DNA of 64,000 nucleotides, from NCBI RefSeq assembly GCF_030908245.1, contig NZ_JAVFJJ010000003.1, positions 248,001 to 312,000 of the forward strand. The letters run 5' to 3'. Source of the DNA: Sinomonas sp. ASV322. GTDB taxonomy: Bacteria; Actinomycetota; Actinomycetes; Actinomycetales; Micrococcaceae. Under the pieces are notes generated by a model. The model ran no database searches. It saw only the letters and a list, made by a program, of their open reading frames with translations, and was not told the origin of the DNA. Position 1 is the stretch's first letter. Every line of letters starts with the position of its first letter. Both the position numbers and the translations under genes were made by a program. This document shows, piece by piece, positions 1 through 64,000 of this stretch.

Positions 1-379
1 CGGCACGACGCTCGTTGAGCTCTTCGGCCTCGCCCGCGAGCTCAACACGGCGGCTGAAGGCATCGAGATCGGCCCCTCGCCGACGGATGCTGCCCTGGCG
101 GCGGACATGGCTCTGCCGATCGAGGACCTGGACCTCACCGTGCGCTCGTACAACTGCCTCAAGCGCGAGGGCATCCACACCGTGGGTGAGCTCGTGGCGC
201 GCTCCGAGGCTGACCTGATGGACATCCGGAACTTCGGTGCCAAGTCCATCGACGAGGTCAAGGCCAAGCTCACCGAGCTGGGCCTCTCGCTCAAGGACTC
301 GCCTCCCGGATTCGACCTCGCCGCGCGCGCTGCCGCGATCGACGAGGACGAGGCCCCGTTCGGCGACGACGACCTCTAA
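1..379 (+). CDS. rpoA: RNA polymerase alpha subunit, 3' part
   Basis: This is the C-terminal end of the RNA polymerase alpha subunit, which binds UP-element DNA and activators. The frame is open from the window edge, so the N-terminal dimerisation domain lies upstream. The visible part holds the end of the N-terminal domain ([15 protein letters not shown]), a linker, and the alpha-CTD with its helix-hairpin-helix ([43 protein letters not shown]). It ends in an acidic tail ([12 protein letters not shown]). It is followed 64 bp later by rplQ, the conserved rpoA-rplQ order. The ATG at 107 is internal and not a start. Confidence 0.97.
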
Positions 380-443
380 GCCACCACAGTATTGACCGCT
401 GCCGGGCCTCCCCCGGCAGCGGCCCACCCGAGGAGAAACTACT

Positions 444-1046
444 ATGCCTGCACCCGCCAAGGGTCCGCGCCTGGGCGGCGGCCCGGCGCACGAGCGCCTC
501 ATGCTCAACAACCTTGCCGCCGCACTGTTCGAGCACAAGCGCATCACCACCACGGTGACGAAGGCCAAGCGCCTCCGCCCCGTGGCCGAGCGCCTCATCA
601 CGTTCGCGAAGCGTGGCGACCTCGCCTCGCGCCGCCGTGTCCAGGCCGCCATCTCGGCCCGTACCGCCACCAACAAGGGCATCGTGCACGAGCTCTTCAC
701 CGAGATCGCGCCGCAGATGGCCAACCGCGAGGGCGGCTACACCCGCATCACCAAGATCGGCAACCGCAAGGGCGACAACGCCCCCATGGCCGTGATCGAG
801 CTCGTGCTCGAGCCGGTTTCGCCGAAGCAGGCCGTCGTGGCCGAGGCGACGAAGGCCGCGGCGCGCGCCGCCGCCCCGACTGCCGAGCCGATCGTCGAGG
901 CTGAGGTTGTTGCCGAGGAGGTCGTCGAGGAGACTGCCGCTGCCGAGGCTCCGGCCGAGGCCGAGGCTGAGGTCGAGGAGACGGCTGCTGCCGAGGCTGA
1001 GGCTCCCGCTGAGGAGACCGAGTCCAAGGACGACGACGCGAAGTAA
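444..1046 (+). CDS. rplQ: 50S ribosomal protein L17 with long acidic C-terminal tail
   Basis: Ribosomal protein L17 of the large subunit, 200 aa. A strong ribosome site (GAGGAGAAA) precedes the ATG. Residues 1-125 match the L17 core ([49 protein letters not shown]). From about residue 126 the protein is a low-complexity Ala/Glu/Val tail ending in ESKDDDAK. Bacterial L17 is usually 115-130 aa; Ala/Glu-rich extensions are known in actinobacteria, but this one adds more than a third to the length. It is probably co-transcribed with rpoA. Confidence 0.97.
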
Positions 1047-1065
1047 GCCCCGCCGTCGAGCGCCA

Positions 1066-1119
1066 CTCGACTGGGCCGGCTCACGAGACTGTGCCGACTC
1101 ACTAGACTGGGGCGCATGA
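1066..1119 (+). repeat. three 18-bp direct repeats ending at the truA start
   Basis: Three imperfect 18-bp units lie head to tail at 1066-1083, 1084-1101 and 1102-1119. Each carries GACTG at the same register (1069, 1087, 1105). The third contains the candidate -10 box and the ATG of truA. They may be an operator array or a local duplication of a promoter element. Confidence 0.6.
1103..1115 (+). promoter_or_regulatory. leaderless promoter of truA (-10 TAGACT)
   Basis: TAGACT at 1103-1108 is followed by 7 nt and the ATG at 1116. This is the geometry of leaderless actinobacterial transcripts. There is no Shine-Dalgarno sequence before the ATG, which agrees. Confidence 0.55.
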
Positions 1120-2066
1120 CTGCAGCGAAGGCCCCCGTTCCGGAACCAGGGAACGGGGGCCTTTCCGCATCTGGCCACCCTTCGTCGCCGGGTGGGGCAG
1201 CGGGCGGCGGTCGGGTCCGCGTGCGTCTCGACATCGCGTACGACGGCGGCCCGTTCAGCGGGTGGGCCGTGCAGCCGGGTCTGCGCACGGTGCAGGGCTC
1301 GCTCGAGGAGGCTCTTGAGCTCATCCTCCGTCGCCCGGTACGTGTCGTCGTCGCGGGCCGCACCGATGCGGGCGTCCACGCGCGCGGCCAAGTGGTCCAT
1401 CTCGACCTCGGCGCCGACGAGTGGGAGTCGCTGCCGCGCCGCTCCGACGACGCGCCCGAGGAGGTCCTCGCGCGGCGCCTCCGCGGGGCGCTGAGCCGAG
1501 TCCTCGCCGAGGAGACGGGCGCGCTCGAGGTGCGTCGCGCCGTCGTCCCTCCCGAGGGGTTCGACGCGCGCTTTTCGGCGCTGTGGCGCCGCTACTCGTA
1601 CCGGATCGCCGACCGTGCCGAGCACTGGGACCCGACGCTCCGCGGGATCACGCTGTGGCACAAGGCGGCCCTCGACGTCGGCCGCATGAACGGCGCGGCC
1701 GCCCAGCTGCTGGGCCTCCGAGACTTCCTCGCGTTCTGCAAGCCGCGCGAAGGGTCCACGACGGTCCGCGAGCTTCAGGAATTCACGTTCGAGCGCAGCC
1801 ACGAGGGCGTGGTCGTGGCCCACGTGAAGGCCGACGCGTTCTGCCACAACATGGTGCGGGCCCTTGTCGGCTCGGCGCTGCGCGTCGGCGAAGGGCTCGA
1901 GCGGCCCGAATGGCTCCACGAGCGCATGCTTGCTCGGATCAGGGACGCCAAGACGCGTCTCGCGCCGGCCCATCCGCTCGTCCTCGAGGCGGTCGGCTAC
2001 CCGGAGACGGCGGGGGAGATGGCCCTGCGGGCCGAGCAGACGCGCGCGCTTCGAGACCCAGCCTAG
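1116..2066 (+). CDS. truA: tRNA pseudouridine(38-40) synthase TruA
   Basis: Converts uridines 38-40 of the tRNA anticodon arm to pseudouridine. The catalytic motif AGRTDAGVHARGQ has the nucleophile Asp at about residue 84. Other family signatures are YDGGPFSGW, FDARFSALWRRYSYRI and HNMVRALVGSALRVG. It is 316 aa. The first ~35 residues (Pro/Gly/Ser-rich) precede the usual TruA start and include codons that form a 14-bp hairpin, so a GTG at 1221 (VRLDIAYDG) is a serious alternative start. The ATG at 1116 is preferred because a -10 box sits 7 nt upstream. It follows rplQ, as is common. Confidence 0.92.
   Translation: MTAAKAPVPEPGNGGLSASGHPSSPGGAAGGGRVRVRLDIAYDGGPFSGWAVQPGLRTVQGSLEEALELILRRPVRVVVAGRTDAGVHARGQVVHLDLGADEWESLPRRSDDAPEEVLARRLRGALSRVLAEETGALEVRRAVVPPEGFDARFSALWRRYSYRIADRAEHWDPTLRGITLWHKAALDVGRMNGAAAQLLGLRDFLAFCKPREGSTTVRELQEFTFERSHEGVVVAHVKADAFCHNMVRALVGSALRVGEGLERPEWLHERMLARIRDAKTRLAPAHPLVLEAVGYPETAGEMALRAEQTRALRDPA
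1128..1163 (+). terminator. 14-bp hairpin inside the first truA codons
   Basis: Perfect inverted repeat, arms 1128-1141 (AAGGCCCCCGTTCC) and 1150-1163, with an 8-nt loop and a short CTTTCC after it. It looks like the rpoA-rplQ operon terminator, yet lies within codons 5-16 of truA if the ATG at 1116 is used. It could attenuate truA, or show that truA starts further downstream. Confidence 0.65.
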
Positions 2067-2079
2067 GCCCGCGTCGGCG

Positions 2080-2146
2080 CGCTGGCCCGGCTACACAGGC
2101 CCGGCTACGCTGGCCCGGCTACACAGGCACGGTTACGCTGGCCCGG
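2080..2146. repeat. 28-bp tandem repeat at the truA/kinase junction
   Basis: Two 28-bp units (2080-2107 and 2108-2135, two mismatches) and a partial third (2136-2146) lie between the convergent truA and histidine kinase genes. The unit is built on CTGGCCCGGCTACACAGG. The stop codon of the kinase gene (2133) is inside the repeat, so unit-number changes would alter its C-terminus. Confidence 0.75.
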
Positions 2147-3782
2147 CGACGGGGAGCGTGAGGGTGAAGACGCTGCCGCGGCCGGGCTGGCTCTCGCACG
2201 CGAGGCCGCCGCCGTGCCGCTCGGCGATCCAGCTGCTGATCGCGAGGCCGAGCCCCACGCCCGGAATGTCCGAGCGGCGCGCCTGGGAGGTGCGGAAGAA
2301 GCGCTCGAAGACGCGCTGGCGCTCATGCGACGGGATGCCCATGCCGCTGTCGCGCACCTCGACGGTGATCCAGCCGTCCTTGAGGGCCCCTCGCAGGGTG
2401 ACCGTTCCGCCGTCGGGCGAGTACTTGATCGCATTCGAGAGCAGGTTGTCGATCACCTGCCCCACGCGCAGGGGATCTGCGCGTGCCCAGAGTGGTTCGC
2501 CGACCTCGACCGCGAGCTGCACCCCTGCCGCGACCGCGGTGAGGCGCGCGGCTTCCGCGCGTGCTGAGACGACGGCGCCGACGTCGGCGTGCTCGAGGCG
2601 GATCGGCACCGAGTGCGACGACGATGCGACGAGATCCGTCGCGAGCTCGAGGAGCCGCTCGGCGCTGCGCTGGGCGACGTCGAGGCGGAGCCGGTCGTCG
2701 CTCGCGAGGGACTCGGACTCGAGGACGAGATCGACGTTGCCCAGGACGGCCGTGAGCGGCGAGCGGAACTCGTGGGCGACCGTGCGCACGAGCTCGGCCT
2801 TGTCCTCCGCGGCGTTGGCGAGTGCCGTGACGTCCGCGAAGGCGACGACGGCGCCGCCCCTCGGCCCGTCGACTGCACGCGAGGACACGGACAGGGCGGC
2901 CGAGTCGGAGCCCTCGCCGAGCCACATCACCTCGCCGTCAATGCGCTCGCCCTGCGCAGCCCGCTCGAGCTGCTGCTGGAGGGGAGCGAGCGGGGTTCGG
3001 TGGTCGCGTGCGTAGAGCTGAAGATCGGCGTCGACGGGGGCGGCGGCCGGGAGGTCGAACGGGCTCACGAGCTCGCGGAATCGGCGGTTGGTGCGCACCG
3101 GGGTGCCGTAGCTGTCGACGGCGACGATCCCCACGCTCACGGCCTCGAGGATGGCCGCGAGGAGCCGCTCGGTCGACTGGGATTCGAGCAGGAGGCGCCG
3201 GAGCCGCGCCCGCTGGGCGCGGAGCTCGCGTTCTTGGAGATGGAGGCCCGTCGTGGCGGCCCGGATCGCCACGGCGACCGCGAGGAGGAGGACGGCGAGG
3301 AAGATCGACGAGTTCGCGCCCGCGGGCGTGCCGTGGGCGAAGGCTTGGATGAGGGACGGCAGCGTCATCACGAGCGGTGCCGTGAAGCTCACGAGAAGCG
3401 CCCACAGCGCCGAGCGCATCGACGCGGCAATCCAGATGATGGGGAAGATCGCGAGGGCCGCGATTCCCTGGAGGGCAGCCGAGGCGTTGCGCATGAGGCC
3501 GAGCGCGACGAGGTCGAGGACGGGAACCGCAAGGACCAGCTGGTCCGGCAGGCGATCCCAGGGGAGGGCCAGGGCCCCGACGCATGCGACGCCGAGCACG
3601 ACGATCGAGGCGACGACGAGGGGCCGCGCCGCGGGGTCCGCCCAGCTCGCCGGGGAGGCGAGCGCAACGAGGAGCACGGCGATGATGGTGGGAAGCTGCC
3701 ACAGGGCGATACGCGAGCGCGCACCCGCATGCGCGAGGTAGCGCCGAGCCCTGCGGACGATGGCCTGCTCGCCGGTAGACAC
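2133..3782 (-). CDS. membrane sensor histidine kinase
   Basis: Two-component sensor kinase, 549 aa from a GTG start. It has about five or six N-terminal membrane helices (residues ~25-175), a short coiled linker, a PAS-like segment (~205-320), a HisKA domain with phospho-acceptor His in VRTVAHEFRSPLTAVLG (about His337), and an HATPase domain with N box NLLSNAIKYSPDGG, G1 box RDSGMGIP and G2 box GVGLGLAI. The GTG at 3782 is chosen because GGAAGGAGAAAC sits just upstream; an ATG at 3827 would add 15 residues and overlap the palindromic control region. It is divergent from the response regulator at 3910, its likely partner. The ligand is unknown. Confidence 0.93.
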   Translation of the reverse strand: MSTGEQAIVRRARRYLAHAGARSRIALWQLPTIIAVLLVALASPASWADPAARPLVVASIVVLGVACVGALALPWDRLPDQLVLAVPVLDLVALGLMRNASAALQGIAALAIFPIIWIAASMRSALWALLVSFTAPLVMTLPSLIQAFAHGTPAGANSSIFLAVLLLAVAVAIRAATTGLHLQERELRAQRARLRRLLLESQSTERLLAAILEAVSVGIVAVDSYGTPVRTNRRFRELVSPFDLPAAAPVDADLQLYARDHRTPLAPLQQQLERAAQGERIDGEVMWLGEGSDSAALSVSSRAVDGPRGGAVVAFADVTALANAAEDKAELVRTVAHEFRSPLTAVLGNVDLVLESESLASDDRLRLDVAQRSAERLLELATDLVASSSHSVPIRLEHADVGAVVSARAEAARLTAVAAGVQLAVEVGEPLWARADPLRVGQVIDNLLSNAIKYSPDGGTVTLRGALKDGWITVEVRDSGMGIPSHERQRVFERFFRTSQARRSDIPGVGLGLAISSWIAERHGGGLACESQPGRGSVFTLTLPVAGPA

Positions 3783-3805
3783 GTTTCTCCTTCCCGTATG
3801 CAGCA

Positions 3806-3855
3806 ATGACAGATCGGGCAGTGTCATATTCGTCTTCAGAATGAGAATATGACAC
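3806..3855. promoter_or_regulatory. palindromic operator between divergent kinase and regulator genes
   Basis: A perfect 11-bp inverted repeat (GTGTCATATTC at 3821-3831, complement at 3845-3855) is separated by 13 bp. A further ATGACA at 3806-3811 makes a second smaller inverted repeat with TGTCAT at 3822-3827. The region is AT-rich against a very GC-rich background and lies between the two start codons. Autoregulation by the neighbouring response regulator is the simplest reading. Confidence 0.7.
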
Positions 3856-3909
3856 CGAATCTAAGTCCGAGTGACAAGACTGTCGATGGTTGTGGCAGAG
3901 GAGACCGAG

Positions 3910-4743
3910 ATGGAAGATCCTGGGCTTGCGCTCGTCGTTGAGGACGACGACGACGTGCGTCACCTCGTCGAGGACGTGCTCCGGCAGGCGGGCTTTGAGG
4001 TCCTGAGCGCGTCGACGGGACGTGAGGGCGCCGAAATCGCGCGCCGCGAGGACCCCGCCATCGTCACGCTGGACCTCGGGCTCCCCGACATCGACGGCTT
4101 CGAGGTGCTGCGGCGGATCCGGAGCTCGAGCGACGCGTACGTCGTCATGCTCACGGCCCACGATGAGGAATCCGACACGCTCTTGGCGCTCCAATCCGGC
4201 GCCGACGACTACCTCACGAAGCCGTTCCGTCCGCGCGAGCTGCGGGCGCGGATCACGGCCATGATGCGCCGGCCGCGCACGACCGCGACGTCGTCCGCCG
4301 AGCTGCGCGCGCCGTCGGCACTCGCACCGGCGAACGCGGGCGCCGCAGCGAGGACGACGGCGGCCGCGCCCCCGCGCGCCGACGCCGTCCCGCGCGGTGG
4401 CCTGCCCGCGGCTGGGCCCTTCCGGCACCGCGGCCTCACGCTCGACCCGCGGACGCGCACTGCCGCGCTCGCTGGGGCCGCGCTCGACCTCACGCGCACC
4501 GAGTTCGATCTCCTCCACGCGCTCCTGCGCGCGGGCGGAGCCGTGTTGACCCGGGCCGAGCTCGTGCGCGTTGCCCGGGGAGAAACCGTCCGGGACGACT
4601 CCTACGTGAGCGAGGCGGACGCGCGCGCGATCGAGGTGCACCTCGGGAACCTCCGCCGGAAGCTCGGCGACGACCCGCGCCAGCCGAGGTGGCTTGTGAC
4701 GGTGCGCGGCATCGGCTACCGGTTGGCTCCCGCGACGTCGTAG
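3910..4743 (+). CDS. OmpR/PhoB-type response regulator
   Basis: Two-component response regulator, 278 aa. The receiver domain (residues ~5-120) shows the acidic pocket EDDDD, phospho-acceptor Asp55 in TLDLGLPD, LTAHD and the conserved Lys in LTKPF. A long Ala/Pro-rich linker (~125-170) leads to a winged-helix domain (RTEFDLLHALLRAGG, AIEVHLGNLRRKLGDD, TVRGIGYRL). The ATG at 3910 is preferred because AGAGGAG lies 6 nt upstream; a GTG at 3871 would add 13 residues without a good ribosome site. It is divergent from the histidine kinase and convergent with the HPt-like gene. Confidence 0.94.
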   Translation: MEDPGLALVVEDDDDVRHLVEDVLRQAGFEVLSASTGREGAEIARREDPAIVTLDLGLPDIDGFEVLRRIRSSSDAYVVMLTAHDEESDTLLALQSGADDYLTKPFRPRELRARITAMMRRPRTTATSSAELRAPSALAPANAGAAARTTAAAPPRADAVPRGGLPAAGPFRHRGLTLDPRTRTAALAGAALDLTRTEFDLLHALLRAGGAVLTRAELVRVARGETVRDDSYVSEADARAIEVHLGNLRRKLGDDPRQPRWLVTVRGIGYRLAPATS

Positions 4744-4785
4744 GTCCGCCCCCCGCGGGAGGTGACGGCGCGACGAGGCGCGGGG

Positions 4786-5217
4786 CTAGACGTGCTCGGG
4801 GGCGCCGTCGTCGTCGGCCGGGTCTTCGGTGCGCAGGCCGTCGTGGGGCACGAGAGCGCGGACGGTGCGCTCGCCACAGTCAGAGACGGCCGGCAGAAGC
4901 CGGGCCGCCGCCGCGAAGCCCTCCGAGCGCAGGGCGCGCTCGAGCTCCTCGGACAGGCCCGCGAGGCGCGACGCGCCCACCATGGCCGACGACGTGCGGA
5001 GGCTCAGTGCGGCGTCGATGGCTTTCGGGAGGTCGTCGGCGCCGAGGGCTTGAGCGAGGGCATTGCGCCGGCGGGGCCAGATCCGCGCGAAATCGCGCGC
5101 GAAGGACGCCGCGATCTCGGGGCCTACGTCGTAGGCCAGCAGATGTAAGGCGCCGTCGTCGATGAGCGGCAGGACACTGCTCGGATCGTTGGCCGGAACG
5201 CCGGGTGACGCCGTCAT
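4786..5217 (-). CDS. HPt-like protein lacking the phospho-histidine
   Basis: 143 aa, start ATG at 5217 with GAGGGAGGATC before it. The helical layout and the stretch LSLRTSSAMVGASRLAGLSE resemble a histidine phosphotransfer domain, whose motif is normally H-x-L-K-G-S-x. Here the His position is Leu (codon CTG) and the KG pair is Arg-Thr, so it should not carry phosphate. It is the last gene of the first Tad operon, 30 bp after tadC, and is convergent with the response regulator. It might bind a receiver domain without phosphotransfer. Assignment to the HPt fold rests on motif reading only. Confidence 0.7.
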   Translation of the reverse strand: MTASPGVPANDPSSVLPLIDDGALHLLAYDVGPEIAASFARDFARIWPRRRNALAQALGADDLPKAIDAALSLRTSSAMVGASRLAGLSEELERALRSEGFAAAARLLPAVSDCGERTVRALVPHDGLRTEDPADDDGAPEHV

Positions 5218-5247
5218 GATCCTCCCTCTCCTGTCGCTCATGAAGAC

Positions 5248-6147
5248 CTACCGTCCCGAGAATGTAGCAATTGTATTGATGACCGCCGGCCCCAGGATCG
5301 CGATGAACAGCACCGGGAAGATGAAGAACAAGAGGGGGAACAGGACCATGACGGGGAGCTTCATGGCCTGCTGCTCGGCGCGCTGGCGGCGTCGGACGCG
5401 CATCGCCTTGGCCTGGACGCGCAGGACGCGCGCGATCGCGATGCCGTACGCGTCGGCCTGAACCACCGCCTGGACGAACGTGCGGACCTCCGGCACCGTG
5501 GTCCGTTCGGCAAGGCCCAGATAGGACTCGCGGCGAGAGCGGCCGACCTGCATGTCCTGGAGCGTCCTCGTGAGTTCTTCTGCGAGCGGGCCGCGTCCCG
5601 TCGTGCTGGCCCGGGCGAGCGCGGCCTCGAACCCGAGGCCCGCCTCGACCGAGATGAGGAGCTGGTCGAGCGTGTTGGGCAGGTCCCGCTGGATCGTTGC
5701 CTGGCGCTCCATGCCGCGGCTCATGAGCAGGAGATCGGGGAGCATATAGCCGAGGACCACGAGGAAGACAGCGATGAGGCGAAAGGTCGGAGAGGGCCCC
5801 AACGACACGAACAGCGCGCCCGCTCCCACGCCCACAGCGCCGAGCGCGGGTTTGGCGGCGAGGAGCCGGCCGAGCGGCATCGACGACGGTCGGCCCGCGA
5901 GGGCGAGGAGGCGATCGAGGCGGCGGACGTATGCCGCTGGCGTGAGCTTGCGGGCGATCGTCTCAAGGGTTGCCATTGCTCCCGAGCCGGCCTCGACCTC
6001 GGGGACGGGGACGGAGGGCGTCGCGATGCCGCGCTCGAGATTCCGACGCACGGCTCGCGCCTCGCGCCGGTCCACGGCGAGCATCGACCAGCACAGCGCG
6101 GCGAGCGGCACGGCCACAAGAACGGACGCGAGCAGCGGAATGGTCAT
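5248..6147 (-). CDS. tadC: Tad secretion inner-membrane protein TadC (copy 1)
   Basis: Type II secretion F-family platform protein of the Tad/Flp pilus machine, 299 aa. It has an N-terminal membrane helix, a paired hydrophobic segment around residues 95-135, the GSPF-like cytoplasmic core (DLPNTLDQLLISVEAGLGFE, VQADAYGIAIARVLRVQA) and C-terminal membrane helices (LPVMVLFPLLFFIFPVLF). It is paralogous to the protein at 12721-13599, with almost the same core motifs. It lies 9 bp after tadB and just before the HPt-like gene. Confidence 0.93.
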   Translation of the reverse strand: MTIPLLASVLVAVPLAALCWSMLAVDRREARAVRRNLERGIATPSVPVPEVEAGSGAMATLETIARKLTPAAYVRRLDRLLALAGRPSSMPLGRLLAAKPALGAVGVGAGALFVSLGPSPTFRLIAVFLVVLGYMLPDLLLMSRGMERQATIQRDLPNTLDQLLISVEAGLGFEAALARASTTGRGPLAEELTRTLQDMQVGRSRRESYLGLAERTTVPEVRTFVQAVVQADAYGIAIARVLRVQAKAMRVRRRQRAEQQAMKLPVMVLFPLLFFIFPVLFIAILGPAVINTIATFSGR

Positions 6148-6156
6148 GGCTCCCTC

Positions 6157-7089
6157 CTAGAACTTGATGGTGACGATCTTGCGCAGCCAGAGCGCGCCGA
6201 TGGCCATGAGCACGACCGACACGCCGATCAAGACCCAGCCGAGCGAGTGGGTGAACATGACGTTCATGTAGCCCGGATTGACGGACATGAGCAGGAGGAC
6301 GATGCCGAACGGAAGAGCCATGAGAATGTAGGCGGAGAACTTGCCCTCCGCGGCGAGAGCGGCGATGTGGCCCTTGATCTCGGCGCGTTCGCGGATCGTC
6401 TCGTTGACCTGGTCGAGCACGTCCGCGAGATTTCCGCCGACTTCGCGGTTGATCTGGATGGCCTGGGCGACCCAGAGGAAGTCTTGGCTCTCCATGTGGC
6501 GCGCGGCGTCTTCGAGCGACGCCTGGAGGTCACGGCCCAGCGACGTCTCATGCACCACGCGGCGCATCTCGTGGGCCGTGGGCTGGGGGCTTTCGGCCGC
6601 CGCGGCGTCGATGGCGCGCAGGACGGAGTGCCCGGCCCGCAGCCCGCCAGCGAGCAAATGCAGGGTGTCGGCGAGCTGATCGTTGAACCGTTTGCGCCGT
6701 CTGGCGATGCGGCCGCTGACGACGACGCGCGGGATCACCGGCGTGAGGGCCGCGAGCAGGATTCCGAGCACGAGGTTGCCGGACAGCCACCCGAAGGCGA
6801 TGCACAGCACTGCGCCGGCCGCGACGAGCAGGACGATATCCGCCTGGCGGAGGCGCAGCCCGGCCAGTTCGAGGGACTCGGGGGAGACGATGCTGAGCTT
6901 TCGGCCCGCGAGCCAGCCCTGCAGAGCGTCGGAAGCTCCCGTGGCCGCGCGGCCGAGCGCGGAATCGCCGTCGGGGGTCTCGAGCCGACGGCGCGAGAGC
7001 GGGAGCGCGCGGTGGCCGGGACGCAGCGCGAGGATTGCCGCCGCGATGCCGGCGACGACGATGAGGCCGGAGCCGATCATCACCTCCAT
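6157..7089 (-). CDS. tadB: Tad secretion inner-membrane protein TadB (copy 1)
   Basis: Type II secretion F-family protein, 310 aa. TadB and TadC form the membrane platform that the TadA ATPase drives. The T2SSF core is seen in DQLADTLHLLAGGLRAGHS, LGRDLQASLEDAARHMESQD and EVGGNLADVLDQVNETIRER; membrane helices lie at the N-terminus, around residues 90-120 and at the C-terminus. The start ATG at 7089 has AGGAG five nt upstream and overlaps the end of tadA by 10 bp, indicating translational coupling. Confidence 0.93.
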   Translation of the reverse strand: MEVMIGSGLIVVAGIAAAILALRPGHRALPLSRRRLETPDGDSALGRAATGASDALQGWLAGRKLSIVSPESLELAGLRLRQADIVLLVAAGAVLCIAFGWLSGNLVLGILLAALTPVIPRVVVSGRIARRRKRFNDQLADTLHLLAGGLRAGHSVLRAIDAAAAESPQPTAHEMRRVVHETSLGRDLQASLEDAARHMESQDFLWVAQAIQINREVGGNLADVLDQVNETIRERAEIKGHIAALAAEGKFSAYILMALPFGIVLLLMSVNPGYMNVMFTHSLGWVLIGVSVVLMAIGALWLRKIVTIKF

Positions 7090-8531
7090 GGCTGCTCCTG
7101 ACCGTAGCGAATCGGCGTCGCGAAGATACCCGGGCGGACGTGGATGCCAAGGTCTTCGAAGCGCTCGATGAAACGGGGTCGCACCCCAGTCGCCACCGCG
7201 CTGCCGAGGAATTTCCCGTTCTCGTCCACGCCCGCGCCGTAGTCGAACACGAACGCGTCCTGGAGCACGACGACGTCGCCCTCCATGCCCTGCACCTCCG
7301 TGATGTGGGTGATCCGGCGCGTCCCGTCCCGGAGGCGCGAGATCTGCACGACGAGGTTCACGGCCGAGGCGATCTGCTCGCGGATGGCCCGCAGAGGGAG
7401 GTCCATGCCCGCCATGAGGACGAGCGTCTCGAGGCGCGCGATCGCGTCTCGCGGCGAGTTGGAGTGGACCGTCGAGAGCGAGCCGTCGTGGCCCGTGTTC
7501 ATGGCCTGAAGCATGTCGAGCGACTCGCCGCTGCGGACCTCGCCCACCACGATCCGGTCCGGGCGCATGCGGAGGGAGTTCTTCACGAGGTCGCGGATCG
7601 TGACCTCGCCCTTGCCCTCCGTGTTGGGCGGCCGGCTCTCGAGCCGCACCACATGGTCCTGTTGGATCTGCAGTTCGACGGCGTCCTCGATCGTGACGAT
7701 CCGCTCTTCGTCGGGGATGAACGAGGAGAGCACGTTGAGCAGCGTCGTCTTGCCGGTGCCCGTGCCGCCCGAGACGATGATGTTGAGCTTCGCCTTGACG
7801 CAGGCCTGCAGCAGCTCGGCCATCTCGAGCGTCATGGTCCCGAAGCCGATGAGATCGCGGACTGTAAGGGGTACCCTGCCGAACTTGCGGATGGTGAGCG
7901 AGGAGCCGCCGACGGCGAGCGGTGGGATGATCGCGTTGACGCGCGAGCCGTCGGCGAGGCGTGCGTCGACGAACGGGGAGGACTCGTCGATGCGCCGCCC
8001 CACTCGGGAGACGATGCGCTCGATGACGACCCGGAGCTGCTCCTCCGACTTGAACCTGAGCTCCGAGAGAATGAGGCGGCCCTTCCGCTCGATGTAGATG
8101 CGGTCGTGGCGATTGACCATGATCTCGGTGATGTCGTCGTCGTCGAGCAGGCGCTGGAGCGGCCCGTAGCCGAGCACGTCGTCCTCGATGTCGCGGAGCA
8201 GGCGGGATCGCTCGCTTGCACTCATCGGAACGCGTTCTTGGTCGATCACCTGGATCAGCTCGTCGCGTGCGGCGGAGCGGAGTTCGTCTTCCGTGGCTCC
8301 GGAGTCGCCGAAGCGCGCGCCCATGCGCTCGAAGAGGGCCTCCGCCGCGCGCTGCTTGAGCCCGGCCAGCGCGTCCGGCTGGATAGACCGCGGGGCGGGC
8401 GGCTGCGGCGCGGCCTGGAGTGGCGAGGGGACGGGCGTTTCGGGAGCGAGAGCCTCGGCCGGCTCGGGCGGCGGCGGGGCAGTTGGCACCGGCCGACCCT
8501 CGGCGATGTTGACGCGGTCTGAGAGCTTCAC
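7080..8531 (-). CDS. tadA: Tad pilus assembly ATPase TadA/CpaF (copy 1)
   Basis: Secretion ATPase of the GspE/VirB11 type that powers Flp pilus assembly, 483 aa. After a Pro-rich N-terminal tail (~10-50) come the N-terminal domain ([21 protein letters not shown]), the Walker A motif GGTGTGKTT (about residues 255-263), the Asp-box [13 protein letters not shown], the Walker B region [14 protein letters not shown] and the His-box [18 protein letters not shown]. It overlaps tadZ by 4 bp upstream and tadB by 10 bp downstream. It is closely paralogous to 14560-16086. Confidence 0.96.
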
Positions 8532-9721
8532 GAGACGACGACCCTTCTGTGCAGTCGGCGGGCGCGGACCGAGCCATCCGGACTGAGCCGCTCCACGACC
8601 TCGCCCAAGGCGCTTGTCGCCCTGTCGCGGCGGGTCGCCTGGAGGACTGGAATCCCGCGGTTGGTGGAATACGAGATCAGGCGCGAGCGCGGAACGCTCA
8701 CGTCGACGGGCACGCCGATGGTGGCTTCGACGTCACGCACGCTCAGCCCAGACTTCGCGTCGGCCATGTTGAGGACCAGATGACGGGTTTCCGGGAGCAG
8801 GCCGAGGCGTCCCAGGACGTCGAGGCTCGAGCGGAGGCCGCGGACTCCGGGCACGTCCATGCCCGTGACCCAGACCCCGTCCGTGCACTCCTCGAGCGCC
8901 GCAAGCGTGCATTCGCCGAGGCCCGGCGCGGTGTCTACCACGACGTAGTCGAACTGGGCCGAGAGCTGGCGGATGAGCCGACCGATCTGTTCGGCGGTGA
9001 TGGAGTCTGCCTCGACGGGGTCCTTGGGCGCGCACAGCGCGTAGATGCTCGCGGGGTGGAGCGTCAGGAACGCCTTAAGCACGAGCGAATCCTGGACGGC
9101 AGCGGGCGAGACGGCGTCGGTGACGGTGTGCTCGGGATCGAGGTCGAGTCCCGAGGCCACGTCGCCGAACTGGAGGTCGAGGTCCACGATCACGACGCTG
9201 AGCGGTGCGATCTTGCCGAGCCCGACGGCGATGTTCGTGGCGAGCGTCGTCTTGCCCACCCCGCCCTTCGGCGAGAAGACGCCGACCACGCGGCCTCGGC
9301 GGCTCTCCGAGGCGGAGGCCTCGCCGTCCCTGCGGCGGCCCTCCGTGGATTGGACGGAACGCTGGATCACGACGCGCAGCTGTTCGGGCTCGACCGTCTG
9401 GGAGACGACGTCGCGCACCCCGGCGCGCATGGCCTGGAGCATGAGGTCGGCGTCCGCCTCCGCGCAGAGGAGCACGGCGATGTCGGGGAAGCGGACGTCG
9501 AACACGGTCGCGAGCCGGAGCGCGCCGTCGAGGGAGACGCCCGGCCCGAGGACGACGACGGCGGGGCGCACCCCGCCGAGGAGGGCGAAGAGCTGCTCGG
9601 GCTGCTCGGGGAGTTCCGCGGTGGGGACGGTTGCGACGCCGCCCGGGAGGACGCCGTCGACCGCTGCGCGCATGCGCTCGGCGAAGTCCACGCTCGGGGA
9701 GATCAGGACGAAGCGGCTCAC
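8528..9721 (-). CDS. tadZ: Tad pilus localisation ATPase TadZ/CpaE (copy 1)
   Basis: MinD/ParA-type ATPase that places the Tad machine in the cell, 397 aa. Residues 1-130 form a receiver-like domain that lacks the normal phospho-acceptor motif. A deviant Walker A motif, SPKGGVGKTT, lies at about 150-159, followed by VVIVDLDLQFGDVASGLDLD and DYVVVDTAPGLGE. It overlaps cpaB (4 bp) and tadA (4 bp) in one operon. Confidence 0.94.
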   Translation of the reverse strand: MSRFVLISPSVDFAERMRAAVDGVLPGGVATVPTAELPEQPEQLFALLGGVRPAVVVLGPGVSLDGALRLATVFDVRFPDIAVLLCAEADADLMLQAMRAGVRDVVSQTVEPEQLRVVIQRSVQSTEGRRRDGEASASESRRGRVVGVFSPKGGVGKTTLATNIAVGLGKIAPLSVVIVDLDLQFGDVASGLDLDPEHTVTDAVSPAAVQDSLVLKAFLTLHPASIYALCAPKDPVEADSITAEQIGRLIRQLSAQFDYVVVDTAPGLGECTLAALEECTDGVWVTGMDVPGVRGLRSSLDVLGRLGLLPETRHLVLNMADAKSGLSVRDVEATIGVPVDVSVPRSRLISYSTNRGIPVLQATRRDRATSALGEVVERLSPDGSVRARRLHRRVVVS

Positions 9722-10473
9722 TGGTACACCTTTCCGCGGTCGACGGGACCGGGATTGACCTGAGGCGTGCCCGCGGGCTGCTTGCTGACCCAGATCTTGC
9801 CGTATTCGGCGGTGAAGACGATCTTGGACGCCTGCGGGGCGGTCACGGCCACGGTGACAAGGATCGGCGCCGTGGACGCCGTGGTGCCCGACGCGTTGGA
9901 CGGGCTCGCGGAACTGCTGTTCGAGCTGCTGCCCTGTTGAAGGGTCTGGACTGATGTGATGAGAACCGAGTTGAACGTGAGATTCGTGCTTTCGGGGCCG
10001 CCGCTTGCGACGGCGCCCTTGTCGAACGAGAGGAAGACGCCGATCGTGTCGCCCGCCGCGAGGCGTCCGCCGACAGCGCGCTGCGGATCGAGCTGGAACG
10101 AGACCTCCTGGAGCCCAGCGGGAACGGGGACCGTTCCGGGCAGGACGAGCGATTCGGGCGACGCGAGCCGGTTCGCCAGCAGCTGCTCGCCCGGCTGGAG
10201 GGCCGCCGCGACGACCTTGCCCGCCGTGCCATCGAGGGAATGCAGGGCCGACGGCGCGACCGCCTCGGCCGGGAGCGAGCGCAGCTGCACCGAGTCGCCG
10301 AGCTTGTCCGCCGCGGTGCCCTGCGCGACAGCCTTCGTGACGACAAGCACTTGGGTCGGCTGCATCCCGGCCATCGCACGGGCGTCCGCGCCATTGGCGT
10401 ACGCGATGACGAGCACGACGCCGAGGATGGCCACCGCGAGGGCGGCGACGCCGGCTACGAGTCTTGACTTCAC
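9718..10473 (-). CDS. cpaB: Flp pilus assembly protein CpaB/RcpC, SAF domain (copy 1)
   Basis: Membrane-anchored pilus assembly protein, 251 aa from GTG 10473 (VKSRLVAG). One N-terminal membrane helix (about residues 5-26) is followed by a SAF domain (VVTKAVAQGTAADKLGD, LQPGEQLLANRLASPESL) and an RcpC/CpaB region (AGLQEVSFQLDPQRAVGG, LAAGDTIGVFLSF). The GTG is preferred over an upstream ATG (10602) because its second copy starts at the equivalent residue and the extra sequence overlaps tadG. In actinobacteria CpaB works without an outer-membrane secretin. Confidence 0.9.
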   Translation of the reverse strand: MKSRLVAGVAALAVAILGVVLVIAYANGADARAMAGMQPTQVLVVTKAVAQGTAADKLGDSVQLRSLPAEAVAPSALHSLDGTAGKVVAAALQPGEQLLANRLASPESLVLPGTVPVPAGLQEVSFQLDPQRAVGGRLAAGDTIGVFLSFDKGAVASGGPESTNLTFNSVLITSVQTLQQGSSSNSSSASPSNASGTTASTAPILVTVAVTAPQASKIVFTAEYGKIWVSKQPAGTPQVNPGPVDRGKVYQ

Positions 10474-10525
10474 GGAGGTGCTCCAGAGATTCGGGCGGAT
10501 GGGGCGACTGGGCCGGGGAACGTGA

Positions 10526-11566
10526 CTACTGGGTGAGCTGCACGACGTTGGCACCAAGGCCTGTCGAAGGTCCGAGCTGGAAACTCGCGTCGAGGGAGAC
10601 ATACGTGACGAAGCTGCCGATGATTCCCCGGCAGTTCCCCACGCACCATAGGGTGTTCAAGAGGGTGGACGGCTGGTTGTTGTAGACGTAGGGGGCCGAC
10701 GTACCACCGCTGAACTTCCATCCAATGACCTTGTAGGCCGCGAAGCCGATGAGCGTGTAAACCGCCGAGCTGCCCGTCCCCGTCACGGAGGTGAAGACAG
10801 GCAGGAGGACGATCTGGGTTTGGCCGCTCTGGATCGTGGTGATCCATTGCTGGAGGACTTGGCCGCAGTTCTGGGGTGGGTTGCTGCCCGGATTGCTGCC
10901 GGCCTCCGATTGGGCGATGTTGATGGTGGCGCCGCATTTGCCGGGGTCCTGGACCAGCCAGCCGAACCCACCCGGAACCACCTGGCCCGAGGGACCGTAG
11001 AGGCAGCTCGCGTTGGCGCCGAGCCCGTGGTCCACGAGCAATTGAACAGGGCCGTTCACAAGGCCTTGGACCTGGCATACGGAGAACGTGAGCGGGAAGA
11101 CCGCCAAGCCCTTGCTCGGGCTGCCCCATGCGGCCTGCGCTGTCGCACCGACCGTGGCGCTCGAGATGCCGAGCGCCTGGGCGAAGAACAGCGCGACACT
11201 GCCCGGCTGCTGACCGGGCTGGAGGGGCTGGGTTGAGGCCGTGACGGTCCCAGCGGCCGTGTTGACGGTGAGGCCTGCGATCCCCGCCTGGCCCGCGGTG
11301 ACGTTGCTCTGGGTGAGCGACGTCGCGAGAGTCGAGGCGGCCGAGCACTGCGGGTCGACGACGCTCGCGGCGCATTTCTGCGCGACCGCGAGCGCGGCGG
11401 CGTCCGCCGCGCTCTGCAGCTTGGCCTTCTCCGCGTAGAGCATTCCGCCGTCGACGGCGAGGGCCGCTGCCGCGAGCAGCACGACCAGGAGGAGCACCGT
11501 GATGACGGCGACAGCCCCGCGCTCGCGGTGAGCGCCGTCGTCGTACGCCTGCCTCAGCCGCCGCAT
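10526..11566 (-). CDS. TadG-like pseudopilin/pilus protein (copy 1)
   Basis: 346 aa, start ATG 11566 with AAGGAG upstream, overlapping tadE by 13 bp. The N-terminus ([20 protein letters not shown]) resembles a prepilin-like Gly cleavage site and membrane helix, but position +5 is Ile rather than the Glu found in pilins and TadE. It continues with the TadG signature [20 protein letters not shown] and a long extracellular domain with several Cys. It is paralogous to 18114-19136. It probably forms part of the pilus base or tip. Confidence 0.88.
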
Positions 11567-11925
11567 AGCATGACTCCTTGCCCGGACAGGACGAAGGTCC
11601 CGAAGAAGCCCGTGCCCTGAAGCGTGTAGGCGACCGCAAACGTGACTTGGGCGCCCGAGCTGCAGGTCGAGGGCGAGATCGTGAACGCCGAGGCCGGCAG
11701 CGCGCCGAGTGGCGACGCAGCGCTCTGGGCGGCCGCGATCGCGGCTGTCGGGCTGTTCTGCAGCACCATGACGCGCGCGCCGACCCTCGCCGCGTTCGTG
11801 AGGGTCTGCTGCGCGCTCAGGGCCCGGCCGAAGTCGATGATGCCAAGCACGAGCACGAGCAGGACCGGCAGCACGAGTGCGAACTCGACTGCGGCGGCTC
11901 CGCGCTCGCGGTGGGTGCTGGGCAT
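11554..11925 (-). CDS. TadE-like pseudopilin (copy 1)
   Basis: 123 aa, start ATG 11925 with GAGGAG upstream. The N-terminus [20 protein letters not shown] is a class III prepilin signal: cleavage after Gly, with Glu at +5. The mature form has a hydrophobic helix and a small exposed domain with two Cys (near the middle and at the C-terminal CGG). TadE-like minor pilins are processed by the Tad prepilin peptidase, which is not encoded in this window. Confidence 0.9.
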
Positions 11926-12008
11926 CGGGGCTCCTCGGCTGCAGTGCGGACTGGCGCGCGCGCCCGGGCCGGCGGGGCGCCGGACCGGGCGCTGACAACC
12001 GTTTCTGA

Positions 12009-12203
12009 TCAGACCTTGCCGGCGACGTTGTTGAACAGCGTGCTGAGGTTTCCGCCCAGGAGAGTCACCGCGACGATGATGACGACGGCGATGAGGGCGA
12101 CCATGATGCCGTACTCGACGGCGGTGGCACCCTTCTCGCCAGAGAGGAGGCGCTCCTTGGCGGTGATGCCCAGCGTGTGCAGCGTGGCGATGAACGAAAG
12201 CAT
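12009..12203 (-). CDS. flp: Flp family type IVb major pilin (first Tad operon)
   Basis: 64 aa pilin. The processing site is [19 protein letters not shown], with Glu at +5 and Tyr at +6, followed by a hydrophobic helix and the short tail [15 protein letters not shown]. The ribosome site AGGAG lies 6 nt upstream and is the right-hand part of a 9-bp inverted repeat in the leader. It is the first gene of operon 1 and is separated from operon 2 by a 320-bp regulatory gap. It differs clearly from the three pilins of operon 2. Confidence 0.95.
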
Positions 12204-12207
12204 TTCT

Positions 12208-12270
12208 GGCTCCTACAGGGGGTGGTGTCGGCTGGCCCGACTGCCAGCTCCACGATCGACGGTAGGAGCC
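12208..12270 (-). promoter_or_regulatory. structured pilin leader that can mask the ribosome site
   Basis: A perfect 9-bp inverted repeat (GGCTCCTAC at 12262-12270 read on the minus strand, complement at 12208-12216) pairs the AGGAG ribosome site of the pilin at 12203 with an upstream segment. A second small hairpin (arms 12227-12231 and 12237-12241) sits in the loop. The result is a closed, branched leader just before the pilin start. It could be a thermosensor, a ligand-sensing element or a protein target. Confidence 0.55.
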
Positions 12271-12523
12271 CTCGGCCCACGAGGGTACGTTCCTTGCGAA
12301 AAGCTTGCACAAGCCTCAGGAAGCCCTTCGGAAGGGCCCTGTTCTTTGGTTTTTCTTGGGCAAGCCTTGAGTTTCGCCGGCGTTGAGGCCCCCTCGCTGA
12401 GGGGTTGCGGCGACTCGACAGAATCACAGGAGTGGAGCCCCCTCCCGGTTCTGGGTACCAGGAGGGGACTCCGGCAGGAGGGTGCCGCGGGCCTGGGGGC
12501 CTCGGGCAGAGGGGAGCAGGAGC
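12271..12523 (-). other. gap between the two Tad operons
   Basis: With 12204-12270 this is a 320-bp stretch without a gene. It holds the operon-2 terminator (12434-12472), a small hairpin CCCCTC/GAGGGG (12390-12404) and an inverted repeat GCCCTT/AAGGGC near 12323-12337 with a T-rich run on the plus side. A weak promoter for operon 1 is possible: -10 TACCCT at 12282-12287 and -35 TTGTGC at 12307-12312, with a long 19-nt spacer. I see no other coding sequence. Confidence 0.5.
12434..12472 (-). terminator. hairpin after the last gene of Tad operon 2
   Basis: Inverted repeat with 11 of 12 paired bases, arms 12434-12445 and 12461-12472, 15-nt loop. It lies 52 bp beyond the stop of the pilin at 12524 in the direction of transcription. 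There is no U tract, as is usual in this GC range. Confidence 0.6.
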
Positions 12524-12709
12524 TTACGGAAGGCCCAGCGCGGCCTTCACGCCGCCTGCAAGCTGGTCGAAGTAGCCGTTGAGGGACGAGCCGAACGCTC
12601 CAACCCCCGCGACGATGACCAAGGCGATGAATCCGCACAGGAGGGCGTATTCGGTGGCCGTTGCGCCCCGTTCGCGGCGCTCCATCGGCAAGGCGTCTGG
12701 AGTTTCCAT
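12524..12709 (-). CDS. Flp/Fap-type pilin at the end of Tad operon 2
   Basis: 61 aa. The prepilin site is RRERG/ATATEYALLCGFIALVI, with Glu at +5, followed by GVGAFGSSLNGYFDQLAGGV. Ribosome site GGAGG lies upstream of ATG 12709; a second Met (MERRERG) is an alternative. It follows tadC by 11 bp, an unusual place for a pilin, since the others lead their operons. It is the only one with a Cys in the hydrophobic helix. Confidence 0.92.
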   Translation of the reverse strand: METPDALPMERRERGATATEYALLCGFIALVIVAGVGAFGSSLNGYFDQLAGGVKAALGLP

Positions 12710-12720
12710 GACGACCTCCT

Positions 12721-13599
12721 TTACGAGAAGGCTTTGATGATATTGAGGACCGTGGGGCCCAGGATGATCACGAACAGCGACGGGAGGATGGCGAAGATGA
12801 GCGGGAAGAGGATCTTCACGGGGATCTTCATGGCGTGTTCCTCGGCGCGCTGACGGCGCTTGATCCGCATCTCGCGGGCCTGGGACCGCAAGACGTTCGC
12901 GATTGCGATGCCGTACTGGTCCGCTTGGACGACGGCCCGCACGAACGATCGCAGTTCCGGGACGTTGGCCCGTTGCGCCATGTCGAGGTACGCCTCGCGG
13001 CGCTGGCGGCCCACCTGGATGTCTTGGAGGGTGCGGACGAATTCATCTGCGAGCGGCCCGGTCGAGCTCCTCGCCGCTTTGTCCATGGCGGCCTCGAAGC
13101 CGACGCCCGCCTCGACCGAGATCAGCATCTGATCCAGCATGGTCGGCAGGGACCGCTGCATCGACAGCCGCCGTTTCTGGGCCGTGTTGTGAAGCAGGAC
13201 GTCGGGGACGAAGTACACGAACGCTGTCCCGGCGGCCACGATGAGGAAGGCCTGTGGCGTGGGGTTCTGGGTGACGAGGACGACGCCCAAAGCGAAGAAC
13301 ACGAACGCAAGCAGCGGCTTGACGACGAGCAGCCGATTGAGCGGCCATGCCTTCGGCCGGCCGGCGGCCGCGAGCTTGCGGTCGAGCCATGCGGCGTAGG
13401 ACTTCGAGGTCATACGGCGTGCGATCCCGGTGAAGGCGTCCGGGAGCGATGTGGGAGCCGCCTTCTGCGGGGCCCGCGAGAGGCCGAGATTCTGCTTGAT
13501 GGTCTTGCGGACGCCGCGGTCGGCACCCACGAGGGACCACGTGAGGTAGGACAGGGGCAGGACGATCGCGGCGATCGGCCCGAAGGCAAGGAAGGACAT
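12721..13599 (-). CDS. tadC: Tad secretion inner-membrane protein TadC (copy 2)
   Basis: T2SSF platform protein, 292 aa from ATG 13599, which has GAGGTGAT upstream; a GTG at 13608 would add three residues. Core motifs are SLPTMLDQMLISVEAGVGFE, RSFVRAVVQADQYGIAIANV and LRSQAREMRIKRRQRAEE, very close to copy 1. Membrane helices lie at the N-terminus, near residues 100-135 and at the C-terminus (KILFPLIFAILPSLFVIIL). The start overlaps or abuts the tadB stop. Confidence 0.93.
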   Translation of the reverse strand: MSFLAFGPIAAIVLPLSYLTWSLVGADRGVRKTIKQNLGLSRAPQKAAPTSLPDAFTGIARRMTSKSYAAWLDRKLAAAGRPKAWPLNRLLVVKPLLAFVFFALGVVLVTQNPTPQAFLIVAAGTAFVYFVPDVLLHNTAQKRRLSMQRSLPTMLDQMLISVEAGVGFEAAMDKAARSSTGPLADEFVRTLQDIQVGRQRREAYLDMAQRANVPELRSFVRAVVQADQYGIAIANVLRSQAREMRIKRRQRAEEHAMKIPVKILFPLIFAILPSLFVIILGPTVLNIIKAFS

Positions 13600-13609
13600 G
13601 GGGATCACC

Positions 13610-14563
13610 TCAGTACTTCGGCTTGATGAGTCGCATGAGCCACACGCTGCCGACGGTCAGCATGAGGGCGGACGCCGCGAGCATGCCCCAGCCCGGCAGG
13701 GTCGTGAAGAACACGGCCGCGTAGGAGGCGTTGATCAGCGAGATCATGATGAGCATGAAGATCGGCAGCGAGACGAGCACGAGTGCGGAAACCCGGCCTT
13801 CGGCGCTGAGCGCCTTGACCTGACGGAAGAGCTTGGCGCGATCGAGGATCGTCTCGTTGACGTTGTCGAGGAGTTCCGCAAGATTTCCCCCGACCTCCCT
13901 CTGGGTCTCGATGGCCTCGGCCACCCAGAGGAAGTCCTGGCTCTTCATGCGGGCCGCGGTGTCCGTGAGAGACTCCACGAGCTCCCGGCCGATGCGGTTC
14001 TCGTTGACGACCCGACGGAGTTCCTCGCCCATCGGTGCTTCGGATTCCTCCGCGGCGCCGTCGACGGCGCGAAGCAGGCTGTGCCCCGCGCGCATGCTTC
14101 CGGCCAGCATCTGCAAGGTGTCGGGGAGCTGCTGGGCGAACGCCGACTGCCGCCGCGCGGCGGTGAGGTTGAGCCACGCGAGCAAGATCGTCGGGCCCGC
14201 GCAGGCGGCGAGGACGGCAATGCCCAGTCCCCCGAAGATGAACCCGATGAGGCCGAGGGCGAAGAACGAGGCGGCGCACATGAGCAGGAAGTCCGCGGCG
14301 CGGATCTTGAGCCCTGCCTGCTCGAACTTGTCCACGGGGATGAAGCGGACCTGGCGACCGTGCAGGGTCTTGTTGATCGCGCCGACGGCCCCGTCTGTCA
14401 GTTTCGTGAGGGTCGAGGCGGCGTCCTTGGCCAGCGGGCGCCGTCGTGCGAGTGGAACACCCCGGTTCGACCTCAGGACGAAGACGACGAAGCACGCCAT
14501 GGCCGCGTACACGGCCGTGAGGCCGACGGTGAGGATGATGGGCGAGTCCATGGCGTCGATCAC
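13610..14563 (-). CDS. tadB: Tad secretion inner-membrane protein TadB (copy 2)
   Basis: T2SSF platform protein, 317 aa. The GTG at 14563 overlaps the tadA stop (GTGA); an internal ATG at 14551 is also possible. Core motifs are FAQQLPDTLQMLAGSMRAGH, REVGGNLAELLDNVNETILD and AEGRVSALVLVSLPIFML. Three hydrophobic regions match copy 1. Partner of the copy-2 TadC and TadA. Confidence 0.93.
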   Translation of the reverse strand: MIDAMDSPIILTVGLTAVYAAMACFVVFVLRSNRGVPLARRRPLAKDAASTLTKLTDGAVGAINKTLHGRQVRFIPVDKFEQAGLKIRAADFLLMCAASFFALGLIGFIFGGLGIAVLAACAGPTILLAWLNLTAARRQSAFAQQLPDTLQMLAGSMRAGHSLLRAVDGAAEESEAPMGEELRRVVNENRIGRELVESLTDTAARMKSQDFLWVAEAIETQREVGGNLAELLDNVNETILDRAKLFRQVKALSAEGRVSALVLVSLPIFMLIMISLINASYAAVFFTTLPGWGMLAASALMLTVGSVWLMRLIKPKY

Positions 14564-16086
14564 CGCCGCGCGAACTGCTGGCCGAACAGGGTGGGGCTGA
14601 TCTTGATGCCAAGGTCCGCGAACCGCTCCGTGAAGCGCGGCCGGACTCCGGTCGGGATCGGCTTCCCGAGGAAGCGCCCGTTCGCGTCCACGCCCGCACT
14701 GAAGTCGAACAGGAACGCGTCCTGGAGCGTCACGATGTCGCCCTCCATGCCTTGGACCTCGGTCACGTGGGTCACGCGGCGAGTGCCGTCGCGAAGGCGC
14801 GTGAGGTGCACAATGAGGTTGACCGCGGAGGCCACCTGTTCGCGGATCGCGCGGAGCGGAAGATCCATGCCGGCCATGAGCACGAGCGTCTCAAGGCGAG
14901 AGATCGCGTCGCGTGGGGTATTGGCGTGGACCGTCGAGAGCGAACCGTCGTGCCCGGTGTTCATCGCCTGGAGCATGTCGAGCGTTTCGCCGCCGCGGAC
15001 CTCCCCGACCACGATCCGGTCGGGCCGCATGCGGAGTGAGTTCCTCACGAGGTCGCGGATCGTGATGGCTCCGTTGCCCTCGATGTTGGGCGGCCGGCTC
15101 TCGAGCCGGACCACGTGGTCCTGCTGGAGCTGGAGCTCGACGGCGTCTTCGATCGTCACGATCCGTTCGGTGGACGGGATAAAGGAGGAGAGGACGTTGA
15201 GGAGCGTCGTCTTCCCGGTGCCCGTACCGCCCGAAACAATGACATTCATGCGCGCCTCGACGCACGCCCGGAGGAGCTCGGCCATCTCGGGGGTCAGAGA
15301 GCCGAGTTCGATGAGCCGATCTACTGAGAGGGCGTCCCTGGAAAACTTGCGGATCGTGAGAGCGGCGCCGTTGACGGCGAGCGGAGGGATGATCGCGTTC
15401 ACGCGGGAGCCGTCGGCGAGGCGAGCGTCGACGAGGGGCGAGGACTCGTCGACGCGGCGCCCGATCCGGGACACGATGCGGTCGATCACGCGGCGCAGCG
15501 CCTCCTCGGAGTCGAAGGTCGTCTCGGTGGCCAGCAGCCGGCCACCGCGCTCGACGTAGACCTGATCCGCACGGTTGACCATGATTTCCGTGACGCTCGG
15601 GTCTGCGAGGTAGCGCTGGAGCGGCCCGAGACCCAGGACGTCGTCCATGACCTCGTTGATGAGCCGCTCCCGCTCGCTCGCGGTGAGAGGCACCTGCTGG
15701 TCCGCAACGACCGAGCGGAGTTCGGTTCGGACGTAGTCCCCGAGATCGGCCTCGCTGAGCGCGGAGTCCGTGATCCGGCTTCCGACCCGCTCGTAGAGAT
15801 CCGCCGTCGTCTTCTCCTTGAGTTCGCGAAGGGCGTTGCTCGAGCGCACGCTGCCGACCGGCTGATGTCCCGCCAAGCGGGCTTCGGCCTCCGCGGCGGC
15901 GAATGCGGCTTGGCGTCCCCTGAGGGTCGCAGAGCTGCCTTCGACGAGCGGCGCCTCGGCGGGTGGGACATCGGACGACGGCGGCGCTAGGGGAGCCGCG
16001 GGGATCGGCGCGGGAGCGCCTTCCGGGTCCTTCGACGGTGCGTCGAGGGAGGCATGGCGCGACTGGAGACGTTCGCTGAGGCTCAT
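14560..16086 (-). CDS. tadA: Tad pilus assembly ATPase TadA/CpaF (copy 2)
   Basis: Secretion ATPase, 508 aa, start ATG 16086 overlapping the tadZ stop by 4 bp. A Pro/Ala-rich N-terminal tail (to about 50) precedes the N-terminal domain (LGLGPLQRYLADPSVTEIMV), Walker [10 protein letters not shown] (about 286-294), [27 protein letters not shown] and [18 protein letters not shown]. The catalytic half is nearly the same as copy 1, while the N-terminal tails differ. The longer upstream frame overlaps tadZ and is rejected. Confidence 0.95.
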   Translation of the reverse strand: MSLSERLQSRHASLDAPSKDPEGAPAPIPAAPLAPPSSDVPPAEAPLVEGSSATLRGRQAAFAAAEAEARLAGHQPVGSVRSSNALRELKEKTTADLYERVGSRITDSALSEADLGDYVRTELRSVVADQQVPLTASERERLINEVMDDVLGLGPLQRYLADPSVTEIMVNRADQVYVERGGRLLATETTFDSEEALRRVIDRIVSRIGRRVDESSPLVDARLADGSRVNAIIPPLAVNGAALTIRKFSRDALSVDRLIELGSLTPEMAELLRACVEARMNVIVSGGTGTGKTTLLNVLSSFIPSTERIVTIEDAVELQLQQDHVVRLESRPPNIEGNGAITIRDLVRNSLRMRPDRIVVGEVRGGETLDMLQAMNTGHDGSLSTVHANTPRDAISRLETLVLMAGMDLPLRAIREQVASAVNLIVHLTRLRDGTRRVTHVTEVQGMEGDIVTLQDAFLFDFSAGVDANGRFLGKPIPTGVRPRFTERFADLGIKISPTLFGQQFARR

Positions 16087-17291
16087 TGGAACACCACCCT
16101 TCTGTGCGTCTGGCGGTGGTCCCTGTCCTGCCAGCTGGGCTGGAAACGCTCGACGAGCCGCCGGAGGGCTTTGACGGTCGAGTCGTGGAGGCTGTCCTGG
16201 AGGGCGGGAATGCCGCGATTTGTGCTCAGGGGGAGGGCCCGGGAGCGCGAGAGGATGACATCGACGGGCACGCTGATCGTGGCCTCGATGTCTTGGACGG
16301 TAATGCCCGACTTGCGGTCGGCCATGTTCACCACGACGTGCCGGTGTTCGGGCAGCATGTCGAGCTCGCCGAGGATGTCGAGACCCGACTTGAGTCCCTT
16401 GATGCTCGGAAGGTCCATGCCGCACACCCAGACCACGTCCGTGGCCTGATCGAGCGCCGCGAGGACGTGCTCGCCGAGTCCGGGCGAGGTGTCGATGACG
16501 ACGTACTGGAACTCAGCCGCGAGCCGGGACACGAGATCGCTCACCTGCTCCGACGAGACCCGATCGGCGTCGGCGGGGTTGAGGGGAGCACACAGGGCGT
16601 AGAGCTTGGTCGAGTGGGGCATGAGATACGTCTTGAGGGACAACGCATCCATGGGGCCCTTGACGGCGTCCACGATCGAGTGATCCGGGTTCATCATGAG
16701 TCCGCTCGCGACATCGCCGAACTGCAGGTCGAGGTCGACGATGACGACGGACATCGGGGAAGACTTGGCCAGGCCGACCGCGATATTGGTCGCGATCGTC
16801 GTCTTGCCGACTCCTCCCTTGGGCGACATGACCGCGATGACGCGCCCGCGCCCTCGGCTCTGGTGCCCGACGCCGCCGGACATCGCCGCGGGCGAGGAGT
16901 TCGCGAGCCGATACGCGGCCGCCGACGCGGCCTGTTCGAGGTGGACCCTCAGCGCCTCGACGTCGGCCCCCGGAGTGACGAGGTCCCGAACGCCCGAACG
17001 CATGGCGGCGAGTGCGAGGTCCGGGGAGGCGTCGGCCGCGTAGACGACGCTCACGTGCGGCGAACGGACATCGACCGCCGCGGCGAAATTGAGAACATCC
17101 GAGGACGCGAGGTCCGGGCCGAGGACGAGCACCTCGAGGGGCTCGCCCACCAGCTGGACGAACATCTCGTCGATGGTCGACGGGAGGAAATCCGCCCGGA
17201 ACGTCTGGAGCGTGCCCGGGAGTCCGGCGGCCGCGAGGCGGATCCGCTGGTCGAAATCGGGCTCTGCGGTGACTAGGGCGAAGCGGCTCAT
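16083..17291 (-). CDS. tadZ: Tad pilus localisation ATPase TadZ/CpaE (copy 2)
   Basis: ParA/MinD-like ATPase, 402 aa. A receiver-like N-terminal domain without a phospho-site (1-130) is followed by a Gly/Ser linker, the deviant Walker A SPKGGVGKTT (about 156-165), VVIVDLDLQFGDVASGLMMN and YVVIDTSPGLGEHVLAALDQ. It overlaps cpaB and tadA by 4 bp each, like copy 1. Confidence 0.94.
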   Translation of the reverse strand: MSRFALVTAEPDFDQRIRLAAAGLPGTLQTFRADFLPSTIDEMFVQLVGEPLEVLVLGPDLASSDVLNFAAAVDVRSPHVSVVYAADASPDLALAAMRSGVRDLVTPGADVEALRVHLEQAASAAAYRLANSSPAAMSGGVGHQSRGRGRVIAVMSPKGGVGKTTIATNIAVGLAKSSPMSVVIVDLDLQFGDVASGLMMNPDHSIVDAVKGPMDALSLKTYLMPHSTKLYALCAPLNPADADRVSSEQVSDLVSRLAAEFQYVVIDTSPGLGEHVLAALDQATDVVWVCGMDLPSIKGLKSGLDILGELDMLPEHRHVVVNMADRKSGITVQDIEATISVPVDVILSRSRALPLSTNRGIPALQDSLHDSTVKALRRLVERFQPSWQDRDHRQTHRRVVFQ

Positions 17292-18070
17292 CGGAGGACC
17301 TTTGCCCGATCGACCGGGGCCGAGGTTCCGTCCGTTGCCGAGGCCGGCTCCTTGGTCAAGTAGACCTGGCCGTTCTGCATCGCGAAGACGATCCGTTCGA
17401 TGTCGGATGCCGGACGCGCAAGCGTCACGAGGTAGTCACCCGTCGCCGGGGCGTTCGACGACGCCCCGTTGGCGTTCAGGGCTCCCTGACCCGGCGTCGT
17501 CGTCGTCGTTTGAACGGAGCTGGAGCTCTGGACCACGGCGCCATTCGACATTTGGACCGCGGTCACGAGGACCTTGTTGAATGTCATCTGTGTCTGGGCC
17601 GGGAGGGGCTCCTCCTTGGGGAGAGAGACGACGATGCCGACCGTGTCGCCCGCCGCGATGTTGCCGCCGACCACTCGTTCCATCGGCAGCTTGATCGTGA
17701 CTTCCTGCATGCCGGCCGGGACCGCGACGCGGCCCGGGGTCTGGAGTGCGGCGGTTTCGGTGAACCGGCTTGCGAGCAACTCCTCGCCCGGCTTGAGGGC
17801 GATCGAGGCGACCTTGCCCTGGATCGACGCGAGGTCCGTGACCGGATTCTCGGGGACCGCCGACTTGGGGAGGGGCTTCTTGGTGGCGTAGTCGCTGAGG
17901 CTCGATGCCGGGGTACCGGCAGGGATCTCCTTCTGGACGACGTAGACGTCGACGGTGTCGACATTGGCGAGCGCGCGACGGTCAGCGCCGCTGACGTAGG
18001 TGAGAAGAAGGACGGTGCCGATGATTGCGACAATCAGTGCAGCCACGCCTCCCAGTAGGCGGGTCCTCAC
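17288..18070 (-). CDS. cpaB: Flp pilus assembly protein CpaB/RcpC, SAF domain (copy 2)
   Basis: 260 aa from GTG 18070, which has AAGGAG five nt upstream. An N-terminal membrane helix (LLGGVAALIVAIIGTVLLLT) is followed by a SAF domain (VVQKEIPAGTPASSLSDY, LKPGEELLASRFTETAAL) and an RcpC region (AGMQEVTIKLPMERVVGGNI). A Ser/Thr/Gly-rich low-complexity stretch lies around 185-215. Same position and overlaps as copy 1. Confidence 0.92.
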   Translation of the reverse strand: MRTRLLGGVAALIVAIIGTVLLLTYVSGADRRALANVDTVDVYVVQKEIPAGTPASSLSDYATKKPLPKSAVPENPVTDLASIQGKVASIALKPGEELLASRFTETAALQTPGRVAVPAGMQEVTIKLPMERVVGGNIAAGDTVGIVVSLPKEEPLPAQTQMTFNKVLVTAVQMSNGAVVQSSSSVQTTTTTPGQGALNANGASSNAPATGDYLVTLARPASDIERIVFAMQNGQVYLTKEPASATDGTSAPVDRAKVLR

Positions 18071-18113
18071 GGTGACTCCTTCGTTGTTTTCCGATGCCGT
18101 CGCGAGAGGCGGC

Positions 18114-19136
18114 TTATTTGATGAGCTTCGCGATCCAGAGGTTGCCTTGGGCGCCCGGGTCCGTCGTGAAGCCACTGAAAGCGGCCGGATCGGCGGAGAA
18201 GCCTACGAACTCGCCGTAGATACCCTTCTCCGAACCGGTCCAGACGGGCGGGCCGGCAAAGTTGCCCGGGAACTTCCACCCCATGACGTGGAAGCCGGCC
18301 CACTTGGCGATGTGGTAATTCACGTTGTTGCCCGTACCGCGGACGTCGTCGTAGATCGGGATGGCCACGGTCTTGTTGAAGACGTTCCTTGGGTCGCTCA
18401 GGTTGAACAGGTAGGTGCAGGCTGCGGGTATGGCTGCGCCCGGACTCGTCTGAGCCCAGTCCCCTACGGCAAGATTGACGTCGCAGGGTCCGGGACCCGT
18501 AGGAGTGAGCCATGCGAAGCCGCCCGGGACGATTTGGTTGGACGAGTTCCTTCCGTTGCAGTCGGGGTTGCCTCCGCCTTGAGTGATGATCTTCTGAGGC
18601 ACTGGGATGGGGGACGAGCCGAAGACGGCGAGCTCGCAAGCCTCCATGGTGAGCGGCAGGATCGACTGACCGCGGGTCGGGATGCCCCACTGGGCCGTTG
18701 CCGTTGCCCCGACTAGGGCATTCGAAATGCCGAGGGCCTTGGCTAGGAACAGCGTCAGGGAGTTGTTCCCGTTGGGCTCCTTGACCGTGGCGGTGACCGT
18801 GACGGTCCCGCCAGGCCCGCTGACGGTGATGATGGGCTGCTGGACGTTCGCGGTCGAGGTGAGCGAATTGTCCTGTGCATATTGGAGTGCCCTGTTCATC
18901 GGCAAGAGGCCGGTGTTGCACCCGCTGGTCAAGGCATAGCGTTTGCAGTTGTCCGCGATGGCCAGGGCTGCGGCGTCCGCTCCGTTCTGGAGCTCGGCGC
19001 GCTTGCTGTACACACGCCCCATGTCGACGGCGATCGCGCCGGCGCCGATGAGAACGACGGCGAGGATCGCCACCATGACAGCGACAGCGCCCTGCTCGCG
19101 CTCACCCGGACCGCGTGAAATGGTCAGCCGCCGCAT
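18114..19136 (-). CDS. TadG-like pseudopilin/pilus protein (copy 2)
   Basis: 340 aa, ATG 19136 with AAGGGGG upstream, overlapping tadE by 13 bp. N-terminus GEREQGAVAVMVAILAVVLI has the Gly but not the Glu at +5. The TadG signature DMGRVYSKRAELQNGADAAA follows, then a large exposed domain with several Cys and Gly/Asn-rich loops. Paralogue of 10526-11566. Confidence 0.88.
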   Translation of the reverse strand: MRRLTISRGPGEREQGAVAVMVAILAVVLIGAGAIAVDMGRVYSKRAELQNGADAAALAIADNCKRYALTSGCNTGLLPMNRALQYAQDNSLTSTANVQQPIITVSGPGGTVTVTATVKEPNGNNSLTLFLAKALGISNALVGATATAQWGIPTRGQSILPLTMEACELAVFGSSPIPVPQKIITQGGGNPDCNGRNSSNQIVPGGFAWLTPTGPGPCDVNLAVGDWAQTSPGAAIPAACTYLFNLSDPRNVFNKTVAIPIYDDVRGTGNNVNYHIAKWAGFHVMGWKFPGNFAGPPVWTGSEKGIYGEFVGFSADPAAFSGFTTDPGAQGNLWIAKLIK

Positions 19137-19519
19137 TGCATGGCCCCCTTGCCAGTCAGCGTGACGGAGCGCCCGAAGAAGCCCGTCAGCGTCGAGTAGG
19201 TGTACGTGATGGTCGCGTTGGCCTCTGTGCCCGCGCCGCATGAGCCGGATGACGGGGTGACCGAGACGTTCGACGCCGAGAGGGCGGGGGAGAGACCGGG
19301 AGCGGCGGTGATCGCCTGGCTCTGGGCGGTCGCCGTGTCATTGTGGACGGCCATGGCCCGCGCGCCTTCTCGGGCCGCTTGGTTGAGCGTGATCTGCACG
19401 TTGTAGATCCGCGAGAACTCCACGATGCCGACGATGATCAGCAGGAGGAGCGGGACGACGAGCGCGAATTCAACCGCGATGGCCCCGCGCTCGCGCTTCC
19501 GGGTGCTCTTGCGAAACAT
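19124..19519 (-). CDS. TadE-like pseudopilin (copy 2)
   Basis: 131 aa, ATG 19519 with AGGAGG five nt upstream. The N-terminus RERGAIAVEFALVVPLLLLI has the class III prepilin cleavage Gly and Glu at +5. The exposed part has two Cys (CGAG and the C-terminal CGG), as in copy 1. The next gene, TadG, starts inside its 3' end. Confidence 0.9.
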   Translation of the reverse strand: MFRKSTRKRERGAIAVEFALVVPLLLLIIVGIVEFSRIYNVQITLNQAAREGARAMAVHNDTATAQSQAITAAPGLSPALSASNVSVTPSSGSCGAGTEANATITYTYSTLTGFFGRSVTLTGKGAMQCGG

Positions 19520-19580
19520 CTTGTCCTCCTGGCGGGGTGAAGTGGAGTGGGGGCGGACTGTGAAGCCCACCCCCAGCTGT

Positions 19581-19769
19581 TCACCAAGTGCCGACCGTTG
19601 AAGCCAGGTTGCTGAAGAACGTCTCGAGGTTGGTGCCGAAGGCAGTGACCCCGATGACGATGACGAGGGCGATGAGGCCCACGAGCAGCGAATACTCCGT
19701 GGCGGTCGCGCCCCGTTCACTTTCGGTGTCTTCGTGAATGAGGTCGCGAACGAATTGGGAGGTCACCAT
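19581..19769 (-). CDS. flp: Flp pilin, second of a tandem pair
   Basis: 62 aa. Prepilin site SERG/ATATEYSLLVGLIALVIV, tail GTNLETFFSNLASTVGTW. It is nearly identical to the upstream pilin from the cleavage site onward, but its leader peptide is different (QFVRDLIHEDTE). Its start overlaps the stop of the previous pilin by 7 bp. Confidence 0.94.
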   Translation of the reverse strand: MVTSQFVRDLIHEDTESERGATATEYSLLVGLIALVIVIGVTAFGTNLETFFSNLASTVGTW

Positions 19770-19963
19770 GTTCCGACGGTCACGGCGAGGTTGCTGAAGA
19801 ACTTCTCGAGGTTGCCGCCGAAGGCGGTGACCCCGATGACGATGACCAGGGCGATGAGGCCGACGAGCAGCGAATACTCGGTGGCCGTTGCACCCTTTTC
19901 GCCCTTGGCGCGGTCGGTGAGGTCGTTCCAGAAAGTCATCAGGGAGATCAGGAAAGCGTTCAT
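19763..19963 (-). CDS. flp: Flp pilin, first gene of Tad operon 2
   Basis: 66 aa. Prepilin site GEKG/ATATEYSLLVGLIALVIV, tail GGNLEKFFSNLAVTVGTW. Start ATG 19963 has AAAGGA about 9 nt upstream. Recent tandem duplication with the pilin at 19581 is evident from the shared mature sequence. As the first gene it likely makes the main pilin of operon 2. Confidence 0.95.
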   Translation of the reverse strand: MNAFLISLMTFWNDLTDRAKGEKGATATEYSLLVGLIALVIVIGVTAFGGNLEKFFSNLAVTVGTW

Positions 19964-20441
19964 GGCGGTTTGTCCTTTACTAGAGAAACGTTGTCCGGCT
20001 CCAAGTCGATGGCCCCCATTTCAAGCGCCTTCGGGTGCCGGCCACCACTAAATTCCCATACCCCATGAATGATCACCATCCGTATTGGTACTCGTCTTTC
20101 TCGCCGAGGAATACGGAAGGGTACTTGGCTTCGCTACGTGGTACTCAGTAGGTACTCGCAGTCGGTGGGTGGCGGGCAGGTCGAGGGCCTCCGCCCTGCC
20201 GTCGGTGCCCCGCTTTGACCCGTCTGCGGCCAGCGGGGTACTCTTGATAGTCGTTGTGCGTGTCCTACCTCGATGGGACGTGTCCCGCGGGTGTCCAGTT
20301 GCAGGACCCACCAGCCCGCAGGCGCATTCGAGGCCTTGGGATGACTGGTCGGTAGAGCCCTCACCTCTTCTCCGGTAACGCACCGAAGTACACGGGTGCA
20401 TCTCACGGCGCCTACCAAGACCGAGAACGAAGGCAATAACT
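19964..20441. promoter_or_regulatory. divergent control region of Tad operon 2 and rplM
   Basis: 478 bp without a gene. It holds the rplM promoter (20215-20244) and a leader of about 190 nt before rplM. It also has five GGTACT copies (20087, 20120, 20140, 20151, 20237); the last overlaps the rplM -10. The stretch 20045-20100 is AT-richer than its surroundings and may contain the operon-2 promoter, but I cannot place its boxes with confidence. Confidence 0.55.
20215..20244 (+). promoter_or_regulatory. promoter of rplM-rpsI
   Basis: -35 TTGACC at 20215-20220 and -10 TACTCT at 20239-20244 are separated by 18 bp. This is the best sigma-70-type match in the region, and the implied leader is about 190 nt. 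Confidence 0.6.
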
Positions 20442-20885
20442 GTGCGTACGTACACTCCGAAGCCGGGCGACGCCAACCGTCAGTGGCACATCATTGATGC
20501 CACCGACGTCGTCCTTGGTCGTCTTGCCAGCCAGACCGCAACACTGCTGCGCGGGAAGCACAAGCCGACCTACGCCCCCCACATGGACATGGGCGATTTC
20601 GTCATCATCATCAACGCTGACAAGGTGGCCCTCACCGGTGCCAAGCTCAGCCAGAAGCGCGCCTACCGCCACTCCGGCTTCCCGGGCGGTCTGACCAGCG
20701 TCACCTACGCCGAGCTCCTCGAGAAGAACCCGGTTCGCGCCGTTGAGAAGGCCGTCAAGGGCATGCTTCCGAAGAACAAGCTCGCCGACCAGCAGATCTC
20801 GAAGCTCAAGGTCTACGCGGGCCCCAACCACCCGCACACGGCTCAGCAGCCGAAGACCTTTGAGATCACCCAGGTCGCTCAGTAG
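20442..20885 (+). CDS. rplM: 50S ribosomal protein L13
   Basis: Ribosomal protein L13, 147 aa, GTG start. Family motifs are [51 protein letters not shown] and [20 protein letters not shown]. Normal length. It is first in the conserved rplM-rpsI operon, with rpsI starting 38 bp after its stop. Confidence 0.98.
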
Positions 20886-20923
20886 TCCTGGCCACTACCC
20901 GAGAATTCACCAAGGAGAACACT

Positions 20924-21427
20924 GTGGCTCAGAACGACGAGCTGAACACGGCCGCTGAGGCCGAAGAGAACCTGACCAGCTACACGAGCGAGAGCGCCCC
21001 GGTCGCCGAGGCTGCCAAGCGCGAGCGCCCGGCCCTCACGGTGTCCGGTGCCGCCGTCGGCCGCCGCAAGCAGGCCGTCGCCCGCGTGCGCGTCATCCCC
21101 GGCTCGGGCCAGTGGACCATCAACGGCCGCACGCTTGAGAACTACTTCCCGAACAAGCTCCACCAGCAGGAAGTGAACGACCCGTTCAAGCTCCTCGACC
21201 TCGAGGGCGCCTACGACGTCGTCGTCCGCATCCACGGCGGTGGTCCCTCGGGCCAGGCCGGTGCCGTGCGCCTCGGGGTGTCCCGCGCGCTCAACGGGAT
21301 CGATGTCGATAACAACCGTCCGGCCCTCAAGAAGGCCGGCTTCCTCACCCGCGACGCCCGCGTGGTCGAGCGCAAGAAGGCCGGTCTCAAGAAGGCCCGC
21401 CGCGCTCCGCAGTACTCCAAGCGCTGA
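20924..21427 (+). CDS. rpsI: 30S ribosomal protein S9
   Basis: Ribosomal protein S9, 167 aa, GTG start with AAGGAG upstream. Residues 1-40 form an acidic extension ([20 protein letters not shown]) typical of actinobacterial S9. The core shows [49 protein letters not shown] and the conserved C-terminus [11 protein letters not shown]. It is followed by a strong terminator. Confidence 0.98.
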
Positions 21428-21437
21428 CACGCGCCTT

Positions 21438-21478
21438 CCCGAAAGGGCCGGGTCGCTTCGCGGCCCGGCCCTTTCGGG
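21438..21478. terminator. terminator between rpsI and the convergent GT39 gene
   Basis: Perfect 15-bp inverted repeat (arms 21438-21452 and 21464-21478, CCCGAAAGGGCCGGG) with an 11-nt loop, starting 11 bp after the rpsI stop. It is symmetric enough to act in both directions. Confidence 0.85.
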
Positions 21479-21535
21479 TCCCGCGGCGCGCGCCGGCGGC
21501 TTGGCTCCACAAGCGCTGGAGCGCCTTCCCGAGGG

Positions 21536-21556
21536 CCCGGACGCAGAGCGTCCGGG
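21536..21556. terminator. second hairpin between rpsI and GT39 gene
   Basis: 9-bp stem (CCCGGACGC at 21536-21544, complement at 21548-21556) with a 3-nt loop. Two imperfect copies of a segment with CCACAAGCGC flank it (near 21507 and 21593). It may end the leftward transcript. Confidence 0.45.
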
Positions 21557-21657
21557 GCATGGGGGCCCTCGTCGACTTCTAGGCGCTTTGGATCCACAAG
21601 CGCCGATTCCAGCGCTTTCCCAGGGCTCGTTCCGCTGACGCGGGGCGGGCCTTTCGG

Positions 21658-23538
21658 CTAGGTGGCGCCATTCAACTGGTAGATGCTCAGTCCGCCCACT
21701 ACTTGGGGGAGGTAGGTGGAACGAACCCAGGACACGACCGAGGCAGTGGTCGGTTGACTCGCGATGATCGGGTCCATTTCTGGATAGTCGATGAAGTAGC
21801 AGACTGAGCCCGATCCAACCAGGGCCTTGAATTGCTCCAGCGTGGGGTACGGGTCAACGCCGCTGAATCCGCCGACGGGCATGATGGCCCTATCTGACGC
21901 GAGCTGCCAGTTGGCTGCGGTCTGTGCCGGGAAGGTCGCGGCGGCCCAGCGGCACGTCGGAGGCGAGTGCGCGAGGAGATCCAGCACGTTCGCCGTCGGG
22001 GCGCCCCCAAATGCGGTTTCCCGCGCCCACGCTGGGTCGTTGTTCCGGATGTCTTCGAGGAAGCGGCTTATGGACGTCGGAGACTTCGTCACCGATCCCG
22101 ACAAGGGGTTCGAGCCGGCCTGGTCGTGTCCGAGAGTCGCTAGATCCGTCGCGGCGGGCCCGATGAACAGGCCAGTCGCGACGGCGGCCACAGCGACCCC
22201 GTTGATCCACGCCCTCGGTGGCGGGACAGCCACCAGAACGGCGCCAGACAGTCCGGCGGCCAAGGCAATGGCCCCCAGTGTCGAATTAAGGGCTCCACCG
22301 TCCAGGGAATGTAGGGTCAGCCACGACGTCAGGGTGCTCAAGCCGATCCCTACGGCAATGACAATTCGTCGAGCCGTGGCTTCGGGGCGTCTCAAGATCG
22401 CTTCTAACCCCAGCCCCACGGCAAGGGCGATCGGTGTCGCCAGGCTGATCGTGTAATACGTATGGATATCATGGCCCATGAAGGACAGCACGAAATATGA
22501 CGTACCGAGCCATGTCGCCGAGGCGGCAGCGAATGGGGCGAGTGGTGTGCGTCGGAATGTCCACGTGATAACTGCGCCGCTCACGAGTGCCAAAAGCAGC
22601 AGCCATGAAGCCTCTTGATTGAAATTGGCGTTGAAAAGCCTCAGAAGCCCGGCGTCGTTTTGCCCGCCGATGAATTGTTCCGGGAGGAAGTCAATTGAGA
22701 TGTTCCTGTGGTCGATGACTCGGTTGAGCCCGTTGTAGCCGAGGCTCAGTTCGGTGAGACTGTTGGAGGTCGATCCGCCCACGTAAGGGCGGCCGCCTGA
22801 CGGTGTGAGGTCGACGAAGGCCAGCCAGCTCCCTGCGATGGCGGCGAAGGCGCCCGCGGCTCCGAAAGCAGCAAACAGTGTCTTCCGCCCTTCGAGACGC
22901 AGGCCCCACGTCCCCGCCACGATCAAGGCTGGAACGACGAGGAATGACTGCAGCTGCTTCGTGAGGAATGCGAGCCCTAGAAGAGCGCCGGCCGCGACGA
23001 ACCACCTGATCCGCTGAGATTCAGCGCCTCGGAGTGCCGCCTCCAGACCGGCCAGCATCAGAAAGATCATCAGGGGGTCGGGGTTGTTGTACCGAGAGAG
23101 GAGAACCACGATCGGAGTGGTTGCGAACGCGAACGCTGCGACCGCGGCCGCGGAGAAGCTAGCTCGTCGGCGGACGACGGCGTAGATGAGAGCTGTCGTG
23201 GCAAGGCCCAGCAACGCCTGGGGAAGCAGGACCCCCCAGCTGTTGAAGCCGAAGACGCGCACGGAGATCCCCATGAGCCAGAGGCTCAGCGGGGGCTTGT
23301 CGACGGAGATCGAGTTGCCCCAGTCACTCGAACCGAACAGGAAAGCCTCGCCATCGTGAAGTCCTGATTGGACGGCAGCCGTGTAGAAGGCATTGGCCCA
23401 TCCATTGGAGCCGAGGTTCCACGTGTTGAGGAGGGCACTCGCGGCCAGGATGCCCGAGAGAACGGCGAGCTCTCGGTGCCGGGGGTGGAGAAAATGCCTA
23501 CTTGCTATGGGCGCTGTCGAGACGATAGACGACCGCAT
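21658..23538 (-). CDS. GT39 family membrane glycosyltransferase (YkcB-like)
   Basis: 626 aa polytopic membrane protein of the ArnT/PMT (GT39) type, which uses a polyprenyl-phosphate sugar on the outer face. N-terminal motifs are WNLGSNGWANAFYTAAVQ and SVDKPPLSLWLMGISVRVFG, followed by about 11-12 membrane helices and a C-terminal extracellular domain with FIDYPEMD. The start ATG 23538 (MRSSIV) has AAGG upstream and overlaps the previous gene by 41 bp. It is a paralogue of 23498-25393. Base composition is noticeably less GC-rich than the neighbouring ribosomal genes and glmM, which suggests transfer. The acceptor is unknown. Confidence 0.88.
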   Translation of the reverse strand: MRSSIVSTAPIASRHFLHPRHRELAVLSGILAASALLNTWNLGSNGWANAFYTAAVQSGLHDGEAFLFGSSDWGNSISVDKPPLSLWLMGISVRVFGFNSWGVLLPQALLGLATTALIYAVVRRRASFSAAAVAAFAFATTPIVVLLSRYNNPDPLMIFLMLAGLEAALRGAESQRIRWFVAAGALLGLAFLTKQLQSFLVVPALIVAGTWGLRLEGRKTLFAAFGAAGAFAAIAGSWLAFVDLTPSGGRPYVGGSTSNSLTELSLGYNGLNRVIDHRNISIDFLPEQFIGGQNDAGLLRLFNANFNQEASWLLLLALVSGAVITWTFRRTPLAPFAAASATWLGTSYFVLSFMGHDIHTYYTISLATPIALAVGLGLEAILRRPEATARRIVIAVGIGLSTLTSWLTLHSLDGGALNSTLGAIALAAGLSGAVLVAVPPPRAWINGVAVAAVATGLFIGPAATDLATLGHDQAGSNPLSGSVTKSPTSISRFLEDIRNNDPAWARETAFGGAPTANVLDLLAHSPPTCRWAAATFPAQTAANWQLASDRAIMPVGGFSGVDPYPTLEQFKALVGSGSVCYFIDYPEMDPIIASQPTTASVVSWVRSTYLPQVVGGLSIYQLNGAT

Positions 23539-25393
23539 CGTTGACCTTCTTTCCCTCGTAGGTCGCTTCGACCCACGCGGCGATAGCGGCGGACTGCCTT
23601 CCAATGCCATATGCGCGCATCGCGGGGTGATCGACGAAGAACTCGATGTCACCATGAGCTGCCCAGCTCTTGAACTGGTCGAGCGTCGGGGCTGGGTCGA
23701 GGCCGAGCCATCCGCCCAGGGCAAGCGTTGGCCGGCCGGTGGTCAGCTGTGTCATGGCCGCGTCTTGAGCGGGGTACGTTGCGGCTAGCCAGCGCCCGGT
23801 GCCGCTGCCTTCCGAGGCGAACAGCGCGAGCAGGGAGGCGGACGGCGCGACCCCGTAGGCAATGTGGGGAGCCCAGTCAGGCTGGCCGGTAGTCCGAATG
23901 TCTTGGAGGTGCCGGGACATCGCATTCGGGTTGTTGCTGATAGGACCTGACAGTGGTTGGGTTCCCTGGACCGGGGTCGTCGCAGTGAAGACGTCTGTTC
24001 CCACGGGGCCTGCTGCGAGCGCGACGAGCGTGATCGACCACATGAGCACGGTAGATGCCCGGCTTGAATGGTTGAGCCAGAGTCCAGCTGCGGCCAGGGC
24101 GAGCACCCCGAGAAGCGTTGGACCCCACCAGCCCCACGCGTCGCTGTACTGCATGATCCGGATACCCATGTAGGCGGTGGCGCCGATGAGGAGAATGCTG
24201 TACAGGCGCCCGATCATGCTGCCAGGGTTGAGCCACAGTGCGTGAAGTGCGAGCGCGACCACCAACGCTGTAGGAGCCGCAAGCGAGTACGTGTAGTAGG
24301 TGTGCACCATCGATCCCATGAAGCTCAGGAGGAGCCACGCGGAGACGAACCATGTGGCCGAGGCCAGCCCGAGCAGAATGTGCACCCGCCCGCCGAGCCT
24401 GCGCCGGTAAAGGGCGAGGAGAACCACCGAGATCATTCCCGTGGTGAGGAGCCAACCACTCTCGGGTGCGAAGTTGCCATTGAACAGGCGGGTGACGCCT
24501 CCGTCGTACGCAACCGCGCCCGAGCTCGCGTTCGCAGCCTCGGCGCCGCCCGCGGACGTGATCTGCGCAAGGCGCGCGAGCCCATTGTAGTTAAGGGTCA
24601 ACTCGACGACGCTATTCGTCAGGGACCCGCCAACATAGGGCCGGGCCGTCGCGGGAGTCAGTTCGACAACTGCGACCCACCAGCCGGCTGCCACCATCAT
24701 CGCGGCGGAGGCCCCGACCAACCGGACAATGCGATCTTTGAGCTTCCCCGCACCCAGAAGGAGCAGCGCGAGACCCAGCGCAGGGACCGGGAGGAGGCCC
24801 TGGAATTGCTTCGCCAAGAATGCGAGGCCGAAGGACGCGCCCATGAGTAGGTACCACCGCCACCGTGGTTCTTGGGCCGCACGAACACCGAAGTACAGCC
24901 CGAATCCGATGAGTAGCCCCATCATCGGCTCTGGGTTGTTGAACCTCGTCATGAGGAAGAACACCGGAGTCGTTGCGCACAGGATGGCCGCAGCGAACGC
25001 GACGCGCGCCGTGAAGACCCTTCGGACCGCCGTATAGAGCAGCCAGACAGTCGCGGTGCCCATGAGAGCCTGCGGAACGAGGATCGACCACGAGCTGAGG
25101 CCAAACAGTCGCACGGACAGGGCCATCGGCCAGATCGCTAGCGGCGGCTTATCGACTGCGATGACGTTGTTCCAGTCCTGGGAGCCGAAGAAGAAGGCCG
25201 TCCAGTCGCGGGCCCCGGCTTGAGCGGTGCCTGCGTAGAAGGGATTTCCCCACCCGTTGTGGTCGAGGCCGAGCAAATAAGAGAGCAACGTAGCCGCTAG
25301 CAGCGCGGCAAGGAGCCAGCGTTCGCGAGCGCTGACGGCACCCGCAGTCCGCCGGGATTCGACAACTCGCGGGATCTCCGCGAGCGCGACCAC
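23498..25393 (-). CDS. GT39 family membrane glycosyltransferase (YkcB-like), paralogue
   Basis: 631 aa from GTG 25393, which shares its first base with the stop of the upstream GT2-GtrA gene; GGAGG lies 7 nt upstream. N-terminal motifs are LDHNGWGNPFYAGTAQ and AVDKPPLAIWPMALSVRLFG. It has multiple membrane helices, an Ala/Gly-rich loop near residue 285 and an extracellular C-terminal domain with FFVDHPAMRAYG. The order GT2, then GT39, resembles the ykcC-ykcB pair of Bacillus. Lower GC than the flanks, like its paralogue. Confidence 0.88.
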   Translation of the reverse strand: MVALAEIPRVVESRRTAGAVSARERWLLAALLAATLLSYLLGLDHNGWGNPFYAGTAQAGARDWTAFFFGSQDWNNVIAVDKPPLAIWPMALSVRLFGLSSWSILVPQALMGTATVWLLYTAVRRVFTARVAFAAAILCATTPVFFLMTRFNNPEPMMGLLIGFGLYFGVRAAQEPRWRWYLLMGASFGLAFLAKQFQGLLPVPALGLALLLLGAGKLKDRIVRLVGASAAMMVAAGWWVAVVELTPATARPYVGGSLTNSVVELTLNYNGLARLAQITSAGGAEAANASSGAVAYDGGVTRLFNGNFAPESGWLLTTGMISVVLLALYRRRLGGRVHILLGLASATWFVSAWLLLSFMGSMVHTYYTYSLAAPTALVVALALHALWLNPGSMIGRLYSILLIGATAYMGIRIMQYSDAWGWWGPTLLGVLALAAAGLWLNHSSRASTVLMWSITLVALAAGPVGTDVFTATTPVQGTQPLSGPISNNPNAMSRHLQDIRTTGQPDWAPHIAYGVAPSASLLALFASEGSGTGRWLAATYPAQDAAMTQLTTGRPTLALGGWLGLDPAPTLDQFKSWAAHGDIEFFVDHPAMRAYGIGRQSAAIAAWVEATYEGKKVNDAVVYRLDSAHSK

Positions 25394-26637
25394 TACGCGG
25401 CCTCCGTCGCGGGAAGGACCTCGGCGACCTGATCGCGGGAGCCGCGCGTCGCCGTCGTCCGTGCTCTGAAGACCCACGCCTTGAGGAGCCCGAACCGCAG
25501 GATCGTCGCGACGACATTCGCGGCGGTGAGCGTCACGAGCTCGGCCGTGGCGCCCGGCTGCGAGGCCACGGCGTGCAGGACGACGAGCGACGACGCGGTG
25601 AGTCCCCACGCGAGGCCGAACACAATGAGTCCCTGGAACTGCTGGACGCTGTAGTGCTCGGGGCCGCGGATGCCGAACGTGAACCGCCGGTTGGCGGCGG
25701 TGTTGAGCACGGCCGTGACGAGGAGCGCGGAGAAGTTCGCGAACTGCGCCCCGAGGCCCGGCTGGAGGAGCAGGTATAGGAGCGCGAACGCGAGGGTCGA
25801 GAAGACTCCGACGGCGCAGAAGCGCAGCACTTGGCCGAAGAAGGACGGCGCCCTCCCGGGCAGCAGCGGGCGCCGTCCAAGCTCCGCGTAGATGGCCGCG
25901 AGCGGCACTTTGCCGCGGGCGAGGGAGCCCGCGACGCGCACGATGCCGCGCATGTCGTCGAGCGCGGTCTGCCTGATGTCGACGGTGCTCGTGGGATCGT
26001 CTGTCCAGTCGACGGGAATCTCGTGAATGCGCAGTCCGGCGCGCTCCGCGAGGACAAGCAGCTCGGTGTCGAAGAACCACTTGTTGTCCTCGACGTGGGG
26101 CAGGAGCGCCCGCGCGACCTCGGCCCGCATCGCCTTGAAGCCGCATTGGGCGTCGGAGAAGCGCACGCCGAGGGCACCGTGCAGCATCGCGTTGTAGGTG
26201 CGGGAGATGAACTCGCGCTTCGCACCGCGGACCACGCGGCAGCCGCGGCGAAGGCGCGTGCCGATCGAGATGTCCGAATGCCCCGAGAGGAGCGGGGCGA
26301 TGAGGGGCGGAAGCGCGGCGAGATCGGTCGAGAGGTCGACGTCGAGATAGGCGACGACCTCCGCGGGCGACGCCGCCCACGCGTCGCGAAGCGCGTACCC
26401 GCGCCCCTTCGTGGCGAGCCGGCGGTAGACGACGCCGTCGAACTCCTCGGCGAGCGCCTCGCCGATCGCCCGGGTGCTGTCGGTGCTCGCGTTGTCCGCG
26501 ATGGTCACGCGCCACGGGACGTGGAACGCGTCGTCGAGGTACGCCACGAGCGTCGTGACGCACGCGCTCAGGCTGAGCTCTTCGTTGAAGACCGGAACGA
26601 CGATGTCGATCGCCAGGGCCCCGTTTCCACTGGTCAT
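25393..26637 (-). CDS. GT2 glycosyltransferase fused to a GtrA membrane domain
   Basis: 414 aa. Residues ~10-245 form a dolichyl-phosphate-mannose-synthase-like GT2 domain (IDIVVPVFNEELSLSACVTT, IADNASTDSTRAIGE, YLDVDLSTDL, DAQCGFKAMR, DNKWFFDTELLVLAERAGLR). Residues ~275-395 form a four-helix GtrA domain (LRFCAVGVFSTLAFALLYLL, NTAANRRFTFG). It likely makes and flips a polyprenyl-phosphate sugar that the two following GT39 enzymes use. The ATG 26637 has no ribosome site but a -10 box 7 nt upstream. Frames extending further upstream are antisense to glmM and rejected. Confidence 0.92.
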   Translation of the reverse strand: MTSGNGALAIDIVVPVFNEELSLSACVTTLVAYLDDAFHVPWRVTIADNASTDSTRAIGEALAEEFDGVVYRRLATKGRGYALRDAWAASPAEVVAYLDVDLSTDLAALPPLIAPLLSGHSDISIGTRLRRGCRVVRGAKREFISRTYNAMLHGALGVRFSDAQCGFKAMRAEVARALLPHVEDNKWFFDTELLVLAERAGLRIHEIPVDWTDDPTSTVDIRQTALDDMRGIVRVAGSLARGKVPLAAIYAELGRRPLLPGRAPSFFGQVLRFCAVGVFSTLAFALLYLLLQPGLGAQFANFSALLVTAVLNTAANRRFTFGIRGPEHYSVQQFQGLIVFGLAWGLTASSLVVLHAVASQPGATAELVTLTAANVVATILRFGLLKAWVFRARTTATRGSRDQVAEVLPATEAA

Positions 26638-26650
26638 GCCGATCAAGGTA
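26638..26650 (-). promoter_or_regulatory. leaderless promoter of GT2-GtrA gene (-10 TACCTT)
   Basis: TACCTT (complement of 26645-26650) is 7 nt from the ATG at 26637. No Shine-Dalgarno sequence is visible. The rest of the 276-bp gap to glmM has no clear feature apart from the glmM promoter. Confidence 0.5.
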
Positions 26651-26899
26651 GGGGCCGGACGATGGCTCCCACCATAGCCTCTGGGAAAGACGAGTACCGG
26701 ACGCGGGGAAGTCAGGTAGTGGCCCCTTCCACTCGACTTCACTCTCGTGTCGATGCCCCAAAATCGAGTACTTGACCGCGCGATCCAAGTAGTGCGTCCG
26801 ACCCCGCCGCCCGCTAGCCTCACATCACCCGGACAGGCATCGAATGCGGCATGGCCTTCGGCTCCGAGGTCACGGGACTGCCCCTTGTCCGGCTCCACG

Positions 26900-26913
26900 T
26901 ACACTAGGACGCG
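26900..26913 (+). promoter_or_regulatory. leaderless promoter of glmM (-10 TACACT)
   Basis: TACACT at 26900-26905 is followed by 8 nt and ATG 26914, with no ribosome site. Confidence 0.6.
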
Positions 26914-28263
26914 ATGACTAGGCTTTTCGGAACGGACGGCGTCCGCGGCTTGGCCAATGGCCTCCTCGACGCGCAGCTTGCACTCAGGCTTTCTCAGGCG
27001 GCCGCGGTCGTGCTCGGGCACCGCGAGGTCCCGGAGGGGGTTCGGCCGCGTGCGGTGCTCGCGAGGGATCCGCGGGCGAGCGGGGAGTTCCTCAGCGCGG
27101 CGGTGGAGGCGGGCCTGGCAAGCGCGGGCGTCGACGTCTATGACGCGGGCGTGCTCCCGACCCCGGCTGCGGCGTACCTCGTGGCGGACCTCGAGGCGGA
27201 CTTCGGGGTCATGATCTCGGCGTCGCACAACCCTGCCCCGGACAACGGGATCAAGTTCTTCGCGCGCGGCGGGCACAAGCTCCCGGACGAGGTCGAGGAC
27301 GCGATCGAGGCCGAGCTCGCGAGCGAGCCGGTGCGCCCCACGGGCGCGGGGGTGGGCCGGGTGCGCCGTTTCGCCGACGCCGAGGACCGCTACGTCGTGC
27401 ACCTGCTCACGACGCTCCCGCACCGCCTCGACGGGCTCACGGTCGTCCTGGACTGCGCGCACGGTGCGGCGTCGGGCTGTTCGCCGCAGGTCTTCAAGGA
27501 CGCGGGGGCCAGGGTCATCGTGATCGGCGCGGACCCGGATGGGCTCAACATCAACGACGGCGTGGGCTCGACGCACCTCGAGGTGCTTCAGGCTGCCGTG
27601 CGCGAGCACGGGGCGGATCTGGGCATCGCGCACGACGGCGACGCCGACCGGTGCCTCGCGGTCGACCACGAGGGCAGCGTCGTGGACGGCGACCAGATCA
27701 TGGCGATCCTCTCCCTGGCCCTCAAGGAGGCCGGCAGGCTGCGGGACGACGTGCTCGTCGCGACGGTCATGAGCAACCTGGGCCTCAAGCTGGCCCTGCG
27801 CGAGGCGGGCGTGACGATCCGCGAGACCGCCGTCGGCGACCGCTACGTCCTCGAGGAGATGCGGGCCAACGGCTACTCCCTCGGCGGCGAGCAGAGCGGC
27901 CACGTGATCTTCCTCGACTACGCGACGACGGGCGACGGCGTCCTGACGGGCCTCCAGCTCGCGGCCCGGATGGCCGGGACGGGCAAGACGCTCAAGGAGC
28001 TCGCCTCGGTCATGACCCGGCTTCCGCAGGTGCTCATCAACGTCAAGGGCGTGGACAAGGCGCGCGTCACGGCGGACGACGGCGTGCGCCTCGCCGTCGC
28101 GGAGGCCGAGGCCGAGCTCGGGGACACCGGCAGGGTCCTCCTGCGCCCCTCGGGCACCGAGCCCCTCGTGCGCGTCATGGTCGAGGCGGCCGACCAGGCG
28201 ACGGCGCAGGCCATCGCCGAGCGCCTCGCCGCCGTCGTCCAGAGCCAACTCGCCCTCGCCTGA
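26914..28263 (+). CDS. glmM: phosphoglucosamine mutase
   Basis: Converts glucosamine-6-phosphate to glucosamine-1-phosphate for UDP-GlcNAc and the cell wall. 449 aa, normal length. The N-terminal [11 protein letters not shown], the active-site serine in [16 protein letters not shown] (Ser104), the Mg-binding loop DGDADRCLA (about 243) and the phosphate-binding [14 protein letters not shown] near the C-terminus are all present. It works with glmS, found 3.7 kb downstream. Confidence 0.97.
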
Positions 28264-28274
28264 TTCCTCCCGCA

Positions 28275-28451
28275 CCGTCGTTTGGGGGTCACCTCCCGTG
28301 GGTGTGCCGTCGTTTGGGGGTCACCTCCCGTGGGTGTGCCGTCGTTTGGGGGTCACCTCCCGTGGGTGTGCCGTCGTTTGGGGGTCACCTCCCGTGGGTT
28401 GGACCCGCAGGAGGTGACCTCTGGATGGCGGGCGACCCGCAGGAGGTGACC
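28275..28451. repeat. 32-bp periodic array, four forward and two inverted units
   Basis: A 17-bp motif (GGTCACCTCCCGTGGGT) recurs with a 32-bp period: three full units plus a fourth nearly full one at 28275-28306, 28307-28338, 28339-28370 and 28371-28399. Two inverted copies (ACCCGCAGGAGGTGACC) start at 28403 and 28435, again 32 bp apart. The last forward and first inverted copies form a 17-bp hairpin (15 paired, 3-nt loop, 28383-28419). The forward units are identical, including the spacers. The array fills the gap between glmM and the methyltransferase promoter. Confidence 0.92.
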
Positions 28452-28475
28452 CCTAGACGGGAGGGGGACGGCGCG

Positions 28476-28487
28476 TAGGCTAGCCGC
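28476..28487 (+). promoter_or_regulatory. leaderless promoter of the methyltransferase (-10 TAGGCT)
   Basis: TAGGCT at 28476-28481 is 6 nt before ATG 28488. The last inverted repeat unit ends 24 bp upstream of it, so the repeats lie where activators or repressors would bind. Confidence 0.55.
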
Positions 28488-29564
28488 ATGCGCACGCCGC
28501 CTCCCGCCGTCGTCCGCTTCGTCCAACGGCTCAGCCGGACGCTCGGCCGCGCCGGGGCCGCGCTCAAGCCGCGGCAGGCCAGACTCCTCGACCTCACGGG
28601 TGGCGTCGCCGCGATCATGCTCATGCGCGCGGCGGTGCAGACACGATTGGTCGAACCGCTCGCGGCCGGGCCGCTCACGGCAGGCGAGGTCGCGCGGCGG
28701 CTTGGGCTCCACGCCGACACGGTCCACCGCGTGCTGCGCGGGCTCGCGGTGTACGGCCTCGCCCGCCTGGCACCGGACGGGCGCTTCTCGCTCACGTCCA
28801 CGGGCCGCCTGCTCCTCGACGGCGATCCGCATTCGATGGCGGGGTGGATCCGCTACGTGACGTCGCCCATGGTCATCCTCGGTTGGTCCCGTCTCCCGGA
28901 GACGCTCCGGGACGGGCGTCCCGCGTTCAACGCGGCGACGGGCACGACGATCTGGCAGCACCTTGCCGAGCACCCGGAGGAGGAGGAAGGCTTCGCCCGC
29001 ACGATGCGCGAACTCACCCTCCTCGCAGCGCCGCTCATCATCGCCGCCTACCCTTGGCCGCGTTCGGGGACGGTGTGCGACGTCGGCGGGGGAGCGGGCG
29101 GCATGCTCGCCGAGGTCCTGCGCGCTCGCGAGGGCCTGAGGGGCCTCCTCGTCGATCAGCCGGGCCCGCTCGCCGCCGCGCGTGACTACCTCGCGTCGCA
29201 GGGAGTGGCGGACCGCGTTGACCTCGTCGAGGGGGACCTGTTCGACGGTCTCGAGGCGAGCGCGGACGTCTATCTGCTCAAGGACGTCCTCCACGATTGG
29301 GACGACGCCCAGTGCGCACGGATCCTCGGCACCATCCGGGCCGCCGCCCCGCGCGGAGCCCGCGTCCTCATCCTCGAATGGCTCCAGGAGCCGAATCGCG
29401 CGGAGTTCCCCGTCTCGATCTCCGACCTCATGATGCTCGCGCAGACGGAGGGGCGGCAGCGATCCGCCGATGAATTCTTCGCGATCGCGGCCGAGGCGGG
29501 CTTCGCCGCCGGGCGGGTCATCGATTCGGGAGCCTACGGAATCGTCGAGCTGACGGCGGTCTGA
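28488..29564 (+). CDS. SAM-dependent O-methyltransferase (O-MT family 2, wHTH dimerisation domain)
   Basis: 358 aa. The N-terminal half is a winged-helix dimerisation domain (LTAGEVARRLGLHADTVHRV, GLARLAPDGRFSLTSTGRLL). The C-terminal half is a class I methyltransferase fold with the SAM motif VCDVGGGAGGML (about 196-207) and the catalytic region LLKDVLHDWDDAQCARIL, where His is the likely base. This layout is that of plant-type O-methyltransferases, CrtF and antibiotic O-methyltransferases. The substrate cannot be told. It stands alone with its own promoter and a downstream bidirectional terminator. Confidence 0.9.
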   Translation: MRTPPPAVVRFVQRLSRTLGRAGAALKPRQARLLDLTGGVAAIMLMRAAVQTRLVEPLAAGPLTAGEVARRLGLHADTVHRVLRGLAVYGLARLAPDGRFSLTSTGRLLLDGDPHSMAGWIRYVTSPMVILGWSRLPETLRDGRPAFNAATGTTIWQHLAEHPEEEEGFARTMRELTLLAAPLIIAAYPWPRSGTVCDVGGGAGGMLAEVLRAREGLRGLLVDQPGPLAAARDYLASQGVADRVDLVEGDLFDGLEASADVYLLKDVLHDWDDAQCARILGTIRAAAPRGARVLILEWLQEPNRAEFPVSISDLMMLAQTEGRQRSADEFFAIAAEAGFAAGRVIDSGAYGIVELTAV

Positions 29565-29581
29565 AGCGCCGGGCAGACGGA

Positions 29582-29613
29582 CACGGCCGCCCACCTCGTG
29601 GTGGACGGCCGTG
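29582..29613. terminator. bidirectional terminator between methyltransferase and mscL
   Basis: Near-perfect hairpin: arms CACGGCCG (29582-29589) and CCACC (29591-29595) pair with 29600-29604 and 29606-29613, with one C/A mismatch and a 4-nt loop. It lies between two convergent stop codons (29564 and 29628). Confidence 0.8.
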
Positions 29614-29627
29614 CGAGCCTCTCGGCC

Positions 29628-30017
29628 CTAGTTCTGGCGCGCCTGCAGGGAGTCGCGGATCTCCGTGAGGAGGGCGATCTGCGGATCGACGGCCTCGCCG
29701 TCCGCCTCCTCCTTGATGCCGAGCTTCCGGTTGCGGCGCTCGATCAGGTGGTTCATCGGCACGACGACCACGAAGTAGATCGCGGCCGCGATGATGAGGA
29801 AGTTGACGACCGCCGTGAGGAACACGCCGATCTTGACCGGGCCGAACACGAGGAAGCTGTCGAAGTTCGGCTGCCCCACGATGAGCGAGATGATGGGCAT
29901 GAGCACGTTCTGCACGAGGGCCGTGACAACCGCGCTGAACGCTGCGCCCACGATGACGGCGACGGCAAGGTCTACGACGTTGCCCTTCATGATGAATTCT
30001 TTGAAACCGTTGAGCAT
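29628..30017 (-). CDS. mscL: large-conductance mechanosensitive channel
   Basis: Pentameric channel that opens under membrane tension to release solutes after osmotic downshock. 129 aa. The N-terminus FKEFIMKGNVVDLAVAVIVG and pore helix AAFSAVVTALVQNVLMPIIS are characteristic, followed by a second membrane helix and a charged C-terminal helix (LIERRNRKLGIKEEADGE, ALLTEIRDSLQ). ATG 30017 lacks a ribosome site but has -10 TAGTCT 7 nt upstream. Confidence 0.96.
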   Translation of the reverse strand: MLNGFKEFIMKGNVVDLAVAVIVGAAFSAVVTALVQNVLMPIISLIVGQPNFDSFLVFGPVKIGVFLTAVVNFLIIAAAIYFVVVVPMNHLIERRNRKLGIKEEADGEAVDPQIALLTEIRDSLQARQN

Positions 30018-30030
30018 GGCGACAAGACTA
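30018..30030 (-). promoter_or_regulatory. leaderless promoter of mscL (-10 TAGTCT)
   Basis: TAGTCT (complement of 30025-30030) is separated by 7 nt from ATG 30017. Confidence 0.55.
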
Positions 30031-30100
30031 GCCGGACCATAGTGGCTGTTATGTGAACCGCGAGTAACTTCTTGCCCTCCGTGTCGGTCGGGTGACCGGC

Positions 30101-30970
30101 TCAGTACGTCGGCGCGGCCGGGAGACCGAAGTACTCCTCGAGGGTCGCAACGCCTCGGCGCTTCATGTCCGTCGAGGCCTCGATGCCGATGAATCGCACG
30201 TGCCAGGGCTCGTAGTAGTAGCCCGTGATGTCGTGGAGCATGAACGGATATCGGACGATGAATCCGAATTCGTACGCGTGCTCGGCGATCCATCGCGCGG
30301 CCGAGGTGCCCGCGAAGCAGGGCGCAAAGTTGCACCCGCCGGGGGCGCCGACGTCGAACGCCCATCCTGTCTGGTGTTCCGAATGCCCGGGCCGCGCCGA
30401 CGCGACGTCCGCCATCGCCTGTCCATGCGCGGCGACCTGCGCGTTGTACGTCGCAACCTGCGTTGCGTACGAGCGGTAGCCGCTCGCGAGGGTCATGCTC
30501 GCGCCAGCGCCCGCGGCGGCCGCGAAGAGCGCCTCGGCCGCGCGCGCCGTCGTCGGATGCACCTGAGCGCTCTCGCCGCTGACCTCGAGGGGAACGTTGG
30601 GGCGCGCGAGCGGCGGGGCGTAGTCGATCGGGTTGAGCGGCCTGCGCTTGTTCACCACGACCCACTGGCTCGCCGGGTCGGTGAGCGAGTACGCGAGAGA
30701 GCTTGCGGTGGCGGGAGCCGACGTAAGCGGGCCCGCGGCGGGCGGCGTCGACGACGGCGCGACGCTCGGTGAGGCGGACGGGGCGAGGGAGGGCCCGGGA
30801 GCAGACGACGATGGCGTGGGGCCCGCCGACGTCGGCGTCGCGGTTCCCGACGGGGCTCGCTCGGCGGGCGCGCACGCCGTGAGGCCGAGGCTGAGCGTGG
30901 CGAGTGCGACGGTCCGGCGGGAGACGATTCGGGGCGTGGGTTCGTGTGGGCCGTCGCGCATGCGCGTCAC
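30101..30970 (-). CDS. VanY-type D-alanyl-D-alanine carboxypeptidase lipoprotein (M15B)
   Basis: 289 aa. The N-terminus has a twin-arginine-like [17 protein letters not shown] with a lipobox (LTAC), then a long Ser/Pro/Ala-rich linker. The catalytic domain shows the zinc and active-site motifs [29 protein letters not shown] and EPWHVRFIG. It should trim D-Ala from peptidoglycan stem peptides at the outer membrane face. The GTG at 30970 overlaps the coaA stop; an ATG at 30961 is an alternative. Likely co-transcribed with coaA. Confidence 0.9.
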
Positions 30971-31932
30971 ACCTTTCTCAAGAGCATCCTGCGCATCGAG
31001 TGGTCCGCGTCCTTCGTCAGCACGAGCTGGGCACGGCCGCGGGTCGGGAGGACGTTCTGGATGAGGTTCGGTTCGTTGATGCCCTTCCAGATGCTACGCG
31101 CGGTGGCCACGGCCTCGGAATCCGAGAGCGAGGCGTAGCGGTGGAAGTAGCTCTCGGGCTGGGCGAACGCTCCCGAGCGGAGCTTGAGGAAGCGCTGCAC
31201 GTACCACTCTTCGATGTAGCTCGTCTTGGCATCGACGTAGACCGAGAAGTCGAAGAAGTCGCTCAGGGCCAGCCCGGTCGTGCCGTCGTGGCGGGGGCGG
31301 GCCGGCGCGAGGACGTTGAGCCCCTCGACGATGAGGACGTCGGGACGCCGCACGACCGTCTCCTCCCCGGGCACGATGTCGTACGTGAGGTGCGAGTAGC
31401 GCGGCGCGCGGACCTCTTCGGCTCCAGACTTGATCTCGGCGACGAAACGCAGGAGCGCGCGCCGGTCGTAGGACTCCGGGAAGCCCTTGCGCTCGAGCAG
31501 CCCGCGCCGCGCGAGCTCGGCGAGGGGGTAGAGGAAGCCGTCGGTCGTGATGAGCTGGACGTCCGGCGTCGAGGGCCAGCGCCGGAGCATCTCCCGCAGG
31601 ACGCGCGAGATCGTGGACTTCCCGACGGCTACGGAGCCCGCGACGCCGATCACGAACGGGGTCCTCTGCGTCTGCTCCCCGAGGAACGTCGACGTGGCCG
31701 AATGCAGCTGGCCGGACGCTTCGACGTAGAGCGAGAGAAGGCGGCTGAGGGGAAGGTAGACCTCGCGGATCTCGCGCATGTCGAGCGGATCCCCGAGACC
31801 GCGCAGACGCTCGATGTCCTCCTGGTTGAGCGGCTGCTCCATCCGGTCGGCAAGCTGCGACCAGCGGGCGCGGTCGAGCTCGACGAACGGGGTGGCGCCG
31901 TCGCCGTCGAACTCGCTCCTGTACAGACTCAC
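30967..31932 (-). CDS. coaA: type I pantothenate kinase
   Basis: First step of coenzyme A synthesis, phosphorylating pantothenate. 321 aa, GTG start. The P-loop [12 protein letters not shown] (about 96-107), [26 protein letters not shown] and [11 protein letters not shown] are typical of the CoaA family; [12 protein letters not shown]-like residues appear at the C-terminus ([15 protein letters not shown]). It is divergent from glmS with a 61-bp gap; a -10-like CAGAAT is 7 nt before the GTG. Confidence 0.96.
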
Positions 31933-31980
31933 TCAGGTGATTCTGCCAACACCTCAGCGCGGAGCGAAATGCGTCGCCGG

Positions 31981-31993
31981 TAGGATGGAGCGC
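31981..31993 (+). promoter_or_regulatory. leaderless promoter of glmS (-10 TAGGAT)
   Basis: TAGGAT at 31981-31986 is followed by 7 nt and ATG 31994. No ribosome site is visible. Confidence 0.6.
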
Positions 31994-33871
<1,878 letters not shown>

Positions 33872-33880
33872 CGGCGACGG

Positions 33881-34441
33881 TCACCGGCCGACGACGAGAC
33901 CCCGCACGTAGGCCGCCTGGCCTACGTGCTGGGTCGCATCGTTGAGAATGCTCACGAGGCGAACGCCCGCCGTCACGGGAGGAGACCAGCGGTAGTCCAC
34001 GATGGTCTCGAAGTCTCCGACCCTGAGCCCTCGGAGGATCTCGATGGACCGAGCGTGGACGGCGGCGTGATAGCCCGCGAGGAGCTCGGCAGTGACGTGC
34101 GGGAACGCCGCGACCTCGTCCGACGAATGGCCGTAGCCCGTGCTTCCCTCCGGATAGGGGGTTCCCAGCCTCGGCCGCCATTCCGGCCAGAGTTGGCCGG
34201 GCGGCACGGTGTGCCCGCGGCCTCGCGGCGGTTCGGCGCCAGCGAGGACAGCCGCGAGGCCCGCGAAGTGATCATCGACGATGCGCGAGAGATGCCAGAC
34301 GATCCAGCCGATCGAGTTCGCCTTCGGGCCGGGCCGCGCGGCGATCTGGTCCGCAGAGAGGCCGAGGAGTGCGTGCTCGACTCCCTCGCGGACGCGCCCG
34401 AAACCGTCCTCGAGGATTCTCAGAGCCCAGTCCTGCGTCAT
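33881..34441 (-). CDS. DinB-fold protein (putative metal-dependent transferase)
   Basis: 186 aa four-helix DinB/YfiT-type protein. Candidate metal ligands are the His residues in GWIVWHLSRIVDDHFAG and in NDATQHVGQAAYVRG. In actinobacteria, relatives include mycothiol-dependent enzymes, but the substrate here is unknown. The ATG 34441 is preferred to a GTG/ATG further upstream, because GAGACT lies 6 nt before it and the family starts there. It is convergent with glmS, with 9 bp between the stops. Confidence 0.82.
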   Translation of the reverse strand: MTQDWALRILEDGFGRVREGVEHALLGLSADQIAARPGPKANSIGWIVWHLSRIVDDHFAGLAAVLAGAEPPRGRGHTVPPGQLWPEWRPRLGTPYPEGSTGYGHSSDEVAAFPHVTAELLAGYHAAVHARSIEILRGLRVGDFETIVDYRWSPPVTAGVRLVSILNDATQHVGQAAYVRGLVVGR

Positions 34442-34492
34442 GCGACCAGTCTCGCAGGGCCGCTGAGCGGAACGCGATGGCGCGTGCGTCAT

Positions 34493-34522
34493 CCGTTCCG
34501 TGGGAGTCGTCCGTTCCGTGGG
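34493..34522. repeat. 12-bp direct repeat upstream of acpS
   Basis: CCGTTCCGTGGG occurs at 34493-34504 and 34511-34522 (18-bp period), 16 bp upstream of the acpS -10 box and within the divergent DinB/acpS gap. It may be an operator. Confidence 0.5.
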
Positions 34523-34538
34523 GAGCGCGGGCGGACGT

Positions 34539-34550
34539 TACAGTAGCCCC
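34539..34550 (+). promoter_or_regulatory. leaderless promoter of acpS (-10 TACAGT)
   Basis: TACAGT at 34539-34544 is 6 nt before ATG 34551. Confidence 0.55.
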
Positions 34551-34901
34551 ATGGCTATCATCGGCATCGGCGTGGACGTCGTGGACATCGACCGGTTCGA
34601 GCGTCAGCTCGAGCGCACCCCGGGTCTGAGGGACCGTCTTTTCGTCCCGGCCGAACGTGAGCTCAATGCCCGTTCGCTTGCCGCACGCTTCGCCGCGAAG
34701 GAAGCCGTCGCCAAGGTTCTTGGCGCACCCGCCGGCATGAACTGGCAGGACTGCTGGATCGGCCTCGATGCCTCGGGCCCTACGATCCAGATCACGGGTA
34801 CCGTCCTCGCCGTCGCGAAGGACCGCGGCGTGCGCAAATGGCACCTGAGCATGTCGCACGACGGCGGCATCGCGACGGCGATGGTCGTCGCCGAGGGCTG
34901 A
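34551..34901 (+). CDS. acpS: holo-[acyl-carrier-protein] synthase
   Basis: Transfers 4'-phosphopantetheine from CoA to acyl carrier protein. 116 aa, normal length. Mg-binding Asp9 in [14 protein letters not shown] and the Glu in [14 protein letters not shown] are present, as is the C-terminal [17 protein letters not shown]. It sits near coaA and nnrD, a cofactor-related neighbourhood. Confidence 0.96.
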
Positions 34902-34924
34902 GCCGGGCTGGCGAGGGGAAGGTC

Positions 34925-35221
34925 TCAGACCGGTTGAGGGCGGGGCGCGTCCTGCCGCACCGCTCGCGCCGGCTCGGGGGAGACATGCATGGCGCCGGCG
35001 CCCGATGACTGGATCCGGCCGAGCGGGCTCGGCCCGATCGGAAAGAGGCTCCGCCCCGCGCTGCGGAAACGGTTGAGCGTCGCGAGCCCGAGCGCGGCCC
35101 CGAACACGCCCGAGGCTCCCCACACGAGGAGCGCGGGATCGGATGACCCGCCGACGGCTAGGTACATCCCGAGATAGGCGCTCGCAGCAACCGCTGCGGC
35201 GATGACAAGACGAATCTTCAC
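34925..35221 (-). CDS. small membrane protein of unknown function
   Basis: 98 aa, GTG start. Two hydrophobic segments (about 4-24, AAAVAASAYLGMYLAVG, and 31-48, LLVWGASGVFGAALGLATL) are followed by a basic, Pro/Arg-rich C-terminal tail that is probably cytoplasmic. I do not recognise the family. It lies alone between the stop of acpS and the start of nnrD on the opposite strand. Confidence 0.6.
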   Translation of the reverse strand: MKIRLVIAAAVAASAYLGMYLAVGGSSDPALLVWGASGVFGAALGLATLNRFRSAGRSLFPIGPSPLGRIQSSGAGAMHVSPEPARAVRQDAPRPQPV

Positions 35222-35396
35222 TGTGCCCCCATGGCTCGCGGCACCGGATTCCCGCGGACGCGTTCTCGCCTCCGCAGACTGTTTCGCAGTAGCCCAGCTG
35301 GGGAGGTGCCGCCCCCGCCAGACCCGAGCGCCAGTCTAGCCTTGCGGGGATTCGCTCTCGGACCGATCCTCAGCGCAGCCGGGCGGCGCGCGTCAC

Positions 35397-35409
35397 TACA
35401 CTCGACTCT
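35397..35409 (+). promoter_or_regulatory. leaderless promoter of nnrD (-10 TACACT)
   Basis: TACACT at 35397-35402 is 7 nt before GTG 35410. No ribosome site is visible. Confidence 0.6.
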
Positions 35410-36840
35410 GTGATCACCGCCTTCACCGGCAGCCAGATTCGGGACGCCGAGCGCCCGCTGCTCGAGCGCGGGCGCGGCTCGGAACTCATGTCGCGCGCGG
35501 CACACGGCCTCTGCCGAGTGCTCGTCTCCGAGCTGTTCCGTTCGAAGGGCCGGCTTTATGGAGCCAGCGCTACCGCCGTCGTCGGCAAGGGGAACAACGG
35601 CGGCGATGCCCTCTTTGCCCTCGCCGAACTCGCCGCGCGCGGTGTGCGGACGACGGCGGTGCTTGCGTCGTCGTCGGCCCATCCGGAAGCGCTCGCGGCC
35701 TTCGTCGCCCGCGGCGGGCGGGTCGAGACGAGGCTTCGGGCTGCGGATATCGTCGTCGACGCGGTGCTCGGCACCGGGGCCTCGCGCGACTATCGGGCTC
35801 CGTTCGAGAGGCCTGCCGGTCTCGTTGTCGCGTGCGATCTCCCGTCGGGCGTGGACGCCGACACCGGGTTCGCTTCGGACGCCGTCTGGCGGGCGGACGT
35901 GACAGTCACTTTCGGCGCGCTCAAGACGGGGCTCCTCGTGGGCCGCGGCCGCGCACTAGCGGGGCGCGTCGAGGTGGTGGACATCGGGCTCGGGCCCCAT
36001 CTCTTCGAGCCGGACGCGTTCATCCTCGAGCCGCGCGACGTCGCGGCGCTCCTCCCGACCGCCCGCGACGATTGGCACAAATATGTCCGCGGCGTGCTCG
36101 GGATTGTCGCCGGCTCCGAGCAATATCCGGGTGCCGCGGTCCTGACGGCTGCCGCAGCCCTCTCGACCGGCGTCGGCATGGTTCGGCACGTGGGCCCCCC
36201 GCGCGTGCGGGACGGCGTGCTGGCCGCCCTGCCCGAGGTCGTCGCCTCAGATTCCGTCGAGGGGCGCGTCCAGGCGTGGGCGATCGGGCCGGGCATCGCG
36301 GACGACGCCGCGCAGCACCGCGCGTTCGATGTCGCCGTCCAGTCGGGCCTCCCCGTCGTGATCGATGCCTCCGGGCTTGAGCGGATTCCGGGCCCACGCC
36401 TGGGCGGACGCGCTGTCCTGACGCCACATGCGGGCGAGCTCGCGCGCATGCTCACGCGCGCGGGCGTCGACGTGGAGCGAGAAGACATCGAGGCCCGGCC
36501 CATCCGATGGGCGCGGTTCGCGGCGGAACGGCTCGGCGCCACGATCCTCCTCAAGGGACCGGCCACGGTCTGCGCGGCACCCGACGCGACCGTGTGCGTG
36601 CAGTCCTCGGCCCACCCGTACCTCGCGACGGCCGGCTCGGGCGACACCCTCACGGGGGTGCTCGGCGCGCTCCTCGCGACGGTCCCCGAGGCCAGGCCTG
36701 TTCACCTTGCGGCCGCCGCATCCGTCATCCACGGGCTTGCGGGTCGGCTCGCGGCCGAGGAAGGGCCGTTCGGGGCGGGGGAGCTCTCCCGAGCCGTGCG
36801 CCGCGTCGTCGCACGTTTGACCGCGCCCGCGGGAGCCTGA
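35410..36840 (+). CDS. nnrD: bifunctional NAD(P)H-hydrate repair enzyme (epimerase and dehydratase)
   Basis: Repairs damaged NADH/NADPH. 476 aa, GTG start. The N-terminal YjeF epimerase domain (to ~200) has VVGKGNNGGDALFALAELA and DLPSGVDADTG. The C-terminal ribokinase-like dehydratase domain has GIVAGSEQYPGAAVLTAA, VLTPHAGELARML, ILLKGPATVCAAPD and TAGSGDTLTGVLGALLA. The full-length fusion is the usual bacterial form (Nnr). It carries a leaderless promoter. Confidence 0.95.
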   Translation: MITAFTGSQIRDAERPLLERGRGSELMSRAAHGLCRVLVSELFRSKGRLYGASATAVVGKGNNGGDALFALAELAARGVRTTAVLASSSAHPEALAAFVARGGRVETRLRAADIVVDAVLGTGASRDYRAPFERPAGLVVACDLPSGVDADTGFASDAVWRADVTVTFGALKTGLLVGRGRALAGRVEVVDIGLGPHLFEPDAFILEPRDVAALLPTARDDWHKYVRGVLGIVAGSEQYPGAAVLTAAAALSTGVGMVRHVGPPRVRDGVLAALPEVVASDSVEGRVQAWAIGPGIADDAAQHRAFDVAVQSGLPVVIDASGLERIPGPRLGGRAVLTPHAGELARMLTRAGVDVEREDIEARPIRWARFAAERLGATILLKGPATVCAAPDATVCVQSSAHPYLATAGSGDTLTGVLGALLATVPEARPVHLAAAASVIHGLAGRLAAEEGPFGAGELSRAVRRVVARLTAPAGA

Positions 36841-36938
36841 TCGCACAGGGACCCCGACTCGCTCTGAGGCCCGTGATCGTCACGAAAGGCAAGACGCGAC
36901 GGATTCGCGGGCACAACGCGTCAGGACGCCGAGTGGAA

Positions 36939-36967
36939 TTGTTCCTCGGCGCTTTGCCCGGTACAAC
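36939..36967 (+). promoter_or_regulatory. candidate promoter of the Tat-exported protein
   Basis: -35 TTGTTC (36939-36944) and -10 TACAAC (36962-36967) have a 17-bp spacer, about 55 bp before ATG 37022. A small palindrome, CGTGATCGTCACG, lies at 36872-36884 upstream. Confidence 0.5.
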
Positions 36968-37021
36968 TAGGCGGAAGGGAACGCTCGCGCGGCCCTTTCC
37001 AGCTCAGTTCGGGGGGACATC

Positions 37022-37582
37022 ATGGGAAATTCTGAAGGCACGGGTGTGCCTGCTGTCGAACGCCGCCAGGTCGTGAAGGGCGCGGCCTGGGCGGTTCCGC
37101 TTGTCGCCGCCGCCGCGGCGGCCCCCGCGTCGGCCGCGTCGCTGCCGCCGTGGGACGTCGGCGTCACGGGGTCGTGTTCGACCGGCCTTGTGGGCGTTGT
37201 TGGCCGGGCGAAGCTCCAGTTCACGATCACGGCGGTGAGCGGGACGGTTCCGTCGGGAACGAGCTTCACGCTCACGTCATCCGAGAAAGTCGATCTCGCG
37301 GCACTGGTCTCGCGCCCGAGCGCTGGATTCACCGTCGCAGCGCTGAGCGAGACCTCTGCCCTCGTGACGCTTGTGGCCTCGCTTGCCGAGGGCAGCACCG
37401 TGACGCTCGATCTGCTCGAAATGCAGATGGCCATGGGGGTGTCCTATACCTTCGCGCTCCAGCTCAACGGAAACGACCGGGCCGCGAGCCCGAGCGCCGA
37501 CGCGCCGGACTCGGCAACGCTCTCCGCCGTGCTCCGCACCAACGTCGGCGGGACGACGCTCGTGAGGCCGTCGGGGCCGTAG
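37022..37582 (+). CDS. secreted protein with Tat-like signal, unknown function
   Basis: 186 aa; GGGGGG lies 5 nt before the ATG. The N-terminus has ERRQVVKGAAWAVPLVAAA followed by an Ala-rich stretch ending in ASAAS, a twin-arginine signal with a likely cleavage near residue 40. The mature part is a small beta-rich domain (LQFTITAVSGTVPSGTSFTL, GSTVTLDLLEM) without Cys motifs or catalytic signature. I do not recognise a function. It has its own promoter and is convergent with galE. Confidence 0.72.
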   Translation: MGNSEGTGVPAVERRQVVKGAAWAVPLVAAAAAAPASAASLPPWDVGVTGSCSTGLVGVVGRAKLQFTITAVSGTVPSGTSFTLTSSEKVDLAALVSRPSAGFTVAALSETSALVTLVASLAEGSTVTLDLLEMQMAMGVSYTFALQLNGNDRAASPSADAPDSATLSAVLRTNVGGTTLVRPSGP

Positions 37583-37634
37583 CCGAAGGCGTGCGACGGG
37601 GCGAGGGGCGGGCGCTCGGCGAGCGGCCCTCGTC

Positions 37635-38648
37635 TCAGCTCCGGTAGCCCGACGGATTGAGCGACTGCCAGCGCCAGTGGTCTTCGATCATCTCGAGGAG
37701 CCCGCGCCGGGCCCGCCAGCCGAGTTCGCGCCGGGCCTTCGCGACATCGGCGCGACTCGTGGCAACGTCCCCGTCGCGTCGGCCGACGACGCGGTAAGGG
37801 ATCTCCCGTCGCGAGACCTTTGCGTACGTGCGAATGATCTCGAGGACCGAATGGCCACGACCCGTCCCGAGGTTCCACGTGCCGACGCCGCTCAGTCCGA
37901 GGACCCGCTCCAGTGCCGCCAAATGGCCCGCCGCGAGGTCCATGACGTGAATGTAGTCGCGCACGCCTGTCCCATCGCGAGTCGGGTAGTCGCCCCCGTA
38001 GACGTCGACGTGGGCCCTCGTTCCCGCGGCAACCTGGCCGACGAGCGGGACGAGATTGCTGGGCGTGCCCTGCGGCGCCTCGCCGAGGCTGCCCGACTCG
38101 TGGGCTCCCACCGGATTGAAGTAGCGGAGCACGGCGATCCCCCAGCGCGCGTCCGAGGCCGCGAGATCGCGGAGGATCTCCTCGACCATGAGCTTCGTGC
38201 GCCCGTACGGGTTCGTGACGGCGAGGGGGTCCTCCTCGGCGCAGGGCCCCTCGCCTGCCGCGCCGTAGACGGTCGCCGAGGAGGAGAAGATGAAGCGGCG
38301 GACCCCGGCGGCATCCATGGCGTCGAGCAGGTTGACCGTCCCGCTCACGTTGTTCGCGACGTAGAGCAGGGGGCGCGCGGTGGATTCGCCGACGGACTTG
38401 AGCCCCGCGAAGTGCACGACGGCGGCGGGCTTGGCCTCATGGACGGCCGCAGCCACCGCGGGGCGGTCCCTGAGGTCGCCCTCGATGCAGGAGACGGTCC
38501 TCCCCGCGAGACGCTCGACCCGGTCGAGGGAAATGCGCGTCGACGTCGCAAAATTGTCGAAGACGGTGACGTCGTGCCCCTTCTCGAGAAGGACGAATGC
38601 GGTGTGGGAGCCGATATAGCCGGCGCCCCCCGTGATCAAAATGCGCAT
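37635..38648 (-). CDS. galE: UDP-glucose 4-epimerase
   Basis: Interconverts UDP-glucose and UDP-galactose. 337 aa, normal length. NAD-binding GGAGYIGSHTAFVLLEKGHD at the N-terminus, active-site SSSATVYG and YGRTKLMVEE (the Tyr-x-x-x-Lys pair), and DGTGVRDYIHVMDLAAGH. It starts inside the stop of the sugar transferase (TGATG), so the two form one leftward operon that probably supplies UDP-galactose to the glycan locus. Confidence 0.95.
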   Translation of the reverse strand: MRILITGGAGYIGSHTAFVLLEKGHDVTVFDNFATSTRISLDRVERLAGRTVSCIEGDLRDRPAVAAAVHEAKPAAVVHFAGLKSVGESTARPLLYVANNVSGTVNLLDAMDAAGVRRFIFSSSATVYGAAGEGPCAEEDPLAVTNPYGRTKLMVEEILRDLAASDARWGIAVLRYFNPVGAHESGSLGEAPQGTPSNLVPLVGQVAAGTRAHVDVYGGDYPTRDGTGVRDYIHVMDLAAGHLAALERVLGLSGVGTWNLGTGRGHSVLEIIRTYAKVSRREIPYRVVGRRDGDVATSRADVAKARRELGWRARRGLLEMIEDHWRWQSLNPSGYRS

Positions 38649-40243
38649 CAGTAGGCTCCGGTCTTTCCGACGACGGCTTTGATGGTCCGCAGGAGGATGA
38701 TGAGATCTTGGACCATCGACCAATTTTCGACGTAGTAGAGATCGAGCCGAATCGAATCGTCCCACGAGAGATTGCTTCGCCCGCTGACCTGCCAGAGTCC
38801 CGTGATGCCGGGCTTGATGAGGAGTCTGCGATGCGCGAATTGATCGTATTGCTCGACTTCGCTCGGAAGAGGCGGGCGGGGGCCAACGAGGCTCATGCTC
38901 CCGTTCAGCACATTCACGAGCTGAGGGAGTTCGTCAAGCGAATATCGTCGCAGGAATCGGCCCGAGCGGGTCACCCTCGGATCGTCCTTCATCTTGAAGA
39001 GGAGTCCGCTTCCCTGATTCTGCCCGCGAAGGCTTTCGAGCCGGGATTCGGCGTCCGCGACCATCGAGCGGAATTTCAGGATGTCGAACGGTTCCCCGGC
39101 GCGGCCTACTCGGGCCTGGCGGAAGATGACCGGCCCCGGGGAATCGAGCTTGACCCAGAGGATGATGGCCACCATGGGGAGGCCGAGCATCGCGAGGAGC
39201 GCAAGGGACGAGACGATGTCGAAGCCGCGCTTGGCGATTCGCTTGAGCCCGTCGAGCTTCGGCGTGGTGACATGAATGAGGGGAAGCCCCGCCACCGGCG
39301 TCGTATGGATGCGCGGTCCGGCCACATCGGTGAGGGCCGGCGCCATGACAAGGCTCACGTCGCGGGCTGCGAGCGCCCATCCGAGCTCGCGGAGCGTTGT
39401 CGGGGGAAGTGCTGCACCACTCGAGACGACGACGGTGTCCGCCCCTTTCGATTCGACGGCGGCGAGGATGTCTGCGAGCTCAGGCCTCGTGCCGACCACG
39501 GGAACGCCCGCGCTCACGACGACCGGCGCCGCGCGGTCTCCCGTCGTGACATAGAGGGCGACGGGGGAGTACCCGGCCTCGGGGTGGCTGCTCAGCTGGC
39601 GATTGAGGTGCGCAACAGTCTGCGGCGCGCCGACGAGGAGCACGCGGCGAAGCCTGAGGCCCGCGTTGCGTTCGTGGACGAGGACGTTCCGGAGGATCCA
39701 CCGGCTGAAGAGCAGGGCCGCGACGCCGAGCGGGAGGGCGACCGCGACGTATCCGCGGGCGGTCTCCAGCTGGAACACATAGGAGACGACGGCGATCGCC
39801 CCGAAGAGCCATAGCGACGTCGAGGTGACGCGCTTGTACTCCTCTGGACCGTAGCCGAGGATTCGCGAGTCCCTCGTCCCGGAGAGCCCCAGGGTGAGCC
39901 ACCAAACGCCCGCGAGGACGACGCTGACGGCACCATACGGGACCTGCACACCGCCGAGGTCGACCGTCGTCGCGTCGATTCCGAAACGGAGAAGTTGGGC
40001 CCCCGCGACGGCCCATATGACGCTCGCAAGATCCGAGAAACCAAGCCGGAACCGATGGCTCGTCACAAAAGCACCAAAGGTCCTCGGCGCTTTGTTCTCT
40101 CCCCGACGTGGCGTTGTCACAACCGTGCGCCGGTCATTATCGAGTTTGTTTCCGATCTCGCTGGGGACATTTGTGACGGGCGGTCGGATCCATTTGTTTC
40201 GAGAGCCGGGAGACAGCCTGCTCTCTTTCGACTCAATGCCCAT
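38648..40243 (-). CDS. polyprenyl-phosphate sugar-1-phosphate transferase (WbaP type)
   Basis: 531 aa. Starts glycan assembly by placing a hexose-1-phosphate on undecaprenyl phosphate at the cytoplasmic face. Four or five membrane helices (about 75-190), a Rossmann-like domain (~200-320), and a C-terminal catalytic domain: membrane segment LALLAMLGLPMVAIILWVKL, then PGPVIFRQARVGRAGEPFDI, LKFRSMVADAE and PGITGLWQVSGRSNLSWDD. ATG 40243 has GGGGGGA upstream. It is divergent from the glycan operon at 40460 and is its likely first enzyme. Confidence 0.92.
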   Translation of the reverse strand: MGIESKESRLSPGSRNKWIRPPVTNVPSEIGNKLDNDRRTVVTTPRRGENKAPRTFGAFVTSHRFRLGFSDLASVIWAVAGAQLLRFGIDATTVDLGGVQVPYGAVSVVLAGVWWLTLGLSGTRDSRILGYGPEEYKRVTSTSLWLFGAIAVVSYVFQLETARGYVAVALPLGVAALLFSRWILRNVLVHERNAGLRLRRVLLVGAPQTVAHLNRQLSSHPEAGYSPVALYVTTGDRAAPVVVSAGVPVVGTRPELADILAAVESKGADTVVVSSGAALPPTTLRELGWALAARDVSLVMAPALTDVAGPRIHTTPVAGLPLIHVTTPKLDGLKRIAKRGFDIVSSLALLAMLGLPMVAIILWVKLDSPGPVIFRQARVGRAGEPFDILKFRSMVADAESRLESLRGQNQGSGLLFKMKDDPRVTRSGRFLRRYSLDELPQLVNVLNGSMSLVGPRPPLPSEVEQYDQFAHRRLLIKPGITGLWQVSGRSNLSWDDSIRLDLYYVENWSMVQDLIILLRTIKAVVGKTGAY

Positions 40244-40398
40244 CCGAATCCCCCCAGAATGAAGCCAAAACCGTCCACGGCGCGCGTTCGGCGGTGCCGC
40301 CCAGAGGATATCCGAGGATTCCGGGATGCCGTTCCGGCCCAAGGGGTAGGTAATCGTGCGAATGGCGCGAAGCAGAGTTCGGCGAGGCATTTCCGCGC

Positions 40399-40404
40399 TA
40401 CGAT
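40399..40404 (+). promoter_or_regulatory. candidate -10 of the rightward glycan operon
   Basis: TACGAT at 40399-40404 lies about 55 bp before GTG 40460, in the 216-bp divergent gap. No good -35 sequence is visible. I see no other motif in this gap. Confidence 0.35.
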
Positions 40405-40459
40405 TCCGAACGCGTAAGCCGATGTCCGCGGCAGTAAAGCCGCGCAGTCGGGCACGGCT

Positions 40460-42256
40460 GTGAGTACGTATGGGGGAATCGTGATCAAAGAGCTCAAGGC
40501 CGTTCGGGGGCTCGTCCGACGACCGGTTGCGGTCTGGGCGGCGGCTTCGATCCTCGGCTCGATCATCGTCTCTGGGCTCGACATGCTGGGTGTGGCGGCG
40601 ATGCTCCCGCTCATGCAGGTGGTCACCGGGCTGTCGACGACATCGGGTCCGGCCGGGATCGCCGCCAGCCTCGTCGGCTCGTCGGAGCCGCGAGACCTCA
40701 TCCCGGCGATCGCGGCCTTCGTGGCCTCAGCCTTCGTCCTGAAGAGCCTCCTGACCATTGCCTTCCGCTGGTGGCAGCTCGGGCTCACGTCGCGACTCGA
40801 GGCCGAGGCCGCGACCGAGCTCATGACCCGCTACGTGCAGTCGCCGTACTCCTCGCATCGCGAGCGTCGGCTCGGGGAGATCCACCGCAGCATTGAGGCG
40901 TGCGTTCCCGAGACGTTCGCGCGCGTCATCCAAGGTCTCCTCAACTGGGCGACGGACGCACTCACGGTGCTCTTCGTCGTCGTCGTGCTCTTCTTCGTCT
41001 CGCCCGTCGCGACGGTGCTCGCAGCCCTCGTCTTCGCCGGAACCGGCTGGGTTGTCCAGCGCCGGCTGCGACCCCGGTTCGCGCGGCTGGGGGAGTCGCT
41101 CGCCCAGTCCAGCATCGACGCGTGGGCGGCTCTCATGCCCAGCCTGTCCGGATTTCGGGAGGTACGCCTCTCCGGAGCAAGCCGGGCCTTCATCGATCGC
41201 TTCGCCGTGGCGAAGGCTGCGAAGGCCCGCGCGAACCGCGAGCTGTCGCTTATCTCCGAGCTCCCCAAGTACGTTCTCGAGGTCGCGTTCGTCGTGGGCA
41301 TCGGAGTCATCGCGGTCGTCCTCTTCGCCGTGAGCTCGTCGGGGGAGGCGCTCTCGGTCATTGGCGTCTTCGCGGCGGGGTCCGTGAGGATCCTGCCGAC
41401 GGTCAACCGCCTCGTCGCCACAACCGGGCTCATCCGGTCCGGGCAGAAGAGCCTCGAGATCCTGTCGACGGAGATCTCCGGGCTCGAGCGGCATGGGACG
41501 CACGTCGCCGAGACACCTCTCGTGGAGTTCGACGGCGACATCGTGCTCGATCGGCTCTCGTTCTCGTTCCCGGATTCCGACGAGCTCGTCCTGAAGGGCG
41601 TGGCCACGACCATCGAGCGGGGGAAGACGACGGCGTTCGTCGGGGCGAGCGGTGCCGGGAAGAGCACCCTCCTCGATATCCTCCTCGGTCTCCTCGAGCC
41701 GACGACGGGCAGCGTCCGGTGCGGCGGGCGCGACATCCGCGACGACCTCAACGGCTGGTATGCGGGACTCGGCATGGTGCCCCAGGATGTCTTCCTCCTC
41801 GACGGAACTCTCGAGGCCAACATCACGCTCGGGAACGAGGATCCAGACCCGATCCGTCTCGAAGAAGCGCTCCGGCTCGCGGAGCTTGACGCCGTCGTCG
41901 CCGAGCTCCCGGATGGACTTGAGACTCGGGTGGGGGAACGCGGCGTCCGGCTCTCGGGCGGGCAGCGTCAGCGGGTGGGCATCGCCCGCGCGCTCTACCG
42001 CGGGCCTCGCGTGCTCGTCCTCGACGAGGCCACGTCCGCGCTCGACAACGCGACCGAGCACCGGATCACCCGGACGATCGAGCGGCTGAGCGGGCACCTC
42101 ACGGTGATTGTGGTGGCCCACAGGCTCTCGACGGTGCGGAACGCGGACAAGATCGTCTTCCTCTCGGAGGGTTCCATCGAGGCCGAAGGCACCTTCGCGG
42201 AGGTCCAGACGCTCAGCCCGGACTTCTCCCGGCTCGTGACCTTGGGCCAGCTATGA
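40460..42256 (+). CDS. ABC transporter, PglK/MsbA-like lipid-linked glycan flippase
   Basis: 598 aa half-transporter with the permease domain first (residues ~20-315, six membrane helices) and the ATPase second: Walker A GASGAGKSTLLDIL, Q-loop VPQDVFLLDGTLEANI, signature LSGGQRQRVGIARALY, Walker B VLVLDEATSALD and switch His in VAHRLSTV. As first gene of a glycan operon with no Wzx gene, it probably flips the undecaprenyl-linked unit, as PglK does. GTG 40460 is used; GTG 40481 with GGGGGA upstream is an alternative. Confidence 0.88.
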   Translation: MSTYGGIVIKELKAVRGLVRRPVAVWAAASILGSIIVSGLDMLGVAAMLPLMQVVTGLSTTSGPAGIAASLVGSSEPRDLIPAIAAFVASAFVLKSLLTIAFRWWQLGLTSRLEAEAATELMTRYVQSPYSSHRERRLGEIHRSIEACVPETFARVIQGLLNWATDALTVLFVVVVLFFVSPVATVLAALVFAGTGWVVQRRLRPRFARLGESLAQSSIDAWAALMPSLSGFREVRLSGASRAFIDRFAVAKAAKARANRELSLISELPKYVLEVAFVVGIGVIAVVLFAVSSSGEALSVIGVFAAGSVRILPTVNRLVATTGLIRSGQKSLEILSTEISGLERHGTHVAETPLVEFDGDIVLDRLSFSFPDSDELVLKGVATTIERGKTTAFVGASGAGKSTLLDILLGLLEPTTGSVRCGGRDIRDDLNGWYAGLGMVPQDVFLLDGTLEANITLGNEDPDPIRLEEALRLAELDAVVAELPDGLETRVGERGVRLSGGQRQRVGIARALYRGPRVLVLDEATSALDNATEHRITRTIERLSGHLTVIVVAHRLSTVRNADKIVFLSEGSIEAEGTFAEVQTLSPDFSRLVTLGQL

Positions 42257-43215
42257 CGGACTCAACGCCCATGGAAGCAACCATCGGATTCGCCGAGAGC
42301 GGGCCCCATCCCGCGAAGCCCTCGCGTTGCGTGAGCGTCGTCATCCCGCACTACGGCGATCCCGCGCCGACCCTTGCCCTCATCGACGCTCTCGAGAAGG
42401 GGAACACGGCTCCGCTCGCCCGGATCATCGTGTCCGACGACCGATCCCCGATCCCGTTTCCCGAGCGCGACGGCGTCGAGATCGTGCGCCGTGCGAGCAA
42501 CGGAGGCTTCGGGTCGGCTGTCAACTCCGGCATGGAACTCGTGGACAGCGAGCTCGCCCTCGTCCTCAACAGCGACCTCGAGATCGGCCCCGCGTTCATC
42601 GCGGACCTTCTCGCGGCGGCCTCGCCGTGGCAGCCGGCCGTCGTGAGCCCTCAGGTCCATGACCCGGACGGCTCGTGCCAGTGGGTGGGACGCCACTTCC
42701 CGACGGCGTCCCACCAGGTAGTCGAGTGGCTTACGCCCCTTGCCCGCTTCCGGCATCGGCGCCCGCTGCACGAGTTCGTGGGCCACGACACGCGCTGCGC
42801 GGACGGCGCCGTCGTCCCGGTCGACTGGGTCGTCGGCGCGGCGATGCTCATCCCAGTGGCCGAGTTCCGCGCAGTGGGCGGCTTCGACGAGCGCTTCTTC
42901 ATGAACGCCGAAGAAGTCGATCTCCAGCGGCGGCTCCGCGAACGCGGCGTGCCCTCGGTGTTCGCCGGGACCGTCGCTGTTGTCCACGAGGGCGGCGGAT
43001 CATCGGACCCCGCGCGGAGGCGCCAGTGGCTCGTCGAGTCGCGGCTCGCCTATGCACAGAAGTGGGGTGGCGAGCGTCGGCTCCGCGCGGGCCTCGCGGC
43101 GGCCTCGGTCGCGAACTGGGCGGTCAACGTGATCCGCCAGGCTGCCGGTCGCGAGGTCGATGCCATCGGGACCCTCGGCCGCGAACTCGCGTATCTGCGC
43201 GGGAGGTCGCGATGA
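42253..43215 (+). CDS. GT2 family glycosyltransferase (rhamnosyltransferase-like)
   Basis: 320 aa. The GT-A nucleotide-binding region (VSVVIPHYGDPAPTLALIDA, RASNGGFGSAVNSGMEL, LVLNSDLEIG with the acidic motif), DWVVGAAMLIPVAEF, GGFDERFFMNAEEVDLQRRL and the C-terminal SRLAYAQKWGG match WbbL-type rhamnosyltransferases. The start overlaps the ABC transporter stop by 4 bp (ATGA). The donor sugar is inferred only. Confidence 0.88.
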   Translation: MTDSTPMEATIGFAESGPHPAKPSRCVSVVIPHYGDPAPTLALIDALEKGNTAPLARIIVSDDRSPIPFPERDGVEIVRRASNGGFGSAVNSGMELVDSELALVLNSDLEIGPAFIADLLAAASPWQPAVVSPQVHDPDGSCQWVGRHFPTASHQVVEWLTPLARFRHRRPLHEFVGHDTRCADGAVVPVDWVVGAAMLIPVAEFRAVGGFDERFFMNAEEVDLQRRLRERGVPSVFAGTVAVVHEGGGSSDPARRRQWLVESRLAYAQKWGGERRLRAGLAAASVANWAVNVIRQAAGREVDAIGTLGRELAYLRGRSR

Positions 43216-44225
43216 CCTTCAGCCACCGACTGCTGCTCGTGACGCCGGCGTTCCACGGTTACCACCGGTCGATCGCGCGTGCTTTCTCCGCGCGCGGCTA
43301 CGACGTCGTGACCCATTGCTATGACGCCTTCGCCACTCTCGGGGAGAAGTTTCGCAACAAGGCGCTCATCGAGCTTCCGTCCCGCTTCGGAGCGGACACC
43401 TACGAGGCGGCGCGGGCATGGTCGACGGCGAGGGCGCTCGCGGCGCTCACGGAGGCGAACCCGACGCGCCTCGTCGTGATCAAGGGCGACACCCTCGGGG
43501 GCGACTTCTGGCACGAGGTCGCCTCACGCGGCCTGCCCCGCATCCTCTGGCTGTACGACGACGTTGCGCGGCACCACTTCGACGACAGCTTCCTGCGGTG
43601 GATCGGTCCTGTCGTGAGCTATGCGAGGTCCGAGGCGGCCGAACTCGTGGCCCGGGGAGTGGCCGCATCCTTTATCCCGAACGCCTTCGACCCGGACCTC
43701 GCCCGGCCCTCGTCGCGTCGATCCGGCGAGGTCGTCTTTGTGGGATCGAGGTATCCCAACCGCGTGGCGCTCCTGGCGGCATTGCGGGAGGCGGGGCTGC
43801 CGATCCGAGCCTATGGCCGGCAGTGGTCGCACCATCCCTTCGACCGGCTCCGGACGTGGGAGCTTTCTCGGCCCGCGCTGCAGTCCGAGCGAGACATTCC
43901 GCTCGCGAGGGCATACTCCGTTCAAGCTGAGGCCGCCGCGGCGCTCAACGTCCATGGGCTCCAGGCGGGGCTTGCGATGCGGAGCTTCGAAGTTCCTGGC
44001 ATGGGCGGCCTCCAACTCGTCGACCGCCCGGACATCGCCGAGTTCTATGAGGTCGGCACGGAGGCGCTTGTCTTCGGGAGCACTGACGAGCTCGTCGACC
44101 TCGCGACGCGCTCGCTGCGCGATCGGGCATGGTCCGAGCGGATTCGGGCTGCGGGGCGACGGAGGAGCCTCGCCGAGCACACGTTCGCCCATCGGATCTC
44201 TCAGGTGGACTCGCTGTGGGCGTGA
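43212..44225 (+). CDS. CgeB-family glycosyltransferase
   Basis: 337 aa. The GT-B fold C-terminal half has the CgeB features GEVVFVGSRYPNRVALLAAL, AYGRQW, AALNVHG and the end motif RSFEVPGMGGLQLVDRPDI with FGSTDELVDLATR. CgeB-like proteins act in spore-coat and surface glycan synthesis. ATGA overlap with the previous gene. Confidence 0.82.
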   Translation: MTFSHRLLLVTPAFHGYHRSIARAFSARGYDVVTHCYDAFATLGEKFRNKALIELPSRFGADTYEAARAWSTARALAALTEANPTRLVVIKGDTLGGDFWHEVASRGLPRILWLYDDVARHHFDDSFLRWIGPVVSYARSEAAELVARGVAASFIPNAFDPDLARPSSRRSGEVVFVGSRYPNRVALLAALREAGLPIRAYGRQWSHHPFDRLRTWELSRPALQSERDIPLARAYSVQAEAAAALNVHGLQAGLAMRSFEVPGMGGLQLVDRPDIAEFYEVGTEALVFGSTDELVDLATRSLRDRAWSERIRAAGRRRSLAEHTFAHRISQVDSLWA

Positions 44226-45310
44226 CTTCAAGCGGGCTGCGGTACCCGCGCGATCTTGGGGCGTGGCGGCGCTGGCACGAGGCCCGGCACCCGCTCCGCC
44301 GGCTCAGAGCTGCGGTCCGTCCCTCGCCGCCGCGGCCCCTGTGGCTCGCCATGAGAGGCGAGGCTCCCCGCCTTCTCGTCGCGATCGACGCCCCGACGCC
44401 GACGCAGATCGCCGCACTCGCAAGGCCGCTTGAGGCTCTCGGGCCGGTCGACGCGGCAGTCCTCGCGCCGAACCGCCTCGACGGGCTGCTCTCGGGCGGC
44501 TGGCAATGGACAGCCCTCGCAGCGGGTCCGGAAGCGGCGGTCCCCGATCGGCTCGGCGCGGTGAGAGCGATCCTCTCCGCAGGGCACCACCTCCCCGCCG
44601 GGGCCCTCGCCGACCGGTGGGGCGCGGACCTCGGGGCCGAGCGGCTAGTGGCGCAGCACGGCCTCCTGACGCCCTACGCTCCACCCATCCCCCACGGTGC
44701 GACGCTCTTCGCCTTCAGCGACGCCGACGCCGAGTTCGTCACGAACGGGCGGGACGACGTCGTCGCCGTCTGCACAGGCTCCCAGCTCCTCTGGGCGGCC
44801 GGGTCCGCGCGGGCCCGAGCGGCCGATGCTCAGGGCCGTCCCGTGTACCTCGGCCAGCTCCACGGCGCCGAGCTCCCGAGGTGGGGGGCCGCGCGCGCGG
44901 CGCGCGAATTCTGCCGATCCACGGGCGCGGTGTATCGGCCGCATCCTGCGGAGGCGGACCTCTTGTCCCGGATCCAGCACCGCGCGTGGGAGCTCTCGGG
45001 ACTCGAGATCGACCGAGGCGGTGCGCCGATGAGCAGGGTCGACCGGCCGGTCGTCTCGGCGTTCTCCACGGGTGTCCTCGAGGCCGCCGCATGCGGGCTC
45101 CCAGCGTGGGTCTTCTATCCGAACCCCCCGCGCTGGCTGCGGGAGTTCTGGGAACGGTACGGCATGGCGCCGTGGGGCGGCGAGCCGACGCGGCCGCCGT
45201 TCAGGGACGAATTGGAGCCGGCTGCGCTCATCGCAGAACACATTTCACGCCGGCTCGGCTGCGAGGTGCGCCCGCACGCCTGGCGTCGGGCCCAGGAAGG
45301 AACGCCATGA
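44222..45310 (+). CDS. GT-B-like protein, candidate nonulosonate transferase
   Basis: 362 aa from GTG 44222 (GTGA overlap). I do not recognise the family with certainty. The visible layout is GT-B-like: ERLVAQHGLLTPYAPPIPHG, an HP motif in GAVYRPHPAEADLL (His241-Pro242) and a Ser-Thr motif in VVSAFSTGVLEAAACGLPAW (Ser282-Thr283). Bacterial sialyltransferases of families such as GT38 and GT52 share HP and S-S/T motifs, and the gene directly precedes a CMP-sialate-type synthetase. On this basis it could transfer the CMP-activated sugar. This is inference; a different capsule-type glycosyltransferase is possible. Confidence 0.6.
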   Translation: MTSSGLRYPRDLGAWRRWHEARHPLRRLRAAVRPSPPRPLWLAMRGEAPRLLVAIDAPTPTQIAALARPLEALGPVDAAVLAPNRLDGLLSGGWQWTALAAGPEAAVPDRLGAVRAILSAGHHLPAGALADRWGADLGAERLVAQHGLLTPYAPPIPHGATLFAFSDADAEFVTNGRDDVVAVCTGSQLLWAAGSARARAADAQGRPVYLGQLHGAELPRWGAARAAREFCRSTGAVYRPHPAEADLLSRIQHRAWELSGLEIDRGGAPMSRVDRPVVSAFSTGVLEAAACGLPAWVFYPNPPRWLREFWERYGMAPWGGEPTRPPFRDELEPAALIAEHISRRLGCEVRPHAWRRAQEGTP

Positions 45311-46011
45311 GAATCCTCTGCGTGATCCCCGCCCGCGGCGGTTCGAAGGGGATACCCCGCAAGAACCTCCGTCACGTCGGGGGGAAGCCGCTTGTCGTCT
45401 GGACGATTGAGCAGGCCCTCGGGGCGGCAGCCGGACTCGATGTCCTCGTCTCCACGGACGACGAGGAGATCGCGCTCCTTGCGGCGGGCGCGGGCGCCGA
45501 TGTGCCCTTCGTGCGGCCGAGCTTCCTCGCCCGTGACGAGTCGCCAACGGAGCCCGTCGTCGAGCATGCGATCGCCTTCCGCACGGAGCAGGGGCGCCGC
45601 CCCGACGCCGTCATGCTCCTCCAGGCCACGTCTCCGATCCGGCTTCCGGGCACGATCGACCGCGCCGTCGGGCAGTTCGTCGCGACGGACGTCGATTCGC
45701 TCGTCGGCGTCGTGCCCCAGACGCCCTTCCTGTGGACGATGGGCGAGAAGCCGGGCGCCGCGTACGCCGTCGACGCGCGGCCGCGCCGTCAGGACCTCGC
45801 CGAGCGGGACTACGTCTACCGCGAGACGGGTTCGCTCTACCTCACGAGGACACGCGTCTACGAGGAAGCCCACAACCGCCTCGGCGGGTGCATCGGACTG
45901 TTCGTCATGGACGAGACCGAGGGCATCGACATCGACACGCACGTTGATCTGGTCGCCGCCGACCTTCACCTGAGTCACTTACACGCCCCTGGGGGAGAGC
46001 CGAACCGATGA
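45307..46011 (+). CDS. neuA: CMP-N-acetylneuraminate-type cytidylyltransferase
   Basis: Activates a nine-carbon acid sugar with CTP. 234 aa. The nucleotide-binding motif VIPARGGSKGIPRKNLRHVG at the N-terminus, LLQATSPIRLPGTIDRAV, RETGSLYLTRTRVYEE and EGIDIDTHVDLVAAD follow the NeuA/PseF/LegF order. Overlaps both neighbours by 4 bp. The exact sugar (sialic, legionaminic or other) cannot be told. Confidence 0.88.
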   Translation: MRILCVIPARGGSKGIPRKNLRHVGGKPLVVWTIEQALGAAAGLDVLVSTDDEEIALLAAGAGADVPFVRPSFLARDESPTEPVVEHAIAFRTEQGRRPDAVMLLQATSPIRLPGTIDRAVGQFVATDVDSLVGVVPQTPFLWTMGEKPGAAYAVDARPRRQDLAERDYVYRETGSLYLTRTRVYEEAHNRLGGCIGLFVMDETEGIDIDTHVDLVAADLHLSHLHAPGGEPNR

Positions 46012-48251
46012 TCGTCGACCGCAACATCGCACCCTACGTCGTCTTCTCGGAGGACCCCCTCCTGAGCGCCCTTCAGAAGATCACGGCGAACCAAGAACGC
46101 ATCGTCTTCTGCGTCGACGAGCGCGGAATCCTGCGAGGTTCGCTCTCCGACGGGGACTTCCGGCGGTGGATCGTCGAGAATCCCGGCGCTGACCTCACCA
46201 GTTCCGCGCTCGACGCCGCCAACCGGAGCGTCCGCAGCGTGGAGCATACGACGTCGCCGGCGGACCTGCGCGCGCACCTGACCCGAGGCGTCACCCACCT
46301 GCCGCTTGTGGATGACCGCGGGCACCTCGTGGCGGTCGCAGTCGACCGCGCGGACGTCATTCGCATCGGGGCCCGCGAGATTGGCGAAGGGAATCCCGCG
46401 TTCGTCATCGCCGAGATCGGCAACAATCACAACGGCTCGGTGGCCCTCGCCAAGCGCCTCGTCGATCTCGCCGCGGAGGCGGGCGCGGACGCCGTCAAAT
46501 TCCAGCTTCGCGACCTCGACTCGCTGTATCGGCAGACGGGAGGCTCAAGCGCCGGCGAGGATCTCGGTGCCCAGTACACGCTCGATCTCCTGACGCGCTT
46601 CTCCCTTCCTGCCGGGAAGCTCTTCGAGGTCTTCGACCACTGCCGGGCTCACGGCGTCGAGGTCATGTGCACACCGTGGGATCTGCCGAGCGTCGAGGCG
46701 CTCGCCGACTACGGCATTCCGGGGCTCAAGATCGCCTCCGCGGACCTCACGAACCACGGTCTCCTGCGGGACGCAGGGTCGCGCGGCCTCCCGCTCATCC
46801 TCAGCACCGGGATGTCGCGGGAGGACGAGATCCGGGAAGCCGCCAGCCTCTTGCGCGGCCTCGGGACGAGCTTCGCGATGCTCCACTGCCAATCCACCTA
46901 CCCGGCGCCGTTCAAGGACATCAACCTCGCGTACATGGACCGGCTCGCGGAAATCGGCCAATGCGTCGTCGGATATTCGGGCCATGAGCGCGGGTTCCAC
47001 GTGCCGATCGCTGCCGTCGCGCGCGGCGCAAAGATCATCGAGAAGCACTTCACCGTCGACAGGTCGATGGAAGGCAACGACCACAAGGTTTCGCTCTTGC
47101 CCGAGGAATTTGCGGAGATGGTCCGGCGGATCCGGGAGACCGAAGAGTCCATCGGGGGCCGGGGGCCGCGCGAGGTCTCGACCGGCGAGCTCATGAACCG
47201 CGCCAATCTCGCCAAATCCCTCGTGGCCGCGCGGCCCCTCGCGAAGGGGCACGTCGTCCGGGCCGAGGATGTCGACGTCAGGAGCCCAGGGAGGGGGCTT
47301 CAGCCGAACGCCCTCCCTCAGCTGCTCGGCCGGACCCTCCGGCGGGACTTCGCGCGCGGAGACTTCTTCTTCGACGGCGATCTGGCCGATGCGGTTCCGG
47401 CGGGAAGGCCCTTCCAGTTCCGCCGCCCGTGGGGGCTTCCCGTCCGGTACCACGACCACGCGACCCTCATGGGGGACTGCACGCCCGACTTCCTCGAGTT
47501 CCACTTCTCCTACAAGGACCTCGAGATCGACGTCGATTCTGTCTTCGAGACCCCGCTCAAGGTCGGCTTCACGACACACCTCCCGGATCTCTTCGCGGGC
47601 GACTTCCTCGTCGACCTCGCCTCGTTCGACCGGGGCGTGTGGGAGCGCTCGATTGCCGAGGTGCAGCGCACGGTCGACATCACACGCTCCCTCGGCCGGT
47701 GGTTCGCGCTGGACGACGAGCCGATCATGGTCGCGACGATGGGCGGCTTCACGAAGGACAGCCACGTGGCGCCCGAGCGGCGCGAGTCCATGTACGGGCG
47801 CATCGGGGACGCGCTGGGCCGCCTCGACACGGCCGGCGTGCGGATCGCAGCGCAGACCCTCCCGCCGTACCCATGGCTCATGGGCGGGCAGCAGTTCCAC
47901 AACCTCTTCCTCGACCCGGCCGACACGGCAGCGTTCGCCGCGGCGACCGACACGTCCCTGTGCCTCGACGTGTCCCATTCGAAGCTCGCCGCGAATCATC
48001 TGGGGATGCCGTTCACCGAGGCCGTCGAGCGCCTCGCCCCCCACTCGATCCACCTCCACCTCGTCGACGCGCGCGGGGTCGACGGCGAGGGCGTCCAGAT
48101 CGGCGACGGCGAAGTCGACTGGGCCGCCCTTGCAGGCCAGCTCGATCGGCTCGCGCCCGGTGTGGGCTTCATCCCGGAGATCTGGCAGGGCCACGTCAAC
48201 AGCGGCGAGGGCTTCTGGACCGCCTTGGACAGGCTCGAGCGATGGTTCTGA
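46008..48251 (+). CDS. CBS-NeuB-SAF-TIM barrel fusion, nonulosonic acid synthase
   Basis: 747 aa, about twice normal NeuB length. Residues ~8-118 are a CBS pair (VFCVDERGILRGSLSDGDFR, THLPLVDDRGHLVAVAV). Residues ~130-372 are the NeuB barrel that condenses phosphoenolpyruvate with an amino-sugar: FVIAEIGNNHNGSVALAKR, AVKFQLRDLDSLYR, LILSTGMS, HCQSTYPAP, VGYSGHERGFHVPIAA, KIIEKHFTVDR. Residues ~396-460 are the SAF antifreeze-like domain. Residues ~470-747 are a xylose-isomerase-like TIM barrel (LEFHFSYKDLEID, LCLDVSHSKLAANH, HLHLVDARGVDGEGVQIGDG). Overlaps neuA by 4 bp. The C-terminal domain might make the sugar substrate, since no NeuC gene is present. Confidence 0.88.
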   Translation: MIVDRNIAPYVVFSEDPLLSALQKITANQERIVFCVDERGILRGSLSDGDFRRWIVENPGADLTSSALDAANRSVRSVEHTTSPADLRAHLTRGVTHLPLVDDRGHLVAVAVDRADVIRIGAREIGEGNPAFVIAEIGNNHNGSVALAKRLVDLAAEAGADAVKFQLRDLDSLYRQTGGSSAGEDLGAQYTLDLLTRFSLPAGKLFEVFDHCRAHGVEVMCTPWDLPSVEALADYGIPGLKIASADLTNHGLLRDAGSRGLPLILSTGMSREDEIREAASLLRGLGTSFAMLHCQSTYPAPFKDINLAYMDRLAEIGQCVVGYSGHERGFHVPIAAVARGAKIIEKHFTVDRSMEGNDHKVSLLPEEFAEMVRRIRETEESIGGRGPREVSTGELMNRANLAKSLVAARPLAKGHVVRAEDVDVRSPGRGLQPNALPQLLGRTLRRDFARGDFFFDGDLADAVPAGRPFQFRRPWGLPVRYHDHATLMGDCTPDFLEFHFSYKDLEIDVDSVFETPLKVGFTTHLPDLFAGDFLVDLASFDRGVWERSIAEVQRTVDITRSLGRWFALDDEPIMVATMGGFTKDSHVAPERRESMYGRIGDALGRLDTAGVRIAAQTLPPYPWLMGGQQFHNLFLDPADTAAFAAATDTSLCLDVSHSKLAANHLGMPFTEAVERLAPHSIHLHLVDARGVDGEGVQIGDGEVDWAALAGQLDRLAPGVGFIPEIWQGHVNSGEGFWTALDRLERWF

Positions 48252-49345
48252 GTACTCCGGGTCGGTGCCCGCGGGAACGCGGCCTCCCCACTGCCCTGTG
48301 GGTCGTTCCCGTGAGCGACCTCGGCGGCGTCGCGCGACACGTGCTCGACGTCGCCGACGTCGGCCTGCCTGGGTGGAGGCTCGTCGTCGTCTGCCCGGCC
48401 GGTCCACTCGCCGAACGCCTGCGGGAGGCGGGCGCCGCGGTCGCGACCGCCCGATTCGGACCGGCCGCAGGCTTCGGCGCCTCGGTGCTCGCACTCAGGC
48501 AGACCGTCCGGGCCCTGCGCACGAGCATCGTGCACGCACACCTCGCGTACGCGGATCTCGCCGCGGCCGCGGCCGTCGCCGGGACGGGCGCCCGGCTCGC
48601 GACGACGGAGCACGGCATCGCGTACGACGACACTGTGTACCACGGCTCGCCCTTCAAGGCGCGGCTCATGGCCGCTGCCCACCGCGCGCGCTTCGCGACG
48701 ACCGACGTCGCGATTGCCGTGTCTGCCGCGACCAGGAGCGCGATGGTCGAGAAATGGCGGCCCGGGCGGGAGATCGCCGTGATTCCCAACGGGGTGGACG
48801 CCGCCGTCGTCCGTTCTCGCGTCGAGGCCCATCGCACCGCGGGGAGAAGCGGTGGCCTCCGGGTGCTGTCCCTTTCCCGCCTCTCCGCCGAGAAGCGCCT
48901 CCTCGAGCTGCTCCAGGCCTTCGCCATGCTGCGCCGAAGCCGTCCCGACGCGACGCTCGTCATCGCGGGGGAGGGGCCCGAGCGGGCTCCGCTCGAAGCC
49001 GCGGCATGCGCCCTCGGCCTCGGCGAGTCGGTGGCCTTCCCCGGCTTCGTCGAGCCCTACGCGGCCATGGGGGCCGCCGATGTGGTGGTGCAACTCTCAG
49101 TATGGGAGAACTGCTCTTACACCCTCCTCGACGCAGCCGCCGCAGGGCTTGGCGTCGTCGCGACGCCGGTCGGGGGAAATCCCGAGATCCTGCCGCAGGA
49201 ATGCCTCGTCGATGCGGACGACGCCGAGGGCGTCGCCCGGGCCATCGAGCGGCAGGCGGTCGACGGCGCGCGCAGGCCTTTCGCGTGGGTGTCGCGCCGT
49301 GAGATGGCCGACCGGATTGCGCGGGCCTATGGCGGGCCTTCATGA
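48242..49345 (+). CDS. GT4 family glycosyltransferase
   Basis: 367 aa GT-B glycosyltransferase. N-terminal acceptor half: WVVPVSDLGGVARHVLDVAD and IVHAHLAYADLAAAAA. C-terminal GT4 half: AVIPNGVDAAVV, VLSLSRLSAEKRLLELLQAF, LVIAGEGPERAPLEAAA and ATPVGGNPEILPQE. The usual E-x7-E appears weakened (SYTLLDAAAAG). Start ATG 48242 overlaps the previous gene by 10 bp; longer upstream codons lie inside the NeuB fusion gene. Confidence 0.87.
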   Translation: MVLSTPGRCPRERGLPTALWVVPVSDLGGVARHVLDVADVGLPGWRLVVVCPAGPLAERLREAGAAVATARFGPAAGFGASVLALRQTVRALRTSIVHAHLAYADLAAAAAVAGTGARLATTEHGIAYDDTVYHGSPFKARLMAAAHRARFATTDVAIAVSAATRSAMVEKWRPGREIAVIPNGVDAAVVRSRVEAHRTAGRSGGLRVLSLSRLSAEKRLLELLQAFAMLRRSRPDATLVIAGEGPERAPLEAAACALGLGESVAFPGFVEPYAAMGAADVVVQLSVWENCSYTLLDAAAAGLGVVATPVGGNPEILPQECLVDADDAEGVARAIERQAVDGARRPFAWVSRREMADRIARAYGGPS

Positions 49346-50499
49346 TCGCGGCTCCTGCCCTTGCGGTGCCCGCGTGGTCGGCCGGGGTGAGGCGTCCACG
49401 GGTCCGCCTCCTCCAGGCCGCCCTGTTCGCCTTCTTCGTGTTCGACGGATACGCCGTCCCCGGCCTTCCGGTCCCCATTCCAGGCGCGGACCTTGCCGCC
49501 ATCGTGCTGGTAGCGCTCGGTGCGTTCCGGGTCCGCGAGCGTTTCCTGGGGCCCACCGCGTGGTACGTGCCGCTCTGGGTTCTCCTCGTGGCGTACCTCG
49601 CGCTCGAATCGTGGGTCAACGAGGTCGACTGGTTCCGGAGGGCTGTCCGTCTCGGGATCATGGTCGTGCTGTCCGTCCAGCTGGGCACCGGTCGGCTCGA
49701 CCTCCGGTCCGGGCTCCTGGGCCTTCTCACGGGCCTCGGCGCCAACGCGGTCCTGTTCTACCTCCGGCTCGCGCCGGACACCTATTCGGGCGTGCTCACG
49801 GGATTCCTCGGAGACAAGAACGTCGCGGGCCTCTACTACGCCCTCGTTCCACTGCTCGCGCTGCCGTTCATAAGATCGCGGAGGCGGCGCGTGGGTCTTC
49901 TCGTCTTCGCCTCCGGGCTCACCTACCTGACCGGGTCCCGGACCTCGATCGCGGCGCTCGCGCTCGCGGGGCTCTGGGTGCTCTTGCGGAAGCGCCTCCC
50001 GACGATCCTGCACGTCCCCGTGCTCGGCGGCCTCTACTTGGCCGACCGGTACGCCGAGGAGAACTTCGCGAACGCGCTGTTCAGCGACCGCGAGGGAAGC
50101 GACCTCCTGCGCTCGCGCATCGGCGAGGCCGCGTCGGAGAAAGCCGCCTCCGCGCCCCCGTATGGCCTGGGGCTCGGCCAGGCGACGGTGGAGATGGACA
50201 ACCGTTCGTGGTTCTTCCATGATTCGTTCCTCGCGCTCTATGTCGAGGGCGGCTGGGTGGCGCTCCTGGTCGTCGTCGGCCTCTTCGCCGTCCTCGGCCT
50301 TCCGCTCTTCACCGCCCCGTCGCGGCGTCCGCATCTGGCGTTCGAGGCTGGGACCGTCGTCGTCATGACCTGCGCGTCGAAGCTCGGCGAAGTCTTCCTC
50401 TCCCTCCCGGCGTTCCTCCTGCTCGGATGCCTCCTGATGGCCCACGCGCTGCGCGGGAGCCCCGAACCGACTGCGGTGGCGGCCGGTGAGCCCGCATGA
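49342..50499 (+). CDS. Wzy/O-antigen-ligase-like polymerase
   Basis: 385 aa with about ten membrane helices and a large loop before the last ones. The region GFLGDKNVAGLYYALVPLLA and LTGSRTSIAALALAGLW, then HDSFLALYVEGGWVALLVVV, match the WzyC/WaaL superfamily pattern. It probably joins repeat units on the outer membrane face. ATGA overlap with the GT4 gene and 4-bp overlap with the acyltransferase. Confidence 0.82.
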   Translation: MIAAPALAVPAWSAGVRRPRVRLLQAALFAFFVFDGYAVPGLPVPIPGADLAAIVLVALGAFRVRERFLGPTAWYVPLWVLLVAYLALESWVNEVDWFRRAVRLGIMVVLSVQLGTGRLDLRSGLLGLLTGLGANAVLFYLRLAPDTYSGVLTGFLGDKNVAGLYYALVPLLALPFIRSRRRRVGLLVFASGLTYLTGSRTSIAALALAGLWVLLRKRLPTILHVPVLGGLYLADRYAEENFANALFSDREGSDLLRSRIGEAASEKAASAPPYGLGLGQATVEMDNRSWFFHDSFLALYVEGGWVALLVVVGLFAVLGLPLFTAPSRRPHLAFEAGTVVVMTCASKLGEVFLSLPAFLLLGCLLMAHALRGSPEPTAVAAGEPA

Positions 50500-51572
50500 C
50501 GCGCTTCAGGGAGCTCGACGGGCTCCGGGGGATAGCGGCGATCGTCGTCGTCGGCTCGCATTTCACGGGCGCCTACAACTCGCGCTATCCGGACGATCCC
50601 GTGGCCATCGTGGACCTGGGCTGGGGCGCCTACGGGGTCCAGCTGTTCTTCCTCATCAGCGGCTTCGTCATCCTCATGTCAGCCTCTCGCGCCCAGAGGC
50701 CCAGCGATTTCGTCATCTCACGCGCCGCGCGCCTCTATCCGGCCTATTGGCTCTCGCTCGCGCTTGCGGTGGGCGTGGGCGCCCTCGCACGCGTCCCCCA
50801 CGTCCCGCTCGATCCGTGGGTCATTGTCGCGAACCTCTCCATGGTTCAGCGGTGGTTCCTCGTCGAGAACGTCAACGACGTCTATTGGACGCTCGCGATC
50901 GAGATGCAGTTCTATGCACTGATCGTGGTGCTGCTCGTCGCGACCCGCTCTCGGATCTCCGACCGGCTGGTGGCGTGGCTCGTCGTCGTGTGGCTCGTGG
51001 TGGCTCTCGCCGTTGCGTGGTGGGCGGGTCCCTTCAGCCGGGGCACGAGTCCCCAGAACGTCATCGCGCCGGTCAAGATGGTGCTCAACGTGTCGCTCGC
51101 GGAATTCGGCCCCCTGTTCTCCCTGGGCATGCTCGCCTATCTCTCGCGGCGGGAGGGACGGCTCCACCCGCTTGTCCCGGTCGCCGCCGCAGTCGCTGCC
51201 GCCGTCGCGTGGATTCTGCACTCGTGGGTCGATGGCTTGTGGGTCGCGGGCATCTGCGCGGGATTCATCGCCGTCGTGCTTCGCCCGACGACGAAGCCGC
51301 TCACCACGCCTCCCGTGCAATGGCTCGGAGCGAGGAGCTACTCCCTCTATGTCGTGCACTCGATCCTCGGATTCGCGCTCATCCGCTGGTTGTGGCCGGT
51401 CACCGGCCGTGATCTCGCGATGCCTGCGGCATTCGCCGTCGTGCTTCTGGCAACGTGGGCGTGCCATGCCGTGGGCGAGCAACTGCTCAGTTCGCTCATG
51501 CGGCGGGCAATGCTCCGCTGGCGGGACCGGAACCGGGAGTCGGATCGACCTGCGGAGGGGCAACATGGCTGA
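50496..51572 (+). CDS. acyltransferase 3 family membrane protein (OafA-like)
   Basis: 358 aa with about ten membrane helices. The N-terminal motif RELDGLRGIAAIVVVGSHFT (with the catalytic His) and LFFLISGFVILMS, then RLYPAYWLSLALAV, are those of acyltransferase 3, which O-acetylates or O-acylates surface sugars. It modifies the glycan by inference. Its stop overlaps the ATG of the next GT4 gene. Confidence 0.92.
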   Translation: MTRFRELDGLRGIAAIVVVGSHFTGAYNSRYPDDPVAIVDLGWGAYGVQLFFLISGFVILMSASRAQRPSDFVISRAARLYPAYWLSLALAVGVGALARVPHVPLDPWVIVANLSMVQRWFLVENVNDVYWTLAIEMQFYALIVVLLVATRSRISDRLVAWLVVVWLVVALAVAWWAGPFSRGTSPQNVIAPVKMVLNVSLAEFGPLFSLGMLAYLSRREGRLHPLVPVAAAVAAAVAWILHSWVDGLWVAGICAGFIAVVLRPTTKPLTTPPVQWLGARSYSLYVVHSILGFALIRWLWPVTGRDLAMPAAFAVVLLATWACHAVGEQLLSSLMRRAMLRWRDRNRESDRPAEGQHG

Positions 51573-52775
51573 ATCGGGCCTTTCAATCGCCATTGCGGCG
51601 AACAACGGAGAAATCGGCGGGGGCGAGGTGATGCTGCTCGCGATCGCGGACGCGCTCCGGGGGCTCGCCGTCGAGGTGCGCGTCCTCGGCCCCGCGAACC
51701 CTGGCGGGCTTGTGGGCGCCGCGCGAGAGCGGGGCTTCGCCGTCGAGGCGCTCGACGGCGCGAGCCGGCTCGACTACCTTCGGGCCCTTCGCGGCTGGCG
51801 CTCCGTGAACCCCGAGCCCGTCCTGTGGGGCAACGGCCTTCTCCCGGTCGTCGCGACGGCCGGAATGCCGCGTCGGATCGCGCACCTGCACCGCCTTCCC
51901 TCGTCGTCCCAGCGAGCCGTCGCGGCACTGGCACGCCGTGGCGCCCTCGCGACGCTCGTCCCGTCGGACTACATGGCCTCGCGCGTCCGCGGCGCGGCCG
52001 TCCTCCCTAATTGGTCCCCCCAACTCGAACGGGTCCTCGTGCCTCGGGGCGACGGCCCGATGCGCGTCGGCTTCCTGGGCCGCCCGTCCGAGGCCAAGGG
52101 GGTTCCCGTGCTTGTCGAGGCCCTCTCCCTCCTCCGCCGGCGGGGGGTCGGGCGGTACATCCTGAGGATCGCGGGGGAGCCCCGCTTCGTCGATGCGCGC
52201 GAGCGGGCCGTCGTCGAGGCGCGGCTCAGGAGCCTCGGTGCCTCTGCCCAGCGGCTCGGCTGGATGCCTCCGGACGAGTTCTTCGGAACGATCGACCTCC
52301 TCGTCGTCCCGTCCGTGTGGCAAGAGCCGTTCGGCCTCGTGGTGACGGAGGCGATGTCCGCGGGCGTGCCCGTAGTCGTGAGCGACGCAGGTGCGCTCCC
52401 CGAGGTCGTCGGCGCGGGCCACCCCTGGATCGCGGCGGCGGGCGACGCCGAATCCCTCGCCGAAGCCATCGCGGCGGCTGCCTCGGCGCTTCCCGCCGAG
52501 GACGTCACCGCAGCGGCCCGCGCCCGGTGGGCCGAGCGGTTCTCGCCTGACGCCGGACGCGACGGCGTTCGGCGCGTGCTCGAATCCCTCGGACGCTCCC
52601 CGGCGCCCCCGCGGGGCAAGCCGCCGCAGGGCGGGCTGTCGCGGGGCAAGCCGCCGCAGGGCGGGCTGACGCAGGGCAGGCTGACGCAGGGCAGGGACCG
52701 GCAGCGCAGGGCGCCTCCCCTCGTGGCGCCGGCCCTGGCCCGGATTCGGCCGCCGATGCGGGAGCCGCTCCGTGA
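51565..52775 (+). CDS. GT4 family glycosyltransferase, frame runs on through a repeat
   Basis: ATG 51565 with GGAGGGG upstream. GT-B motifs are IAANNGEIGGGEVMLLAIAD, VGFLGRPSEAKGVPVLVEAL, RLGWMPPDEFFGTIDLLVVP, EPFGLVVTEAMSAGVPVVVS and ALPEVVGAG. The GT domain ends near 52600. After it comes a repeat-coded tail (PPRGKPPQGGLSRG twice), and the frame stays open to 53826, across all of the next gene. Shifting by -1 in the repeat gives a stop at 52773-52775, with the usual 4-bp GTGA overlap to the next gene. I give that end, but the true C-terminus is uncertain. Confidence 0.65.
52611..52694 (+). repeat. 30-bp and 15-bp tandem repeats in the GT4 3' end
   Basis: Two near-identical 30-bp units (built on GGGCAAGCCGCCGCAGGGCG) are followed by two 15-bp units (GCAGGGCAGGCTGAC type). 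They code for PPQGGL-type low complexity and are where a frameshift would arise by slippage. Confidence 0.85.
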
Positions 52776-53710
52776 CGGGCCCCGCGGCGTCGATCATCGT
52801 GCCGACGCGGGGCGGAGCGGCCCGGCTTCCCGTGCTCCTCGGCGCGCTCGCGAGGCAAGACACGCGGGACTTCGAAGTAATCGTCGTCGTCGACGGCGAT
52901 GTCGACGGAAGCGCCGACAAGGCGCGCCGCTGGTCCGCGGTGCTCGATGTCAGGCCCATCGTCTTCGCCGAGAACCGCGGGCGGGCGGCGGCGCTCAACG
53001 CGGGCGCGGAAGCGGCGCGCGGGAATCTTCTCATCCGATGCGACGACGACCTCGAGCCGGCGAGCACGTTCGTCTCGGGGCACATCGCCCGGCACATCGG
53101 AGGCCCCTGCGGCGTCGTCGGCCTCACGACCAACGTCCTGCCCAACACGCCGTACGCTCTCGCCTACGGCCGCCGCGCGGACGAATCGTCGATCGCCTAC
53201 GCGCTGACCTTGCCCGGCGACCGCACATGGCGCCTGTGGTCTGCCAACGTCTCGGTGCCGCGGGACGCGCACTTCCGCGTGGGCGGCTACGACGGCCGCT
53301 ACCGCCGCTACGGCTGGGAGGACGTCGACTTCGGCTACCGCCTCCGCGCGGCGGGCTATCCGATCTGGGTTGCGCCCGAGCTCATGGCGCGTCACCACGG
53401 CGCCTCGACGACGACGGCGGTCTGGGCTCTTCGCGCGCTTCACTCGGGTGCCGCACGCGAAACGTTCCTCGAGATCCATGGGCGGGACGCGCTGCCGGGC
53501 GCGGACGCTGGGCGGGGCGCGTGGGACCGCATCGTGCGCGCGGCGAGCACGGCCGCGAGCGAGCGGACGCTCCGGGCCTACGGTGGCGCGGTCGACGCCG
53601 TCGCCCGCTTCATGCCGCGGCCCGTCGCCGAAAAGCTCATGGCGCTCGCCGTCGAATCCGCCGGCCTCGCCGGGATCCGCTATCCGGAACGAGCCAAAGC
53701 CACCTTCTAG
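52772..53710 (+). CDS. GT2 family glycosyltransferase
   Basis: 312 aa, GTG start. GT-A motifs are ASIIVPTRGGAARLPVLLGA, FEVIVVVDGDVDGSADKA, RGRAAALNAGAEAARG, IRCDDDLEPAS (the acidic metal site) and YGWEDVDFGYRLRAAGYPIW. It ends just before a small gap that precedes the next GT4 gene. Adds one sugar of the repeat unit; the donor is unknown. Confidence 0.9.
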   Translation: MTGPAASIIVPTRGGAARLPVLLGALARQDTRDFEVIVVVDGDVDGSADKARRWSAVLDVRPIVFAENRGRAAALNAGAEAARGNLLIRCDDDLEPASTFVSGHIARHIGGPCGVVGLTTNVLPNTPYALAYGRRADESSIAYALTLPGDRTWRLWSANVSVPRDAHFRVGGYDGRYRRYGWEDVDFGYRLRAAGYPIWVAPELMARHHGASTTTAVWALRALHSGAARETFLEIHGRDALPGADAGRGAWDRIVRAASTAASERTLRAYGGAVDAVARFMPRPVAEKLMALAVESAGLAGIRYPERAKATF

Positions 53711-53716
53711 CACTGT

Positions 53717-53747
53717 TTCAGACCAGCACCCAGTTCAGACCAGCACC
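53717..53747 (+). repeat. 14-bp direct repeat before the last GT4 gene
   Basis: TTCAGACCAGCACC occurs at 53717-53730 and 53734-53747 (17-bp period), in the only real gap of the glycan operon. It may be a small control site or a duplication. Confidence 0.6.
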
Positions 53748-53761
53748 TTGGGGGAAACACC

Positions 53762-54874
53762 ATGGGGGACAAGGAACCCGTCGTCGCCATCGCGCACGAC
53801 TATCTGACGCAGCGGGGCGGGGCTGAGCGGGTAGTCCTCGCGATGCACCGCGCCTTCCCCGACGCGACGATCTACACGACGCTCTACGACCCCGACGGGA
53901 CCTATCCCGAGTTCCGCTCGGCCAGGATCGTGACGTCGCCACTCAATCGCGTCGCGCTGTTCCGCCGCGACCATCGGGCCGCCCTGCCGTTTCTCGCGGC
54001 GGCGTCGAGCGCGCTCAAGGTGCGGGCCGACGTCGTCATCGCGTCGACGAGTGGCTGGGCACACGGATTCCGCTCCGACGGGCGCATGCTGGTGTACTGC
54101 CATTCGCCGGCCCGATGGCTCTACCTCACGCGCCAGTATCTCGGGGAGGCCGGGCGGCGCAGCCCGCGGGGCCTCGCGCTCGCGGCGCTGCGCCCGCTGC
54201 TCGTTAGGTGGGACCGGCGCGCGGCCGCGGGGGCAGACCGGTACGTCGCGAACTCGACCGTCGTGCGGGACCGCATCACCGAGGTCTACGGCGTGGAGGC
54301 GGACATCGTCCACCCGCCCCACAGCGTCGATACGGGAGCGAGGCTAGAGCCCGTGCCCGGCCTCGAAGGCTTCGTGGGCGACGGTGGGCACTTCCTCGTC
54401 GTCTCTCGCCTGCTCCCGTACAAGAACGTCGACCAGGCCATCGAGGCGTTCCGCGGCCTCGACGAGCGCCTCCTCGTGATCGGCGCGGGGCCTCTCGCTG
54501 AGGCGCTCGAGGCGGCGCGGCCGCGCAACGTCCGCCTGGCCTCGCGCCTGAGCGATGCCCAGATGCGGTGGGCCTATTCGTCGGCGAAGGCGCTCGTGGC
54601 GCCGTCTCACGAGGACTTCGGGATCACCCCACTCGAGGGCGGCGCGTGGGGGCGGCCGACCATTGCCCTCCGCGCTGGCGGCTACCTCGACACGATCGTC
54701 GAGGGCGTCACCGGAACGTTCATCGAACGGCCGACGGCGGCGGCAATCCGCGAGGCCGTCCGCGCGTTCGACCCCGCGGCCTGGGACGGCGCGCGCATCC
54801 GCTCCCACGTCGAGGGGTTCTCCGAGAGGCGCTTCCGCGAGCGGCTCCGGGCCGAGGTCCTGCGCCTCGCCTAG
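53762..54874 (+). CDS. GT4 family glycosyltransferase (WbaZ-like)
   Basis: 370 aa. IAHDYLTQRGGAERVVLAMH, DATIYTTLYDP and HSPARWLYLTRQYLGEAG at the N-terminus, then YVANSTVVRDRI, PPHSVDTG, FLVVSRLLPYKNVDQAIEAF, VIGAGPL and HEDFGITPLEGGAWGRPTIA. These match WbaZ/mannosyltransferase-type GT4 enzymes. GGGGG lies before ATG 53762. Last gene of the rightward glycan operon, convergent with the nucleotidyltransferase-like gene. Confidence 0.9.
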   Translation: MGDKEPVVAIAHDYLTQRGGAERVVLAMHRAFPDATIYTTLYDPDGTYPEFRSARIVTSPLNRVALFRRDHRAALPFLAAASSALKVRADVVIASTSGWAHGFRSDGRMLVYCHSPARWLYLTRQYLGEAGRRSPRGLALAALRPLLVRWDRRAAAGADRYVANSTVVRDRITEVYGVEADIVHPPHSVDTGARLEPVPGLEGFVGDGGHFLVVSRLLPYKNVDQAIEAFRGLDERLLVIGAGPLAEALEAARPRNVRLASRLSDAQMRWAYSSAKALVAPSHEDFGITPLEGGAWGRPTIALRAGGYLDTIVEGVTGTFIERPTAAAIREAVRAFDPAAWDGARIRSHVEGFSERRFRERLRAEVLRLA

Positions 54875-54894
54875 CTCGGTACGCGAGCGCGGTA

Positions 54895-55830
54895 TCACGC
54901 GCGGCTGCGGCGCGCTCGGCGGCGCCTGGGCACCGCTCGCACAACCTCGATGATCCGCGACCGCAGTTCGGCCCCGTAGTCGGACGCCGTGGGCTCCCGG
55001 AGCAGCTTCATCCGCAGGTGGTCCCGATTGACGACGACGGCGGAGCGCACGAGCGCGAACCGCTCGCGCGCCGTCCGGCATGCCCGCCATCGCGCGCCGA
55101 ACAGCTCGACCCGCGTCCCGCCGCGGGACACCACATCCCACACCCCGCGTTCGGGATGGCCCTCCCACTCGTCCAGCCGCCCGGTGGCCGCGGCCAGACC
55201 GAGCTGCGCGTCGACGTCGCCCGCAAGCGCTTCGAGCCGGGCCCACCCCTCCGAGCCCACGGCGTCCCGCACGAAGCGGACGTCGTCCGGACCCCTGAAC
55301 GGGTCGCGCGCGCCGTGCAGGACGATCATGAGGGCTTGGTGGTCGAACGAGGGCACGCGGCACTGCCGGTTCGCGATCGCCTTGTGGGAGCGTGCGGACC
55401 ATAGCAGGTCGAAGTAGAGGTCGGGGGAGAGGCCAACACCCGGAAAGGCCCGGTGGATGTCGACGTGGCCCCATTGGCCGTTCCAGAGGGTCATGGCGTG
55501 GTGGAAGAGCGAGCCGCTCTCGAAGGTTGCTGCAATCTCCCACCCGCGGGCGAGGAGCGCCTCGATGAGGCGGGTGGTGTGCGACGGGCGGACGAGGAGG
55601 TCGACGTCGGAGCTTGCCCGCCCGGGCGCGTACAGCCGACCGTCGGCCGCGTAGCCCTTGATGTGGAGGAGATCAATGCCTGCCTCGGCCGAGATCCATT
55701 CGATCAACGCGTGGGCGAGCTGGATCCGCTCGGCCAGCGGGAGATCGGCCAAGGGGAGATCGGCCGGGTGCAGCCCCGAACGCGGCGCCTCGGCGCCGTC
55801 GTCTGCGGTTCCCCGGTGTTCCCCCAACAC
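54895..55830 (-). CDS. nucleotidyltransferase-fold protein (NTP_transf_5 type)
   Basis: 311 aa. The core LLHIKGYAADGRLY and GRASSDVDLLVRPSHTTRLI has the D-x-D metal site of the minimal nucleotidyltransferase fold; WGHVDIHRAFPGVGLSP and LMIVLHGARDPFRGPDDVRF follow. Members occur beside exopolysaccharide and peptide-modification genes, but no activity is established that I can name. The C-terminal tail is Arg-rich (PRRRRARRSRA). It faces the end of the glycan operon. Confidence 0.78.
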   Translation of the reverse strand: MLGEHRGTADDGAEAPRSGLHPADLPLADLPLAERIQLAHALIEWISAEAGIDLLHIKGYAADGRLYAPGRASSDVDLLVRPSHTTRLIEALLARGWEIAATFESGSLFHHAMTLWNGQWGHVDIHRAFPGVGLSPDLYFDLLWSARSHKAIANRQCRVPSFDHQALMIVLHGARDPFRGPDDVRFVRDAVGSEGWARLEALAGDVDAQLGLAAATGRLDEWEGHPERGVWDVVSRGGTRVELFGARWRACRTARERFALVRSAVVVNRDHLRMKLLREPTASDYGAELRSRIIEVVRAVPRRRRARRSRA

Positions 55831-55875
55831 AGAACCATCATTCTGGCTCGAGGGCGTGTTGGCAAAACGGCTGTT

Positions 55876-56217
55876 CTAGGGCTTGCCGTTCACGGCCTCG
55901 ATGGAGATGCCCACCCAGTTGGTGAAGTCCATGACGGTCTGCGTTGAGGGGGCGTCGGTCGTGACGCCGCGGAAGAATCGCCACAGGTTGCGGTGGACTC
56001 CCGATCCAAGGAGATGGCCGCGCCCGTGCGTGCCGTCGAGGCCGCGAGCGTCGCGGTCCCAGTCGATCATCGTGTACTCGACCGCGCTGCCGTCCTCGAC
56101 CGGGCGGCTCAGGATGACCATCCTCTGGTCCGGTGAGATGGCGCGCACGTTGAATGGCCTGGGACCGGTGTCACCGAACGTGACCTTGTCCCCGAGTGCG
56201 AGGTTACGGAAGGTCAT
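55876..56217 (-). CDS. small protein of unknown function
   Basis: 113 aa from ATG 56217, with AAGGGG upstream. No membrane helix or signal peptide. Motifs seen are LALGDKVTFGDTGPRPFNVR, EDGSAVEYTMIDWDRDARGL, GSGVHRNLWRFFRG and FTNWVGISIEAVNGKP. I do not recognise the family. It reads as a single soluble domain with an N-terminal beta-rich part. It lies 46 bp upstream of the nucleotidyltransferase-like gene in the same direction and is probably co-transcribed. Confidence 0.62.
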   Translation of the reverse strand: MTFRNLALGDKVTFGDTGPRPFNVRAISPDQRMVILSRPVEDGSAVEYTMIDWDRDARGLDGTHGRGHLLGSGVHRNLWRFFRGVTTDAPSTQTVMDFTNWVGISIEAVNGKP

Positions 56218-56262
56218 GGTGCCCCTTGCTACTACGGCCCCCGCCGAAAATCCGGAACCAGT

Positions 56263-56302
56263 GTAAGCGGTTACGCAAACATGTGTCATTCGCGTTACGC
56301 AA
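56263..56302. promoter_or_regulatory. LacI-type operator and repeat upstream of glgX
   Basis: GTAAGCGGTTAC at 56263-56274 is a near-palindrome of the LacI-family type. TTACGCAA occurs at 56271-56278 and again at 56295-56302, 24 bp apart. Both lie in the 183-bp divergent gap ahead of glgX and may bring carbon-source control. Confidence 0.5.
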
Positions 56303-56365
56303 GCTTCACCTTGTGACGCCCCCTGTGCCAACTGTGACGAGCCACGTGGCCGGTGGACTGTCCCG

Positions 56366-56400
56366 GTCACACTGTCGGCCCCTTGGGATAGGGTCGCCTC
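56366..56400 (+). promoter_or_regulatory. leaderless promoter of glgX
   Basis: -35 GTCACA (56366-56371), 17-bp spacer, -10 TAGGGT (56389-56394), then 6 nt to ATG 56401. Confidence 0.6.
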
Positions 56401-58503
56401 ATGGAGCCAAAGCCGTATGGTGCGCACCTTGCCGAGGCGGGAACCTCCTTCTCGCTCGCGACCGCCCCGGAGGCGGAACGCGTCGAAGTCTGCCTCGTCG
56501 ACGAGGCGGGCGGACAGACGTGCGTCGACCTCGCTCGGGCGGGCGAGGCCGACGGCGCGGTCCGCTGGGAGGCCGACGTCCCGGGGGCCGGCGAAGGGCA
56601 GCTCTACGGCTACCGGGTCCACGGGCCATGGGACCCTTCACACGGCCTCCGGTTCAATCCCGCCAAGCTGCTCCTCGACCCCTATTCCCTGGCTGTCGCC
56701 GGCATCTACCGTGGCGAGCAAGAGGTTCACGCGCACGTCTTCGGCCAGCCCGAGACGATGGACGTCCACGACTCGCTCGGCCGGGCCATGCTCTCGATCG
56801 TGTGCGACCACGGACAGTACGACTGGGAGGGGGACGCGCCGCCTCGCCGCCCCTACAACGAGACGATCGTCTACGAGACCCACGTCAAGGGCCTCACCGC
56901 GCTCCACCCCGACGTGCCGCAGGAGCTCCGGGGAACGTACCGCGGCGCCGCGCATCCCGCCGTCGTCGGCCATCTCGCGAGGCTCGGCGTGACCGCCGTC
57001 GAACTCATGCCCGTGCACCAATTCATCGAGGATCCTGTCCTCGTCGACAGGGGGCTCTCCAACTACTGGGGCTACAACACGATCGGCTTCTTCGCCCCGC
57101 ACAACGGCTACTCCTCGAGCGGAGATCGCGGCCAGCAGATCACGGAGTTCAAGGACCTCGTCAAGGCGTACCACCAGGCGGGGATCGAGGTGATCCTCGA
57201 CGTCGTCTACAACCACACCGCGGAAGGCAACCACCTCGGCCCGACGCTCTCGTTCCGGGGGATCGACAACGCGGCGTACTACCACCTCGTGGCCGGGGAC
57301 GAGTTCTACTACATGGACTACACAGGCACGGGGAACACCCTCAACGTCGGGCATCCGCTCGCGCTCCGGCTCGTCATCGACTCGCTCCGCTATTGGGTCA
57401 CCGAGATGCATGTGGACGGCTTCCGCTTCGACCTCGCCGCTGCCCTCGCCCGCGAGGACGGCAATGTGGACATGGTCTCGCCCTTCTTCGAGCTCATCGC
57501 CGCGGATCCCGTGCTCTCTCGGGTGAAGCTCATCGCCGAGCCGTGGGACGTAGGCCCCGGCGGGTACCAGATCGGCAACTTCCCCCGGCAGTGGGTCGAG
57601 TGGAACGGCAAGTTCCGCGACTGCATGCGCGATTTCTGGCGGGGCGATCCCGGCACCCTGCGCGAGCTCGCGACGCGGCTCGCCGGATCGGCGGACCTCT
57701 ACGAGGACGAGGGCCGGCGACCCTCCGCCTCGGTCAACTTTGTGACGGTGCACGACGGGTTCACCCTTCGCGACCTCGTCTCCTACAACGCGAAGCACAA
57801 CGAGGCCAACGGCGAGGGCAATCGTGACGGAACGGACGACAACCGCTCATGGAACTGCGGCGTCGAAGGGCCCACCGACGACCCTCACATCCTCGAGCTC
57901 CGCGCGCGCCAGGAGAGGAACTTCCTCCTCACCCTCATGCTCTCGCAGGGTGTGCCGATGCTTTCTCACGGCGACGAGCTCGGCCGGACCCAGAGCGGCA
58001 ACAACAACGCCTATTGCCAGGACAACGGCACCACGTGGATCGATTGGGAGTACGGCGACCACGACCTTCTCCGCTTTCTCGGGCGCCTCGTGGAGCTCAG
58101 GAAGCAGCATCCGGTATTCCGGCGGCGCAGCTTCTTCGACGGAACGCCTGTCGCGCCCGCGGAAGGGGATCCGCTGCCGGACGTCGTGTGGCTCGACGCC
58201 GACGGCGCGACGATGGGGACGAACGACTGGGACGAGGACTGGGCGAAATCGCTCGCGTTCTTCCTCAACGGCGACGCCGTACCAGGTGTTGGCGGGGCGC
58301 CGCGCGACTCGGACATGCTCGTGATCCTGAACGCCGCGGACAACGACGTCGATTACCTCGTCCCCGCCGGGCCCTTTCCCGCCAAGTGGGAGACGATCCT
58401 CACGACGTGCACGGCCGCCCTCGTCGGGGAGCGGACGGGGGCGGGCGAGCGCTTCGTGGTTCCGGCGCGCAGCGCCGTCGTCCTCGAGGCCGTTCCGGAC
58501 TGA
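56401..58503 (+). CDS. glgX: glycogen debranching enzyme GlgX (first copy)
   Basis: GH13 isoamylase-type enzyme that removes branches from glycogen. 700 aa. N-terminal CBM48 ([20 protein letters not shown]), then the barrel: [47 protein letters not shown], nucleophile in [14 protein letters not shown] (Asp344), acid in [14 protein letters not shown] (Glu380) and third carboxylate in [14 protein letters not shown] (Asp452). It starts the glgX-treX-treY-treZ cluster. Its catalytic residues keep almost the same spacing as in the next gene. Confidence 0.95.
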   Translation: MEPKPYGAHLAEAGTSFSLATAPEAERVEVCLVDEAGGQTCVDLARAGEADGAVRWEADVPGAGEGQLYGYRVHGPWDPSHGLRFNPAKLLLDPYSLAVAGIYRGEQEVHAHVFGQPETMDVHDSLGRAMLSIVCDHGQYDWEGDAPPRRPYNETIVYETHVKGLTALHPDVPQELRGTYRGAAHPAVVGHLARLGVTAVELMPVHQFIEDPVLVDRGLSNYWGYNTIGFFAPHNGYSSSGDRGQQITEFKDLVKAYHQAGIEVILDVVYNHTAEGNHLGPTLSFRGIDNAAYYHLVAGDEFYYMDYTGTGNTLNVGHPLALRLVIDSLRYWVTEMHVDGFRFDLAAALAREDGNVDMVSPFFELIAADPVLSRVKLIAEPWDVGPGGYQIGNFPRQWVEWNGKFRDCMRDFWRGDPGTLRELATRLAGSADLYEDEGRRPSASVNFVTVHDGFTLRDLVSYNAKHNEANGEGNRDGTDDNRSWNCGVEGPTDDPHILELRARQERNFLLTLMLSQGVPMLSHGDELGRTQSGNNNAYCQDNGTTWIDWEYGDHDLLRFLGRLVELRKQHPVFRRRSFFDGTPVAPAEGDPLPDVVWLDADGATMGTNDWDEDWAKSLAFFLNGDAVPGVGGAPRDSDMLVILNAADNDVDYLVPAGPFPAKWETILTTCTAALVGERTGAGERFVVPARSAVVLEAVPD

Positions 58504-58544
58504 CACGGGCGCATGCGGGTAACAGGAGCGTCATCACCCCTCGC

Positions 58545-58550
58545 TAAGAT
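58545..58550 (+). promoter_or_regulatory. candidate -10 of treX
   Basis: TAAGAT at 58545-58550 lies about 50 bp before ATG 58600, which has AAGGAG. No clear -35 sequence. It suggests treX-treY-treZ can be transcribed apart from the first glgX. Confidence 0.35.
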
Positions 58551-58599
58551 GCGAGGCACGGGGCCTCGGGACGGCCCACCGTCATCCGCAAGGAGCCCT

Positions 58600-61011
58600 A
58601 TGGAGATCTGGCCCGGAACGTCCTACCCGCTGGGCGCAACGTTCGACGGCACAGGGACCAACTTCGCCATCTTCAGCGAGGCCGCCGCGAACGTCGAGCT
58701 GTGCCTCTTCGACGCGGAACGCCGAGAGACCCGAGCGCCCATGACCGAAGTCGATGGGTTCGTGTGGCACTGCTATCTGCCGGACATCCAGCCCGGCCAG
58801 CTCTACGGATACCGCGTGCATGGCTCGTACGATCCCGAACAGGGGCAGCGCTGCAATCCGTCCAAGCTCCTCCTCGACCCCTATGCGAAGGCGGTCCACG
58901 GTCAGCTCGACTGGGCGCAGCCGCTTTTTTCGTACACGTTCGGCGACCCCATGAGCCGCAACGACGAGGACTCGGCGCCCCACATGATGCTCGGGGTCGT
59001 GACCAACCCGTTCTTCGACTGGGCCGGAGACACCCAGCTCAAGGTCCCGTACCACGAGACCGTCATCTACGAGGCCCACGTCAAGGGGCTCACCCAACTG
59101 CACCCCGAGGTTCCCGAGAACCAGCGGGGAACGTACGCGGGAGTCGCGCACCCCGCCGTCGTCGCCCATCTCAAGAAGCTCGGCGTGACCGCACTCGAAC
59201 TCATGCCCGTGCACCAGTTCGTCGACGACAACACGCTCCAGGAGAAGGGCCTGCACAACTACTGGGGCTACAACACGATTGGCTTCTTCGCCCCGCACGC
59301 GGGCTACAGCTCCGCCGGCGACCTCGGGTCCCAGGTGCAGGAATTCAAGGCGATGGTCCGCACCCTGCACGAGGCGGACATCGAGGTGATCCTCGACGTC
59401 GTCTACAACCACACGGCGGAGGGCAACCACCTCGGTCCGACGCTCTCGCTCAAGGGCATCGACAACGCGCGCTACTATCGGCTCGTCGACGACGCGCCGC
59501 AGTACTACATGGACTACACGGGCACGGGCAATTCGCTCAACGCGCGGCAGCCGCACTCCCTCCAGCTCCTCATGGATTCGCTGCGCTATTGGGTCACGGA
59601 GATGCACGTCGACGGCTTCCGCTTCGACCTCGCGTCAACGCTCGCGCGCGAGTTCTATGACGTGGACAAGCTCTCGAGCTTCTTCGAGCTCATCCAGCAG
59701 GACCCCGTCGTGTCCCAGGTCAAGCTCATCGCCGAGCCGTGGGACGTGGGGCCCGGCGGCTACCAGGTGGGCAACTTCCCGCCGCAGTGGACCGAGTGGA
59801 ACGGCAAATACCGGGACACGGTGCGCGACTTCTGGCGCGGCGAGCCGGCGACGCTCGGCGAGTTCGCGTTCCGGCTCACGGGCTCCGCGGACCTCTACGA
59901 GCGCAGCGGCCGGCGCCCGGCTGCATCCATCAACTTCGTCACGGCGCACGACGGCTTCACCCTGCGAGACCTCGTCTCCTACAACGAGAAGCACAACGAA
60001 GCCAACGGCGAAGGCAACCAGGACGGCGAATCGCACAATCGCTCGTGGAACTGCGGCGCCGAGGGCCCGACGAAGGACGAGAAAGTCCTCGAACTGAGAG
60101 CGCGGCAGCAGCGGAACTTCCTCGCGACGCTCTTCCTCTCCCAAGGCGTCCCCATGCTGAGCCACGGCGACGAGCTCGGCCGGGCGCAGCAGGGCAACAA
60201 CAACGCCTACTGCCAGGACTCCGAGCTCACGTGGATCGACTGGGGCGCGGCGGACAAGCCGCTCGTCGAGTTCACCGCCGCAGTCGCGAGGCTGCGCGCC
60301 GAGCACCCGACTTTCCGGCGGAGCACGTTCTTCATCGGCAAGCCCGTGCGGCACGGCGAGGGGGAGCGGCTATCGGATATCGTGTTCCTCCGGCCGGACG
60401 GCGAGACGATGGTCCCGGAGGACTGGGACACCGCGTTCGGGCGCTCCGTGGGCGTGTTCCTCAATGGGGACGGCATCAACGGCGTCGACCGGCGCGGCCG
60501 GGCCATCACGGACGCGCATTTCCTCCTGTACTTCAATGCGCACGACGGCGAGGTCGCGTTCCGCGTCCCACCGCGCGACTACGCCCCCGGCTGGGACGTG
60601 CTCCTCGACACGTCGGGAGCGCTTCCGAACGGCAAGGAGGTCCGGGCCGGGGCTGAGCTCGGGATCGCCGCGAAGAGCCTCGCCGTGCTCCGCGCCCACG
60701 AACCGGCCGTGGTCGACGTCGACCACTCCGTCGCGGCGTCCCTTGCAGCGCTCGCCCGGAGCGAGGGCCAGCGTCTCGCCTCCGATCCCACGCGGCATGC
60801 GGTGATCGAGCGGCACGCGGGGCCGGGGCCGGCCGGCAGGGAGCCGGAGCCGACGGGCCTCGCGCCCGAGCCCACGGGCGGAGAGCCTCAACCGACGGCC
60901 CCCACGCCGAAGGACGACCGGCCCGAGCCGGCGCCACCGGAGCCCGGCTCTCCCGCGCCGAAGCCGCGGCCCGTCCGCCCGGCACCCACGACCCGCCGGG
61001 GAAGGCGCTGA
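58600..61011 (+). CDS. treX: glycogen debranching enzyme, TreX-type (second copy)
   Basis: GH13 debranching enzyme, 803 aa from ATG 58600, which has AAGGAG upstream. CBM48 region [52 protein letters not shown] (Asp343), [14 protein letters not shown] (Glu379) and [14 protein letters not shown] (Asp451). It differs from copy 1 mainly by a C-terminal tail of about 90 residues rich in Pro/Glu/Gly ([14 protein letters not shown]). It is followed by treY one base after its stop, so it is the natural TreX. Upstream codons from 58513 are rejected. Confidence 0.93.
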
Positions 61012-61012
61012 C

Positions 61013-63505
61013 ATGCTCGTTCCGTCCTCGACGTACCGCCTTCAGATCCGCCCGGGCTTCACCCTCGATGACGCGGCCGGCCTCGTGCCGTACCTGCACA
61101 GGCTCGGCGCGGGGTGGCTCTACCTTTCGCCGATCCTCACGGCCGTGCGCGGTTCGGAGCACGGCTATGACGTCGCGGACCCGACGCGCGTTGACCCCGA
61201 CCGCGGCGGGCGAGAAGGCCTCGAACGGCTCTCTGCCGCCGCACATGCCCTGGGAATGGGAGTGCTCGTCGACATCGTCCCGAACCACGTGGGGATCGCC
61301 GTCCCCGAGCAGAACGCGTGGTGGTGGTCGCTTCTCGCCGAGGGGCGGGACTCGGCGTGGGCGGAGGCGTTCGACGTCGACTGGGACGCCGGCGACGGGC
61401 GCGTGCTCCTTCCGCTCCTCGCGAGCGACGACGATCTAGACCGGCTGCGCGTCGAGGGGGATCGGCTGCTCCTCGGGGACCTCGCGCTCCCGATCGCCAC
61501 AGGCTCGGCAGCACCGGGGGACTCGCCGCGAGAGGTCGCGGCCCGGCAGCATTACGCGCTCATCCCGTGGCGCGAGGGCGACGAGCGCCTCAACTATCGG
61601 CGCTTCTTCACGGTCAAGAGCCTCGCGGGCCTACGGGTCGAGGATCCGAGCATCTTCGAGGCCGCCCACGCCGAGATCGCGCGGTGGTTCAAGGAGGGCC
61701 TCGTCGATGGCCTGCGCATCGATCACCCGGACGGACTCGCGGACCCGATCGGCTACCTCGAGAGGCTGCGTGGCGTGACGGGCGGCGCCTACACGATCGT
61801 GGAGAAGATCCTCGAGGCGGACGAGCAGCTCCCGGACGCGTTCTCGTGCGAAGGCACAACGGGCTACGACGCCCTCGGACTCGTCGATCGCCTCTTCACC
61901 GATCCGGAGGGCGAGGCCGTGCTCGACACCCTCGACGCATCGCTCGGCCCCGCCGCGGGGGCGGAACGCGCGGAAGGCGGCGAGCCGGCGGCCGGGAGGG
62001 GAACCCGTGCGGCTCGGGACCGGTTCACCGAGCTCGCCCGCGGTACCAGACGGCAGATCGCCGCTCAGGACCTTCGAGCCGAGATCCTGAGGCTCGCGCG
62101 GCTCGTGCCCGCGGCCCACGCGGCGACGGCGTCGCTCGCCTCGCCCGCGGTCCTGGGCGCGGGGGCCGGCCCGACGTCGTCGTCCGGCGTGACCAGCGCG
62201 CCGCTCGGAGGCCGGAGCGAGCTTCCGGCCGCGCTCGCGGAGCCGCAGACGACGGCGGAAGCCCTCGCCGAGATCGCTGCCGCGTTCTCCATCTACCGCA
62301 CGTACCTTCCCGAGGTCCCCGAGGGGATTGCCGTGATCCGCGAGGCCTGCGACGACGCCGCGAAGGAGCGCCCGGACCTCGCGGACACGATCGCCGCGCT
62401 CGAGCCTCTGCTCGCCGACCCCCACACCGAGCTCTCGCGCCGCTTCCAGCAGACCACGGGCATGATCATGGCGAAGGGCGTCGAGGACACGGCATTCTAC
62501 CGGTTCACGCGGCTCGGGACCCTCACCGAGGTCGGCACGGACCCGGCCCGCTTCGCGATCGGCCTCGACGAGTTCCACGCCCGCACGGGGGAGCGCGAGC
62601 GGAAGGCCCCGCACTCGATGACGACCCTCACGACCCACGACACGAAGCGGAGCGAAGACACCCGGGCCAGGATCAGCGTCCTGTCCGAGCTCGCGGACGA
62701 ATGGGCGGAGCTTCTTCCACGGCTCCTCGGGCGCTTCCCGCTCGAGGACGGGCAGTTCGCGAACCTCGTGTGGCAGGCGGTCGTCGGGTCATGGCCGGCC
62801 GACGCCGAACGCCTGGCGGCCTACGCGATCAAGGCCGCGCGCGAGTCCGCCCTGCACACGACGTGGACCGACCCCGAGCCGGGCTTCGAAGCGCGCGTCC
62901 GGGCGATCGCGGAGGCTGCGGCCAGCGACCCGGCTGTCCATGATCTCGTGGGCGGATTCGTCGCCCGCATCGAGCCGTTCGCGGCGTCGAACGGACTGTC
63001 CGCGAAACTCGTCCAGCTCGCCGGCCCCGGGGTGCCCGACGTCTACCAGGGGGCCGAGTTCTGGGACCGCTCCCTCGCGGACCCCGACAACCGCCGTCCA
63101 GTGGACTTCGCCGCACGCGAGGCGGCTCTCGAGGCGCTCGACGCTGGCGCCCCGGTACCGTCCCCGACCTCTCCCGAGGCGAAGCTCCTCGTCGTCTCCC
63201 GGACCCTGCGGCTCCGGCGCGACCGGCCTGAACTCTTCGACGGCTACGTTCCGCTCGACGCCGTCGGCCCTGCGTCACGGCACGCGGTGGGGTTCCGGCG
63301 CGGGGCGCGGGGCGCCGTCGCCCTCGCGACCCGGCTCCCCGCGGGACTCGAACGCGGCGGCGGATGGGGAGACACCGGCGTCGTGCTTCCGTGGCCGACT
63401 CGCGACGAGCTCACGGGAGCCGAGCACGAGGCGGGTCGAGTGCACCTTGCGGACGCGTTCGCGGCCCTTCCCGTCGCGCTCCTCGTCCCGGAGGCGACGC
63501 CATGA
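61013..63505 (+). CDS. treY: malto-oligosyltrehalose synthase
   Basis: Turns the reducing end of maltodextrin into a trehalosyl end. 830 aa GH13 enzyme. Motifs are [108 protein letters not shown] and [20 protein letters not shown]. Ala/Gly-rich inserts lie near residues 310-330 and 380-405. It ends in a 4-bp overlap with treZ. Confidence 0.96.
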
Positions 63506-64000
63506 CCGCTCGCTCTGCGGACGGCTCCGCGCACAACGCCGCGGCACGCGGGACTGGGGCGGTCTGGGCGCCGCGGCCTCGCTCGATCGCGCTCGTCCTG
63601 GGTGACGAGCGGATCGCGCTCGACGATCTTGGTGGGGGATGGCGGGGCGTGCCGGCCGGGCACACCGAGCGCGTCGCGGCCGCGCTCACGGCCGGGGCCC
63701 GTTATGGGTACGTCGTGGACGGAGACGGGCCGTTCCCGGACCCGCGGTCCCTGCGACAGCCCGACGGCGTCCACGCCCTCTCGGCAGGCTTCGACCCGGG
63801 ACGGCACGCGTGGCTGGATGCCGCATGGACGGGCCGCGCGCTCGCGGGATCGGTCCTGTACGAGCTGCACCTCGGCACGTTCACGCCCGAGGGGACGCTC
63901 GACGCCGCCGCCGGCCGCCTCGCCTATCTCGCGGATCTCGGCGTCGACTTTGTCGAGCTCCTGCCCGTCAACGCGTTCAACGGGCCGCACAACTGGGGCT
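63502..64000 (+). CDS. treZ: malto-oligosyltrehalose trehalohydrolase, 5' part
   Basis: Releases trehalose from the TreY product. Only the first 166 codons are in the window; there is no stop. The ATG 63502 overlaps the treY stop (ATGA). The N-terminal CBM48-like region ([40 protein letters not shown]) and the start of the GH13 barrel ([39 protein letters not shown]) are the TreZ pattern. Confidence 0.94.

Follow-up and report, generated by a model that had tools for sequence, protein, structure and literature searches.

NeuB synthases that carry an additional isomerase domain have already been described in Serratia marcescens, and this is the sole such description in the partial literature that was searched. 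According to the portion of that work available here, the NeuB of the KL1 and KL2 capsule loci is encoded by a gene of ~2241 bp that combines PF03102 with a COG1082 isomerase/epimerase domain, lies alongside neuA and is required for sialic acid and capsule (PMC9000132). The same portion names neuB and neuA as the only sialic acid biosynthesis genes of these loci and describes the protein with no mention of CBS. These capsules contain KDN and Neu5Ac at a ratio of ~20:1, so some Neu5Ac is present; a neuB mutant had 4-fold less sialic acid in a colour assay, while the absence of KDN was demonstrated in a mutant without the whole capsule region and not in the neuB mutant (PMC9000132). A second reference point is the NeuB (SiaC) of Neisseria meningitidis, which consists of a NeuB barrel and a SAF domain (1xuu, 4ipi, 4ipj) without CBS or isomerase modules. 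In the part of the published account consulted, its Arg314 contacts ManNAc and is thought to position the N-acetyl group, and exchanging this residue for Ala abolishes activity (PMC6795526).

Here we describe a related gene in a window of 64,000 nucleotides from the actinobacterium Sinomonas sp. ASV322, in which a CBS region, a NeuB barrel, a SAF domain and a xylose-isomerase-like (XI) barrel follow one another from N to C terminus. The relevant features of the window are as follows.

40460..42256, + strand: ABC transporter, membrane and ATPase domains (Pfam)
42253..43215, + strand: glycosyl transferase family 2 (Pfam)
43212..44225, + strand: glycosyl transferase-like, Glyco_trans_1_2 (Pfam)
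44351..45310, + strand: GT-B-fold protein without a Pfam family; conserved partner, probable glycosyltransferase
45307..46011, + strand: NeuA-like cytidylyltransferase, 234 aa (CTP_transf_3, 1.6e-18)
46008..48251, + strand: CBS-NeuB-SAF-XI fusion gene, ATG at 46008 to stop at 48251, 747 aa
46008..46358, + strand: CBS region, residues 1-117, motif SDGDFRR at 47-53 (Pfam CBS; 4o9k alignment)
46359..47177, + strand: NeuB TIM barrel, residues 118-390 (Pfam NeuB 151-384, 265 bits, cut-off 22.1)
47178..47387, + strand: SAF (antifreeze-like) domain, residues 391-460 (Pfam SAF 403-454, 41.8 bits, cut-off 21)
47283..47285, + strand: Ser426 codon, at the position of N. meningitidis Arg314 (alignment to 4ipi/4ipj, with Ala and Lys there)
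47388..48248, + strand: XI barrel, residues 461-747 (AP_endonuc_2; model; Foldseek)
47736..47738, + strand: Thr577, a His on strand 4 in E-type relatives (sequence comparison)
47853..47855, + strand: Gln616, where the superfamily's metal-binding Glu is expected (sequence comparison)
48242..49345, + strand: glycosyl transferase group 1/4
49342..50499, + strand: Wzy-like protein, O-antigen ligase domain below the Pfam cut-off (Pfam)
50496..51572, + strand: acyltransferase, Acyl_transf_3 (Pfam)

At 2244 bp including the stop, with PF03102, PF01261 and an adjacent neuA-like gene, the fusion fits the Serratia description, a likeness in length and domain description, with the difference that Serratia is a Gammaproteobacterium. 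We take COG1082 to be the counterpart of PF01261. The frame is uninterrupted, its ATG overlaps the stop of the NeuA-like gene by 4 bases, and all four modules that a sequence-only reading had assigned to it score above their Pfam cut-offs, the CBS module through its first repeat. A survey of this architecture in other genomes, which that reading had called for, revealed a conserved family. From the 220 related loci found, we retained the 80 best (59-83% identity to the fusion protein), and 78 of them match over the full length, the exceptions, L042 and L048, being interrupted by contig ends; this conservation rules out a chance or broken frame. Of 396 genomes from the order, 26 carry the fusion, and a homologue with 48% identity lies on an Ensifer plasmid. 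L153 holds solely the C-terminal half of an XI barrel of E type and was excluded as a full member, and the DNA of L086 had no match among plasmids. By title, no CBS-NeuB-XI fusion was found in a partial literature collection. The NeuA-like gene is a regular companion: tblastn detects it at 76 of the 81 loci. Of the loci with a match, 67 exceed 14 kb in length, and in 62 of these the match stops 0-126 bases before the fusion begins (for L082 the spacing is taken from that fusion's own start, 12001).

The fusion is a member of the NeuB family (PF03102) by its domain match and its residues. The barrel keeps E136, K164, Q166, K241, S244, S266, Y298, S324, H326, E345, H347 and D358, identical at the aligned positions to E25, K53, Q55, K129, S132, S154, Y186, S213, H215, E234, H236 and D247 of the N. 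meningitidis enzyme, several of which have a role in binding PEP or metal. The sugar pocket is altered, with Ser426 in place of Arg314 of the meningococcal NeuB; in addition, Phe112 and Phe288 of that enzyme correspond to Trp224 and Asn400. Serine occupies the Arg314 position in 32/32 aligned fusions and in 92/92 of a larger set that excludes L082, and among 13 viral fusions without CBS there is one Cys and one Ala in its place. Arginine, in contrast, is found in all 29 unfused, SAF-bearing NeuBs examined. These comprise the 21 unfused NeuBs of the order that reach the SAF site (49 loci were fetched, of which 28 fall short of it and were unscored) and eight of eight from Alphaproteobacteria, Halobacteria and Clostridia, from which a ninth protein lacking SAF was not counted. 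PseI (8h2c), which shares the NeuB and SAF domains with the fusion at ~150 bits (phmmer), differs in having kept this arginine. Identity as either equivalog was rejected, as both scores lie below the equivalog cut-offs: 306.4 bits against 399.65 for NnaB (TIGR03569) and 225.1 bits against 340.25 for PseI (TIGR03586).

Together with the Serratia KDN data, loss of the SAF arginine indicates a substrate without an N-acyl group, and the amino sugar substrate that had been expected from the DNA alone is revised accordingly. The earlier observation that NeuC-like genes are absent from the locus extends to the genome (97.87% complete), in which TIGR03568, PF02350 and PF04131 have no match at E <= 0.001 and which contains ManA. 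The serine at the Arg314 position, the lack of matches to NeuC, UDP-GlcNAc 2-epimerase and NanE, and the KDN capsules of Serratia make Kdn the probable product. We therefore favor a reading, with a probability of roughly 0.62, in which the product of the fusion gene is a Kdn-type nonulosonic acid synthase that feeds a surface polymer. The NeuB barrel would form Kdn by joining phosphoenolpyruvate to an unacetylated hexose, likeliest D-mannose or a close relative. The NeuA-like neighbor would convert Kdn to CMP-Kdn, and Kdn would then be incorporated into a capsule-like surface polymer by the neighboring glycosyltransferases, Wzy-like protein and transporter.

An ordinary synthase of N-acylated nonulosonic acids with a divergent pocket seems to us improbable. 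It would need ManNAc, which could in principle come from the protein behind the genome's one partial match to PF07221 (GlcNAc 2-epimerase family), or else from the product of the gene at 44351, if this protein were a divergent UDP-sugar 2-epimerase. The best PDB fold matches of the model of this latter protein are indeed UDP-GlcNAc 2-epimerases (E 3.5e-6, TM ~0.5), it has a homologue in 26/26 fusion-bearing genomes of the order, and the Serratia polymer contains its minor share of Neu5Ac. Against this, Arg314 is gone, and GT-B folds in general give such epimerase matches. Strong matches to the 44351 protein also occur 15 times in the 370 genomes of the order without a detected fusion, and in at least three of these cases a phosphomannose isomerase gene adjoins the homologue. 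We do not accept this protein as a NeuC, as the likeness is at the level of fold and PF02350 and TIGR03568 are silent in the genome search. A PDB profile search with its family gave no meaningful match, and its RPHP and FST motifs might at most hint at a Kdn transferase.

The C-terminal barrel is a member of PF01261 both by Pfam (residues 521-736, 75 bits, cut-off 31.1) and by fold, as its model (pLDDT 89.9) matches 3wqo, 3cqj and 4hno in Foldseek (best E 1.3e-8). It thereby shares the fold and the Asp/His/Glu metal-site positions of tagatose-3-epimerase-like, UlaE and endonuclease IV barrels, at 14-16% identity to these three. Active sugar epimerases of this type have a Glu/Asp/His/Glu metal site. 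The XI barrel lacks the full site because the first Glu, present at the aligned position of MJ1311 (3wqo), is Gln616 in 32/32 fusions. Two metal-ligand positions are altered together in the CBS-bearing clade, Glu616 to Gln and the strand-4 His577 to Thr, Ser or Asn, whereas relatives of E type retain both His577 and Glu616. Consequently, a check for lost catalytic residues, proposed at the outset, is passed by the intact NeuB barrel and failed in part by the XI barrel at Gln616 and Thr577. XI-linked NeuBs form one side of a tree branch (24 versus 21 rows, support 100/99), and XI recurs with this clade either fused or, in three phage-like contigs, as a separate gene adjacent to NeuB, with a NeuA-like gene nearby in two. 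Four viral-contig proteins matched no PHROGs families, and one split viral XI had no tblastn match among annotated phages. One fused viral NeuB-XI matched three phage records, all at <80% coverage and none past query residue 348, leaving most of its XI half unmatched in them.

What the XI barrel does admits several readings. We envisage it as a partner dedicated to this synthase clade that handles sugar, probably by providing the hexose or keeping it in place. The proposal that the extra barrel prepares the substrate gains from the wide XI-NeuB linkage and loses from the two changes in the window's clade, which leave it plausible but unproven and chemically doubtful. In the fullest form of this proposal, XI would be catalytically active, as an isomerase, epimerase or phosphatase, and would provide the NeuB barrel with free hexose, placing at least two pathway steps in one polypeptide. 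This is an option that we hold only tentatively. It agrees with a conservation close to that of NeuB (mean top frequency 0.76 versus 0.79 in 81 sequences), with the fold of sugar epimerases and endonuclease IV, with the separate XI genes of the phage-like contigs and with the ligands kept in E-type relatives; it sits poorly with Gln616 and the replaced His577, and the 50 PDB fold matches listed are at <=18% identity. Somewhat less likely, XI in this clade would be a pseudoenzyme whose ancestor was an active barrel and which now serves as a binding or allosteric module, shaping or regulating the synthase and perhaps taking over part of the SAF function. The joint alteration of two ligand positions amid many invariant surrounding ones would suit such a module, as would the restriction of CBS to the Gln616 (Q-type) clade among the sequences examined, but the ligand-like H524, D654, H657, H682 and E724 are invariant in 32/32, as in an active site. 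On a par with the latter, and thus also unlikely, XI could be a new type of enzyme with a Gln-containing metal site that turns a central metabolite into the unacetylated hexose for Kdn.

At the other end of the protein, the first CBS repeat (residues 9-56, 28.6 bits, cut-off 24) is the sole one to reach Pfam, and a second (~65-117) may follow it, as residues 14-119 align weakly with the CBS pair of 4o9k (E 0.0013), a KpsF/GutQ arabinose-5-phosphate isomerase. There too, a CBS region containing a (S/T)DGDxRR motif belongs to an enzyme of a sugar-acid pathway. In KpsF/GutQ-type proteins the CBS pair is fused to a SIS isomerase domain. GutQ/KpsF matches span residues 18-110 of the fusion, far under their cut-offs, and D48, G49, D50, R52 and R53 are invariant in 32/32. 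This relationship to the CBS region of a Kdo-pathway isomerase makes a regulatory role likely, and the region may well be a nucleotide sensor, perhaps for the end product CMP-Kdn, that tunes the synthase.

To our knowledge, bacterial routes to Kdn have been described in few cases. If XI does make the hexose, then substrate supply, condensation and end-product feedback would reside on one polypeptide, and the NeuB-XI pair would constitute a bacterial route to Kdn without NeuC, kinase or phosphatase. If the Kdn reading of the synthase is right, the role of the extra barrel becomes directly testable, and there is reason for caution in calling such proteins N-acetylneuraminate synthases. Additionally, NeuA together with an XI-fused or XI-paired NeuB lacking Arg314 would provide a simple two-gene marker for Kdn polymers, both among many actinobacteria and for capsules of the Serratia type.

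The fusion gene at 46008-48251 (+) of the window is a single open frame of 747 residues, and Pfam recovers each of the NeuB, SAF and second-barrel (XI) modules that the sequence-only reading had assigned to it. The CBS pair of that reading held in part, with the first repeat found by Pfam and the second coming from weak alignments to the CBS pair of a Kdo-pathway isomerase (4o9k, E 0.0013; GutQ/KpsF).

Pfam domains of the fusion protein
Residues 9-56: CBS
Residues 151-384: NeuB
Residues 403-454: SAF
Residues 521-736: xylose-isomerase-like barrel (XI)

The start codon of the fusion gene shares bases with the stop codon of the preceding gene (45307-46011), which encodes a NeuA-like cytidylyltransferase. 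It is surrounded by genes for glycosyltransferases, an ABC transporter, an acyltransferase and a Wzy-like protein whose Pfam score falls short of the cut-off; we therefore regard this as a capsule-like locus. Downstream of the locus, three frames within 56392-63502 contain CBM_48 and/or alpha-amylase domains of glycogen or trehalose type. A tandem RGKPPQGGL / TQGRL-like repeat is located at 52600-52705, close to where the glycosyltransferase frame starting at 51565 encodes its C terminus.

The CBS-NeuB-SAF-XI architecture is real and conserved. Relatives are encoded at 220 places in the genome contig collection, and 78 of the best 80 that were kept (59-83% identity) match at full length, with L042 and L048 cut by contig ends. 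The gene is present in four Sinomonas species (L002-L005). Of 102 plasmid records with a match of any extent, that of Ensifer canadensis, which carries the fusion at 48% identity, is the only one in which a single place covers more than 80% of the query. XI matches at E <= 0.001 occur in 32/396 genomes of the order; 26 are strong, all within open frames of at least 753 residues, and six genomes have weak matches only. A phylum sample gave XI matches in 22 of 396 genomes, 18 weak and four strong (the window's own included), with L087/L153 among the strong ones being a half domain only. PF03102 was found in 146 of the 396 order genomes and was missing from both Sinomonas genomes of this set, and because of these two genomes we describe the fusion gene as patchy.

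Alignment to the meningococcal enzyme indicates that the synthase barrel keeps E25, K53, Q55, K129, S132, S154, Y186, S213, H215, E234, H236 and D247, with changes at F112 (Trp224), E134 (Asp246), N184 (Ser296) and F288 (Asn400), and that the SAF residue Arg314 is replaced by Ser426. As described in passages of PMC6795526, Arg314 is the sole SAF residue contributing directly to the active site, ManNAc interacts with it and may have its N-acetyl group placed by it, and the R314A variant is inactive whereas R314K retains activity. Ser426 is present in 32/32 aligned fusions and in all 92 of a larger set, some genomes of which may be near-duplicates and from which L082 was set aside for a misread frame. 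CBS-less fusions from viral contigs, drawn from the best 80 of 579 in the viral scan, have Ser at this position in 11/13 (one Cys, one Ala), or in 7/9 without the near-copies L168, L170, L171 and L173. Arg occupies the site in 21/21 unfused NeuBs of the order whose match extends to it (49 loci were fetched; 28 fell short and are unscored) and in 8/8 from Alphaproteobacteria, Halobacteria and Clostridia, a set of nine loci hand-picked from hit lists, one without SAF. Some unfused NeuBs likewise have Trp224 and Asp246, so only the Arg position splits fused from unfused proteins cleanly. In a NeuB tree, with four viral near-copies omitted beforehand and row F_L242 on a very long branch, a branch with support 100/99 parts 24 XI-linked rows from 21 unfused rows.

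Taken as a whole, the explanation we favor has Kdn as the most probable product (probability roughly 0.6), in which the NeuB barrel would use PEP and an unacetylated hexose and the NeuA-like neighbour would form CMP-Kdn. The absence of NeuC-like genes, proposed earlier for the locus, extends genome-wide, as TIGR03568 (NeuC), PF02350 (UDP-GlcNAc 2-epimerase) and PF04131 (NanE) had no match in the 97.87% complete source genome. ManA is present in this genome. ManNAc could instead be supplied by a PF07221 protein, a family named for GlcNAc 2-epimerase, and the one partial match in the source genome (L244, G000:C32:41087-41590, outside the window) counts mildly against the Kdn reading; the matching protein may be a separate sugar epimerase or isomerase. 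The product of the neighbouring gene at 44351-45310 (+) matched no Pfam family. Its model (pLDDT 93.5) has a GT-B fold and is read as that of a putative glycosyltransferase, but it may be a divergent epimerase, as UDP-GlcNAc 2-epimerases lead its fold matches (TM about 0.5). A tblastn homologue is found in 74/81 loci, with several misses cut by contig ends, and in 26/26 order genomes that have the fusion; the other 370 gave strong matches in 15 and weak ones in 2. In three fusion-free genomes (nine such regions fetched) a gene of this family directly adjoins a Pfam phosphomannose isomerase gene.

Adjoining 44351-family and phosphomannose isomerase genes, fusion-free genomes
L246:6763-9164
L251:7481-9720
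L253:7733-10320

The XI model (pLDDT 89.9) best matches the D-tagatose-3-epimerase-like MJ1311, UlaE and endonuclease IV (Foldseek E 1.3e-8 to 2.8e-8; identity 14-16%). E497, H499, H524, D654, H657, H682, H684, D687, E694 and E724 are invariant in 32/32 sequences. Gln616, which aligns with the Glu of ENMP in MJ1311, is present in 32/32 aligned fusions and 91/92 of the larger set, the lone exception being the CBS-less L086 with Glu616 and strand-4 His577. These two residues occur together in 11/13 CBS-less viral fusions (7/9 without near-copies; best 80 of 579), whereas the 11 CBS-bearing rows of the same alignment all have Gln616 with Thr, Ser or Asn at 577. CBS-less L163 has Gln616 with Ser at 577, and L242 has Gln616 without the strand-4 His. 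From this pairing, two ligand positions have therefore changed together, and CBS is confined to the Gln-type XI clade within the sequences sampled. Catalytic residues are kept in the NeuB barrel but not throughout XI, where Glu is replaced by Gln616, and we lean against an active XI barrel, which the proposal of several pathway steps in one polypeptide requires.

NeuB and Glu-type XI are adjacent separate genes in three viral contigs among the best 80 of 579. A NeuA-like gene is near two of these pairs, with Pfam confirming only that of L241, and by eye the flanking genes resemble phage structural genes. The pairs are possibly a phage nonulosonic acid cassette.

Adjacent NeuB-XI pairs, IMG/VR viral contigs
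L175:901-2834
L176:4001-5826, NeuA-like gene nearby
L241:4025-5769, NeuA-like gene nearby

In a further frame (L245:10026-12650), one CBS domain resembling the fusion's precedes a family 2 glycosyltransferase; this frame looks like a relic of the NeuB fusion or a rearrangement.

Within the CBS region D48, G49, D50, R52 and R53 are kept in 32/32 sequences, and its best solved relative belongs to a Kdo-pathway isomerase. CBS pairs of this kind have been crystallised with CMP-Kdo. We infer that CMP-Kdn may exert feedback through the CBS region.

A NeuB with a COG1082 domain is already known from Serratia. Passages of PMC9000132 and PMC12077157 describe the Serratia marcescens KL1/KL2 capsule NeuB as combining PF03102 with a sugar phosphate isomerase/epimerase domain, COG1082, in a cloned frame of 2241 bp (9 bp upstream included). 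This length fits the CBS-bearing form; the likeness is one of length and domain description, and those passages make no mention of CBS. They further report that, once neuB had been deleted in a KL1 strain, the colour signal for sialic acid fell 4-fold (sialic acid was lost according to the abstract) and the capsule was gone, that a plasmid copy restored sialic acid, that KL1/KL2 polymers contain KDN to Neu5Ac at about 20:1, and that KDN was undetectable in a mutant without the whole variable capsule region. These passages therefore link KDN with the locus, and neuB with sialic acid. Four features are new as far as our literature searches show: the occurrence of a CBS-bearing form across many actinobacteria, the clean division of NeuBs at Arg314, the existence of two types of XI, and NeuB and XI as paired separate genes in phage-like contigs. 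A passage of PMC7831098 reports Kdn in a wall polymer of Streptomyces coelicolor, and this shows that actinobacteria are able to use Kdn.
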